A stretch of DNA of 64,000 nucleotides from Arenicola marina (lineage: Eukaryota > Annelida > Polychaeta > Arenicolidae). The position numbers and the translations under genes were made by a program. The stretch is from contig OZ025258.1 of the NCBI GenBank assembly GCA_964019135.1, forward strand, positions 35,358,126-35,422,125, read 5' to 3'. Positions within the stretch are counted from its first letter, which is position 1. Each line of letters starts with the position of its first letter. The notes under the pieces are model-generated. The model ran no database searches. It saw only the letters and a program-made list of their open reading frames with translations, and was not told the origin of the DNA. This document shows positions 1 through 64,000 of the stretch, piece by piece.

Positions 1-244
1 CGCTGTCAAATAGTAAGCGTAATACAAACAGAGACACGTCTAATCGCTGTCAAATAGTAAGCGTAATACAAACAGAGACATGTCTAATCGCTGTCAAATA
101 GTAAGCGTAATAGAACAGAGATATGTTTAATCACTGTCAATTGTAAGCGTAATACAAACAAAGATATGTTGTTTAATCACTGTCAAATAGTAAGCGTAAT
201 AAAGGGACTTGTTGTTTAATCACTGTCAAATAATAAGCGTAATT
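1..244. repeat. 44-bp tandem array (minisatellite), truncated by window edge
   Basis: About 5.5 head-to-tail copies of a 44-bp unit starting CGCTGTCAAATAGTAAGCGT. Units 1 and 2 are almost identical. Later units carry small deletions and substitutions, so the array decays rightwards. The left end lies outside the window. Confidence 0.9.
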
Positions 245-259
245 GCAACGGTGACATTG

Positions 260-611
260 TCAGCTTTCGACCCTGGATGACAAATCCAAAAAGTGAGGAT
301 AAGAGAAGACAATAACTACCGGCCAGGCGTTGTTGTCGCTACTGGTTACTATTTTTAGTTTAAGCCCTATCTCCGGCACTGATTTCATACTATTTCTTCA
401 ATTGGCTTTATGGAAAACGTATTAATTCAGTCCGAATGTACAAGCGTAGTACAGGTTAGTTGTGAGCAGTTCAACGAAGGCTTTGTGGAGCTGGTGGATG
501 GCAGGCAATGCAAAACTACTCAATAATCGGATTGCAGTTTCTTCGCTCGTGGGGGGTTCAACTTCCATTGGCCGATTATGGGTTTTATACGTGTGTTGGA
601 TAGGGACAGAC
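260..611 (+). repeat. Dispersed repeat R1, left part
   Basis: Diverged copy of the sequence at about 16,110-16,450. Shared landmarks are a 'caaatcc...gtgaggat.agagaaga' start and a stretch with CTCGTGGGG, ggcc and TTTTATA.GTGTGTT in the same order (533-600 versus 16,375-16,445). At 611-616 homology to R1 stops and a MITE-like sequence begins. Confidence 0.7.
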
Positions 612-615
612 CCCC

Positions 616-800
616 GGGGGGGCACCATATTGTAACAATGGTGGGGGTGTGCCGCCCGGGTCATGTATGGCACATGGAGAGCGAGAGAAAAGGGCGCGAT
701 TTTTCGGTCCTCGAGAGAGAGTATTTTGGTGAAAAAATGGCATCCCAATTAGGCGCTGAAAGATATGCAACGTATATAGGTTTATTATTACGGCATACAC
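616..800 (+). mobile_element. GC-ended MITE family X, copy 1 (left end present, right end lost)
   Basis: Starts with a G-run followed by CAC and, about 40 bp in, GTGCCGCCC. This matches the inverted left terminus predicted from the copies at 2,485 and 7,977. The interior shares 'gagagaaaa..gcgcgattt' and 'ggtcctcgagagagag' with the other copies. No right terminus is recognisable. The right boundary is approximate. Confidence 0.6.
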
Positions 801-1849
801 AGTAGTGTACACATGGATAAGGTTTTATAAACATTGTAATCATTTCTGGTCAGTCGTATGTTTGTTATGCAAGCCATTTCAAAACTATATATACTCTCAA
901 ATATATCCTTCTATAAAAGCAGAAATTCAATTTCAGATTTAAACATTGGACAACACGTGCCACATTATTTCGATTTCATTCAGCGCGAACTTGAGTGCGC
1001 GCGACCATGGTTCATAAAAACACCGAAATAGACCAAAATGTAGAACTAGACGGTCAAGCAGAGCTTGAGAAGGGACCAAAATGGGAGTTTTGGGACTAAT
1101 TCGACCATTTTAAGACCCATCGTCGCTCGCTCATTGGTTGTTCGGCCTGGCGTTCGAGACCATATCGCCCACTGAAAGCTGTAGCCAGGCCAAATTGCTG
1201 GCTGAAAGCGCAAATTAGCCCAAATTGGACCCCAAATATCGTGATGTGCTGGACGAGCGCCATCTAACGGCTGCGGTTTAACGCGGGCTATTTTTCCAGG
1301 TCGAGGGCGTCGTTTAGAGTGAATACGTTCAAATCCCGACTTCCTACGTGTCCTTGGTCCCGCCCTAATTGCTCTTCTCGGACTCGTCATCGCTGAATTA
1401 CGGAGCCCCCTAGCGGCGGAACTAAGCGTAATAGGCTAAAAGCGAAGGCGGATTTCATACCCAAGTCGACGTTTGCCCGTCTTTTGCAACCGGTCCCGAC
1501 TCTCTAGCGTCGCTATTAAGCAAACGGCGGCCATCGCAACCCCGAAAGGGTATCGGTCCATATCGCCGTTGACTCATAATGGGAGCGTCGGCATGGAGGG
1601 GGGGTGCACCTCTTGCGAGCGCTCTAGCGGCCAAACTAAGCGTCCTAGAGCAATTCTGAGGTGGTTTCGTGTACCTAGCTCACATTTCGCTGTCCATTCA
1701 TGCCAAATCTGGGCTCCCTAGCCCAAAATATTGACCGAGTTATGGCCTTGCAAAGTTCAAAACGCCACTTGACACGTACGCCGAATATTGATTGGCCGAT
1801 TACTCGAAAATCGTTCTTTATTCGGAAAAATCTGAGCGAGTATTGCGTT
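801..1849. other. No recognisable feature
   Basis: Single-copy within the window. Short open frames (for example 1,046-1,390 minus) show no domain, splice context or homology that I can recognise. Confidence 0.5.
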
Positions 1850-2330
1850 TCCGCCTCTCTCTGACGAATACTGTCAAACAAACAGCGAATCTCTAGACCC
1901 GATATTAACGGAGTTACGCGGGAAAACCTGTTTCGTGACCTTGACCTTGCTGGGACATTGACCTTGGAAGCGTGACCTTGACCAATATAGTTATTCGTGC
2001 CCAATTACTAATGTCACGTATCACGCCAGGTAACGGTTGTCTCACTTGTACCCTTCACGGAGAAATTGAGACCATTTTCCCGCCAAAATGCTGCCGTAGG
2101 ATCCCATGTTAAACTTTGGGATTTTTTTGCAGAAGAACTATTCGGACGATTTTCAAAATTGAAACAACGTATACAAGGTACCTACGAGCCCAATACGTGA
2201 ATTAACGAATGGTTAAGCGAATTTCGAAAAATTCCTGTGACCTTGACCTTTGACCTACATGGCCCATCTACGAACTTAGCCTGACGATTGCCATTCCGCA
2301 TCGTTCTGTGAATTTGGAAGTCGATATCTT
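1850..2330 (+). repeat. Dispersed repeat R4, rich in nuclear-receptor half-sites
   Basis: Inverted relative to 58,060-58,440. Matches include a 'caaacaaacagcga' block, 'gttacg.gggaaaac.tgtttcgtgacc', and GTGACCTTGACCTTTGACCT at 2,235-2,257. The copy contains two clusters of TGACCTTGACC, which is the reverse complement of the TCAAGGTCA extended half-site. No coding capacity is seen. Confidence 0.75.
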
Positions 2331-2484
2331 CAGGCATTCGAAAGATAATGCGTCACGTGACAAACAGACACTAACCGAACACACCGACACCGACACCGAC
2401 ACGGATCGTTAAAAGCCCTTGCTCAGGCATGGTTCCCGGTGGGGCCGGTGAAGCGGCCCGGTGAAGCGGTCAGCTAATTGAAAA

Positions 2485-2685
2485 TTCCAGGCGCGGGAAT
2501 CACATGAATATGCGAGGCAAATATGGACCATTTCTTTCCTTGGGGATGGAGAGAAATTTGAGTGGGCATTGAGAGAAAAAGCACGTTTCTGTTCCGAGGA
2601 AAGAGAGAAAACAAGCGAAAAAAGGGGTCATTTGGGCGGCACATATGTGTATAGCCAACTACATATAGTGCCCCCCCCCCCCCGG
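2485..2685 (+). mobile_element. GC-ended MITE family X, copy 3 (right end present)
   Basis: The right terminus reads GGGCGGCACATATGTGTATA and then TAGTG followed by a C-run. It is the inverse of the left terminus of copy 1 (G-run, CAC, then GTGCCGCCC). The interior aligns with copy 1 over 'gagagaaaaa.gc.cg'. The left end is degenerate and its position is approximate. Confidence 0.6.
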
Positions 2686-3070
2686 GGACAGACCAGAAAC
2701 CTCGGTGCTGATCGTTGCTGGATCGGCTACAAGCCATCTGTGTGCGCGTAGCTCTCTCTGTCTCAGTCTCTCTTAATCTTTTTTTCTCTCTGACCCTCTG
2801 AAATTGCGTTCATTGTACATCTATCCATTTCGCCAGCTCGCTCTCTCTCTCTCTATTTCTCTTCCGTCCTCACTCGCTCCCTCTCACCCTTCTCTCGTCC
2901 TTCACCCTCTGTGTATATCTTGATCATGTAGCTCGTTATCTGTCCATCTCCGTATACTTTGTCCCTTTGTCCCTTCATATATATCTCTCTCGTCATCACT
3001 GCCAATCGTTCTCTCTGTCTCCCTGATTCTATCTTGACATATCTCTCTCCCTTTGTCTTTTCTTTCATGT
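2686..3070 (+). repeat. Dispersed repeat R1, right part, with pyrimidine-rich (TCTC) tract
   Basis: From GACAGACCAGAAACC onward this aligns with about 16,448-16,640, including the transition into a CTCTCT/CCCTC pyrimidine tract. R1 therefore resumes exactly where MITE X copy 3 ends. The minus-strand open frame at 2,853-3,068 is a product of the purine/pyrimidine bias. Confidence 0.65.
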
Positions 3071-3870
3071 TTTAGTTGCATTTAAAAGCCGTAGCACGAG
3101 GAAGCGTTCCGCGTCCGGTTTGTAAATGCATTTAAAATCCTTTCCGTAATAAGTTACGTACGGGGTTTTATAGACGGACCGTGGCACGGATTCAAATTTC
3201 CGTCATCTCTAGAGCAAAACTTCACCGTAGTCGTTGCTTTCCTCGGGGAATAAAAGGAACTGTCAGTGGAAACGGATAAAAATCAGGCAGCGGCCTTGCA
3301 AGCTGCAATCAGGCTGGTGACCGATTGGCTCCAAGAATAATGACCTCCATTTAACCATAATCCTACATCATGCAAATTGTTCTCAGAAATGTGATATCAC
3401 TCATTAATCAATCAACACGATGGATTGGCCTTGTGTGTTTTTAAACTGTCGCCAATCCATTGAGTCGTGAGCAAGGTTTGGGTTCAATTTAAAACACACC
3501 ACAGTATTAAGGCTCCAGACGATATGCACGTGGCACTGGTTTGCGAGATGGGATTATCTCGGCATAAGACTCCCATAGCATGTCCGAGGTGTCCTTTAGG
3601 TGGGGATAGGGTAGGATAGTTGCGATGAGATAAGCCCATTTCGTACCATGCCATGCCAGGCCATGTCTGTAACGTGTTGTATGTTTCCGAGTTATTGTTG
3701 GTTTCAGAGTTAATTAGTATCGGCAATGGTGTATTTAGGGTTAGAGTTTATTTATGTGAGAGGTAGCGCGTGTATGAGTTATAATGAGAGATAGTAGGAA
3801 GAAGTAGTAAGGAAGGAGTGGATTAAGTTGTTAAATTTCAGAGTGAATGATTTAAGCTGAAGGTGAAGGT
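3071..3870. other. No recognisable feature
   Basis: AT-balanced non-coding sequence without tandem structure or a recognised element. Confidence 0.5.
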
Positions 3871-3874
3871 GGGC

Positions 3875-4292
3875 GGTTAGTCTGTGTGCTATTAGGCTGT
3901 GTCCCACCGGGCTGTGTGCCACTGGGTTGTGTGCCACTGAGGTGTGTGCCGTTAGGCTGTGTGTTATTAGGCTGTGTGCGGTTAGTCTGTGTGCTATTAG
4001 GCTGTGTGCTATTAGGCTGTGTCCCACCGGGCTGTGTGCCACTGGGCTGTGTGCCGTTAGTCTGTGTGTTATTAGGAATGGAATGTTGGTGTTTTAGGCC
4101 ACTTTTGTGCACATACAGGCTAAATTGGGCCGAGGAACCTCCCGAGACGATGAAGGATGAAGGAATGAAACATGCCCCAGATTAGGTGCCCGAGCCCGGA
4201 TTCGAACCCAGGACCTATTGATCTGCGGTCTAGTGCGCTAACCACTACACCAGGGAGGCCCCCTGTGTGTTATTAGGCTGTGTGCCGTTGGG
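3875..4292. repeat. 15-bp minisatellite split by a SINE
   Basis: About 13 copies of a 15-bp unit (GCTGTGTGCTATTAG and variants with CCACCGG or CCACTGG) occupy 3,875-4,076. The array resumes at 4,263-4,292 after the SINE. Because 15 is a multiple of 3, open frames exist on both strands. They have no other coding support. Confidence 0.85.
4077..4262 (-). mobile_element. tRNA-derived SINE (minus strand) inserted in the minisatellite
   Basis: Read on the minus strand, the head begins GGCCTCCCTGGTGTAGTGG (A box, followed by TTAGCGC) and continues to GGTTCGAATCC (a perfect B-box match). An approximately 100-bp body ends in a GTGCACAAAAGTGGCC region. The same 15-bp sequence, CTGTGTGTTATTAGG, lies on both sides (4,062-4,076 and 4,263-4,277). 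This could be a target-site duplication, but it also equals one array period. Related copies lie at 21,121 and 51,205. Confidence 0.85.
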
Positions 4293-4839
4293 GTGTTTAT
4301 TCACGTAAGTGTTTCAAGTGGATTCATACATATGTATTCATTTCTTAGGTTTTGTTGATGTACGAGTTGTATCCGAAGGTCTTTATGTATATAATTTTAT
4401 ATTTTAGCCCGTCGTAGGACGTCATAGAAGTGTCTCGTCCTAACCGGGAGTTAAACCGGAAAATTGTGTTGACAGATGAGAAGATTAAAGGAAAAGATCT
4501 AAGCTGTTTGTCCTCTGGAGATCTTTCTTGACTGCGCAATCGTGATATTTTCTCGCCCGAACCCTTGACAGTGCCCGGTCGCAGAGAGATGGCTTATTCC
4601 GGACCTGGTGTCACAATGGCCCACAGTACAGAGTCGCACACACTGACCCAAAAGGGCGATCAGCTCATTGGGCGTGTATAGCAGACTTCGGAGACGAAAA
4701 CAACATGCATCCCAGACAATGAGACATGGTTACAAAGCCGAAAATTGGTCCATAGGTCACTTGTTATATCAGTCCTACGGGTTCTCACCGTTGATAGAGG
4801 CACACATTCGGTGGTCCAAACAGTCAATAAGCCGACGCG
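4293..4839. other. No recognisable feature
   Basis: Non-coding sequence with no tandem structure, element terminus or long frame. Confidence 0.5.
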
Positions 4840-5010
4840 ATGTGTTCATCAAGTTAATAAATGCAAGACCGCCAAGTTTAATAGGTGTTATTACGGTAAC
4901 CGTTAAATGAGAAAATTCCACACTACGGAATGCCGTGCGGTGCCCATTTGTAGTCAATGACACAAGTTGCCCATGTTCCTTGTTTACTCCGCCATGTCAC
5001 TTTATCAGCG
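4840..5010 (+). repeat. Dispersed repeat R3, compact copy
   Basis: Shares with 17,290-17,725 the ordered blocks 'gttaataaatg.aa.accgccaagt', AACCGTTAAATGA, GGAATGCCGTGCG and TTGTTTACTCCGCCATGTCA. It lacks the 22-bp minisatellite that sits between the second and third blocks in the other copy. Confidence 0.75.
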
Positions 5011-5780
5011 CTATAGCATCGTTACTGGAAGATTGGTTTCAGCATGTTCAGCCCAAACACGTCTGATGTAATCATAAACAACAGCAATGGGACTTTCATC
5101 AAATTTACAGTTTACATAACCACTTTTGACTTAATGAGCTATGTACTATTGTGTTGTTATTTTTTTTTCCCAATTTTGCAATCTGAATGTGGCATTCAAT
5201 AACATCAACGAAGAATGACATGTGGGCGCAAGGTGCAAATTTATTAGCATCAAACACCCTCGTGTCTGTTAAACCCTTGCTCGCTGGAAGAATTCATAAT
5301 AGCAGTAGAACCAGAGGAAAAGTCTTGTGACCAATACTTCCGTAATTCCTCGACTGGACGATTTACGGTAATAACCTTTGATACAGGCCGGGTAATCCAG
5401 AGGAAACATGTCTTTATCCCATCATTATTTGTGCATTCAAATGGAAAATCAATCACGAACTCGTAGTGAGACCTCCGCCGAAATCGTTTGGATGTGTGCA
5501 GCCGTGAATCAAATGAGGTGACTCAGCCAGCCTCCTGAACCATTAGAGGGTGCAATGAGAGGGAAGCTGGCCGTGGAATAAGTCAATTATTTCTTGTAAT
5601 CGGCTCCATTTATCGTCAACGTATATCGTAACATCTCCAGCACATCTAAATATGATAATCGGTAGTCTGACTTTGTTGTTTCTTTCAAATTGGCTTTCAA
5701 CGAAATTAGGTGTCGTGGTGGGTATTACTGTGACTATAGTTATTCAAGTTGTATTTATAATGCCAATACACGTTTGATAA
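5011..5780. other. No recognisable feature
   Basis: No gene, tandem repeat or element terminus seen. Confidence 0.45.
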
Positions 5781-5782
5781 TT

Positions 5783-5921
5783 CTGTTATCAATAAACATT
5801 TTGATACTTCCTTTATCAAATAACATTTTGATATTTCCGTTATCAAGAGACATTTTGATATTTTCGTCATCAAGAAACATTTCGATATTTCCGTTATCAA
5901 GAAGCATTTTGATATTTTAGT
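5783..5921. repeat. 27-bp AT-rich minisatellite
   Basis: About five copies of a 27-bp unit containing TTATCAAGAAACATTTTGAT, with 10-20% differences between units. Confidence 0.85.
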
Positions 5922-6354
5922 AACATCAATTCCATGCTGTCACCACAATCCCAGTACTTGGACTTGGATCCAGAAACACATGCGGTAGTTAATAAACGTA
6001 CTATGTGTCTAAATCTATCCAGAAGCAAACATATAGACCATATCACATGACGCTTTCTATGTGGCATCTGTAGAATAATTGTTAATAGGTTAGCAAGGGG
6101 CGCCGAAACCAAATGTTGGCCAGTCAAATGAAATTGTTAACGTCCGAGTGATTTGACTGAGGGTCGATCATTGATCACGGAGGTGATAGGGTTGTTTCTG
6201 ATTGCATTCCTACAGGTGCCTGAACCCTTTTATGTGTGTGCCATTGACTATACATGTGCCAGAGATGAATCGTGCTGCCCCTATTGTTGCTCAGAAGTGA
6301 GATGAAGTTAAATATCGTAAAAGTGTAATTTACTCGGATGTAAATAAATATGTT
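5922..6354. other. No recognisable feature
   Basis: Non-coding, with no repeat structure visible. Confidence 0.45.
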
Positions 6355-6625
6355 TTATTGGATGTGGCTGTATTGTCAGACGGCGACCTATTACACGGTA
6401 CTTTCATGGCTTACATTGCATGAAGCATCTTCCATCCTTCATTTTGATTCCCACAATGCTTCCACGTCCGCTGCAAGTTATTTGTGCTCGTGCCGGTGGC
6501 CTCGTCACTTGATGTAAAAAGGGGTCGGCCATTGTGACTCTCCCGCAGCCATATTACTGGACGAGAAAAACAGCAATTCCCGTAAAGTGGTCGGTGCCCA
6601 GGACCACTTTCTGGTCCCTTTTCGA
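6355..6625 (+). repeat. Dispersed repeat R2, copy 1
   Basis: Aligns along its whole length with 15,462-15,725. Shared blocks are 'atgtggc.gtat.g.cagacg', CATTTTGATTCCCACAATG, a 'ctcgtcac' block, 'ccattgtg...cgc.gccat.ttactgga.gag' and AAAGTGGTCGGTG. It is a diverged interspersed element of unknown class without coding capacity. Confidence 0.8.
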
Positions 6626-7396
6626 ATTCGGCCTCTGATCAGAAAACATTGGCTGAATACGTGATGCACGAGGAGAAGGGTTCACTCGGTGATGAAATTG
6701 CCACAGGGGTTCTTCAAGCGGACGAAAACAGAGCCAGCAATCGCTTTTTGTTTGTTGCCACATCGAGTCATTACAACCCAAGAGGGTTCGTGTCTCTTTG
6801 ATCGGATACGTTGAATTAGATCTTGCCGTTCCAAACGATAACACCGACATCAAATCAGGGTATTACGACTGGCTAGGTGCCGTCGTCGGAACATTTTGAT
6901 TTTTCTCATTTAGCGGTACATACCACCTCTACACTAGACGATCCTCTATTTATTAACGTTGATGAAAAAATTACAAGCGTTTGTTGGCCCTTTGGAGCAA
7001 GAAACAGGTTCCTCATCCAAGGCTAATATACCCTTTATATCGATGTAACAAGTGACATATAAACAAATTTGCGGCCTTGTAACCGTGTCTGATAGTCTGG
7101 GAAGTATGCTTTTGTTCTTCTCGGAAGTTTGATCCATGAACGGCATTATACGGCATTGTCAAGCGTTCTAAACGCGTTTTGCGATCGTCTGTTGATCCTC
7201 AGTATAACTTACTTTCGTGAACCTAGTTGAAACGTTAATGTGCGGTATTGACGGGTGATCCGCTGTTTGAAAAACATTCAAGCCCACTCCAACGGTTGAA
7301 GATATCTCACTCCTCGGAACGATTTGTATGGCCTTAAATCATACGGGTCATATTGTGACGACTATTTTGTCATGTGTTGGCATTACCATAACATTC
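6626..7396. other. No recognisable feature
   Basis: Single-copy non-coding sequence up to the ATTC that flanks the fold-back element. Confidence 0.45.
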
Positions 7397-7432
7397 GTAC
7401 GGAGCCCCGCTAGGGACATTCAGAATTATTTT

Positions 7433-7975
7433 TTATCTCGTTCGCACGAGATAGTATCTCATTCGCACGACATAGTATCTCATTCGCACGACATGGTATC
7501 TCGTCCGCAGGACATAGCATCTCGTTCGCACGACTTAGTATCTCGTTCGCACGACATAGTATCTTGTTCGCACGACATAGCATCTCGTTCATACGACTTA
7601 GTATCTCGTTCGCACGAGATAGTATCTCGTTCGCACGACTTAGTATCTCGTTCGCACGACAGTATCTCGTTCGCACGACATAGCATCTCGTTCGCACGAC
7701 ATAGTATCTCGTTCGCACGAGATAGCATCTCGTTCGCACGACATAGCATCTCGTTCGCACGACATAGCATCTCGTTCGCACGACTTAGTATCTCGTTCGC
7801 ACGAGATAGTATCTCGTTCGCACGACATAGTATCTCGTTCGCTAGAGATAGTATATCGTTCCCACGAGATAGCATCTCGTTCCCACGAGATAGCATCTCG
7901 TTCTCACGACATAGCATCTCGTTCGCACGACTTAGTATCTCGTTCGCACGACATAGTATCTCGTTCGCACGAGGG
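7433..7975 (+). repeat. 21-bp satellite, left arm of the fold-back element
   Basis: About 25 units of a 21-bp repeat (ATCTCGTTCGCACGACATAG plus one base). Variants alternate between CGACATAGT, CGAGATAGT and CGACTTAGT. Each unit carries ATCTCG and CGAGAT-type short palindromes. All frames stay open on both strands because 21 is divisible by 3. Confidence 0.9.
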
Positions 7976-7976
7976 G

Positions 7977-8253
7977 GCGTGGGAAGGGGCACTACATAGT
8001 AAGCACGACATGTCTATAGTGGTGGGGTTGTGCCGCCCGTGCCATAGTGGGCATATATGGAGAACTAGAGAAAGTGCGAGATTTCGTGGTCCTCGAGAGA
8101 GAATTTGTTGTTAAAAAAGGCATAAAAATAAACACTGACAGCTATGACAAGGTATATGGATCCGTGGAGGTTAATTTCGGTATCAACTGGATATCCAGTC
8201 ATATGGGCGGCACATGTGTATATAGCTAACCATAGGTTCGCCCCCCCCCCCCC
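7977..8253 (+). mobile_element. GC-ended MITE family X, copy 2, at the fold-back centre
   Basis: The left end GGGGCACTACATAG leads to GTTGTGCCGCCC. The right end GGGCGGCACATGTGTATATA leads to GGTTCG and a 12-C run. The interior matches copy 1 at 'gtggtcctcgagagagaat'. The right terminus and the first satellite units are duplicated at 8,337-8,410. Confidence 0.7.
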
Positions 8254-8261
8254 TACCAAAG

Positions 8262-8766
8262 ATACTATGTCGTGCGAACGAGATACTATCTCGTGCGAAC
8301 GAGATGCTATCTCGTGCGAACGAGATACTATCTCGGCACATGTGTATATAGCTAACCATAGGTTCGCCCCCCCCCCCCTACCAAAGATACTATGTCGTGC
8401 GAACGAGATGCTATCTCGTGCGAACGAGATACTATCTCGTGCGAACGAGATACTATGTCGTGCGAACGAGATACTATCTCGTGCGAACGAGATACTATGT
8501 CGTGCGAACGAGATACTATGTCGTGCGAACGAGATGCTATGTCGTGCGAACGAGATGCTATCTCGTGCGAACGAGATGCTATGTCGTGCGAACGAGATGC
8601 TATGTCGTGCGAACGAGATGCTATGTCGTGCGAACGAGATGCTATGTCGTGCGAACGAGATGCTATGTCGTACGAACGAGATACTATGTCGTGCGAACGA
8701 GATGCTATGTCGTGCGAACGAGATGCTATGTCGTGCGAACGAGATACTATTTCGTGCGAACGAGAT
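8262..8766 (-). repeat. 21-bp satellite, right arm (inverted orientation)
   Basis: About 23 units that are the reverse complement of the left-arm unit (TGTCGTGCGAACGAGATACTA). They are interrupted at 8,337-8,378 by a second copy of the family X right terminus and C-run. A direct duplication of about 125 bp (8,212 versus 8,337) explains this. Confidence 0.9.
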
Positions 8767-8804
8767 AAAAAATAATTCTGAATGTCCCTAGCGGGGCTCC
8801 GTAC

Positions 8805-11800
8805 ATTCGACATCGTATGTCGTGCTACATCTACAGATGAAACAATCAAGGGGACCTTCGTCCTGCTGTTAATGCTGGTAATGATGTAAAAATAAGGTGT
8901 GGAATATTACGATATTTCAATATTACAACTGTAACTAATCGTGTTACTAACATAATAGCTATACAGTGTTAGTTCTGCTTCTTATAAATGCACGGACGAA
9001 GTTGTTTAGCATAGTGACACAATATGCAGCTGATACAGCTTCAATCAATTATTTGTTTGTTTATATATGACCATTTATTGAACAGTTGAAAACATTGGTT
9101 CCTCTTTAACTAATATTTATTGTATCATTTAATACATAAGGTGTTTGATTATATATGCATTTACCCTACAGTACTGTTGCATCACTTCTACTGTGCTACT
9201 GTTCTACTGTTCTACTGTTACTTCAACACACAGTATTACACTATTACTATATTCTAGTTTTAGTTATTATGTACATCAGCCGCGGTGTGCTTCACCTGAT
9301 AGGAAAGCTTTATTGTACTGTAAAGGCCTTGGGCCCCGGAGTATATATCCAGCAATATACAAGTGAACAATACGGAAACAATGGTGGACAGATTGCATAT
9401 GGTCTTCATCAGTGTTTCTCCTTGTGTCTTAAGATGACAACCGGGAGTAAAACGAGCCACTCGCCAGCATCGACTCTCTGTCATCATGAAAACGGCGAAT
9501 AATGTTCGTGTTACAGTTTTTCCACGTTTATCTGAATGATGTGAGGCAGCCCAAGGCGGGTATTGGTTGGGGCGAGACAAGAGCAGCGTCACATAGTGGT
9601 AGAACAGATCATAAATGGGGCCAACCGGCCAGCAAACCCTCCCACAAGATGCGAGACGTAGGTTTGATTTGCATCCGTTTTCATTTTTTAAATTATGTCG
9701 TAACAAATGCAATGAATACCGTGAAGTTTTGTTCTTCAGATGGCGGAAATTTGAATCCCTGCCTTGGTCTCCGCATGTAAAACCATGTACGAGACTTTTA
9801 CGGGACGGACTTCCAGACCGGATGTGCTACTTCATTGCTACTGCGCCATACAGATGCAACTAAAACATAGAAGGAAGGGAACGATATATATATATATACA
9901 GAAAGAGAGAGAGAGAGAGAGAGAATAAGATATAGAGAGAGAGAGAGCGCGATAGGGAGTTAGATATAAAAAAGCGAATGAGAAGAATAAGTCATAAGAA
10001 GCTGGACAGATAACGAGAGGTCCGCTCTCCCCCCCCCCTTGTGATTTGTGGTTCTGATTCCCAAGCTGACAGATTTACCACTATACTTCATAATACGCAT
10101 ACGCACGAATTATTATCAACAACTTTTATGAGTTTTTTTTTGTATGCGTTGTCCGAGGTATTTTCACCGAATCAAACCCGTAAGTTTCGTACCTTCTTTC
10201 ATGTGGGCATGTCGTATGTTGAAATACCACGAGACCGAGGCTAGTTTGATGGGGGAAAGAATTACAGCCATGTATGGCAGGAACGTCAAATAAAATGCTT
10301 ATTGAAGGTTAAAAAATAAATTTACCCTTTTCAAAAGGTCACGCACGGCGTAGTGGCAAGCCTAAATGCACAAACAAGATACATATCAACAAGCAGATTT
10401 AAGAACAAATCGTGAATATGAAATTACGATTACAGGGATGGCGGGTGGGAAAAAGTAAAACACTGATTATCGCGGATTGAAATGAAACAGGAAAATGAAA
10501 ACGTCTTCCTTGTTCTGACACTGACTGGAAACGAGAAGAGCTGATCTCCGATTGGTTGATACAGCATGTATGACTAAAAAGCGTGAGACATATAATTCGA
10601 TCGTGCAGAAATAACACGATAATCGACTTCCCCACATAAATACATTTTAACGTGGCAAAAGCTCCTTTTATGTAACCATGGGAAAAGATGGAAGAGTCAT
10701 TGTTCCTAAACTGACAATGTTAGATTTACAACTACACTTAATAATACACACGATTTAACAACAACATTTATCTTATCTTATTGTACGCATTGTGTGTACC
10801 CAACCAAGCTTGTTTTTGTACATAGCTTGGTTTTTGCGACCACGGGAGAAGATGTCATGAGGCTGGGGTAAATGTGGTGTAGGACAAATGCAACCAGCCA
10901 CAAATATAGCATCGAAGATAGTAGCAGTTTTAAGTATAACACATAAAACATGAAATAAATATAATGTTATTAACAGCACATTTCACCCCAGCCCAATAGA
11001 TTTACGTTGAATGGTGCAATGATACAATAGAGTGCCACAATTCATTCTGTATGCATACCGGTTTATCTTGATAATTTGATAACTTATACCACCATAACTT
11101 TGACGCGTCATAAACAACTTACCAGTACCAGGTACATATAGTGCATCGTGCATCGTGCATCGTAACGCAATTGTTTATTCTGTCGTTCTCTATCCACAGC
11201 TTTTCTTGCATCCAAACAGTCGATAATGCTTTGGTTTATATAATAACTAAGACGTGGAACACGTGGTTTTTTTTCATGTTGTTATTTTCTGTTTCCATTA
11301 ATTAAAAACATTTGCTCATAGGCCCATCTGATAAAGAAGCAAAACGCACAGTCACCACGCCCACATTGGTTTGCAGGCATTGCTAACTTCTGCTAGTTCT
11401 TTAGAACCTTGTGTATTTTCGCAAAGTTCTATAGATACTACGAATAAAATGCATTATTATTCATATAAATAAAATATGATAATAATTTATGTAATATTAC
11501 CATTGGCTGCAGTATCCTGGTAGAAATATAGGAGTTTGGCTGAGTGCCACGAACCGCCGTGGCCTTTCAAGAGAACTAATGGTGGTCAGGCGATATATTG
11601 TGTAATTTCTCCATGGTGAGATCCTCTTTGCGGGTGGGATTAAAACGACTTTCGTATTCGATGGCGACGTTAATGCTGCAAACCGCAGCGCATGAGACCT
11701 TTCAGCGGAGCGAGCGAAGTGTCCGTTTACGAGAGAGGCATTTTGCCCATGACACGATGCAGAGTCAGCCATATTACAGGAGCTGTTTAGGTTTTTTACC

Positions 11801-13668
11801 CTTGGGGTTTCCTTGTCAGCAGGAAATGGAGACAGACGTGGCTGATAACCATACCAGTGACACTCTCTGTGGGAGGTTTTTATGTTTACAGCTCCCCCAA
11901 GTTATCTTGGTGAAAGGCTGAAGGTGTGTTTTTGTGTAACCAAATATCTTTGTTAGAGATTCTCGCGAAACGCACTATTGGCATGTGGAGCCAACAGTAA
12001 AATTTGCATCACGACTACGGTAATATCAAACGCGACATTCGACATCACACCCAAGGATCTTGAGGTTTTAGGTGTTGCTTGTAAGTTCCTGGTCAAATGA
12101 ACCGCTTGTGTAGTTTGTTTGCATAAATATATGGCTCACATGTCCGTTCTAAACAGTCGAACCCTTCATGTTGCGTCGTATGTACGCGTGCATGCACTTC
12201 GAACCTGTTGCGAAATCAAGTGAAATTAGTGAAATTAATGTTATCACATGCGTGTCGTACTGTTTGGTTTTGTTATTTATGATCACACACGCGTTTTTGA
12301 CATAATTCACCTTTTTGTCATCAATTAATCTCATTTTGTGATTCGCTTAATTTCCTCAACGATTGCATTTTCTGAGTTATTTCATTTTCTGATTTATTTG
12401 TTTTACTGATTTATTTCTGATTGATTTCATTTTTTGGTTGATTTCATCTTCTGGTTGATTTCATTTTCTGACTGATTTCACTTTCTGATTAATTTTGTTT
12501 TCGGGTTTATTTCACATCTTGATTGGTCTATCTGTGATATTGGGGGTTTTGAACCATCAATGATTTTCGGTCTTAGTTGGTGTTGCATCAATTCAGGCTT
12601 TCTGTCACGAGTGTTTTTCGTTTCATGTTTGGCTCGTCAGCTTGCCTCATGTCTTTTTGTAACTGACTTTTCGTCATGATTTGTCTTTCAGGTCAGGATT
12701 AATATCATTTCCTGTCTGATGTCACATCTGAGAGTCTTCCTTTCCGGGTTGGCTTCATTTCCGATTTTGTTGCTCATTATGATCATGGCTATTGTTATGA
12801 CTGACTTGTCCAACTTTAAATTCTCTTGAAAAATGTGTTGCTGCCATAATACGAACTGCGATTTTTTTTATTTCAAAGAAAAGAAAAAATGGTCATTTAA
12901 AAGCACAGACATAGATAGAACTGCGATTTTTTATTCCGATCAAATCCAGATATGAGAAGAAAAAGAACTATGCAGAGTAACCTGATGCATAATTTAATAC
13001 CACACCATTAGAACACCGATGCGCTTATATACCGCCTCAACAACAATAGGGCTTCTTCCAGACACATTGAAGGCGACAGGGGTGTAGGTGTAGGTCGCCC
13101 GGCAGGGTTTGCTGTTTTATTGGCCGCGATCACACCCTTAACGCATTGACGCTCGTCGGTTCCAGCGAGTCTAGATGTTGCTGGCATACTGAAAACTTCA
13201 GACACGGGCAGGCAACGCAGCTCACCGTTACCCATGTTCTAGGTTTCACAGGTTTCGTGCTGGAGAATGACCAATCCGCACAAAATAGGCTAATCTATTA
13301 ATTAACGGCTCCCCCGGGCTCCTTGCGGCGTCAAGACCCATATTCGTCACTTTTAAGAGTCCAAGCTTACCACTGTGCCACTGTACAGTCATTCGCGTTA
13401 AGACATGACGTCGCTACAAGGTTATCGCGTTATAAGGAAACCATCGCGTCGTTCTAAACAAAGCCATCGCCCCAGTATAAATCGAACATCGCAGCAATAT
13501 TCAATGCTGTTTTAGCACATTTTGGGACGCGAAGTGATCCACCTCGATGAAGCCGACTAAAGATGCAAAGCCTCTCATGGAACTAGCGTGTGTATCCATG
13601 TTATCAAGGGAAATATCTAACTTACCATCACCACTGTGTGCAAGCGGGCGGCCTGTAACTATCAGCAC
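8805..13668. other. Intergenic stretch without a recognisable gene
   Basis: Contains a minus-strand fragment of R1 at 9,436-9,500 (matching 16,709-16,771). It also has TA and GA microsatellites at 9,884-9,955 and a degenerate TTTCTGATTGATTTCATTTT-type repeat at 12,355-12,500. Open frames up to 150 codons (9,260-9,712 minus) run through the repeat fragment and look non-coding. Confidence 0.5.
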
Positions 13669-15103
13669 GAGTTAATCAGCTCGGTACACGGTAATACAAC
13701 CATCTGTTTCATGTAGCTGACAAGATTCAGATACGGGCATCATTGCAAAAACTGTAAAATACCCTAAAATTACAAATAATACTACTAAAAATTAAAGCAC
13801 GACAAACATGAAGGAAAGTTATATCGAAATGACACCACAGATGACTACGCAATGACATATCATGTTATGGTCGTTCCGCGAATTGACATTTCAGCAGACA
13901 TACCTATGGCAGGGGATCGGGGCCAAAATTCTAAGTCCTTAATTCCTTGTGCGTCATTCTCGCTCTCGCTACTTTTGTTGCTGTGATTCACAACCAACTT
14001 CGCTGCCCGCCTGGCTGCCTCGCTTTGTCAGTCTCCGTTTCGCCCCTGGCATGGTCTCTAAAAGCACATTAACCTTGTTGAACACCTTCAGCTTCACTGT
14101 CTGTATCACTTTCCCTTTCGGTTCTCCTGTTGCTGATCAGATAATTCCGGACAGGGTGAAGATTCCGTCGAAGTGGCCAGTTTACACACTGTCACTGACA
14201 GTTTCCGGTGGAGAGAAGTTGGCTTAACCTGCCATGCCGCGACGTACTGAATATATCATGATTCATGATTAATTAAAAGATGCAAAATTGAGGAACCGGA
14301 AGCGCCAACCGGGTGTGCCAGTCTCTGACCAGACGTCATCTCATAGGCGGGAGTACTCCTTTTCTCATAACTTTCGATTTTAACCTCTACCGCAGCGCCT
14401 CTCTCGTCATAGTTTGTGCTGATGACCATGTTATGACGACAGATGGCGCGGATTGACCCAATTGACGATTGCAGACGATTTTATCATGTCGACAGGTCTG
14501 AAGCAAGACAGACTTTAGAACAAACCCCCCAAAACGTGTGTCGAGCATACTGTATTAACAATATATCACCTGGAACTAATGTTTAACGACTTGACATTTA
14601 ACACTTAGGAATTGACAAATACGCCGAACGAATTAACAATATAGCATTAACAATCAAGCATTACAAATCTAGCATAAGAAATTAAGGATTTAGCACCATG
14701 AAGTAAGAAATACGCAGACCCAATGAACAATAACGCATTAAGAATGAAGAATTACAAATTAAGCACAAGGAATTAAGGACTTAGAATTTTGGCCCCGATT
14801 CCTTTTCATACATACCTACCGCCGCTGTTGGTTGGCAGTATCTGCAGTTACGGCCCACCGCTTACGTACAGTTGATGTCGTCAACTGCAAATCCATCGCT
14901 GGACCCAGACAAAAAAAATGTGAAGATTTTTGTCGTTGGCATTGGCCAAAATCCAGGTTTTTTTGTCATGTGGTGACAGTGGACATTTCCCCTTAAGTAG
15001 ACACTGGAACGGCATTGGTGGCGGTTAATATTGGCTCTGATTTGCGAGAGACGTTTTCCAAGAAACAGATGATTGTATTACCGTGTACCGAGCTGATTAA
15101 CTC
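13669..15103. repeat. Two nested inverted-repeat pairs
   Basis: The outer pair is 13,669-13,710 and 15,062-15,103: 42 bp with one mismatch, starting GAGTTAATCAGCTCGGTACA. The inner pair is 13,917-13,953 and 14,761-14,797: 37 bp, apparently perfect, including TTCTAAGTCCTTAATTCC. Sequences between the outer and inner arms do not match each other. Between the inner arms, 14,590-14,790 is a degenerate repeat built on AATTAAG and AGCA words. No transposase frame is visible. Confidence 0.75.
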
Positions 15104-15461
15104 CTGGTTTATAGCGATCTTATACCACCTGGTCCCGCTGGGGTTCCGCTTCCGCCTCCAGAGTCAGACATAATTCAGGACGGCTTCCTGAAGTAATGAG
15201 AACATGAACCTGCTCTTTATCCCTTTCTTGGTGCTGTTTATATATAGCAAGGACGCAAGGACATCTTGTGACTTGTTCAGTTCACTTGGACTCAAAAGCC
15301 AAGGGTTGTGTCTACCTGTTTGGGCTTCCCCTCTAGGCTTTTCCTCGTTTCGGTTTGTTTAGGCTAGTATACGACGGTTGTTTGGCATTGAACCATGCCG
15401 GGAGACGGTTTTTATATAACAGCCAGGTCCTGGCTATTAAGCTACACTGAATAGTTTCATT
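15104..15461. other. No recognisable feature
   Basis: Short single-copy sequence between the inverted repeats and R2 copy 2. Confidence 0.4.
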
Positions 15462-15725
15462 TAATGTGGCCGTATGGCCAGACGCAAACGTATTGCATGG
15501 TAACTTCACAATACCTGAAGCGTAATCCAGCCTCCATTTTGATTCCCACAATGGCTCCACTGCCGCTTCCATTGCTTCGTGTGCGTGTCTGTGATCTCGT
15601 CACGTGAGGTCTCGTCACGTAAGGCTCGGAGTCCACCATTGTGTCCCGGCCGCCGCCATTTTACTGGATGAGCAATGTCGTAATTCCGGAAAAGTGGTCG
15701 GTGGCCGGGAACACTTTCTTCTGTC
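15462..15725 (+). repeat. Dispersed repeat R2, copy 2
   Basis: Same family and orientation as 6,355-6,625. The block CTCGTCACGTGAGG is partly duplicated here (CTCGTCACGTAAGG follows). Confidence 0.8.
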
Positions 15726-16109
15726 TATGAGCATGATGGAACAGAACAGAACAAATTGGCGACGATCGTGACGCTTGAGCAAATTTCACACGGTGATAAA
15801 GGTACTGCAGGATTTACTATGAAAGAAATTATTCCGCCAGTTATAAGTGGGCCCGATATGCAATCAAAGAGTGTAATATACACTCTTTGTTGCAATGTGT
15901 GCATTCGGGTTACCTCGGGCCATACAGGGCTACCAAATAAATGCGCCCAGTTTAACGTTACATAAATCTCATTAAAAACACGATTCGAGCGCATGCCACG
16001 GGCTGCGCAGCCCTTAACCCTGATACGTCGGAGAACTTGAACACTTTGGGTGGATAGCTATGCTTTGTGGATTTTATATGTCGTCGCGTAAAATTAATAA
16101 ATGAATGAA

Positions 16110-16800
16110 AGAAATGTTGACCCAAAATCACAAATCCGATAGGTGAGGATCAGAGAAGATCATGAAACAAAGACTATGCCATGGTGACAATACTGATGCT
16201 TTGTAGTTTTAATTTAAACGACATTTGCAGTATTCTTGCCATGTTTATTTCTTTCGTGGATTTCTTCCGATTGGTGATTATTCATATCATGCGTAAGATA
16301 TGTGAGTAAATTAGCTTAGCGAACGCTGAGTGAAGGTAGTTCGGTTGCAGGTTCTTTGGAATACTGCTAATCAGATTGCAGCTGCTTTACTCGTGGGGAG
16401 TTAATTTCCGCTGGCCCAGTACATGTTTTATATGTGTGTTTGTAGGTGACAAGTCGCAAACCTTAAATCGTATCGCAGTTGGATTGGCAGCACAAGAGCT
16501 GCGTGCCTGTGTCTCCTGTCCGCTCTGCCTGTATCTCTCCCTCTTTCTCTTCCTCTCTCTATCCCACTCTCCTGTACATATATATATATTCCATTCTCTA
16601 CCACTTTCTCTTGCTCTTTTTCTCTGTTTCTCTTTCTTCCACTTGTAGTTGCATATTGTCTAGTCACCAGACACTGTCCGGCAAAATATGTGGCAAAACT
16701 GCAGCACGGAAAATAGTTGCCGTTTCCATGGTGACAGAGGGTCCATGTTGGTGAGTGGCTCGTTTTACTTCCGGTTGGCATACCCCTCTTGCGACATGAG
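16110..16800 (+). repeat. Dispersed repeat R1, uninterrupted copy
   Basis: Joins, without a break, sequence homologous to 260-611 and to 2,686-3,070. It therefore represents R1 without the MITE X insertion. It includes a TCTC-rich tract (16,520-16,640). Its 3' part (16,709-16,771, GAGTGGCTCGTTTTACTTCC) is also present inverted at 9,436-9,500. Confidence 0.75.
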
Positions 16801-16932
16801 GTGACACACTCCCGGACCACTTTAATAATTATGTCTCGCGCTACCGCAATGTGACATAGCCTGCTCGTCCTCAGCTCCTGCTCTGTATTTTAATATAATA
16901 ACACAGAAATGGTCAAAAAGCCAACAAGGTCC

Positions 16933-17289
16933 GTGAATGTACCCGCCCTCCATTTTCCATTGCAAATAGGAAATAAAAAAAGCAAAATGTTCATGACTCA
17001 TTTTCCTTTACCTGTTTGAAAAGGGTAATGAGAAAAGGACATGTCTTCATATTTCCTTTCACCTACATCACCCATTATCTATTGCAAAACGCAAATGAAA
17101 GATGCAAAAACAAATCCAGTTCCTATGTCTCATTTGAATGTGGTGACGCGCACGTACCGAGCGGGGCTCTATTACCCATTTAAAATAAGTAAATGAGGAC
17201 ACTTAGTAAACAAGTAAAGGAAAATGAGGGAACATTTTGTTTTTTCTATTTCCCATTTGCAATGAAGAATGAATGGCAGGTACATACAA
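16933..17289. mobile_element. Long-TIR MITE (hairpin-forming)
   Basis: The arms 16,933-17,014 and 17,211-17,289 are inverted repeats of about 80 bp with roughly 85% identity by eye. Landmarks are AATGTACC at the ends, CATTGCAAAT(A/G)GGAAATA in the middle and TCATTTTCCTTTAC at the inner edge. The loop is about 200 bp. There is no coding capacity. Exact ends and target duplication are unresolved. Confidence 0.75.
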
Positions 17290-17725
17290 GGATGCGATCG
17301 TTTAATCAAAGTTAATAAATGAAAAACCGCCAAGTATAAGCTGTGTTATTAACCGTTAAATGAAAAAAACAGCCCGACCATCTTTATCACCCAGCCTGGC
17401 CGTCTCTAGCACACAGCCCGGCCGTCTTTATCACCCAGCCTGGCCGTCTCTATCACCCACCCTGGCCGTCTTTGTCACCCAGCTCTGCTGTCCCTATCAC
17501 CCAGCATGGCCATTTTTACCACACCCTTCAGATTTGTTTTGTCAGCCAAGATGTTTGTATGCAGGTAAAGTCCCCTCTGTGGGCTCCTTTATTAGCACTT
17601 CCGCTGCCGGCTAACTTCCGGGGGTCCTCGTTACCTCCTGCAGTAGGGAATGCCGTGCGCTGTCTATTTTTAGCCAAGGACACATTTTACATCGGGGTAA
17701 TTGTTTACTCCGCCATGTCACTCCC
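17290..17725 (+). repeat. Dispersed repeat R3 carrying an internal 22-bp minisatellite
   Basis: R3 blocks occur at 17,300-17,370 and 17,640-17,725. Between them, 17,377-17,520 is about 6.5 copies of a 22-bp unit (CCGTCTTTATCACCCAGCCT plus two bases). The copy at 4,840 lacks this array. Confidence 0.75.
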
Positions 17726-17798
17726 TCACTCGACGGAATCAAAGGCTGCAACAGGGTCCTTGCCTTGGTTCCCATATCACAGGTCACAGTCTGCAATG

Positions 17799-17892
17799 GC
17801 GGATCCAGCGGGGCACTGGGGGCACATGTCCAACTTTTGGCTTGAAAATGGGGGCAAAATGGCACGGTCGCAAGTTTCTGTCTGGATCCGCC
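17799..17892. mobile_element. Short MITE with GGCGGATCCAG inverted termini
   Basis: A perfect 11-bp inverted pair, GGCGGATCCAG (17,799-17,809) and CTGGATCCGCC (17,882-17,892), flanks 72 bp. Single related ends (GGCGGATCC) occur at about 42,220 and 42,702 beside G/C-rich sequence and may be solo or degenerate relatives. Confidence 0.6.
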
Positions 17893-18002
17893 CCTGGATA
17901 GTACTTATTAAATAAATAAATGAAATTGCCTTTGTGGAACCCATTTACATAAAAACTTTAGTCGACTAAACACCCTAGTCGGCTAAACTGCGCCCGCCAC
18001 AG

Positions 18003-18085
18003 TTTTACGTGGGTGTCATGGTTTGAACTTATGACCTGCTGGTCTCCCCTACCCCGGTCCGCTGACCAACTGAGTTGCCGAGGGG
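18003..18085 (-). mobile_element. tRNA-like SINE head (minus strand)
   Basis: The minus strand reads GCCCCTCGGCAACTCAGTTG and then GTCAGCG (A-box type). About 50 nt later comes AGTTCAAACC (B-box type, one mismatch from GGTTCAAACC). There is no clean acceptor stem, so this is a SINE or tRNA pseudogene rather than a working tRNA. Confidence 0.6.
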
Positions 18086-18432
18086 CATTTAAGTGACATT
18101 TGGTTCCTTTATATTCATTAACAAATATTAAATTTCATGGTTCTGTGGGATGTGATGGATTGGTTGCTGTGGTGGTAAGGGTGGGCCTTTCCTATTAAAG
18201 CTAACGATCATTTGATAGACCCTAGACCAGGTGATGAATCGGGAATTATGTGATGGAAGAGGGGCTGTCGTCGGTGGTAATGGGTAGAATGAACGATTAC
18301 TTAACTATCTGATCGATGTGGAGCCGCCAGACACTGTACCGAGTCCACCATCAGGTCCCAGTGATCCAATGCGTAGCAGCGCAACTTGGTATGAATTTGG
18401 ATAAACAATTAGGCGCGCTGTCTCACACGGTA

Positions 18433-18651
18433 AGGGCCCCTGAGGGGGGGGGGGGGGGGTAGCCATGTCGCGTGTCGATTTTAAGAAAAGGTCAATGTCG
18501 TGTGTGGATTTTAAGAAAAGGTCCATGTCGCGTGTCGATTTGAAGAAAAGTTCACTATGTCGCATGTCGATTCTAAGACAACCCCAATGTCGCGTTGTCG
18601 ATTTTAAAAATCGCCGTGTCGCCGTGTCGAAAAAAGCCCCCCTGGGGCCCT
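18433..18651 (+). mobile_element. MITE family Y, copy 1, with 6-bp target duplication
   Basis: The termini AGGGCCCC and GGGGCCCT are perfect 8-bp inverted repeats, extended imperfectly by G-rich/C-rich sequence. The target site ACGGTA is duplicated at 18,427-18,432 and 18,652-18,657. The interior holds a long G-run and then about five units of an approximately 30-bp repeat (ATGTCGCGTGTCGATTTTAA plus about 10 bp). The second copy is at 51,432. Confidence 0.9.
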
Positions 18652-18924
18652 ACGGTAGATACACTGCTGGATGATTCAAGGTCTGTGGGTGGAACTTATC
18701 ATGCACCCACAGTGCAGCGCAGTCTCCAGTGTCAGTTACACGAAACTATATAATACATAGACCTGGGGGCTCAATGATAGACTATGCATGGGAATGAGAT
18801 CACGTTTATTAACCATCGATTAACTTATGACAAGTTCTCGGTATAGGTATAAGCACAGGTATCAACAAAGACATTGGCCAACAACTGCACCATATAGGTT
18901 AACAGATGTGTAAAATGGATTATA

Positions 18925-20410
18925 ACTTGAATTTTAATAATAATATAATAATGAGTTTATTGTGCACTGTAGGCCCACAGCCTCAAAGAACAAATATATG
19001 CAAGTAAACATCAAGTAAATAATGTAAAATTTTGAAACAGTTTTTCCCTTAATTTGTACGCATCGCGGAGAAATAGCACAAAATTATATGGGGTGGGGCA
19101 TCTATTGACATCATCAAAGAGGTAAATTATCAACGCAAGTTCTGCTTCTGATCTGTCACTTCAGGTAGGTATTTTTTTTCGTGACGCTTGATACAAAGGG
19201 CAAAAACAGATTAGGTGTGTCTCATCTACTATAACACTTTCACAATTATTTTTACAATACATCCACAGTCTTTCTTCCCTTGGGATTCCTAAATGTCTGC
19301 CTTTCTCTATGTTTAGTGGGTGTGTGGAACATCGAAATTGGGCCAGAAATTTTCGAATATAGCTTTCCTTAATAGCAAATATATACGGTTCTGTTGTCAA
19401 GGTTCTAACATACTTTCTATATGTGTCAAGTCGGTTATTTTCTTCTAGGCAGTTGAGCCAATTTGTATGTGCTCTGTCCATCAATTCACCCTTAGTTGTT
19501 TTTAAAAATAGATCCTCATCTCCTATTTGCTGATGCGTCCAGGCTTCTTCAAATCCGAGCTCTAACAATATTATTTTCACTTCAGTGGCCCATGTGCGCC
19601 TCCCCCTATAATCTAATCCAAATAGCATAGTATATGTTTTTCTTGGGCGAGACGGGTCCTCATTCCTGACGAGCTTCATCCAGAACTTTAGCATCTTCAT
19701 AAAACACATTATTTGGACTGGGTACGTTCCAACTTCTCCCACATCAGCTGCATTTGATGTCGATGCAGGTAGTTTTAATATCCATTTGCATTATTTCACT
19801 TGGACACTCTCTATATCGTCCTTCACCCTATATCCCCAAATCTCTGCTTCATAGGTTAGAATCGGCAATACCACTTTATCAACTAATTCGAATTGCATCA
19901 TAGGTTCTAACCCACCAAATTTGTTATTTACCGATTTAATAAAATTCACAGCCTTTCCAGCTTGTGCGGAGAGGGTTTGCTGAGCCAAGGTCCAAACTAG
20001 CTTAGGGGTAAAAACCATCCCTAGGTACTTACAAGATGATACAGTCTCTATCCACTTTCCTTTCAAGAACCATTTTTCATTTCTTTCTTATCCCCCCATT
20101 CCTGAAAACCATAACCTTTGTCTTGTTTAAATTAATTGATAATCCCCAGCTTTCACAGAACTCGCTAACTTATCAATAAGTTTCTGTAATCTACCCACAG
20201 TATCAGCTGCTTCAATCATATCATCTGCAAACAGTAGCAGGCACACATTATCATATATATGGCTTATCTGAATACCAGGAAATTATTCGATTTGCAACAT
20301 TCTATGAATTTTTTCAGGCAAAAGTTAATAAGAAATGTGCTAAGTTTGCACCCCTCTCTGGTTCCTGTGTTGCATTCCATAGAATCAGTCATAATTCAAT
20401 AACTGGAATT
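18925..20410 (-). mobile_element. 5'-truncated, frameshifted LINE (non-LTR retrotransposon)
   Basis: Reading the minus strand from about 20,400, the translation shows an RT turn resembling 'NTGTREGCKLSTFLINF'. It is followed by LLLFADDMIEAADTVGRL, with the catalytic FADD motif, near 20,230. Then 20,066-19,791 encodes KYLGMVFTPKLVW and LPILTYEAEIWG, typical of the RT-distal region of LINE polyproteins. After a frameshift, 19,742-19,161 encodes a C-terminal region with a 'C-x2-CPLY'-like end (HLICFCPLY). The 3' UTR ends in a TAA/TTA-rich tail at about 18,925-18,960. No endonuclease domain is present. The copy is dead: 5' truncation, an indel between the two frames, and stops. The clade is not assigned. 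Confidence 0.85.
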
Positions 20411-21120
20411 ATGCAGCAACTAAGGCGAAGATCACCAAGAAACGCTAAACCAATCGAGTGACGCGTGGCACTAGTACTGAGGACAATATTACTGGAATGA
20501 TGGATAAGAAATCGATATTCTTGAGAAGTGCGCAAGGCAAATAACTACGACAAGCTTATCAATCATCTCTCTCTTAAGATGGTGAAAAATGTCTTTATCA
20601 TTATTTTAAAGTTTCATTTGTCCTGTAAGCCGTTGTATTATGCTCGACTTGGATAATAAAGATCGCCATTTTTTCGGAGCGATCTAGGTCTACCGTTGCC
20701 TTTCACTTGACCCCCTCCCCCACCACCACACACATCGAGGCAAGGATAGCGTGCCATGAATATATTTGCAATTTGTGTGCTCTGAACGTTTAGAAATCAA
20801 ATAGGTTAATTAGAACTTTAGCCAGATAAAATATCACATACCATAATAACTGTATATAATCTATTACCGTTTGAAGGATCGTCTACATATTTTCATGGAT
20901 TCTAATTATTGTGAGACTTTCCATGCGAGACGCGGAAAGGGTTCTTTTTTTCTATCGAGAAACCCTAACTAGTGAACCAGAAAACACGGCATGACATCGA
21001 TGTGATGACTGTCAGTTTCAGATTGGCATTTCTCATCCGTGAGCGCAACTGTCAAAACAATACTTAAGTTACAACAACATAATCTACAATTACATCGCAT
21101 TACGCAGACAGGCGGCAAGG
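20411..21120. other. No recognisable feature
   Basis: Single-copy sequence between the LINE 5' truncation point and the SINE. Confidence 0.4.
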
Positions 21121-21610
21121 AAATGAGACCGCTTTTGTGCCCACAAGAGCTAACCTGGGCCTCCCAAACGTGGTCCAATGAAACATTACCCAGTAGTATG
21201 TGGCCCAAGGCCCGGAATCGAACCAAGGACTTATTGATGTAGTTAGTGCGTTAAGCACTACGCCATCTAGTTAGGGCGTTAACCTCTACGCCATCTAGAT
21301 AGGGCGTTAACCACTATGCCATCTAGATAGGGCGTTAACCACTATGCCATCTAGTTAGTGCGTTAAGCATTACGATATCTAGTTAGTGCGTTAACCACCA
21401 TGCCATCTAGTTAGTGCGTTTACCACTATGCCATCTAGTTAGTGCGTTAACCACTATACCATCTAGTTAGGGCGTTAACCACTATGCCATCTAGTTAATG
21501 CGTTGAGCATTACGATATCTAGAAAGTGCGTTAACCAATATGCCATCTAGTCAGGGCGTTAACCACTACGCCATCTAGTTAGTGCGCTAACAAATACACC
21601 AGGGAGGCCA
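21121..21610 (-). mobile_element. tRNA-derived SINE with tandemly expanded A-box region
   Basis: The body (CTTTTGTGCCCACAAGAGCT) and the B box (minus strand GGTTCGATTCC, 21,200-21,213) match the SINE at 4,077. The expected 5' end of the head (minus strand GGCCTCCCTGGTGTA) appears only at 21,595-21,610. The interval is filled by about 13 copies of a 28-bp unit derived from the A-box segment. Confidence 0.8.
21240..21597 (-). repeat. 28-bp tandem array of SINE A-box units
   Basis: About 13 units. On the minus strand each unit reads AGATGGCATAGTGGTTAACG and then CACTAACT. This contains TGGCATAGTGG, a near-consensus RNA polymerase III A box. Units vary at a few positions (TTAGG/TTAGTG, ACTATG/ACTACG). 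Confidence 0.9.
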
Positions 21611-21650
21611 GTTGCCAACCAGCCACAAACATAAACATAGAAGCAATGAT

Positions 21651-22437
21651 TGGCTATGTAATACTAGGTCATGGCAGGGCAGTAGGTATCGAGGCTATGT
21701 TATACTAGGTCATGGAAGGATAGTAGGTCTCTAAGCTATGCAATACTAGGTCATGGAAGGCAGTAGGTCTCGAGGCTATGTTATACTAGGTCATGGAAGG
21801 GCAGTAGGTCTCGAGGCTATGTAATACTAGGTCATGGAAAGGCAGTAGGTCTCGAGGCTATGTAATACTAGGTCATGGAAAGGGCAGTAGGTCTCGAGGC
21901 TATGTTATACTAGGTCATGGAAGGGCAGTAGGTCTCGAGGCTATGTAATACTAGGTCATGGGAGGATAGTAGGTCTCGAGGCTATGTAATACTAGGTCAT
22001 GGAAAGGCAGTAGGTCTCGAGGCTATGTAATACTAGGTCATGGAAGGGGCAGTAGGTCTCGAGGCTATGTTATACTAGGTCATGGCAGGGCAGTAGGTAT
22101 CGAGGCTATGTTATACTAGGTCATGGAAGGATAGTAGGTCTCTAAGCTATGTAATACTAGGTCATGGAAGACAGTAGGTATCGAGGCTATGTAATACTAG
22201 GTCATGGAAAGGGCAGTAGGTCTCGAGGCTATGTAATACTAGGTCATGGAAAGGGCAGTAGGTCTCGAGGCTATGTTATACTAGGTCATGGAAGGGCAGT
22301 AGGTCTCGAGGCTATGTAATACTAGGTCATGGAAAGGCAGTAGGTCTCGAGGCTATGTAATACTAGGTCATGGAAGGGCAGTAGGTCTCGAGGCTATGTA
22401 ATACTAGGTCATGGAAGGGCAGTAGGCCTCGAGGCGC
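21651..22437. repeat. 41-43-bp minisatellite
   Basis: About 19 units containing GGCTATGTAATACTAGGTCA and then TGGAA, a GGGCAGTAGG block and TCTCGA. Length differences come from the G-run before CAGTAGG. Blocks of several units recur (compare 21,651-21,760 with 22,067-22,180), indicating higher-order duplication. Confidence 0.9.
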
Positions 22438-23544
22438 GGCGCCCACGTAAGATGAACAAGGTCGCGGATGTGGGGCTTCGCGCACGTGCCACGAACGGGA
22501 GTGCATCCATTATCACGGTTTAATGGGTTCCACAAAGGCGTCGGCCATGGCGAATCCTGTAACCCGGACACCCGATGAGTGTACCACGTGACCACGACCA
22601 TGATGGATGACCCTGAACAACGTTGTGAAATCAAGGGGCCGGGGGTGGGGAGGGTGGGGGGTCATCCATTACGTATCTGTAGGACATCGACCACGGAGAT
22701 CGCCACACCCTAATTGCCTGAGACAATGTCCCATATCCCATTTTTCGGAGAGGATCTAGAGGTAAAGGCAGCTTGGTGTATGGAATGTGTTATATGGTGA
22801 TGCGTGGGGTGCTCTGAGCAGAGGTTGCAATAGCAAGGTACATTTTTGTGCGTTTGTTTGTTTGTTTGTTTGTTTCGGTACAGAGTTTGCAATGTAATAT
22901 TTAAATCAAATGAACCCATATATCAGGATGACTACAAAAGACTTCGTGCATGAATCACGACGTTTCTAACAATAGTTTGAGCTTTAATGTAAAAAATAAT
23001 CTCATTCAGACATAAAATACTGCGTAGTTAGTACTCGAAAGATGTTAAAATCAATTTGATGCATCAAACGGATGATACCACTGGACGGCAGTTGATGTGA
23101 CGAAGCAGTTGTGGTGCAGAATGAGCCCCGTTGTAACAAGCATGATGACAGACCCTTTATAGAGTTTATAGCATCACCCCCACCCTTTCCTTCAAACATT
23201 ACCTTTTATAACGTGTTTAACCAGTGGATATATTACAATGATGACACATTATCCACATACAGTCGAGAAACAGAAAAGATAGTCATGTGGGTGAAATGAT
23301 CGTGCATCCACCTTCACTGGAGTCAGGAAAAAAACATATGGCTGTCTATACATAATTCTGGAATTTTTGGAATAGAAATGAGTATTCGTGTCGATTGCTT
23401 TGTACTAATTAATTATATTTAAACAAATAATAAAAAATCTGAATACGAGATTCCATTTTCAGCGTTTTGATAATTGAACGCAAAAGACACGAACGAATAC
23501 ATTTTCTTATGCCCAGGTCACGATAAAATAAAAAGGATAACTCC
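22438..23544. other. No recognisable feature
   Basis: Contains a short GTTT microsatellite (22,855-22,876) and a G-rich tract at 22,640-22,660. No gene is seen. Confidence 0.45.
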
Positions 23545-23760
23545 ATGCATACATAGGAAGGGCGGATACATGATATAAATTAGCGACTTCCCGTTATTTT
23601 CGATTATTTAGTATTAAAATTCCTAGTGCACGATTAATGAAAATCCTTGATAAAGACGATCGAATAATAAAATACCCCATTCCCAGTTCATGAAGAATAA
23701 TTTTCCTCATTCCCAGTTCCCGGAAATACCACTTGCTCCCCCCCCCCCCCTCACCCCCTG
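23545..23760 (+). repeat. Dispersed repeat R5, copy 1, ending in a C-run
   Basis: Shares with 29,115-29,275 a 'gatataaatt' block, 'cattcccagtt', 'cc.ag.aaatacc.cttg' and a terminal poly-C/CACCCCC tract. Unknown class. Confidence 0.65.
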
Positions 23761-23959
23761 CACGCATAAAGCTTCGTTGCTACTAGCAGTCGTATATCTT
23801 TGCGAAAGCAGCTGTGCTGACTTTGAGAAGGCTTATGGATGAATGCAAGATGCAAGAAGACCCTTGGTGTATTTTGCAATCGCATTTTAGCAGGTCACGT
23901 TATACCCCGACAAGGCACTTCCTGGCATTTTTACCTCTGTAATACAGGTATTACTGCAA

Positions 23960-25640
23960 TGCATTTTCCTACCACCACTGCCACCACTGCTGCTACTGCT
24001 TCTACTGCCTCCACTGCCCACTACCTCCACTGCCGCCACTGCCTCCACTGTCTCCACTGCCTCCACTGCCTCCACTGTCTCCACTGCCTCCACTGTCTCC
24101 ACTGCCTCCACTGCCTCCACTGCCACCACTGCCACCACTGCCTCCACGGCCTCCACTGCCTCCGTTGCGTCCACTACCTCTACTGCCTCCACAGCCTCCC
24201 CTGCCGGCACGGCCTCCGCTGCCTCCACTGCCTTTATTGCCTCCACTGCCGCCACTGCCTCCTCTGCCTCCACTGTCTCCACTGCCCACTACATCCACTG
24301 CCATCATTGCCTCCACTACCTCCACTGCCTCCTCCACTGCCTCCACTGCCTTCACTGCCTCCACTGCCACCACTGCCACCACTGCCTCCACGACCTCCAC
24401 TGCCTCCGTTGCGTCCGCTACCTCTACTGCCTCCACAGCCTCCCCTGCCGGCACGGCCTCCACTGCCTCCACTGCCTTTATTGCCTCCACTGCCTCCACT
24501 GCCTCCACTGCCTCCACTGCCGGCACGGCCTCCACTGCCTCCACTGCCTTCACTGCCTCCACGGCCTCCACTGCCTCCACGGCCTCTAGTGCTTCCACTT
24601 CCGCCACTGCCGCCACTGCCTCCACTGTGTCCACTGCCTCCACTGCCGTCGCTGCTGCCCCTACCGCCACGGCCTCCACTGCCTCCATGGCCTCCACTGC
24701 CTCCACTGCCTACACTGCCTACACTGCCTTCACTGCCTCCAACGCCACCACTGCCACCACTGCAACCACTGCCTCTACGGCCTCCACTGCCTCCGTTGCT
24801 TCCACTACTTCTATGCCTCCACAGCCTCCACTGCCGGTACTGTCTCCACTGCCTCCAATGCCTCCACTACCTCCACTGCCTTCACTGCCTTTACTGCCTT
24901 CACTGCCACCACTGCCACCACTGCCTCCACGGCCTCCACTGCCTGCACTGCCGCCACTGCCTCCATTGAGTCCACTGCTTTCATTGCCTTAACTGCCTCT
25001 ACTCTCTACTCTCTCTACTGCCTTCACTGCCGCCACTGTCTCCACTGCCTCCACTGCCGCCACTGGCTCCACGGCCTCCACTGCCTCCACGGCCTCCACT
25101 GTGTTCACTGCCGCCGCTGCCTCCATTGAGTCCACTGCTTTCATTGCCTTAACTGCCTCTACGCTCTCTACTCTCTCCACTGCTTCCACTGCCGCCACTG
25201 GCTCCACTGCCTCCACTGCCTCCACTGTCGCCACTGTTGTCACTACCACTACGGCCTCCACTGATTCCACTGCCTCCGCCGCCTCCACTGCATCCACTGC
25301 CTCAACTGCCGCCACTGCCTCCACTGGCCACTACATCCACTGCCACTACTGCCACCACTGCCTCCACGGCCTCCATTGTGTCCACTGCTTCTACTGCCTC
25401 CACTGCCTCCACAGTCTACACTTCCGCCACTGCCTCCACTCTCTCTACTGCCTCCACTGCCCCCATTGCCTCCACTGTGTCCACTGCCGCCACTGTCTCC
25501 ACTGCCGCCACAGCTCCCACTGCCTACACTGCCGCCACTGCCTCCCCTGCCTCCACTGCCTTTACTGTCGCCCCTATCGCAACGGCCTCCACTGCCTGCA
25601 CTGCCTGCACTGCCTGCACTGCCTGCACTGTCTCCACTCC
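23960..25640. repeat. 9-bp CTGCCTCCA satellite with higher-order repeats
   Basis: About 1.7 kb built on the nonamer ACTGCCTCC and variants (ACTGCCACC, ACGGCCTCC, ACTGTCTCC). Marker variants such as TCCGTTGCGTCC recur 244 bp apart (24,161 and 24,405). TCCATTGAGTCCACTGC recurs about 160 bp apart (24,963 and 25,123). All six frames are open for hundreds of codons because 9 is a multiple of 3. The resulting proteins (polyCys-His-Leu, polyPro-Leu, Ala-Ser-Thr) are not credible. Confidence 0.9.
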
Positions 25641-26970
25641 AGTTATGTTAGTTTATATCAATAAAAAGAAATGAAGCTCTTACCCAGGGTAAAACAAAAG
25701 ACGCATAATTGCCCCCCCCCTCCTCCTATTACTCCCCCCCGCCCCCCCTCCCCCACCCCATACCATTCGAAGTCAAAAGGTCCTTCCATTATCGGACGCG
25801 GACCGGCATCACGTGACCTGTCGTTCTTCTGTCTGACGGAATAACCGTTACAGGACCGTCGTTGGGGGGCGGAAGGCGGCATGCTAATGGGCGCCAATGG
25901 GCGGGACACACCGCCCACGCCCGCTGTTTGGGAGCCACTGCAGGCTCCGAGTCAGCTTCCTACAGGTTGGCGGGGCTGGGCGAGCATACAAAAACTGCTG
26001 AAGCCATCATGCAGGCAATGCGAACAACCATTTTCGGTATTAGTTTTGTCTTTGGGGCGAGGGTGTAGCACTTACGGCGCTTTCGATCCATCACCAAGAG
26101 TCAGAGATAAAAAGTCTGATGGTATGAAAGCCATATTAAACTGAAATTGAAGCCATACCATGTATGCAGATTGCGACGGGTGGTGACTGGCGAGGTAGAC
26201 ATGTTAATTGTGCGCCTATGTAGAGGGACAGCAGGCAGCTATTGCCGCTCCGCCCTGGGGCATTGTGGAGGGCACCCCGTGCCTCACCGCACCACGTTTC
26301 CGGCATGTTAAGGCAAAATGGCCATGCACGTAATTCCGGTAAATTCTTTAATATGACGCTGGTTTCCTTTCTGCCCCTTATAGCGGTGGCACCAGTGTTT
26401 ATCCATGACGTGTCTCCGAATCTTCACGTCATAGATGGCGCTCGTGTCCGTTCCTCCTCATGCAATGGCTCGCAGGCTAATTGAACGTTTCGTGAGCAAT
26501 TTCCTGTTTGGTTAACTTACAAGGACAAAGCCATTACAGGCAACTGTTCACGGGGTGAATGTCAACATTCACGTAATCGCAATGTCATTAATAGTCGGCC
26601 CACAAATACCGTTTTGTTACCTGCCAGAGAGGACCAAATGTCAGCTCAGCGTACGTGATCGGTGGACTAACGTACAGCTAATCACGCTCCCACAACAAGT
26701 AGTTTGGTGTTGATATTCCAAACGACGGCAATACAACACAACGAGAAACATTATGGGTTGGGATGCGTAGGAAGAGCCAGCCATTATCGCCGCATATCTG
26801 ACGCTTCGCGAAAAAACTTGGAAGAATTAAAATGTAATTTGAAATTTAAATGTTTGTATGATTCATTCATGAATTTTGGCATTCAAAAAAAAAATCCAGC
26901 GACTGGCGATTTTTTGTATGAGATATTATGGATATGATTGCATTGCTTTGCAGAGAAATGGCCGTATGAT
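25641..26970. other. No recognisable gene; C-rich tracts
   Basis: Poly-C tracts at 25,711-25,760. The rest is single-copy within the window and without recognisable features. Confidence 0.45.
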
Positions 26971-27075
26971 ACTTATAATAATAATAATAATAATAATCAA
27001 ATTAATAACATCAATAAAAATAACAATAACAATAATCACAATAATTACAAAAATCACAATAATCACAATAATAAT
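26971..27075. repeat. Degenerate (AAT)n/(AAC)n microsatellite
   Basis: Runs of AATAATAAT grade into CAATAACAATAATCAC. It abuts the 34-bp satellite. Confidence 0.85.
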
Positions 27076-27112
27076 CCAAAAAAAAATTTTATAATAAAAG
27101 TAATAGTGAATC

Positions 27113-28830
27113 GTGGTGGTGGACGAAGTGTACGGTGACGTGTTGTGAAGCCGTGCCATCAGTGTACGGTGACGTGTTGTGAAGCCGTGCCATCAGTGTA
27201 CGGTGACGTGTTGTGAAGCCGTGCCATCAGTGTACGGTGACGTGTTGTGAAGCCGTGCCATCAGTGTACGGTGACGTGTTGTGAAGCCGTGCCATCAGTG
27301 TACGGTGACGTGTTGTGAAGCCGTGCCATCAGTGTACGGTGACGTGTTGTGAAGCCGTGCCATCAGTGTACGGTGACGTGTTGTGACGCCGTGCCATCAG
27401 TGTACGGTGACGTGTTGTGAAGCCGTGCCATCAGTGTACGGTGACGTGTTGTGAAGCCGTGCCATCAGTGTACGGTGACGTGTTGTGAAGCCGTGCCATC
27501 AGTGTACGGTGACGTGTTGTGAAGCCGTGCCATCAGTGTACGGTGACGTGTTGTGAAGCCGTGCCATCAGTGTACGGTGACGTGTTGTGAAGCCGTGCCA
27601 TCAGTGTACGGTGACGTGTTGTGAAGCCGTGCCATCAGTGTACGGTGACGTGTTGTGAAGCCGTGCCATCAGTGTACGGTGACGTGTTGTGAAGCCGTGC
27701 CATCAGTGTACGGTGACGTGTTGTGAAGCCGTGCCATCAGTGTACGGTGACGTGTTGTGAAGCCGTGCCATGTGGTGGACGAAGTGTACGGTGACGTGTT
27801 GTGAAGCCGTGCCATCAGTGTACGGTGACGTGTTGTGAAGCCGTGCCATCAGTATACGGTGACGTGTTGTGAAGCCGTGCCATCAGTGTACGGTGACGTG
27901 TTGTGAAGCCGTGCCATCAGTGTACGGTGACGTGTTGTGAAGCCGTGCCATCAGTGTACGGTGACGTGTTGTGAAGCCGTGCCATGTGGTGGACGAAGTG
28001 TACGGTGACGTGTTGTGAAGCCGTGCCATCAGTGTACGGTGACGTGTTGTGAAGCCGTGCCATCAGTATACGGTGACGTGTTGTGAAGCCGTGCCATCAG
28101 TGTACGGTGACGTGTTGTGAAGCCGTGCCATCAGTGTACGGTGACGTGTTGTGAAGCCGTGCCATCAGTGTACGGTGACGTGTTGTGAAGCCGTGCCATC
28201 AGTGTACGGTGACGTGTTGTGAAGCCGTGCCATCAGTGTACGGTGACGTGTTGTGAAGCCGTGCCATCAGTGTACGGTGACGTGTTGTGAAGCCGTGCCA
28301 TCAGTGTACGGTGACGTGTTGTGAAGCCGTGCCATCAGTGTACGGTGACGTGTTGTGAAGCCGTGCCATCAGTGTACGGTGACGTGTTGTGAAGCCGTGC
28401 CATCAGTGTACGGTGACGTGTTGTGAAGCCGTGCCATCAGTGTACGGTGACGTGTTGTGAAGCCGTGCCATGTGGTGGACGAAGTGTACGGTGACGTGTT
28501 GTGAAGCCGTGCCATGTGGTGGACGAAGTGTACGGTGACGTGTTGTGAAGCCGTGCCATGTGGTAGACGAAGTGTACGGTGACGTGTTGTGAAGCCGTGC
28601 CATGTGGTGGACGAAGTGTACGGTGACGTGTTGTGAAGCCGTGCCATGTGGTGGACGAAGTGTACGGTGACGTGTTGTGAAGCCGTGCCATCAGTGTACG
28701 GTGACGTGTTGTGAAGCCGTGCCATCAGTGTACGGTGACGTGTTGTGAAGCCGTGCCATCAGTGTACGGTGACGTGTTGTGAAGCCGTGCCATCAGTGTA
28801 CGGTGACGTGTTGTGACGCCGTGCCATCAG
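27113..28830. repeat. 34-bp satellite with 44-bp variant units, highly homogeneous
   Basis: About 50 units. The core unit is CAGTGTACGGTGACGTGTTG followed by TGAAGCCGTGCCAT. A 44-bp variant replaces CA with GTGGTGGACGAA. The array begins with a variant unit, and such units recur at 27,772, 27,985 and in a cluster at 28,471-28,660. Most units are identical; rare marks are GACGCC for GAAGCC (27,385 and 28,815) and GTATACGG (27,853 and 28,066). Confidence 0.95.
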
Positions 28831-29114
28831 TGCGATGGGGATAGAGTTCCGTCATCGCTATTAATGATTCCATATGAAGCTACGGTCTGCAGCGAGTACA
28901 GGAAGGCGACAGGGGCACCGATTAAATTCTGTAAATATATAACCGACATTTGATACTTACATAATTTCGATTTTTATCTTTCTCCTTTTTCCCAAAGCAC
29001 TTAAAAAGTTCTCACATAAGCAGGCATTAGTATTTAAATTACTTCTCGGTACGCATGGGTTCTTTAGACCATCAGTGTGTTAAAGGGCCTCCACCACGGT
29101 GAATTAAAGGGAAC

Positions 29115-29275
29115 ACTCTCCGCATACAATGGAAGGGGCTGATAAACGATATAAATTGACCATTTATTTTTATTTTCCTCATTCCCAGTTTAAGATGAAA
29201 TGAAAAGCCCGTTCCCGAGGAACAGAAATACCCCTTGCCACCCCCCCCCCCCACCCCCCGCCCCTTCTCCCCGCC
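29115..29275 (+). repeat. Dispersed repeat R5, copy 2, ending in a C-run
   Basis: See 23,545-23,760. The order of blocks is the same, with a 14-C tract at about 29,241. Confidence 0.65.
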
Positions 29276-29561
29276 TTCCAGAGACACGCAATGCATCATG
29301 CAGAACATAAATGTAATTGTAAGAATGCGACAGGTGCGCTCTTTGCCGTTTATTTTCTCCTTGATTTCTTTATGGGTTCTTTCTTTTGTAACATGCTTGC
29401 AACAGTCATACATGTCGTCGCCCTATTGCACTAATAAAAGTGGCACATGGTAATTCCAGGCAGTGAAAAATGAGTGCACAGGGTGAATGATTCTTCAAAG
29501 ATGGACAGTCCTGTGACTGATGAAAAAGTAACTATTGGGTACTGTCGCCTGCACAAGCAGG

Positions 29562-29645
29562 GAGCCGCCGTGGCCGAGATCAATGGGCTTATGTGTGGAG
29601 AGGTAGCACACACAACTGTTGGTTCAAGTCCTAGTTGTACCTGGG
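29562..29645 (+). mobile_element. tRNA-like SINE head, Leu/Ser type
   Basis: Plus strand GCCGTGGCCGAGATCAATGG (class II tRNA-type A box). It is followed about 50 nt later by GGTTCAAGTCC, a perfect B-box match. The acceptor arms do not pair well, so it is a SINE or pseudogene. Confidence 0.65.
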
Positions 29646-29649
29646 CGCG

Positions 29650-32600
29650 TGTGATCGCTTTGTTCACTGAATCTACCCATTAGATGAGAAAAGTGTCCCA
29701 AAGATGCCAATCCATGTCTCCCTCTTCCATCTTCCATTTTTCATTTATATAACATACATAGCACAGATAATTACCACATGAGCCAGGTTATCATGTCTTA
29801 TATAACTTCTGCTACCTGTTTTGTAACTCATAATGACTGCCCCCCCCCCCCCCCCCCCTGATAATAATAATAATTGGCTACCACTTAATCCCCATGTACG
29901 TGTTCTGAAAGTCGTCGAGCCCGCTTCTTGCTCTTGCCAAATACTGGGGCATAGGTAAAAACTACCGTAATGTCTCCTGGTTGGCATCCACGGCAGCTAT
30001 ATTAGGCAGGCTAGCTTTTATGTTGCATATCAAAGTCACCATATTATTATGATCAATGTGAGAGGTGGTGATGCAGAGTGGCATATTGAATGATGACAGG
30101 GTAACGTCATAACAACTGCAAGGTCATTCTGATGTCTACTGCGCCGACGTAGACGGCGACAGTTGAAATATGAGCCATTTCTTGCGGGTATAGACTACAG
30201 GGGCGGGGGGGTGACACACCTTTGTTCCACCCCCACCCCCCTACCACTTACCCACTCATATTCCCGACCCTTGGTTACCTAAAAGCGAGCCTCCGCCATG
30301 CCCACTTCTCACTCATTACCCTGGTTACAAATCTAATGCCGACTCCGGTAGAATAAATGCAGGATCGCTGTTGATTACTGCTGGGTTGAAGGTCAAGGCC
30401 GCGCGGGTTTCGCGGGTTTCGTGGACATATCCACGCAATGTATATATACATGTATATTGTACAAGCGTATCGCACTGGGGCCGCGAAGAGGGTTAAGATC
30501 AAGTAGTCGAAATAACAGGGTTTTTTTCAACTCGACATCGGCCCCCACATAATGCCATTCACAATGTGAAAAAAGTATTGGATAGATTGACGGGCAAATA
30601 AAACCAACAAATGAAAAAATAACATGCTGCTTAAGAAGTGTACAATTTTCTGGGACACCAACATGAAAAGAAATAGCCACCGAATGCTTTTCAGACACTA
30701 AGGTAAATCGGCCGGTCACCCTTGGTTTCTGGCAACAAATAAGCGAGAATCTGACACATTTATTTCTCCTACCAATCGATCCGTCAGCTCCCAGAACATC
30801 TCTGAATAGCAGCGACAGAAGCCTTTTACATCCAGTCCCACTATTTTTAACATGCCCCAGATTTCTAAAGCTAATATTATTGACTGATGGCGAGCCACCA
30901 GTTACGAGCCACCAGCGACGCCGCCACGCGAGAAAGTGTCGAACTAAACCTTCTCCGTCTACGTCCGCATCCAGCACGATCTGAAATTAATCCGCACGAA
31001 GAAGCCAAGAAATACGCTGTGTGTGTGCTGAGGCTAAATCCCTAATCCGTAAATTAAATCAAATCTGCCGAGAAACGTGCGGGGAATGTCACATGAGACA
31101 AAATAGCGTCCTAATTCCAGGTAAATGGGAACAATTACCCGGGTTTTGCGCATATATGAAATTATTGATCACTTCTACCAAAAAAAGTGCCAAGTAGGGT
31201 GCCTCTTAGACGTTATTATTGTGACTATACGTATGAATCAAAGTGATAACGATGGGATTCAGCAAGACAAAAAAACCATTAAAAGCAATAGATTGGAAAC
31301 TTGGATCTAGTGTTAGTCCCATGGTCATTTATTCTCCCCACGTTTCCATCAGCTCATCACACAAGAGCTATGGCTGGGCTTACCGCATCGTACCAAGAAG
31401 AAACGGGCCAGACGGCAAAAAGCTGGCCCCGGCAGCTTGCTAACGCCCATTCGCTAAGCCATTAAAGGTGCTCATCTGGAACGAAGAGACGCTGTTACAG
31501 GTAATATATCTTCTTGACATTCGGGTGATTGGGTCCGCCGATAAAACATAGAGATTTGCCGGGTTGGGGGTAAGTTTAAACAGGATGACGCGAGAGGCGA
31601 TGTGCAAACAGTGCCGACTCTTGGTCCGTAATTACAATAGGCGCACAATGCCAAAGGCAAACTTACATTTAAGAATACGATAGATTTACCGATAGAGATT
31701 GGATAAACCAGAATAAACACCCTGGGATATGTGATACAAAGGCCAAGCTAATATGATTGGAAACAGCCCTGATACCGTCAATGGTAATAGCTCAGCGGGT
31801 CATGAAGTTCTACGTCATTGACACTGGTGGGTATGTCCTGCAAAAATTGACATAAGTAATTTACAACTAAGCTAATTTGATGGTTAAACGTCGTCTCTAA
31901 CGTCGGAAGACAGGATGGGCGAGAGATAGGAGAGGGTGTCACAAAGATCGTTTACACATCTCACCCCTTCCCACTCCCCTCCACACATACACACGCGCGC
32001 ACCTGCCACACCGATCTCCCGGCAGAGGGCGTTACGCTTGCGCCATAGTCCCTTTGCCCCACGTCAAATTTAACCGTCAGAATTATCCTTCGTACGCGAA
32101 AATTGAAATTAATCTAATCGAAGATAAATTCGCAGTTTGGCATCAAATACACCAGTGTTTAGCATTTACTGTGCCACTCGTACCATGCCTGACGAACTAT
32201 ATTTTGCGGTCGAGGTCAAAGGCGTGAAACGTTTTGAACTTTGACCCCGTGTTATTTTGAAATATTTTCTCACTTAACCCTTCCATTGTGATTATTCGAC
32301 AACGGAATGTCTACATTTTTTAAATTCTACATTGAAAATTCAATATTCAATCTAAAAAACCCTCTAAAACCATTCGTGACCCCAGGACCGTTGGGGTCAA
32401 CCGTGAGGTGGGCGGTGACGTGGGGCAGAGGTGATGTGAGGAACGAGCTCCCTCTGCCGGCATAGTGCTGCCACACTAGTCCCCCTACTCACCCTAACCC
32501 ACACCCCGCGGTTCCTGCCACTGTGGAATCTTTTTCCTTTGTCTTGGTGACCCTTAGTGTGCGGTTCAGCAAAACAAGGTATGTAGGCATAGCAGAAGGC

Positions 32601-33090
32601 CCAGTAACATTCAGATTGCAGCAAAACGATCAGAGCTTAGTTACCGGTTTTTCACAATGCGTGACCGAGATGGCAAGCAGTTTTGGAACGGAACCACATT
32701 CTCAGTTTGCACCTGCCTTCCGGTGATTAGTTGTGGTAAACACAGGAAACGGTGCGCATGCGTCCGGTGGAGTCCCTCAATTCCCATTACAACCAAGCAT
32801 CTGGCGCCGCGTTTGCTGTTCAATCTGAGGCTCTTTTTAAGGATTTTTACGGCAGCTTTCAATTGTTTGCACTTTGTTATTTTCCTCCTTCCGTGGCTGA
32901 GTGCACGTGTCACTCGAGAAGCCTTTTTGGGACCCGCAAGCTTCATCAAAGGCATAGCTAACGGGGACATAATTGTTGATTTCCGCTGGGATACAGTTAG
33001 TTTTATTTGCTGCTTCAGAATTCTTATGGGCGTATATCTCGTCGGGGACATGTGAATAGTCGTGGATCCGCCTGATATCATAACGACCAT
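29650..33090. other. No recognisable gene
   Basis: Open frames here (30,393-30,977 minus, 194 codons; 32,657-33,055 plus, 132 codons) have no recognisable motif, and similar frames overlap on both strands. There is a poly-C run at 29,840 and an inverted GGTCAAAG/CTTTGACC pair near 32,215-32,245. Confidence 0.5.
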
Positions 33091-33420
33091 TATCGCAAAG
33101 CATACTGTTTCAAATAGTAACTTGTTAAATCATATTGTGCTCATTATTAAGAGATATATATTTGTATCAAATGGAAAAGTACAATTCCAACTTTCCAAGG
33201 GGGCATAAATGCCATAAAATCCAAGTTTTACACGGAAAGGTATATTGCTCAGAGTCACGGCTGGAATCACATTAGGAAATTCCAGACGAAGTGGCAACCC
33301 ATCCAACCATTCTTTTTGACATAGGAGATATCATTTTATGTTAATCTTATGTACATTGTGCGTGATGTAACTTTATCATATGTGCTGTAATTGAAAAAAA
33401 AAAAAAAAAAAAAAAAAAAA

Positions 33421-36400
33421 ATTATCGCAAAGCACGCACTGACTCGGCGAGAAGCACGCACTGATTAGGCGTGGAGCACGCACTGACTGCCGCGGCGTGA
33501 AACACGCACTGCCGCGGCGTGAAGCCCTCAATACTCAAAAAAAAATTATCGCAAAGCACGCACTGACTCGGCGAGAAGCACGCACTGATTAGGCGTGGAG
33601 CACGCACTGACTGCCGCGGCGTGAAACACGCACTGCCGCGGCGTGAAGCACTCAATACTCACTGACTCGGCGTGAAGCACGCACTGACTCGGCGTGAAGC
33701 ATGCACTGACTTGGCGTCAAGCACGCACTGACTCGGCGTGAAGCACGCACTGACTCGGCGTGAAGCATGCACTGACTTGGCGTCAAGCACGCACTGACTC
33801 GGCGTGAAGCACGCACTGACTCGGCGTCAAGCACGCACTGACTCGGCGTGAAGCACGCACTGACTTGGCGTCAAGCACGCACTGACTCGGCGTGAAGCAC
33901 GCACTGACTCGGCGTCAAGCACGCACTGACTCGGCGTCAAGCACGCACTGACTCGGCGTCAAGCACGCACTGACTCGGCGTGCAGGAAGGAAAAGACTGA
34001 CTCGGCGTCAAGCATGCACTGACGGCGTGAAGCACGCACTGACTCTGCGTCAAGCACGCACTGACTCTGCGTCAAGCACGCACTGACTCGGCGTGAAGCA
34101 CGCACTGACTCGGCGTGAAGCATGCACTGACTTGGCGTCAAGCACGCACTGACTCGGCGTGAAGCACGCACTGACTCGGCGTGAAGCATGCACTGACTTG
34201 GCGTCAAGCACGCACTGACTCGGCGTGAAGCACGCACTGACTCGGCGTGAAGCATGCACTGACTTGGCGTCAAGCACGCACTGACTCGGCGTGAAGCACG
34301 CACTGACTCGGCGTGAAGCATGCACTGACTTGGCGTCAAGCACGCACTGACTCGGCGTGAAGCACGCACTGACTCGGCGTGAAGCATGCACTGACTTGGC
34401 GTCAAGCATGCACTGACTCGGCGTCAAGCACGCACTGACTCGGCGTCAAGCACGCACTGACTCGGCGAGCAGGAAGGAAAAGACTGACTCAGCGTCAAGC
34501 ATGCACTGACGGCGTGAAGCACGCACTGACTCGGCGTCAAGCACGCACTGACTCGGCGTAAAGCACGCACTGACTCGGCGTCAAGCACGCACTGACTCGG
34601 CGTGAAGCATCCACTGACGGCGTGAAGCACTCACAGACTCGGCGTAAAGCACGCCCTGACTCGGCGTGAAGCACGCACTGACTCGGCGTGAAGCACGCAC
34701 TGACTCGGCGTCAAGCACGCACTGACTCGGCGTGAAGCATCCACTGACGGCGTGAAGCACTCACTGACGGCATGAAGCACGTACGGACTTGGCGTGAAGC
34801 ACGCACTGACTCGGCGTAAAGCATCCACTGACTCGGCGTGAAGAATCCACTGACGGCCTGAAGCACGCACTGACTCGGCTTGAAGCACTCACTGACGGCG
34901 TGAAGCACGCACAGACTCGGCGTGAAGCACGCCCTGACTCGGCGTGAAGCACGCACTGACTCGGCTTGAAACACGCACTGACTCTGCGTGTAGCATCCGC
35001 TGACGGCTTGAAGCACGCACTGACTCGGCGGGGAGCACGCACTGACTCGGCGTGAAGGACGCACTGACTCGGCTTGAAGCACTCACTGACATTGTGAAGC
35101 ACACACTGACTCGGCGTGAAGCACCCACTGACTCGGCGTGAAGCACGCACTGACTCGGCTTGAAGCACTCACTGACAGTGTGAAGCACACACTGACTCGG
35201 CGTGAAGCACGCACTGACTCGGCGTGAAGCACGCACTGACTCGGCTTGAAGCACTCACTGACAGTGTGAAGCACACACTGACTCGGCGTAAAGCATCCAC
35301 TGGCGGCGTGAAGCACGCATTCACTCGGTGTGAAGTACGCAATCACTCGCTGTGAAGCACGCAGTCACTCGGCGAGAAGCACGCACTGACTCCGCGTGAA
35401 GTACTCACTGACTCGGCGTGAAGCACGCACTGACTCGGCGTGAAGCATGCATTGACTCGGCGTGAAGCACGCACTGACTCGGCGTGAAGCACGCACTGAC
35501 TCGGCGTGAAATACTCACTGACTCGGCGTGAAGCATGGATTGACTCGGCGTGAAGCACGCACTGACTCGGCGTGAAGCACGCACTGACTTGGAGTGAAGC
35601 ACGCACTGACTCGGCGTAAAGCACGCACTGACTCGGCGTGAAGCACGCACTGACTCGGCGTGAAGCACGCACTGACTCGGAGTGAAGTACGCACTGACTC
35701 GGCTTGAAACACGCACTGACTCGACGTGAAGCATCCACTGACTCGGCGTGAAGCACTCACTGACTCTGCGTGTAGCATCCACTGATTCGGCGTGAAGCAC
35801 TCACTGACTCTGCGTGTAGCATCCGCTGACGGCTTGAAGCACGCACTGACTCGGCGTGAAGCACGCACTGACTCGGCGTGAAGGACGCACTGACTCGGCT
35901 TGAAGCACTCACTGACAGTGTGAAGCACACACTGACTCGGCGTGAAGCACCCACTGACTCGGCGTGAAGCACGCACTGACTCGGCTTGAAGCACTCACTG
36001 ACAGTGTGAAGCACACACTGACTCGGCGTGAAGCACGCACTGACTCGGCGTGAAGCACGCACTGACTCGGCTTGAAGCACTCACTGACAGTGTGAAGCAC
36101 ACACTGACTCGGCGTAAAGCATCCACTGGCGGCGTGAAGCACGCAATCACTCGGTGTGAAGTACGCAATCACTCGCTGTGAAGCACGCAGTGACTCGGCG
36201 AGAAGCACGCACTGACTCCGCGTGAAGTACTCACTGACTCGGCATAAGGTACGCACTGACTCGGCGTGAAGCACGCACTGACTCGGCGTGAAGCACGCAC
36301 TTACTCGGCGTGAAGCACGCACTGACTCGGCGTGAAGCACGCACGGACTCGGCGTGAAGCACGCACTGACTCGGCGTGAAGCACGCACTGACTCGGCGTG

Positions 36401-36755
36401 AAGCACGCACTGACTCGGCGTGAAGCACGCACTGACTCGGAGTGAAGTACTCACTGACTTGGCGTGAGGCACTCACTGACTCGGCTTGAAGCACGCACTG
36501 ACTCGGCGTGAAGCACGCACTGACTCGGCGTGAAACATGCATTGACTCAGCGTGAAGCACGCACTGACTCGGCGTGAAGCATCCACTGACTCCGCGTGAA
36601 GCACGCACTTACTCGGCGTGAAGCACGCACTGACTCGGCGTGAAGCACGCACTGACTCGGCGTGAAGCACGCACTTACTCGGCGTGAAGCACGCACTGAC
36701 TCGGCGTGAAGCACGCACGGACTCTGCGTGAAGCACGAACTGACTCGGCGTGAGC
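33421..36755. repeat. 22-bp satellite with higher-order structure, preceded by poly(A)
   Basis: About 150 units of a 22-bp repeat (ACTCGGCGTGAAGCACGCAC plus TG) follow a run of about 27 A at 33,394. The first 240 bp are two copies of a roughly 124-bp composite starting ATTATCGCAAAGCACGCACT. A block with GCAGGAAGGAAAAGACTGAC recurs about 485 bp apart (33,983 and 34,468). A block of several hundred bp recurs 826 bp apart (34,983 versus 35,809). The long minus-strand frames have a 22-residue period caused by the 66-bp triple unit. Confidence 0.95.
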
Positions 36756-37186
36756 CACCCACCTCCCACCCACAAACGCACATGCACTCGCCCCTACCCC
36801 CAGCCTTACCCGACTCACTACTGGCCCGGCGCATGGTAGTAATAATATCACTGGTATATTTGTTATATATACGTTATATGTTATATGGAGCCTGGTCCCA
36901 TGAGTTATAGTCTCAATTACCACGTTGGCTAAATCACCGATGGACATCTAAACGGAAACACTTCTCGTTCAAAAGCATTCGAAGATTGACAACGAATTAC
37001 CTCCACCCCACCCCCTACCCCCCCCCCCCCCCCAACCAACTTACCTCTCACCTAACTAATTACTTACTCCAAGAACACTTTCCTATCAGTCCCCATCGCA
37101 TTTTTGGCCATTGCTTCTGTTCAATATCTCCCAACATGATATGAAATTGTTCATATGTATATGTCTGTAAAAAATGACAAGATCAA
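36756..37186. other. No gene; C-rich tract
   Basis: Contains ATAT-rich sequence and a long C-run at about 37,019-37,033. Confidence 0.45.
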
Positions 37187-37218
37187 GAGTGGTAGCACAT
37201 AAACATGTGCTACCACTC
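37187..37218. repeat. Perfect 14-bp hairpin
   Basis: GAGTGGTAGCACAT (37,187-37,200) and its exact reverse complement (37,205-37,218) are separated by AAAC. Confidence 0.85.
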
Positions 37219-37239
37219 CCCATATATATTAGGAAGCCG

Positions 37240-37312
37240 AACGAGAGGGTTCGGAACCGGGGGTTGGTGGCCTTAAGTTCATCACGCTACCCCCTGAGCT
37301 ACCGCGGTTCCC
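37240..37312 (-). mobile_element. tRNA-like sequence (minus strand)
   Basis: The minus strand reads GGGGGAACCGCGGTAGCTCA and then GGGGGTAGCG (A box). Downstream is CCCCCGGTTCCGAACCC, a B box with one extra C. Treated as a SINE head or tRNA pseudogene. Confidence 0.55.
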
Positions 37313-38739
37313 CCTATCGCTCACCACGTGTTCATCTCCCTATTATTCGGCCATCACAATAGGATCGGTGACTCGCGTGCCGCTGTACTATTCAACTTCG
37401 TCGGGATTTACTTCGCTAGTTTCCCCTGCAAGCGATTTCCGAAGCATCATTATCAATGAAAATACGTTCTCGTCCGTGAATAATGACGCAAAACGTTATG
37501 GCGTGCAACTTGACTGCCATACAGCCATCCGCAAAGCCCACCCACCCGCTCTACCCCTGGCCCGCCACCCCAACACCATGGCCCATGAAGGGTTGCGTGC
37601 AATAAGCACCCAGATCTCTGCCAAAACCTTCGCTTCCGTAAAGAAACCGGCGGAGATATCCGAGGGTGTTTTGCCCATTAAGAGTAGAGCCATTAAATCT
37701 TCACACGACAGAGGGCGTTGGCTCCGTCCTTTCATCAGTCGATTGTATGCGTGTGTGTAGATGGGGGGGGGGAGGTAGAGTGCATGGGACCCAGTCTGTT
37801 CATGTGCAGCATAACGTTGCCCTTCATATTTAGAGACCTTTAATGATGCCATTCTCCTTAAAATCGATATCCTGGTCGAAAATCCGCCTGGTAATACTTC
37901 CTCTTAACATGCAAAATCAACATATCATGATTATTATTTAAGACAGTTTGATTTTGATACACTAACTTGTGAAATTCAGCGCATCTCTGGAGTAGCTCAC
38001 ATGCCATAGAAAGGACACCAGGAGGCCACCATATGAACCTTAAATTAGTCTTTAAAATTGCTTCAAAGACAGGACAAATACAGCAGACCGTAATAAATAT
38101 ATACCGAAAGTATATATTTATTAACTGTTATAAAATATTATCATGCTTAAATAATATAATACATGGAATGGTCATGTACAAATTAATCCGTTCTTTATAT
38201 TACTTCAGTTCATCCAAGCATGACGGCAAGTGCAAATGCTGAACCCTGAATTAGTCCCACGTAAGAACTGAGTACAAATAACAGGTCTTTGACATAAATC
38301 CATGGTTACCCCTACAAGATCTTAATATCACATATCAGTTAACAACTTTACAAATTTCAAGCCAGTAGGACATGGTTTCCAATGTGTAGAATCGTAATAT
38401 TTAATATATTGTCGGACAGCCATATCGACTTAATTGGTAATTAACCTTGGTTAATGCAGGTTAGGACAGCGAACTACTGTGCGCATCCTGGGGGAGGGGG
38501 GGGGGACTCGGGCTGACCGGTCGCTAACCAGCCTGTGGGGTCCTGCCGACCATGCCGACCAATCAGGTCAAGCGCGGCCTCGGACTCTGCAGGGTGCGTC
38601 CGGTCTGCCTGATCCCGGCATCAGTTGAGCGCGCGCAAGGCTGAGCACCAGCAGCAATTTTACCCACCCGGCCTCTCCTAGGAACAGTCATTTGCCTGTT
38701 TGGTTTCTAGTATACAGCTTATGGTTATCTTGTAGCATT
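37313..38739. other. No recognisable gene
   Basis: No domain or splice-supported frame. 38,490-38,640 is GC-rich. Confidence 0.45.
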
Positions 38740-39030
38740 TACCAGCATTGCGAGCGCTCACTTAAGAGCTCTCAGCGTAGCCGTTATGTAATTTGCAATT
38801 GTTATATTTCCTTGTATTAACCTGCTGCGCGCGCCACGTTGTTTGTGTCACAGTATTGCGAGCGCTGACTTACGAGCGCTCAGCTTAGCCATTATGTAAT
38901 TTGTTTTTATGTACCTTGTAATTGCCTTTATTCATTATTAACCTGCTGCGCGCGCCAACGTTGGTTGTGTGTTATATTGTACTAGCGCGCGCTTCTTACT
39001 TGGTGACTAGTTAGAATAAACGCCCTTGTA
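38740..39030 (+). repeat. Tandem duplication of GCGCGC/GAGCGCTC-rich unit, possible LTR
   Basis: Two copies of about 110 bp (38,748-38,850 and 38,855-38,970) share TTGCGAGCGCT, AGCTTAGCC/AGCGTAGCC, TTATGTAATTTG and AACCTGCTGCGCGCGCCA. An AATAAA follows at 39,014. The palindrome density and the polyadenylation hexamer suggest a solo LTR, but LTR ends, a primer-binding site and a target duplication were not found. Confidence 0.45.
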
Positions 39031-39779
39031 CCCCCAGGTTGTTGGTTCGTTGGTCTAATGTTGCTTAAATCGGACTAATTCACTGCCCAGTATCTGCACA
39101 ATAAAACGTGTATCCATTTTGGTCTCCCAGGCACCCAATTTGTTTGAATGAATGGCTTTAATTTGGATGTCACGGCTGAGGCCAGTAGCGCAAAGTGGTG
39201 GCTGCTGCCAGCCCATGGCCTTTCAGATAGTCATCAAGTGGGCGAAGCGTTTTTTTCAGGGGCGGATAAAGTAGTAATAAATCTGACCGTCACAGACCTC
39301 ACTTGTAATCCACCACCAGCCTGGAGTTGATAGCCTGGATTACATTCGGGTGACCTGGCAGAAAACGATCAATTAAAAGAAGCTGGTCTGGCCTTTAAGT
39401 CTACAAGATTACAACACTCCCATCCGTCTCCTTTTAGCTTGATGCACTTGGCCATACTAGCAATAGTTTGTCGGCGAGCTCATTCCGGAAACGTCAATTC
39501 TTACTTCACCAAGAAAAAAATTATCATCCTCCGCGTCACGGGTCTCGGCTCGTAACACAATTTTCGCCGGGGGCACAAATAATTTGTTTCAGTGGAGAAC
39601 AATTATTAAATGGAAAATACCGAAAGCGAACAACAATAACGAATGTATTGATTATAATTATATCTACCTATTAATGGTTATGAATTTTTTTTCCATTTTT
39701 GGGAGTGAACAATTATATCAAGAGTTACATGAAACAATCAGTTATATCGATAATAACGAAAGCGAAAGACTTTTGAAAA

Positions 39780-40200
39780 AAATCAGGTAGTCTCTCCTTC
39801 TTCACATGTTTCGGAGCTTCCCACATCATCTTCCAAATGTTGCGCCGACCCAGACGGTCAGTCTCGATCCCGAACCGATTCGCTGCCCCACCGCTCCTGT
39901 CTTCTGCCATACCCAGTGCGACACACACTCTGCCTCCGTTCACATGTTTCTGACAATCTTCCTGACCTGCCCTGTAATCCCGACAACACGCAGTGCTACC
40001 CACACCGAGCGTCCCACAAAACTTCGGGCTCTCACTTCCACCGGCAGGCAAAAATTATTCCAGCTTTGTTACAGACAATCATCGACTAGCTGCTGGTATT
40101 TGATTTTCTTCCGCTCATAGGCCTCCTCTATTCTCTCCTCCCAGGCCACAGTCAATTCCAGCATCACCACGCTTTTGACCTCCCTGAACGACATCACTAC
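39780..40200 (-). pseudogene. Retroelement polyprotein remnant (ELTVxWEERIEEAYERK region)
   Basis: The minus-strand translation from about 40,190 gives VVMLELTVAWEERIEEAYER and then KKIKYQQL. In another frame segment it gives FCLPVEVRARSFVGRSVW and ALRVVGITGQ. This block is familiar from retroelement-associated polyproteins of fish, cnidarians and other invertebrates; that family identity is from memory. Stops and a frame break show that it is dead. A short CGTGTGC repeat interrupts it at 40,200-40,230. Confidence 0.6.
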
Positions 40201-40429
40201 TGTCGTGTGCCGTGTGCCGTGTGCCGTGTAGTCGTGTGCTGAGGAACTCCTGGGGGAATGTTCACCGCTTCTGTAGGTCCGCTGTTTTGCCAGTCCTCCG
40301 ATCTCCTTTCTTTTTGATTCGGCCGTACTCTCTCCCCCTCTAATGAAGGCGATGAGTTATGGCCCCTTAATTCTGTCTTGGTCGTTTCTTCTGTCGGGCT
40401 TGTTCCAGGTGGGAACAACTATATCGAGA

Positions 40430-43090
40430 TTTACGAAGGCGAGCAAGTAGCCTATATCAACAATTATAACAGATTTAGAGAGTTATCATAACATAAAAGC
40501 CTATACTGCAGCATGGACCTCATCCATTTTGGAGAGTGGGTTTAAAAGTCACTTCCGGGCGAAACGCCAATTAGATGTTTAGTGTCTGAGTGCTCCGAGT
40601 GTGGCGCTGCGGGTATTCCACGGCTTCCGGTGCACCTTCCGGTGCACCGTTCGGCTCACCTTCCGGGGCCACGTGGCTGCCCTCCAGACGAATGACATTT
40701 ACTGGGTTAGCATAGAAATGCCTTAAATGTGGATTACATTTAATTTCATCGAGGTCTAGCGGCCATTTCAGTCGTTAAGGCGTCGTCGTTTCCCGTCTAT
40801 GATCGCCACATGCTGTTCCACAGAAACATAAAGTAATCGTGCGAATATTTTCAGGAGCAACAGCTAAATCGTTGTAATCGAGGACATTACTTGTTTCACT
40901 TTTGACACGGTAACTGTCAAGAACATGTAATCTTGTCCTATTGTATAGGTCCACGGATCAAGCTACTAGCAGATGCATTTAGTGTTTCGCCATCTTCATA
41001 TTCCTCTTTGCATTGTTAAGTACAATGTAAAACAGACAATGCCTCTTTAATGTAAATTGTATATGTCCCTTTAACTCTCATAATGTTTATGTGGGAAATC
41101 AAGATCTTATATCATGGTTTTGTATTAAGTCAAGGCGGGTTCATTGCAGCTGGCGTCACACGCACCTTAACCGTCCACCGAAAATTATAAAAACAGATCC
41201 GATCAAACAGTATTATGATTGTGCCTATTTCCAAAACTAGCTTATTCTTAGCCATGGCAAAAAGGTCACTGTTGAAGACACGTGGGGTAATTTCCGTAAA
41301 TCGGCATTTGTAGTACAGTAATTTCAAGAATAGATCGTAGATCGTAGAGTCTCCTTTGGCTTGGATTGCGCTATGCGAGTACACGAATCTACATAGAATA
41401 TATTGACGCTAGAATTGTCAGCCTAGTAGACCTAAATATACTCAGGGATCAGGTGCACGCTGGTGCCCGGAGAGCACTGCTGAATTCTTTTCTTAGTCGA
41501 GGGCCAGAGCCGCGTGTCCCTCTGATGGCCGAATGTAACAACGGAACGTACCAACAGACGACACATCCGGTGGCCTTGACATTTCCATCGCCGTCGCCGC
41601 TGGAGCCTGAATTGTGGTCCACAGTCCAAGGACTAACGGTGATTACAGCACGTGACGACAATTAGCCAATGGAAGCCTAAGGTTTCAAAGCCTTTGACGT
41701 ACATAAGGCGTCGTCGTCCGGTACGTGTCCCGAGGCTTCGCACTCTGAAATCTGCTTGATTTGAGACCCTGATCTGCTTTTGGATCCCCCCACCCCCTCC
41801 TCACCTATCCCCCCGCCCCGCATCTTCCACCTCCACCTCATACCCCACTCCCACCCTGTCCTTCATACGACTGCACTCGATGCTACCTGCCGTTGATGAC
41901 TTTACTTGGAAGCTGGGTACTAACAGGTGACCTTAGTGCAAGTAATCTTAGCAAGTAGTAGTGTGAATAAGATTTAAGGGCATTGGGGTGGCAACTAGCC
42001 GCTTAGGACTTATCGTGCTATACCGGTTAATTGTTTTCCAGTCTACGAAGACCACATTCTGTTCAAAAGAAACATCCAGTATATGTTTATTGCAATCCTG
42101 CAAGTAACCAGTTATCGTGTGAGTCACTTTGAATGCAATGAGTTAAAAATATAAAAGAAAGTATTTTCAACAACTACACCTAATATTGTTCTGCTCAGAA
42201 ACCTTACTTTTTAAAGGGGCGGATCCAGGAACTTGAAAGGGTAGGGAGAATGGTAAGAGAATATCTCATAAATATAAGTTCCTTACTCCTGTTCTAGCAG
42301 GAACGTGAATAAATAGCGCATATGGTACCTAGGCAACCCGCAGTAGGGAAACATGGGGCAAAATGAGCACCTTAACTTTATTTGTATTTTTTGGGGGACA
42401 AGCAGTGCCCTAAAAAGAGCCAAATTTTGGTAAACTGGCAACAGTAGTGTTGTGAATAACATTCCTTGAATACATGCGAGTGACACGAACAACATTTTTA
42501 CTACCCCATAAACATGTCTTATGTCACAGTGGGCCATTTTGCCCGCAATGGGGCAAAATGTTCAGCAGATTATTTCAGCATGTTAGTAAGTGAACTGAAC
42601 AGCCTAACAAGGCCAACTAATGCAACTCCTAACTCTCTAGAACAGTTTGACCCAAAATGATCACACATAGAAATCACAAATAACGGTTACGTCAGCAAAG
42701 GCGGATCCGGCGGTGGGGGGGTGGGAATGGGTGGGGTGGACACCCCCTTCCCTATCTCTTTGCCATTTTTCAATGCAAAATTAAGACCACCTGAGGCGTG
42801 GAACTCATTTCATGCGAAGTTGCATAGTGGAACAGACCCGGGGGATGGGGTGTTTGTGTTTTATACATTGCTGGGTTTGGGGGTTCCGAGGTAAAGCCCC
42901 CCTCTTTTCACCGCCAAAATCCGCTCTATAAACGCACGTTTTTTAAGCCACCCCCCCCCCCCCCGATCGCAATTTTCAAAATATTCGCTCTATAGGGTTT
43001 TTTTTTTTATCACAAATGTCCGCTCTCTCTCAGGCATTAGGGCACCCGCGGACCCCCCACACCAGATTTGTATAAGAGTGCCTCTCCCCC
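40430..43090. other. No recognisable gene; G/C-rich tracts and degenerate MITE ends
   Basis: GGCGGATCC-type ends at 42,220 and 42,702, C-rich DNA at 41,785-41,850 and a C-run at 42,951. No coding support. Confidence 0.45.
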
Positions 43091-43092
43091 CT

Positions 43093-43340
43093 CCCTCCCT
43101 TCTTCAAGCCCCTTGGGAGGCCCAGCTCTCCCTTCTTCAAGCCCCTTGGGAGGCCCAGCTGTCCCTTTTTCAAGCTCCCTGGGATGCCTAACTCCTCCTT
43201 CTTCAAGCTCCCTTGGACGCACAGCTCTCCCTTCTTCAAGCCTCCTGGGACGCCCAGCTCTCCCTTCTTCAAGCTCTCTGGGATGCACAACTCCTCCTTC
43301 TTCAAGCTCCCATGGACGCACAGCTCTCCCTTCTTCATTG
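43093..43340. repeat. 33-bp minisatellite
   Basis: About 7-8 units of 33 bp (CCCTTCTTCAAGCCCCTTGG plus 13 bp). The frame-preserving length gives open frames on both strands, such as Leu-Lys-Lys-Gly-Glu repeats on the minus strand, without other coding evidence. Confidence 0.9.
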
Positions 43341-46300
43341 ACCCCAAGTTTTCGCCTTTTGTTTCTCAATCCCCGAAGCAGAAATCTGCAATTTCTCTCT
43401 AAGTTGCCATCTGAGACTGACTTTTTTTTCAAAATTGTAGTTCTTGACCATATAGTGCAGTTGATACCGATAGTGTTCAAACAATTAACCTTCAGACACT
43501 GTGTCATGAATGTCAGTGTCTATTTTAGATGCCCTTTTAACCAAGAATTGTTTTCACTGTCTATTTTAGGTGCCTTTTTATTTTAACCAAAAAATCTCCA
43601 TGACCACAAGATCGCCCACTTTTCTCTCCCTCTTCAAGTGCACTCTATGGCATCAGCAGCAAACCCCCACCACTGTAGTAATGTAGTGTCCTCCCCCAGG
43701 GGGGGGGGGGGGTAGTGGCAGTGTTGGGGCGGGTGACTGTGAATTGGGTTACATAGAATGGCTCCCGTGGGAAGTGCCAAGTGCACTTAATTATCCACGA
43801 CCTTCATTTCATCGTACGAGAGTTGGAAGCAAATCGCCATGATGCTCCCCCAGCGCCCGAATTATGTCATTTAATCTTCATGTGAATTGTTCAGTATTAC
43901 TAAGGGTTGCTAACTTCTATAACTTATCAATGTATGTTCGTCTTACGACTATATATATAGCTCATGATCGTGTACAACCCTGTTGATAACTTAAGTTTGT
44001 CCTGCATAAAACATATACCGCCGTACGTATATATCCTAGTGTCTCACCCTTCTTCTAAGTTTTCCCTTTCAAATGTTGGAACCACGCTTTTGGGATTGCA
44101 AATTTATTGCAGTTTACAATGCATCCATAATGGCCATTGGCTTTTGTCCTTATTTTTTTTCTGAGGCGTATATACATTTGCAGTCTGATATGTAGGTGAT
44201 TTAAAGATTAAATATTACAGAAAATTAGTTGTCTGAGGGTGTCTAACCACCAAGGTCTTTTTATTTTGCGCGGGGATATGGGATAACTCGCATTTGTATC
44301 AATAAAATTAGGAAAAAAAATTTGACCTGGGGTTCGGGAGGGGGGGGGGGGGGGTCTCAATAATCATAATGTATTTGTCCAAGCCGTAACGGTCTTGTAC
44401 TTTAAAGCGTGTAGTCATAACGCCAGCATGCCGTACAAATAAGATCAAAACTAAATAACAAGACTATATATATATACATAAAGGGTCATAATGCATAAAG
44501 ATATACCCTAACGTCAAAGGCAAATCATTCATAAGCATAAGTTTAAGTCGGGTCCTCTGAGCACCCCCCCACCCCCCCCCCCCCCCAAATCGCACATTTT
44601 CAGAGAGCATGAATGAATTCATATGTTGGTTTTAAAAAAACTTGAGTGATATTAAGTTTTGCATTAACTTCATCTTTATATATCTTTAATTACTTTAATT
44701 CATATAATTGTTATTTATTTATAATTCATTACAGAATATACTCTTTTGTTGACTTTATTATATATAAGCCGATATTTTAAGAAGTCGATATTGTTCAAAC
44801 TTTACAATTTTTGAGGGCACAGGAAATTTTGCTGCAAATTTTATTGATGTTTTAGGCTACCAATCAAGCCAATGAAGCTTAAACTACATATGTGAATGCA
44901 GTTCATTTGGGTACAGAAGTCAAAACTATGATCGTCCATTTTATTACGAAAAATCGCAACATATATAGGGTGTCAATAATTAGGCAAATTCCTTTTTCCT
45001 GAAATGCCTCTTAGCAGTACATCCCTTGTACAAGGTCGATCACACTTAGGGGAGGAGAAAAGTGGTTTGCATAGCATTTACCGTAATACTACACTCGACC
45101 GTCAATGCATGCATTGCTGTATGAGCAGCTTTGTTACCGAACATCTAAACAAGGTGCGTTGAATATATACATATACAAGGGATTGTGCAGCTTTTTTTTT
45201 AATATAAAGATGCATGATTACTACTTAAATTAACCACCATGGCTTTGCCTTCAGCTTCCGCTATCTGAAGCCACAGATTATCTTAATAAAGTTATCTCAT
45301 TGCAATGCTTCTCGGGGTTCGGGAAACTTGTTCTGCATCAAGTTCATTGTTTGCGTAGCGATGTTGAAATGTTGAAACACTCAAACGCAGTCGTAGTTGG
45401 TGACGTTATGCATCTTGCAAGACCAGTTATCGGTATTTTTATTTATATACTCTTTTCGGTAGTTAGACCCTGGTTTCCATGGAAGTTGAACACAGCTATT
45501 TTTGCGAAGAACTGTCATTTTCACCCATAATATCTCGACGTTGGCTTATTTAGGGAATATACAGAACTTGTTTGTGAGTATATCGTAAAACGTGAAGTCA
45601 TTATGAATGTGTTTGTAAAGATAGACTAAAGATAGACCGCTTAACACAAAAAGATCAGGGCCTGGGACATCAACAACACTGCATGCATGACAAGCGAGGC
45701 CCAGCTTCACATCCCAGTCACATGCAGTCATAGCTCAAAACCACCAACAAGGTGAAGATTTTGAAATAGTACAACACTTTTCTCAGTAGAAAACAAGTAC
45801 GGCGGCATCGCAAACTGTTTCACAAGTTGCTGTACATTTTGCCAGCATTAGATCAACTTCCAAAAAGGTGCCGGGAGCAAGAATACAATTTATAGATTGC
45901 AAAAAGATAAATAAGTTTTATTAAACATTAGTTGAGAGGGGGAGGGGGTTGCGTTGGTGCTGGAGGTATGGTGTGGGGGGTTTGGTGGTCATGTTTGAAG
46001 GGGTGGAGGCATATGCCCAGGTCGCATGGGGATTACGATAGATGATGGCTAGGTATTAATCACTGAGCCGCTGGGCATTGAGATGGCTGGATGAATGGAT
46101 TGCAATACACCTTATGGTGCGAACGTTTCAAGTGATACCGAGCATATCAGGGTATATAACACCTGGCTTCTGAGGGTTAGGGCCGTTATGAATAGATTGC
46201 AATTCGGTGTGAATATGTGAACGATGGTACAGCATATTTAAATATGTTTGCACCCGATATATATTTGGCGAGACGAGAAATACAAGCGAAAAAAAGGAGG

Positions 46301-48060
46301 ATGGTACAGCGTTTATTATCATCCAATTGTACTTGCTCCAAGAGATTGGTACTTATTTGATCATCGTAGAGTGAATGGAAGTAAAGTTATACACAAACTT
46401 AGTTGCAGAGAGGGACTTAAATGAAGACGGACTGCCATTCGGCTGTTGGGCCATGTTGCAAGGAAAGTTTGTGGGGGTGAAGAAATGTCCTGGTGAAGAT
46501 CGATAGATTAATCAGCAGGATGTTTTTAATTAAGCTGCTTAAACGTCCTGCTATCACAATAGAATAAAAGATTAGGAATAAAATATTTTCTTTAGCAAGC
46601 CCTATCAACGCCCGATACACATAAAGATCGGTGAAGAAGCAATGCCAAAGGTGCAGCTGGTTCAGTGTTACTTATTCTAATGCTATATCTCCCCCTGCAA
46701 AAACGTTTACTACAGGTTGGCCGATATATGTACTACAGGCCGGAGTGCAATAATTGGAACAGCCAGCAATGTAATTTGCATACATTTACACATGAAGTGA
46801 CATGAAACTATACTTCAGTTCGCAACCTCCCACCGTTGGGAATGTCATTTACGCCTTGAAGCATCATCCCACTACTCTATTTATGTGAAACACACTCTCA
46901 TCTGTCAAAATACTTTGATTTCTAGAGTTGACATAATTATCAGTCATCGATTACGGTCAATTTCTGCACAATTTTGCAAAACAGCGCGCAAGCTCAGCCC
47001 TGCTTTCAGACAACAAATTACCCAGCATGCAACACGAATTTGAGACGCTCTGGACAAAAAGGCAGGATGGCGACCAGCTCAGGGACAGGGGCCTCATTCA
47101 TAGGCTTTGAGCTCCTATGCGCTCTATATCTCGGGGCTAATCAAAGTTTGCCTGTACACTTCAAATATGTCTTAACATCAAGTCACCTCTTTCTAGCTCT
47201 TTCCTGCAGCCATTTGCCCACAATTTGATCAGTTTGCCCTTCAGCCTCCGCTTAATCCCTAGTCCCCTCTGCCTAATACCACCCCCTCCCCCCCCCAGTG
47301 GCATATATAATTGGTCCAGTTACTAGTTGATTTGTTTGATGATATTTATTAGCCTTGGTAGGGAATATGTGAGCTCTGTCTCACTTAGTTGCAAGTTCGG
47401 CTGCAGAAGCTGCAATAAGAAATTCAGTATTAAATATCATGTGTATATATGTTTGATTTATGTTAGAGTGCTGCCAGGTATCTTGTGAAATATATCAAAT
47501 ATATATATAGACAAGTTACATATCTTTGATATCTAAATTGAAATGTATGCAAATGTACAATACAACAAGAAGACCTATATACCTCTGCTGCAATGGCTCA
47601 TGCAGTGTCAAATACACTTTAATTGATATTTGTACCTGCCTCCTTACAATCCTGTAGTATTGCTGCTACCTGTGATAAGCATTAAAAATAACTGTAAGTC
47701 ACTCTCTTGTCCCTGTTTATATATTTAGAAGCCACCCACTGAGTTTAACCTGTATTTTGTAATGCACCCAGAACCATATATTAGGAAAACTATATGCTTT
47801 ACAATGCAGCAAGTGCATTTTGGCATTTCTAGTCACGCTTGCAAACATGATGGTTTAATGTATAGATCATGCATTACGTTATTGCTGTTGATGACGGAAC
47901 CAATTTGCTCCATGAAGTTAAAATTAATGCTCAAATTATAGTTTGCTTATGTAAATATTGTATGTATTATTTATATTTATTAGCTGTATTCCACACTGTT
48001 TGCTTGTCTGTACAATTCATATTTATTTATTTATTTTATTTAAAGAAGTTCTCAAGTTTG
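43341..48060. other. Upstream region of the CFAP251 gene; no recognisable coding exon
   Basis: G/C-runs at 43,700, 44,341 and 44,565; otherwise AT-rich. A pyrimidine/T-rich tract ending TGTAG at about 48,071 looks like a splice acceptor, so a non-coding first exon and the promoter probably lie somewhere here. I could not locate them. Confidence 0.45.
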
Positions 48061-48088
48061 TGCGGCTGTAGACACCCCTGGTCACATC

Positions 48089-51000
48089 ATGGCTGAGGGA
48101 GCACCCCAGACGGACCCCACCTCACAGGAAGAGGCGACAGATAGCACACAGGAGGAAGCCTCGACAGAACCCGTCATACCAGGAGCAGCTGAGGAGGAGC
48201 AAGACATGGAACAAAACAGCGGGACTGATCCAGAAGAAAGACCATCCAGCGTCCAGGATCAGGAAGCTGATGGTGGCCAGGCGGAGGAACAGCAGGTGTC
48301 GCCTTCCGGAAGCCACCACCGGTTAGATCCTGACGAAGCTGACGACGATGCCAGTGTCCCTCAGCCGCCAGCGCCTGATGGGCCACACAGTCCGGAGCAG
48401 TCTCTGGGCAGAGCTCCCGGCTTCGCACCCGGCGGCCTCGATGACGATGCCAGTGTCCCTCAGCCGCCAGCGCCTGATGGGCCACACAGTCCGGAGCAGT
48501 CTCTGGGCAGAGCTCCCGGCTTCGCACCCGGCGGCCTCGATGACGATGCCAGTGTCCCTCAGCCGCCATCGCCTGATGGGCCACACAGTCCGGAGCAGTC
48601 TCTCGGCAGAGCTCTCGGCTTCGCATCCGGCGGCCTCGATGACGAGCTCCCTCCCGTGCCCAGCGCACCCCCTGGCGAGTGGGAGGAGTCTTACGGCAGG
48701 GCCCCGGCGCCGCCTCCCGTGGCACCCAGCCCAACCAATGGGCGCTCCTCATCCACGCCACCCCCTCCCCCGGCCACCGCCGTCATCCAGCAGGAGCCTT
48801 CCGCCCCCCCGCTCCCCCCACCCGTGCCGGGGTCGCCCCGACCCACACCCCGGGAGTCCCAAGGGGACAAGGTCTCGCCAAACGCTCTGGTGGGTGAAAT
48901 AAATATCATTACCTATTACACCATAACTATTAATATTTATGTTTTAAAGACTTGCGAATCTAGGTCAACTGTCATACCTTGAAAGTGTCCACCAATTAGG
49001 CCGCCAGGCTGGTGAGTGATTGGTGTATTCATAATACTAGTGGCTATATAACATATAAATGGTCACTATTTGCATGTATGGGTATAACGAGACAGGCTTA
49101 GTGAATCAAATTTCTATATACTCGCATTGAAATTCACCACGGAACCACGGAACGACCACACACACACACATATAGATAGGTGCATGACCTCATACAAGAA
49201 TGCCACCACATTTGTCCCCGTGCCTGTTGCTTCAGAATCTGTCGTGGTCGTTCGGCACCAATCGTCACGTGCCGGTCCTCAACCTGAGCGACGAGACGCG
49301 CCAGCTCGTGGCCTACACGTGCGCTCACACCGGCGTCCTCTACGACTTCGCCAACAACACGCAGACCCTCCTCCAAGGACACGTGAGTTAAGAGGGGGAT
49401 CACGGGGGGCGTACCGTAGCGCGATCAACACAAAATGATCGATTTTGATCGCGATACGGTGCGAACCTGGGGTGGGCAGTAACAGAATTTAAGCCGTGAC
49501 TTATATCCCGGAAAATATGCTATATCATTTTTCTTTAAGGCAAGTTATACTAAATTGTCTATGAGTGATATATTAATTTTTTTATGTTATGAGTTTAATA
49601 TTGTGTACAATGCGTTGCTGGTAACACACTCAAAGCTTTTCCACACAACACTACATCATTTCTAATTATGTTCGTTAAAATGCATATGATGCATGGGTCA
49701 GTTTTCCGCCCCTATCCGACATGTTTTGACTGATGAATGGCACGATACCAACTTTATTACGCTGCAAGTGTAGTTAAAACCCAGTGAGGTAAAATGGTAC
49801 TGACGTGTCCCCTATTATCGCCTTGCCGTGCAGGTCAATGTCATTGGAAGCATGTGTGTGAGTGACGACAAACGGTGGCTGACCACGGCCGACGCCGGCC
49901 CCGATCACATGATCATAGTGTGGGACACCCTCACAGGGTGAGTATGGGGGGGGGTCACAGGATCATAGTGTGGAACACCCTCACAGGGTGGGTATGGGGG
50001 GGTCACATGATCATAGTGTGGGACACCCTCACCGGCTGAGTATGGGGGGAGGGAGTGTGTATGTGGGGGTACGGGGTGGGGGTCAGTGACGACAAACGGT
50101 GGCTGACCACGGCCCTGATCACATGACCATAGTGTGGGACACCCACACCGGGTAAGTATTGGGGGGGAAGGTGTTTGGGGGTACGGGGGTGGGGGTCAAT
50201 CGGTAACAACCAAGTGCCGGATTCCAAGCAACAGGTTTGAAACGGTTTCAGATATAGGTAGTGGGATGGCATGTCACGGAGAATATAAAGTACGCGCAAT
50301 GATAACCGCCATTTAAATTTTGTTTAATTTGAGTCATTCAATGTAACCGTTATTGTATTCTTCGCCATTACGCTGTTGTGTATAAAGAGATAATGATAAC
50401 ATAACAACATAGTACACATAATAATAACATAGCACAATAACATAGTGACAACATACTAACACCAACACGCTTATGTTAAGAAATGCGTCTTGTGGATGCT
50501 ACCGTGGCGGTCAGACCAAGCAGACATCGCTGATCATACTGCCTCCTATATTAACTTCAGCATGCCGGTCCGCACGATTTTCGAGCCCCACCCGGAGGGA
50601 GGGGTCGTTGCCGTGACAATGACCCCTGACGCTAAGTACCTGGCGTCTCTCAGCGGTGACGAGTCACAAGTAAGTGCAATATTCATATTCACGGAAACCG
50701 ATTAGATAATGACGTGGTTGATTAGATAATGACGTGGTTGATTAGATAATGACGTGGTTGATTAGATAATGACGTGGATGATTAGATAATGACGTGGTTG
50801 ATTAGATAATGACGTGGTTGATTAGATAATGACGTGGTTGATTAGATAATGACGTGGTTGATTAGATAATGACGTGGTTGATTTCAGATGGTTGCGTGCG
50901 GTGCTAATCAGGCGGAGCTTCCTCCTGCTCTGGATAACTTCACTATTCTCATGCCACGGCTAGACCATGTTTCTCCGTATTCTCATGTCTGGCCTTTGGC

Positions 51001-54000
51001 GTTGTTTGTCTGCTAGAAAGCATCTTTCTCCTTCCTCAGACCCTGGCGATCTGGGATTGGACTGTTGAGGTTGATAACCCGATGTGCACCACTAGTCTGG
51101 ACGCGAAATACGGAGGGCAGGTAGGACCTGTATGTCTGTGTGTCGAGGGGGAGATTGGTTATACGGCGGCTAGGACTGGATCGAGCTATAAGTAGAACAG
51201 TGGTGTGTTAGACCACTTCTGTGCCCATGAAGATTAAATTCGGTGAAGAAACCGTTACAACCAGACTTGTTTGCATGCAGCTTTGAACCCACGGCTCGTG
51301 TTTGCTTTTAGTATATGGTTGTCTGAAGTGTCAAACGCTTTGGCAATGTTCATTCAATGTAAAAGTTACACAAACATTTAAACCTGACAATGAATTCTGA
51401 ATATCTGCATGTAACGCTGAAGCCTTAATGTAGGGCCCCTGAGGGGGGGGGGGGGGTTGCCATGTCGCGTGTCGATTTTAAGAAACGGTCCATGTCGTGT
51501 GTCGATTTTAAGAAAAGTTCCATGTCGCGTGTCGCTAAGTCTTATGTTGCATGTCGATTCTAAGACAACCCCAATGTCGCGTTGTCGATTTTAAAAATCG
51601 CCGTGTCGCCGTGTCGAAAAAGCCCCTATGGGGCCCTTAATGTGTGATAATGCAGATGGATTCATTGATCCAAAGAAATGCCTATCGCTGTAGTGACAAT
51701 GTCTCTGCCATATGGTAGTGTATCGGTGAGGTAAACTAATTAGCGGCTCATCACTATACCTGAACGTTTGGCCGAACTACCCCATCAACTTCCCTAATAT
51801 TACCTTATTATTGAGATATCGCATCATAAGATCATACATTTAGATATCTCGTAATTCCTCTTTCAGCGATACATATTGTTTAACCCGGAGGATGTGACGC
51901 AATTGGTCACCAACAGCGACCATCAAGTTATATTTTATTCTTGGGTAAGTGTAATCACTGGCTGGAGTCTCCACCCATCGTATTGTAACGCACATGTCGG
52001 GATGTCAACCGACCAACAATTTGGTTTGTTTGTAAAAGATCATATAGACTGTACAACTCGCACTATGCCGTCACAAACAACGGGACATACCATAATATAC
52101 CCGTTACAGACTTTACAGACTAGTTGAATAAATATGTAAAATAATAGCCTCCCGCAGCTGTTTTCATTGTTGTTTTGGTACCTCATATCTGAAATATAAT
52201 TACTTGCGCATTCATTTTGGAGGATTAAATCCTGTTGACAGAGTCTTTGTGAAGTATAATTTTTATATATAAAATAGACAATCGTAAGAGATAGAGAATA
52301 GCTAGTTACCTCACTCGTGGTTTGGCAAACTATATATTGTTCACTTAACTTCATGTAAGTAAGTTTATTTCGTATAGAAGGCCATCAGGCCCATAGTACA
52401 TACAGAGTTACATAAATATTTCGGTCTAATCGGATATATACAATTTAAATTTTTATTGAAATTTTAGTCGCCCTTTGCTTGGTGCAACCTTTGTGCCTTA
52501 TATAAGTAAATTGATAAATTCTTGCTTATCGTTTGGACTTCATCAATTTAGCGAACATTTATTTATTTATTACTTTATGTACCAAGGTAATTTTGGTCTC
52601 TGTGCAGAAAGACGACCAGCTCTCCCACTTCGCTCCTTCACTGACGGACGATGACTTCAACAAGCCAGTCGGCATCTACAGCCAGTCTATCTTCGTCAGG
52701 AACTCCACGCGCGCCTTAACCGCCACGTCGCTAGGCAACCTGGTTGTGTGGGCGACCAACAAACCTTTGACCAAAGGTAATACCATTTAGTACATGTTTA
52801 GAATAGGTTTACGTTTTATATTATAGTTTATGATATCGATGAAAGCTGTCCAGGACGGTAACTTGATTCAATCTGCGTGTTGTCAACTAACATGTTGACA
52901 ACTTGTAACGTAGCCACCTCTAGTCCATCCCATTTGGCCGCATGTATAATCGGCTAACATTTACAGTAAATAATATGCTACATACAAGTCATTTCCTATC
53001 CTCTAGCTGTAGCTAAAGAGGAATTGAGACAAAAGGTTCTATATTATGTGGCCCCCCCCCCCCACACACACACCATGAATATAGGTATGGACACGAAGGC
53101 TGCGGCAGACAAGAAGGCCCTGAAGCTGGTCAGGCTGCAGGAGCGGAGCATCCACGTCCTAACCACCACCGAGAGGTAAGTCCCCCTACAATAAAGCCTC
53201 CATTGTCCTTATTGTGCCATTAGTATGGCTTTTCACACATGTAACATCCTATATCATCATTAATGTGAAGTAACCACTATTATCTCATATATATATAACT
53301 CGATCAGACGCCAGGCGAACTATCAATGTCAATGGCTTTATGATCACAAACCGTTTGTTATTCTTATTCTGTTACTCGTATTGTTTTTTTTCATCCTTGT
53401 TGTTATTTTCGCTGAGTAAGGTGTGTTGTGTATGGGATAAATGCGGTGTAACTCTGGCTAATCTGTGTGTATTTCCTCCCAGATTCATTGTTGTTGGGGA
53501 TTCCGTCGGGCACGTCAAGTTCTTCGACCTCACCCTCAAGTTAGCCAATTGGTAAGCCATGCTCCCTTAAGCGTCTCATTGCCCCCTAGTCGTAGCTTGT
53601 ATTATGTTTATAAGTACATCAATATTGAGTTACTCTAACCTTTATCTTCAACGTATTAATTCCCCACAGGAAAAAACAACTTCTGCGCTTAACGAGTAGC
53701 ATTTAATTATACCGATTTTGATTTTGATGAAGATTTCATCTGTAGATAATATTGATAATACCACCTAAAAATCTAAAGCAAGAAGCAGACACGAGACTAA
53801 ATATAGTTACAAAATCATCATCGTTGTGTTTTAATTTGTATGGCGTTTTTGGAAAATTTATGTTATTGCAATCTATGTTCTGTCATTAATTGGTTGTTTA
53901 CGGGTGAGGTAATCGTTGTATTACAGGTACCAGGATTTCCACCTTGGCCCCATTTCTTCGGTGTCCTTCGCGTACTACCCGAGTTTCAACACCGAGTGAG

Positions 54001-57000
54001 TGCACTCTGGCACTGTCGCTTTATCAACCATAAAGGACATATTGGCTTATTATGCATGATAAATATAACCGTTTGTGCTTAAGTTACACAGTTCATAGGT
54101 GGAAAAATATATGGTAAATATGGCAAGGAGTGTCACGAATAGTGTCGTATGTCACGATTGTATGCTTAGTAGATGCGTATTTCTAAGTAGTGCTTGATTC
54201 TGGTACTACTAAGTGCAGAATGACGTCTGTTTAGTAAGATATTAACGTCTTTTTATTCCTCTGGGGGTGGGTTGTATGAGCTCGAACAAACATTGTAGTA
54301 CGAGCACGAACAAAAAATGTTGTGTGAGCTTCAAGTACGAACTTATATATGTGCAAGGACAAGAATTGCGGTACGATCATGAAAGACAACATCAGATATG
54401 TGCGTGGAGACAAATGAAGAACCATTGCTGTATGAGTAGAATGAACGAACATTGCTGTATGAACGATAAAAATGGATGGCTTCCCCTGTGAATGCAATGG
54501 AGTTTTAGTGAGTTGTATATATAAGTATGAAGACGAGTGGCTGTGTTGTCCCCCAGGGATGTCGCCGAGAAGGACTACCCACCAGACGCCACCATCGAGG
54601 CCAAGCTGTTCGCCATGCGCGACTTCGTCATCGGCACGACGCACGCCATCTACGGCCACGTGGCCACCAACGGCACGGATGTCAAGGTCATTACTCTCGT
54701 CTCTCGTTGGCGGGTTGGCGCCCCGCCCGTCTATGCAGATGTCAATGTTTTGTGCAGGATATGGGTCCCATTTCTGACTTCGCAAAGAGTATAGTGTTAA
54801 TGCCGGAGACATGGCTCCTGTTGCAATACGCCACATTCGTACCTACGGTAGTTCGTCTTAATAAGTGAGCTCCGGATTAGTGACGGTCGAATAAAGATAT
54901 ACTGGTAGAAAACAACATGCCTGTCGCCTCGGTGAATCTGTGCGTCTACATTATAAAGCGATAACACAACAGCTCCGTCTCTACCGTGACCCTTTCCTTT
55001 GTCCCGATATTTAGTTTTGCACTCGTTGAGACCATTTTGGCTGATTTATTTGTATTCACACCTTACTTAAAATATCATTTGGTAAGTCCCACTCACTTTC
55101 GCTCATTATCCATACGGGTCGTTAAGATTTATACGTAAGAGGAGGGCATCACCATACGAGCTTGTACCAGATCATTCCTTGACCTGGTTTAGCCCTTGTG
55201 TGCACAAATGCGGCTTAAAACACCCATTCATTTTCATTTTAGGTCATACTAAAGGATCATGACGCAGCCATTCACGCCTTGGCGACCCACCCTTCTGAGT
55301 AAGTAAAGAACGGATGACAAGAACGGTTGTACACGGCCCGCTACCGTGATTCTAATGCATCTCAACAATAGTGAAAGCCACTCATTGCAAGATAGTTATT
55401 TTGCTCGCGTTTGACCCCTTAGCCATTATCCTGTACGCAAAACATACCGTGTTTGGTGTCATAATTTATTATGTTCCTTTTTGTTCGCTTATAATATGGA
55501 GGTAGTATAAATACATTGTTTGTCGTCAGAATGCTTGATGTGATTAACATTGCAGGTTTTTATTGAAGCTGTTCTGACCGTGTTTTTATCGATTGAACTG
55601 TTACGTATATTCCATTACGATTTTTCCCAAAAATCTTACTCGGGAATGCAAGGTGTACAACATTTTTTCGGCATATAACTGTGTCATGTTGATGATGTAT
55701 CCTGCAACTTTCATTTACCATTTGGATTATGGTTAGTAATTTCCCCTAATGACGTCGCTTCCTGTCTTGCTCCAGGAGTATGCTAGCCGTCGGCAGCTAT
55801 TCTGGCTTCCTGCAAATGTGGGACTATGAAGAAAAGTAAGTAGCGTGCATGTAGAATCGCAAAAGGAATCACAAGAATCACAAACAATACAGTTCAACAT
55901 TATGTAAATCCGAATAAAGCGATCGCTTCACTAGTCCATCATTTAGGCTGTTCCAGTGTATTATCCCAGGAGGTTTACTGCCTCGAATTAACCCACATGG
56001 GCACACAACTGGTATAAAAAAAACACATTTCACTTCCTCCAGAATACATAATAATTCATAGAAGTTAGAACCACTGCAATGATATTGATGTATATAATGC
56101 ACGAAAACGATCGTTTAGGTTACACACCAATAGGTAGTGCGTAGAAAGGTATATACCGTCAAGTAGTGCCTAAAATATTGTCGTATATCAGGGTTACATG
56201 CTTACTAATTATTATTTTCTTGGCATATATTGTTTCTTTTACTAATGTTTGGCCAGGATAATGCCTGTTCAATTAATCTGTGAAGTATTTAATCATGCAT
56301 GCGGATGTTACGGGTGCGTGGTTCGGTCGACCTTATCACCTGCTGATTCGCAGGGTCTCTACTTTTCGGTGGGTTGCGTTAGGGGGGTGGGGTGTCATAC
56401 TATGGGCTGTAGCAAAAAATATCGCTTCTGCTGCTTTTAAAATCAAGTTGGACACTTGCTCTGTAATTTCCTATGGCCCACATAGTCAAGCAACGTTACC
56501 GATTTTTCTCGGGCATGAGGGCGAAAATTTGGGGTTTTCCATTGCTTATCATGGGGATGGTTCCTATTGGTGTGTAACCTTTATGTCACAGTGCGCATGT
56601 GCTTACATATCGTGTAGTGTTTAAGTCTCCTGTTGCATCGGTCACTTCTATAGTATGCCAGAGTAGTTACAGATATCGATGTGTCACTGAGATTCAAACA
56701 CCTATTTACTCAGTAGAATATTCGTCGATGTTAATACTATGTCTGTTCTATGTCTGTGACTTTCCCAGGCGTGTCGTGGCGTCCAGACAGTTCGAGAGAG
56801 GCCTCATGATCAGATGCTGCGCCTTCGACCCAAAGGGAGAAGTTTTAGGTGACATCCCCCCCCCCCCCACACACTTTTAAGCTTAGTCTGAAAGTCTGGT
56901 GAGACTAACCGCTTAACGTTGGGGGGTGCGTACTTTACTGTCTGTCTCGGTCTTTTCAAATGGCCTTTACCTTTCTGGTGGCCAAATTGACTTTCATGGA

Positions 57001-57790
57001 GTCGAGATAGGAGTCGTAGCCACTTGTCAACATAAACCATCGTTTGTTGTCGTGTTCACCCTATGGAACAATACAACATTAGGCGATAAAGCGCCGGTGA
57101 AACACAGTCAAATCCAATATGCCCTCGGTTCTCTATACGACCCTTGTATTGAAAGTCCCTGATTATTTACTTGGTTGTTACAGGTTTGGGTTACACCAAT
57201 GGCATGGTGAGACTGGTGGACGCCATCACACTGACTGACCTTCAAGATGACCCCTTCCGCTACGCGAGGGACGCCATCACGGACATCGTCTTTTCGCACG
57301 ACTCCCAGTACCTGGCTACAGCGGTGAGTGACGTCATTATTTGACCTCTGATTTCTCGTGCTTTATCGCTGATTTTAATGTCAAGGTGCATGTAATATAT
57401 ATGACGTGTCAGACTCCCTAATAGAATAAAACATTTTGCTTTATTTATATTCAGGTACGCCTTGTGTGAATGCCATTATCAGTGAAAAAACATACCGCGA
57501 AGAGCCTTGAAATTTTATCATTCTAATCCTTCTCTTAGCCCCTCCACGTCTCAGAGTGTTTTTTCCCCACACCCACCCACCATCCTCCCTCCCACCCCTG
57601 CACACATATATTTCTGTATGCCCCGCAGGACGGCGAGTTCACGGTGTCGGCGTTCCGGAGACAGGGGGGGTCCTATGTCCACATGGGGCGCCACAGAGCT
57701 CACTACAAGAAGATCCAGAACCTCATGTTCGGGATCAACCTGGATAACCCCACACCTCGTCTGCTCTCTCTCGGCGAGGACAGGCATTTG
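48089..57790 (+). CDS. CFAP251: Cilia- and flagella-associated protein 251 (WD-repeat protein 66), 3'-incomplete
   Basis: Sixteen exons join in frame (782 codons) with GT/AG borders: 48089-48889, 49236-49382, 49834-49937, 50561-50669, 51040-51120, 51867-51944, 52608-52776, 53085-53175, 53483-53551, 53927-53995, 54557-54686, 55243-55298, 55776-55835, 56769-56848, 57184-57323, 57629-57790. Residues 1-267 (exon 1) are acidic, Pro-rich and disordered, like the low-complexity N-terminus of WDR66. From residue 268, WD blades appear: LSWSFGTNRHVPVLNL, SMCVSDDKRWLTTADAGPD, MIIVWDT, DAKYLASLSGDE, LAIWDW, GNLVVWAT, GHVKFFDL, LAVGSYSGFLQMWDY. The pattern 'FG.N..VPV.NL', 'LQGH', 'ADAGPD..IIVWD' fits CFAP251. 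In known species this protein belongs to the calmodulin- and spoke-associated complex of the axoneme. The start is the first ATG after an acceptor-like TGTAG. The exon 11 donor (GTCATT) is weak. The C-terminal exons lie beyond the window. Confidence 0.9.
48341..48637 (+). repeat. CFAP251: 99-bp coding tandem repeat in CFAP251 exon 1
   Basis: Three consecutive 99-bp (33-residue) units start at 48,341, 48,440 and 48,539. Each encodes DDDASVPQPP(A/S)PDGPHSPEQ and then SLGRA and an approximately 8-residue Gly-rich end. Units 1 and 2 are nearly identical at DNA level; unit 3 has several changes. A degenerate fourth unit (DDELPPVPSAPP) follows. All are in frame. Confidence 0.95.
49957..50155 (+). 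pseudogene. Decoy copies of the CFAP251 exon 3 end in intron 3
   Basis: The last part of exon 3 and its donor (GATCATAGTGTGGGACACCC, then TCACAGG and GTGAGTATGGGG) is copied three more times. Copies 1 and 2 lie at about 49,957-49,998 and 50,003-50,046 and carry donor-like GTGGGTATG and CTGAGTATG. Copy 3 at 50,083-50,158 is longer. It starts at AGTGACGACAAACGGTGGCT and ends with a strong GTAAGTATT. A net 10-bp loss in copy 3 shifts the frame into a TGA. Confidence 0.9.
50703..50885. repeat. 20-bp minisatellite in CFAP251 intron 4
   Basis: Nine nearly identical copies of ATTAGATAATGACGTGGTTG, one with GGATG. It begins about 35 bp after the exon 4 donor. Confidence 0.95.
51205..51300 (-). mobile_element. 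SINE fragment in CFAP251 intron 5
   Basis: Aligns with the SINE at 4,077-4,262 over 'gttag.ccacttctgtgccca' and 'taaattcggtgaagaaacc'. A B-box-like minus-strand GGGTTCAAAGC is present. The head is truncated. Confidence 0.6.
51432..51637 (+). mobile_element. MITE family Y, copy 2, in CFAP251 intron 5, with 6-bp target duplication
   Basis: Termini AGGGCCCC and GGGGCCCT. Target TAATGT is duplicated at 51,426-51,431 and 51,638-51,643. Internal G-run and 30-bp ATGTCGCGTGTCGATTTTAA-type repeats. It is highly similar to 18,433-18,651, especially over the right 100 bp. Confidence 0.9.
52345..52420 (-). mobile_element. LINE 3'-end-like fragment in CFAP251 intron 6
   Basis: AAGTTTATTTCGTATAGAAG followed by GCCATCAGGCCCATAGTACA resembles the LINE 3' terminal region at 18,958-18,985 (GAGTTTATTGTGC and GGCCCACAG). 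Too short for a family assignment. Confidence 0.45.
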
Positions 57791-58059
57791 GTACGTATAG
57801 GTTACACACCTATAGATTGTGCGTCAAATAGTATACAATATATTACCTCAAATATTGTTTCGTATATCACAGTTATATGCTTATCAGTTGCGTATTTCTG
57901 AGTGTGGACCGATTTTTAAATCTATGATTTTCGTCTTATGTCGATGTGTTCGGTTTGTTTGTCTGCGTGTGTGCGTCTGCCTGTCTTGTCACTCATTATC
58001 TGTCGAATGCCGTAAGAGCAAATTTACAAAATGATGCGGAATGGACATCGTACAGGCTA
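57791..58059 (+). other. Start of the large CFAP251 intron 16
   Basis: After the exon 16 donor (GTACGT) the sequence is non-coding and contains no repeat that I recognise until R4 begins at about 58,060. Confidence 0.6.
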
Positions 58060-58440
58060 TGTTTGTAGATGGGCTATGTAGGTTAAAGGTCAAGGTCAAA
58101 GAATTTTCTGAAATTCGCTTAACTACTTAATTAATATTTTACGTATTGGGCCTACAGACACCTTGTACACGGTGTTTCAAATCGCCCCTCTTCAATTTTT
58201 ACATGAAGGGGCCAAGTCAGACAAACGATACAACATTCGTATTTAGGCGCGGATGACTATATTGGGCAAGCCCACGCTTCCAAAGTCAAGGACACAGCAA
58301 GGTCAAGGTCACGAAACATGTTTTCCCTTGTAACCCCGTTAATGTTGGGTGTAGAAAAATCCGCTGTTTGTTTGATAGTATTCTACAGAGAGCGGCGGAA
58401 AAGCATTGTTGGCTTTTAAGCTTATTCAGTTTTTAGTGAT
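58060..58440 (-). repeat. Dispersed repeat R4, inverted copy, in CFAP251 intron 16
   Basis: Reverse complement of 1,850-2,290. It carries AAAGGTCAAGGTCAAAG (58,085-58,101) and CAAGGTCAAGGTCACG (58,299-58,314). Confidence 0.75.
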
Positions 58441-58576
58441 CGACCAATGACATTTTAGTTATAAAAAAATGCTGTGACTGCATGAATGGAGACCGGTGAC
58501 TCGTATGTGGTGAAATATGTACAAATGTACATCATGTGTGCCAACTGGCATCGAACTCGAACCAGCAGTTTAGACG

Positions 58577-61500
58577 CAAAACGCCACGTGGTCGGGGTAT
58601 GTAGCTGACTGATACGTACAGGTGTGGGAGCCACGTGGTCGGGGTATGTAGCTGACCGATACGTACAGGTGTGGGAGCCACGTGGTCGGGGTATGTAGCT
58701 GACCGATACGTACAGGTGTGGGAGCCACGTGGTCGGGGTATGTAGCTGACTGATACGTACAGGTGTGGGAGCCACGTGGTCGGGGTATGTAGCTGACCGA
58801 TACGTACAGGTGTGGGAGCCACGTGGTCGGGGTATGTAGCTGACTGATACGTACAGGTGTGGGAGCCACGTGGTCGGGGTATGTAGCTGACCGATACGTA
58901 CAGGTGTGGGAGCCACGTGGTCGGGGCATGTAGCTGACCGATACGTACATGTGTGGGAGCCACGTGGTCGGGGTATGTAGCTGACTGATACGTACAGGTG
59001 TGGGAGCCACGTGGTCGGGGTATGTAGCTGACTGATACATACAGTGTGGGAACCACGTATTCGGGGCATGTAGCTGACTGTTACAAGGAGGTGTGGGAGC
59101 CACGTGGTCGGGGTATGTAGCTGACCGATACGTACAGGTGTGGGAGCTACGTGGTCGGGGTATGTAGCTGACTGATACGTACACTGTGGGAGCCACGTGG
59201 TCGGGGTATGTAGCTGACCGATATGTACAGGTGTGGGAGCCACGTGGTCTGGGTATGTAGCTGACCGATACGTACAGGTGTGGGAGCCACGTGGTCGGGG
59301 TATGTAGCTGACCGATACGTACAGGTGTGGGAGCCACGTGGTCGGGGTATGTAGCTGACCGATACGTACAGGTGTGGGAGCCACGTGGTCGGGGTATCTA
59401 GCTGACTGTTACAAAAAGGTGTGGGAGCCACGTGGTCGGGGTATGTAGCTGACCGATACGTACAGGTGTGGGAGCCACGTGGTCGCGGTATGTAGCTGAC
59501 TGATACGTACAGGTGTGGGAGCCACGTGGTCGGGGTATCTAGCTGACTGTTACAAAGAGGTGTGGGAGCCACGTGGTCGGGGTATCTAGCTGACTGTTAC
59601 AAAGAGGTGTGGGAGCCACGTGGTCGGGGTATGTAGCTGACCGATACGTACAGGTGTGGGAGCCACGTGGTCGGGGTATGTAGCTGACCGATACGTACAG
59701 GTGTGGGAGCCACGTGGTCGCGGTATGTAGCTGACCGATACGTACAGGTGTGGGAGCCACGTGGTCGGGGTATGTAGCTGACCGATACGTACAGGTGTGG
59801 GAGCCACGTGGTCGGGGTATGTAGCTGACTGATACGTACAGGTGTGGGAGCCACGTGGTCGGGGTAAGTAGCTGACCGATACGTACAGGTGTGGGTGCCA
59901 CGTGGTCGGGGTATGTAGCTGACTGATACGTACAGGTGTGGGAGCCACGTGGTCGGGGTATGTAGCTGACCGATACGTACAGGTGTGGGAGACACGTGGT
60001 CGGGGCATGTAGCTAACCGATACGTACATGTGTGGGAGCCACGTGGTCGGGGTATGTAGCTGACTGATACGTACAGGTGTGGGAGCCACGTGGTCGGGGT
60101 ATGTAGCTGACTGATACGTACAGTGTGGGAACCACGTATTCGGGGCATGTAGCTGACTGTTACAAGGAGGTGTGGGAGCCACGTGGTCGGGGTATGTAGC
60201 TGACCGATACGTACAGGTGTGGGAGCTACGTGGTCGGGGTATGTAGCTGACTGATACGTACACTGTGGGAGCCACGTGGTCGGGGTATGTAGCTGACCGA
60301 TATGTACAGGTGTGGGAGCCACGTGGTCTGGGTATGTAGCTGACCGATACGTACAGGTGTGGGAGCCACGTGGTCGGGGTACGTAGCTGACCGATACGTA
60401 CAGGTGTGGAAGCCACGTGGTCGGGGTATGTAGCTGACCGATACGTACAGGTGTGGGAGCCACGTGGTCGGGGTATGTAGCTGGCTGTTACAAAAAGGTG
60501 TGGGAGCCACGTGGTCGGGGTATGTAGCTGACCGATACGTACAGGTGTGGGAGCCACGTGGTCGCGGTATGTAGCTGACTGATACGTACAGGTGTGGGAG
60601 CCACGTGGTCGGGGTATCTAGCTGACTGTTACAAAGAGGTGTGGGAGCCACGTGGTCGGGGTATCTAGCTGACTGTTACAAAGAGGTGTGGGAGCCACGT
60701 GGTCGGGGTATGTAGCTGACCGATACGTACAGGTGTGGGAGCCACGTGGTCGGGGTATGTAGCTGACCGATACGTACAGGTGTGGGAGCCACGTAGTCGG
60801 GGTATGTAGCTGACCGATACGTACAGGTGTGGGAGCCACGTGGTCGGGGTATGCAGCTGACCGATACGTATAGGTGTGGGAGCCACGTGGTCGGGGTATG
60901 CAGCTGACCGATACGTATAGGTGTGGGAGCTACGTGGTCGGGGTATGTAGCTGACCGATACGTAGAGGTGTGGGAGCCACGTGGTCGCGGTATGTAGCTG
61001 ACCGATACGTACAGGTGTGGGAGCCACGTAGTCGGGGTATGTAGCTGACCGATACGTACAGGTGTGGGAGCCACGTGGTCGGGGTATGCAGCTGACCGAT
61101 ACGTATAGGTGTGGGAGCCACGTGGTCGGGGTATGTAGCTGACCGATACGTAGAGGTGTGGGAGCCACGTGGTCGCGGTATGTAGCTGACCGATACGTAC
61201 AGGTGTGGGAGCCACTTGGTCGGGGTATGTAGCTGACCGATACGTACAGGTGTGGGAGCCACGTGGTCGGGGTATGTAGCTGACCGATACGTACAGGTGT
61301 GGGAGCCACGTGGTCGGGGTATGCAGCTGACCGATACGTATAGGTGTGGGAGCCACGTGGTCGGGGTATGCAGCTGACCGATACGTATAGGTGTGGGAGC
61401 CACGTGGTCGGGGTATGTAGCTGACCGATACGTAGAGGTGTGGGAGCCACGTGGTCGCGGTATGTAGCTGACCGATACGTACAGGTGTGGGAGCCACGTA

Positions 61501-64000
61501 GTCGGGGTATGTAGCTGACCGATACGTACAGGTGTGGGAGCCACGTGGTCGGGGTATGCAGCTGACCGATACGTATAGGTGTGGGAGCCACGTGGTCGGG
61601 GTATGTAGCTGACCGATACGTAGAGGTGTGGGAGCCACGTGGTCGGGGTATCTAGCTGACTGTTACAAAGAGGTGTGGGAGCCACGTGGTCGGGGTATCT
61701 AGCTGACTGTTACAAAGAGGTGTGGGAGCCACGTGGTCGGGGTATGTAGCTGACCGATACGTACAGGTGTGGGAGCCACGTGGTCGGGGTATGTAGCTGA
61801 CCGATACGTACAGGTGTGGGAGCCACGTAGTCGGGGTATGTAGCTGACCGATACGTACAGGTGTGGGAGCCACGTGGTCGGGGTATGCAGCTGACCGATA
61901 CGTATAGGTGTGGGAGCCACGTGGTCGGGGTATGTAGCTGACCGATACGTAGAGGTGTGGGAGCCACGTGGTCGCGGTATGTAGCTGACCGATACGTACA
62001 GGTGTGGGAGCCACGTAGTCGGGGTATGTAGCTGACCGATACGTACAGGTGTGGGAGCCACGTGGTCGGGGTATGCAGCTGACCGATACGTATAGGTGTG
62101 GGAGCCACGTGGTCGGGGTATGTAGCTGACCGATACGTAGAGGTGTGGGAGCCACGTGGTCGCGGTATGTAGCTGACTGATACGTACAGGTGTGGGAGCC
62201 ACGTGGTCGGGGTATGTAGCTGACCGATACGTACAGGTGTGGGAGCCACTTGGTCGGGGGTAGTAGCTGACCGATACGTACAGGTGTGGGAGCCACGTGG
62301 TCGGGGTATGTAGCTGACCGATACGTACAGGTGTGGGAGCCACGTGGTCGGGGTATGTAGCTGACCGATACGTACAGGTGTGGGAGCCACGTGGTCGCGG
62401 TATGTAGCTGACTGATACGTACAGGTGTGGGAGCCACGTGGTCGGGGTATCTAGCTGACTGTTACAAAGAGGTGTGGGAGCCACGTGGTCGGGGTATCTA
62501 GCTGACTGTTACAAAGAGGTGTGGGAGCCACGTGGTCGGGGTATGTAGCTGACCGATACGTACAGGTGTGGGAGCCACGTGGTCGGGGTATGTAGCTGAC
62601 CGATACGTACAGGTGTGGGAGCCACGTGGTCGCGGTATGTAGCTGACCGATACGTACAGGTGTGGGAGCCACGTGGTCGGGGTATGTAGCTGACCGATAC
62701 GTACAGGTGTGGGAGCCACGTGGTCGGGGTATGTAGCTGACTGATACGTACAGGTGTGGGAGCCACGTGGTCGGGGTATGTAGCTGACCGATACGTACAG
62801 GTGTGGGAGCCACGTGGTCGGGGTATGTAGCTGACCGATACGTACAGGTGTGGGAGCCACGTGGTCGGGGTATGTAGCTGACTGATACAAAGAGGTGTGG
62901 GAGCCACGTGGTCGGGGTATCTAGCTGACTGTTACAAAGAGGTGTGGGAGCCACGTGGTCGGGGTATGTAGCTGACCGATACGTACAGGTGTATGAGCCA
63001 CGTGGTCGGGGTATGTAGCTGACCGATACGTACAGGTGTGGGAGCCACGTGGTCGGGGTATGTAGCTGACCGATACGTACAGGTGTGGGAGCCACGTGGT
63101 CGCGGTATGTAGCTGACCGATACGTACAGGTGTGGGAGCCACGTGGTCGGGGTATGCAGCTGACCGATACGTATAGGTGTGGGAGCCACGTGGTCGGGGT
63201 ATGTAGCTGACCGATACGTAGAGGTGTGGGAGCCACGTGGTCGCGGTATGTAGCTGACTGATACGTACAGGTGTGGGAGCCACGTGGTCGGGGTATGTAG
63301 CTGACCGATACGTACAGGTGTGGGAGCCACGTGGTCGGGGTATCTAGCTGACTGTTACAAAGAGGTGTGAGAGCCACGTGGTCGGGGTATGTAGCTGACC
63401 GATACGTACAGGTGTGGGAGCCACATGGTCGGGGTATGTAGCTGACCGATACGTACAGGTGTGGGAGCCACGTGGTCGGGGTATGTAGCTGACCGATACG
63501 TACAGGTGTGGGAGCCACGTGGTCGGGGTATCTAGCTGACTGTTACAAAGAGGTGTGGGAGCCACGTGGTCGGGGTATGTAGCTGACCGATACGTACAGG
63601 TGTGGGAGCCACATGGTCGGGGTATGTAGCTGACCGATACGTACAGGTGTGGGAGCCACGTGGTCGGGGTATGTAGCTGACCGATACGTACAGGTGTGGG
63701 AGCCACGTGGTCGGGGTATGTAGCTGACTGATACGTACAGGTGTGGGAGCCACGTGGTCGGGGTATGTAGCTGACCGATACGTACAGGTGTGGGAGCCAC
63801 CTGGTCGTGGTATGTAGCTGACCGATACGTACAGGTGTGGGGGCCACGTGGTCGCGGTATGTAGCTGACCGATACGTACAGGTGTGGGAGCCACGTGGTC
63901 GGGGTATGTAGCTGACCGATACGTACAGGTGCGGGGGCCACGTGGTCGCGGTATGTAGCTGACCGATACGTACAGGTGTGGGAGCCACGTGGTCGGGGTA
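58577..64000. repeat. 47-bp satellite carrying an E-box per unit, continues past window end
   Basis: About 115 head-to-tail units of 47 bp: GTGGGAGCCACGTGGTCGGG, then GTATGTAGCTGACCGATACG and TACAGGT. Most units contain CCACGTGG. Variant units (GACTGTTACAAAGAGGT; GGTATGCAGC with TATAGGT; CGTAGAGGT) recur in the same order. A rare unit with CCACGTATTCGGGGC at 59,055 recurs about 1,080 bp later at 60,134, close to 23 units. The long minus-strand frames come from the 141-bp triple unit. Confidence 0.97.

Follow-up and report, generated by a model that had tools for sequence, protein, structure and literature searches.

In the excerpts of published accounts drawn on here, the Tm1 Mutator/Foldback elements of root-knot nematodes carry inverted arms made of a variable number of 13-15 bp tandem units, occur in MITE-like forms with a 1,080-bp member among others, and have a transposase that groups with Mutator/Phantom (PMC3169594). 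Galileo, of the P superfamily, is described there as having long inverted arms, inside which tandem repeats contain extra transposase binding sites (PMC3688188), and Tetris of Drosophila virilis as a foldback element with a flanking domain, a tandem-repeat domain, and a variable middle, whose repeats gave rise to satellite DNA (PMC4079207). Of the superfamilies treated in these excerpts, IS3EU has TA...TA ends together with target duplications that are usually 6 bp long, those of MuDR/IS256 being 4-10 bp and those of Polinton 6 bp (PMC10045372), and Dada elements are characterized as being without terminal inverted repeats and as inserting in small RNA genes (PMC3706591).

Within a 64-kb window, the whole stretch of DNA that was analysed, we found a 1,406-bp element that we interpret, with a probability of about 0.8, as a non-autonomous DNA transposon of the fold-back type whose arms consist of tandem repeats. 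Its inverted arms of a short tandem unit and its MITE-like form recall Tm1, although Tm1 has asymmetric 7-bp end motifs in place of the perfect 52-bp ends seen here (PMC3169594). Galileo is likened to the element by architecture and differs in its P-type transposase and in its repeats of more than 1 kb (PMC3688188), whereas Tetris, which shares the foldback layout, is built from repeats of about 220 bp (PMC4079207). The target duplication proposed here, 6 bp, compares with 9 bp in Tm1, 8-10 bp in Tetris, and 4-10 bp in MuDR/IS256 (PMC3169594, PMC4079207, PMC10045372), and in combination with TA...TA ends it is shared with IS3EU/GingerRoot, a comparison at superfamily level for an element in which no transposase was seen (PMC10045372). 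The literature searched yielded no report of a fold-back form of IS3EU/GingerRoot, nor of the sequence words of the present element. Tandem-repeat MITEs of bivalves (Donax, pearl) are likewise MITE-like elements with a tandem array. These bivalve elements reportedly have one array in one orientation, as against the inverted arms found here.

Methods

Candidate mobile elements were sought in a blind scan of the window for inverted repeats 8 bp or longer, spaced 80-3000 bp apart and with direct repeats of 6 bp or more outside them. Tandem arrays other than those of the fold-back element were masked, ends with fewer than three kinds of letter were skipped, and the scan was repeated on 20 dinucleotide shuffles. 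Flanking inverted repeats were scored for 21 tandem arrays picked from 52 TRF rows and for 60 random placements; the AGGGCCCC elements reported below, with their short ends, escaped this test, and their coordinates come from a free end search. In the self-comparison of the window, the first list left out matches inside two tandem arrays, and matches to the fold-back element were unfiltered.

Results

The element spans 7398-8803, and its inverted arms are long enough to pair across most of its length. It is bounded by inverted termini that are identical over 53 bp (7397-7449 and 8752-8804), or over 52 bp without the outermost G/C, in agreement with the uninterrupted inverted ends of about 50 bp reported by the initial annotation. 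The left terminal inverted repeat (7398-7449, plus strand) comprises a 37-bp terminus, TACGGAGCCCCGCTAGGGACATTCAGAATTATTTTTT, and the start of the first 21-bp unit, and its counterpart on the right (8752-8803, minus strand) matches it perfectly over the 52 bp. The left arm (7435-7972, plus strand) holds 25 complete units of ATCTCGTTCGCACGACATAGY, 24 of 21 bp and one of 19 bp, followed by a partial unit. The right arm (8260-8767, minus strand) is the same array inverted, with 21 units of 21 bp and partial units, and is broken by a second copy of the right end of the core (8334-8384, plus strand) that stems from a 125-bp tandem duplication. TRF places this direct duplication within 8208-8460 at 96% identity, as had been noted for the right arm from the sequence. 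The core itself (7973-8253, plus strand) is a shortened and diverged relative of an element at 613-2686.

One copy was seen. The 18-mer GTACGGAGCCCCGCTAGG, with up to three mismatches, matched the window twice, once per strand, against a mean of 0.02 in 100 shuffles, and neither this search nor the self-comparison found another copy of the element in the 64 kb. A 20-mer of the terminus had no match in viral contigs and a 27-base pattern of the unit none in viral and prokaryote contigs, collections that have little bearing on an animal-like genome. The first 11 bases of the terminus, TACGGAGCCCC, occur once more at 1399-1409 within the element 613-2686, followed there by CTAGCGGC, which may be chance.

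The blind scan returned four hits in the window, the fold-back element first with its 52-bp termini, and each shuffle gave 0-2 hits with termini never longer than 9 bp. The element 613-2686 was missed by the scan because its G-run ends have fewer than three kinds of letter and were skipped. When flanking inverted repeats were scored, the fold-back element reached 60, whereas the other 20 arrays scored 7-15 (the 15 coming from a poly-C run) and the random placements at most 12.

The initial annotation had described ATTC flanks as a 4-bp duplication. ATTC does flank the element on either side, but a symmetric reading extends at its longest to a 6-bp direct repeat, CATTCG (7392-7397 and 8804-8809, unstranded), around an element that begins and ends TACGG...CCGTA. 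A true 4-bp duplication, with GTAC ends, would require two chance matches (1 in 16 by our own reckoning), and the repeat extends by eye to 7 bp, ACATTCG, if asymmetric termini are allowed. A target duplication of 6 bp rather than 4 bp is thus the most likely reading of the flanks.

The two arms carry the same unit in opposite orientations. On the plus strand, the motif CGTTCGCACGA (at most one mismatch) has 23 matches, all of them in the left arm; on the minus strand it has 22, of which 21 lie in the right arm and one stands isolated at 46115. Apart from this single match, no likeness of the units to any other part of the window was found. Both arrays start in identical phase, 38 bases inward of 7397 and of 8804, behind the 37-bp terminus, and 21 of the 22 segments of the right arm are 21 bp long. 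Alignment of the left arm (7397-7972) with the inverted outer right arm (8385-8804), leaving out the interrupted inner part at 8260-8384, gave 392 identical bases of 418 (about 6% differ), whereas the left array aligned with its own reverse complement at 376 of 533; the inversion is therefore no by-product of the partial palindromy of the unit. The claim that the whole array is inverted, and not the ends alone, is upheld by both the strand split of the motif and the identity between the arms, and the broader description of a fold-back with inverted satellite arms, a MITE-like core, and a flanking direct repeat like a target-site duplication stands with it. A GAGAT variant of the unit can fold into a perfect short hairpin. 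Of the 135 CpG sites in the 45 units of 21 bp, 126 are intact and four show a C-to-T type change, so there is no sign of long methylation in the units.

The four commonest shared unit types occur in both arms, and a fifth common type (four units) is found in the left arm only. Mean unit distance was 1.79 between arms and 1.84 within them, a value reached by 1787 of 2000 permutations; since units are no further apart between arms than within, an independent origin of the arms is unsupported. For unit order, 25 left-arm segments were set against the 18 outermost of the 22 right-arm segments. At equal distance from the ends, two of 18 units matched, and 1843 of 2000 shuffles did as well; at the best offset eight of 18 matched, which 1133 of 2000 shuffles reached. 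We therefore reject the arms as recent mirror copies, and the earlier suggestion that they were copied from each other is, in any recent sense, unsupported: unit variants are common to both arms, but their order is not. The right arm is the more uniform (mean unit distance 1.1 vs 2.4 on the left). Likeness between adjacent units did not significantly exceed that in shuffled arms (471 of 2000 shuffles on the left, 224 of 2000 on the right) and so gives no sign that units were duplicated locally. The longest exact stretches are 54 bp within the left arm, 88 bp within the right arm, and 63 bp between the arms. These results could mean that both arms go back to one multi-unit ancestor and that each then turned over on its own, while the 52-bp ends stayed identical; sequence exchange between the two arms may also have taken place.

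Two segments of the core match the element 613-2686 on the same strand and in the same order: 8020-8157 matches 639-777 (76%, E 2e-11), and 8198-8253 matches 2627-2683 (83%, E 7e-6). Both counterparts sit near the two ends of 613-2686, and the inverted 10-mer TGTGCCGCCC lies near the ends of the core as well as of 613-2686, these four exact matches being all that the window contains. The positions of the matches and the common 10-mer identify the core as a short, diverged relative of 613-2686. Judged by this likeness, the middle of the fold-back element consists of the decayed remains of another mobile element, with inverted ends of its own (G-run and TGTGCCGCCC). The MITE core of the initial annotation is indeed MITE-like, but is better described as a relative of this second element with its own termini. 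No target duplication of the core was seen by eye at its junctions with the arrays; the core may have been inserted between the arms, or the arms may have formed around it. The larger element, 613-2686, is 2.07 kb long; its G-run ends read CCCGGGGGGG, and its duplication of 8 bp is GACAGACC. Two of its inner parts, 1844-2014 and 2159-2316, are found again in inverted orientation, at 58405-58233 and 58180-58019.

Tandem repeats abound in the window (52 TRF rows), with long arrays at 58583-64000 (47-bp unit), 33554-36753 (22 bp), 27127-28832 (34 bp), and 23975-25638 (9 bp). A MITE family with ends AGGGCCCC has copies at 18433-18651 (219 bp) and 51432-51637 (206 bp), flanked by the 6-bp duplications ACGGTA and TAATGT, and each copy contains a tandem array with a unit of about 30 bp. 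A possible further element at 20869-23197, with 10-bp ends GTTTGAAGGA and the direct repeat ATTACC, is borderline relative to shuffles and encloses the 28-bp and 41-bp tandem arrays. Coding traces include a frame resembling the ciliary protein CFAP251 (57539-57901, E 9e-8), which points to a ciliated eukaryote, and, by eye, a WD-repeat-like exon (49831-49938), whose end appears again at 49905-50049, in 2.9 copies of a 48-bp tandem repeat.

Discussion

The element at 7398-8803 most likely belongs to an old and known type, as a further, non-coding member of the fold-back elements with tandem-repeat arms. Movement would depend on a transposase supplied by another element, which may bind the TACGGAGCCCC termini, excise the element, and reinsert it by cuts staggered by 6 bp. 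The units, whose 21 bp span about two turns of the helix, may have expanded from subterminal sequence by slippage or unequal exchange. They may also act as accessory transposase binding sites; the tandem repeats of Galileo, which contain such extra sites, make a docking role of the 21-bp units plausible by analogy.

As to which enzyme this might be, the TACGG...CCGTA termini provide the TA...TA ends of IS3EU/GingerRoot, and CATTCG, in the one copy seen, provides a 6-bp target duplication. Together these features offer a lead towards an IS3EU/GingerRoot-type enzyme; the length of the duplication alone cannot decide the superfamily, given the ranges of MuDR/IS256 (4-10 bp) and Polinton (6 bp), and an enzyme of the Mutator type, the superfamily to which many fold-backs belong, is also conceivable. 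An independent origin, within the integrase-like IS3EU/GingerRoot lineage, of a fold-back architecture otherwise familiar in Mutator and P elements, in which each arm would offer the transposase over 20 docking sites in the form of the 21-bp dyad unit of two helical turns, is a tentative proposal that we hold to be rather unlikely. The Dada superfamily was also considered, and is ruled out by the 52-bp terminal inverted repeats; the window had no Rfam match at the gathering score and no tRNA.

A different account of why the arms are retained would make them a hairpin-RNA locus, the source of a long double-stranded transcript that is processed by Dicer into siRNAs. The plus strand as RNA is predicted to fold to -1009.5 kcal/mol, against a mean of -448 in 10 shuffles, with 462 of the 576 left-arm bases pairing with the right side, but this strength is expected of any fold-back DNA, and the fold energy is therefore not evidence of siRNA. 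The arms moreover lack positional homology, and no target is visible in the window, where the units match elsewhere only at 46115, so that we consider such a locus improbable.

Still harder to sustain is an inversion of satellite DNA without transposition, in which the core element broke a tandem array and one half was then inverted. The core does have mobile-element ends of its own, and the 125-bp duplication is visible rearrangement at the core; against this, the two arrays are in phase with each other from their first unit on, after identical 37-bp termini with a direct repeat outside, and the unit is absent from the window outside the element except for the match at 46115. An origin of this kind thus appears very improbable.

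Inverted duplications are a known long-read artefact, and a chimeric inverted read could in principle have generated two opposed arms. The inverted repeat, however, ends exactly at the ends of the element and does not run into the flanks, and the compared parts of the arms are about 6% apart and differ in unit order, which argues against an assembly fold-back and leaves only a slight chance of an assembly or sequencing artefact.

Stop-to-stop frames as long as 242 residues run through the arrays because the unit equals seven codons and is stop-free in those frames. Six frames across the element, of a longer list of arm frames, were scanned against Pfam; three exceeded the cut-off of PF21300 LbR_Ice_bind (39.4, 32.9, and 40.8 bits vs 30), and one that of PF11839 Alanine_zipper (23.5 vs 23.1). 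Both kinds of match are taken as effects of the 7-residue period and of composition. Frames at 7271-7999 and 8352-8906 carry a 7-residue repeat above the ice-binding beta-roll cut-off, probably as an effect of periodicity. No transposase family was among the Pfam matches of these six frames or of eight proteins including the core frame, and an autonomous partner was not seen either. A coding core was considered and set aside: its 69-residue plus-strand frame (found by eye) matched no Pfam family at E <=0.1 and no PDB chain better than E 0.52. That the arms form a gene for a 7-residue repeat protein, perhaps with an ice-binding-like beta roll, as the seven-codon unit, the long frames, and the three PF21300 scores might suggest, can be practically dismissed, since frames match PF21300 on both strands, as expected from any repeated stop-free unit, the 19-bp unit of the left arm breaks the frame, and the frames extend through the termini and core.

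Read as a non-autonomous fold-back transposon, the element is a clean case of satellite DNA within a transposon. If the link to IS3EU were true, fold-back elements would have arisen convergently in one more transposase lineage, and the case would lend weight to the view that the growth of arms is driven by the repetition of binding sites. The AGGGCCCC family, with two copies and 6-bp duplications, also carries a tandem array, and such elements may therefore help to disperse tandem repeats in this genome.
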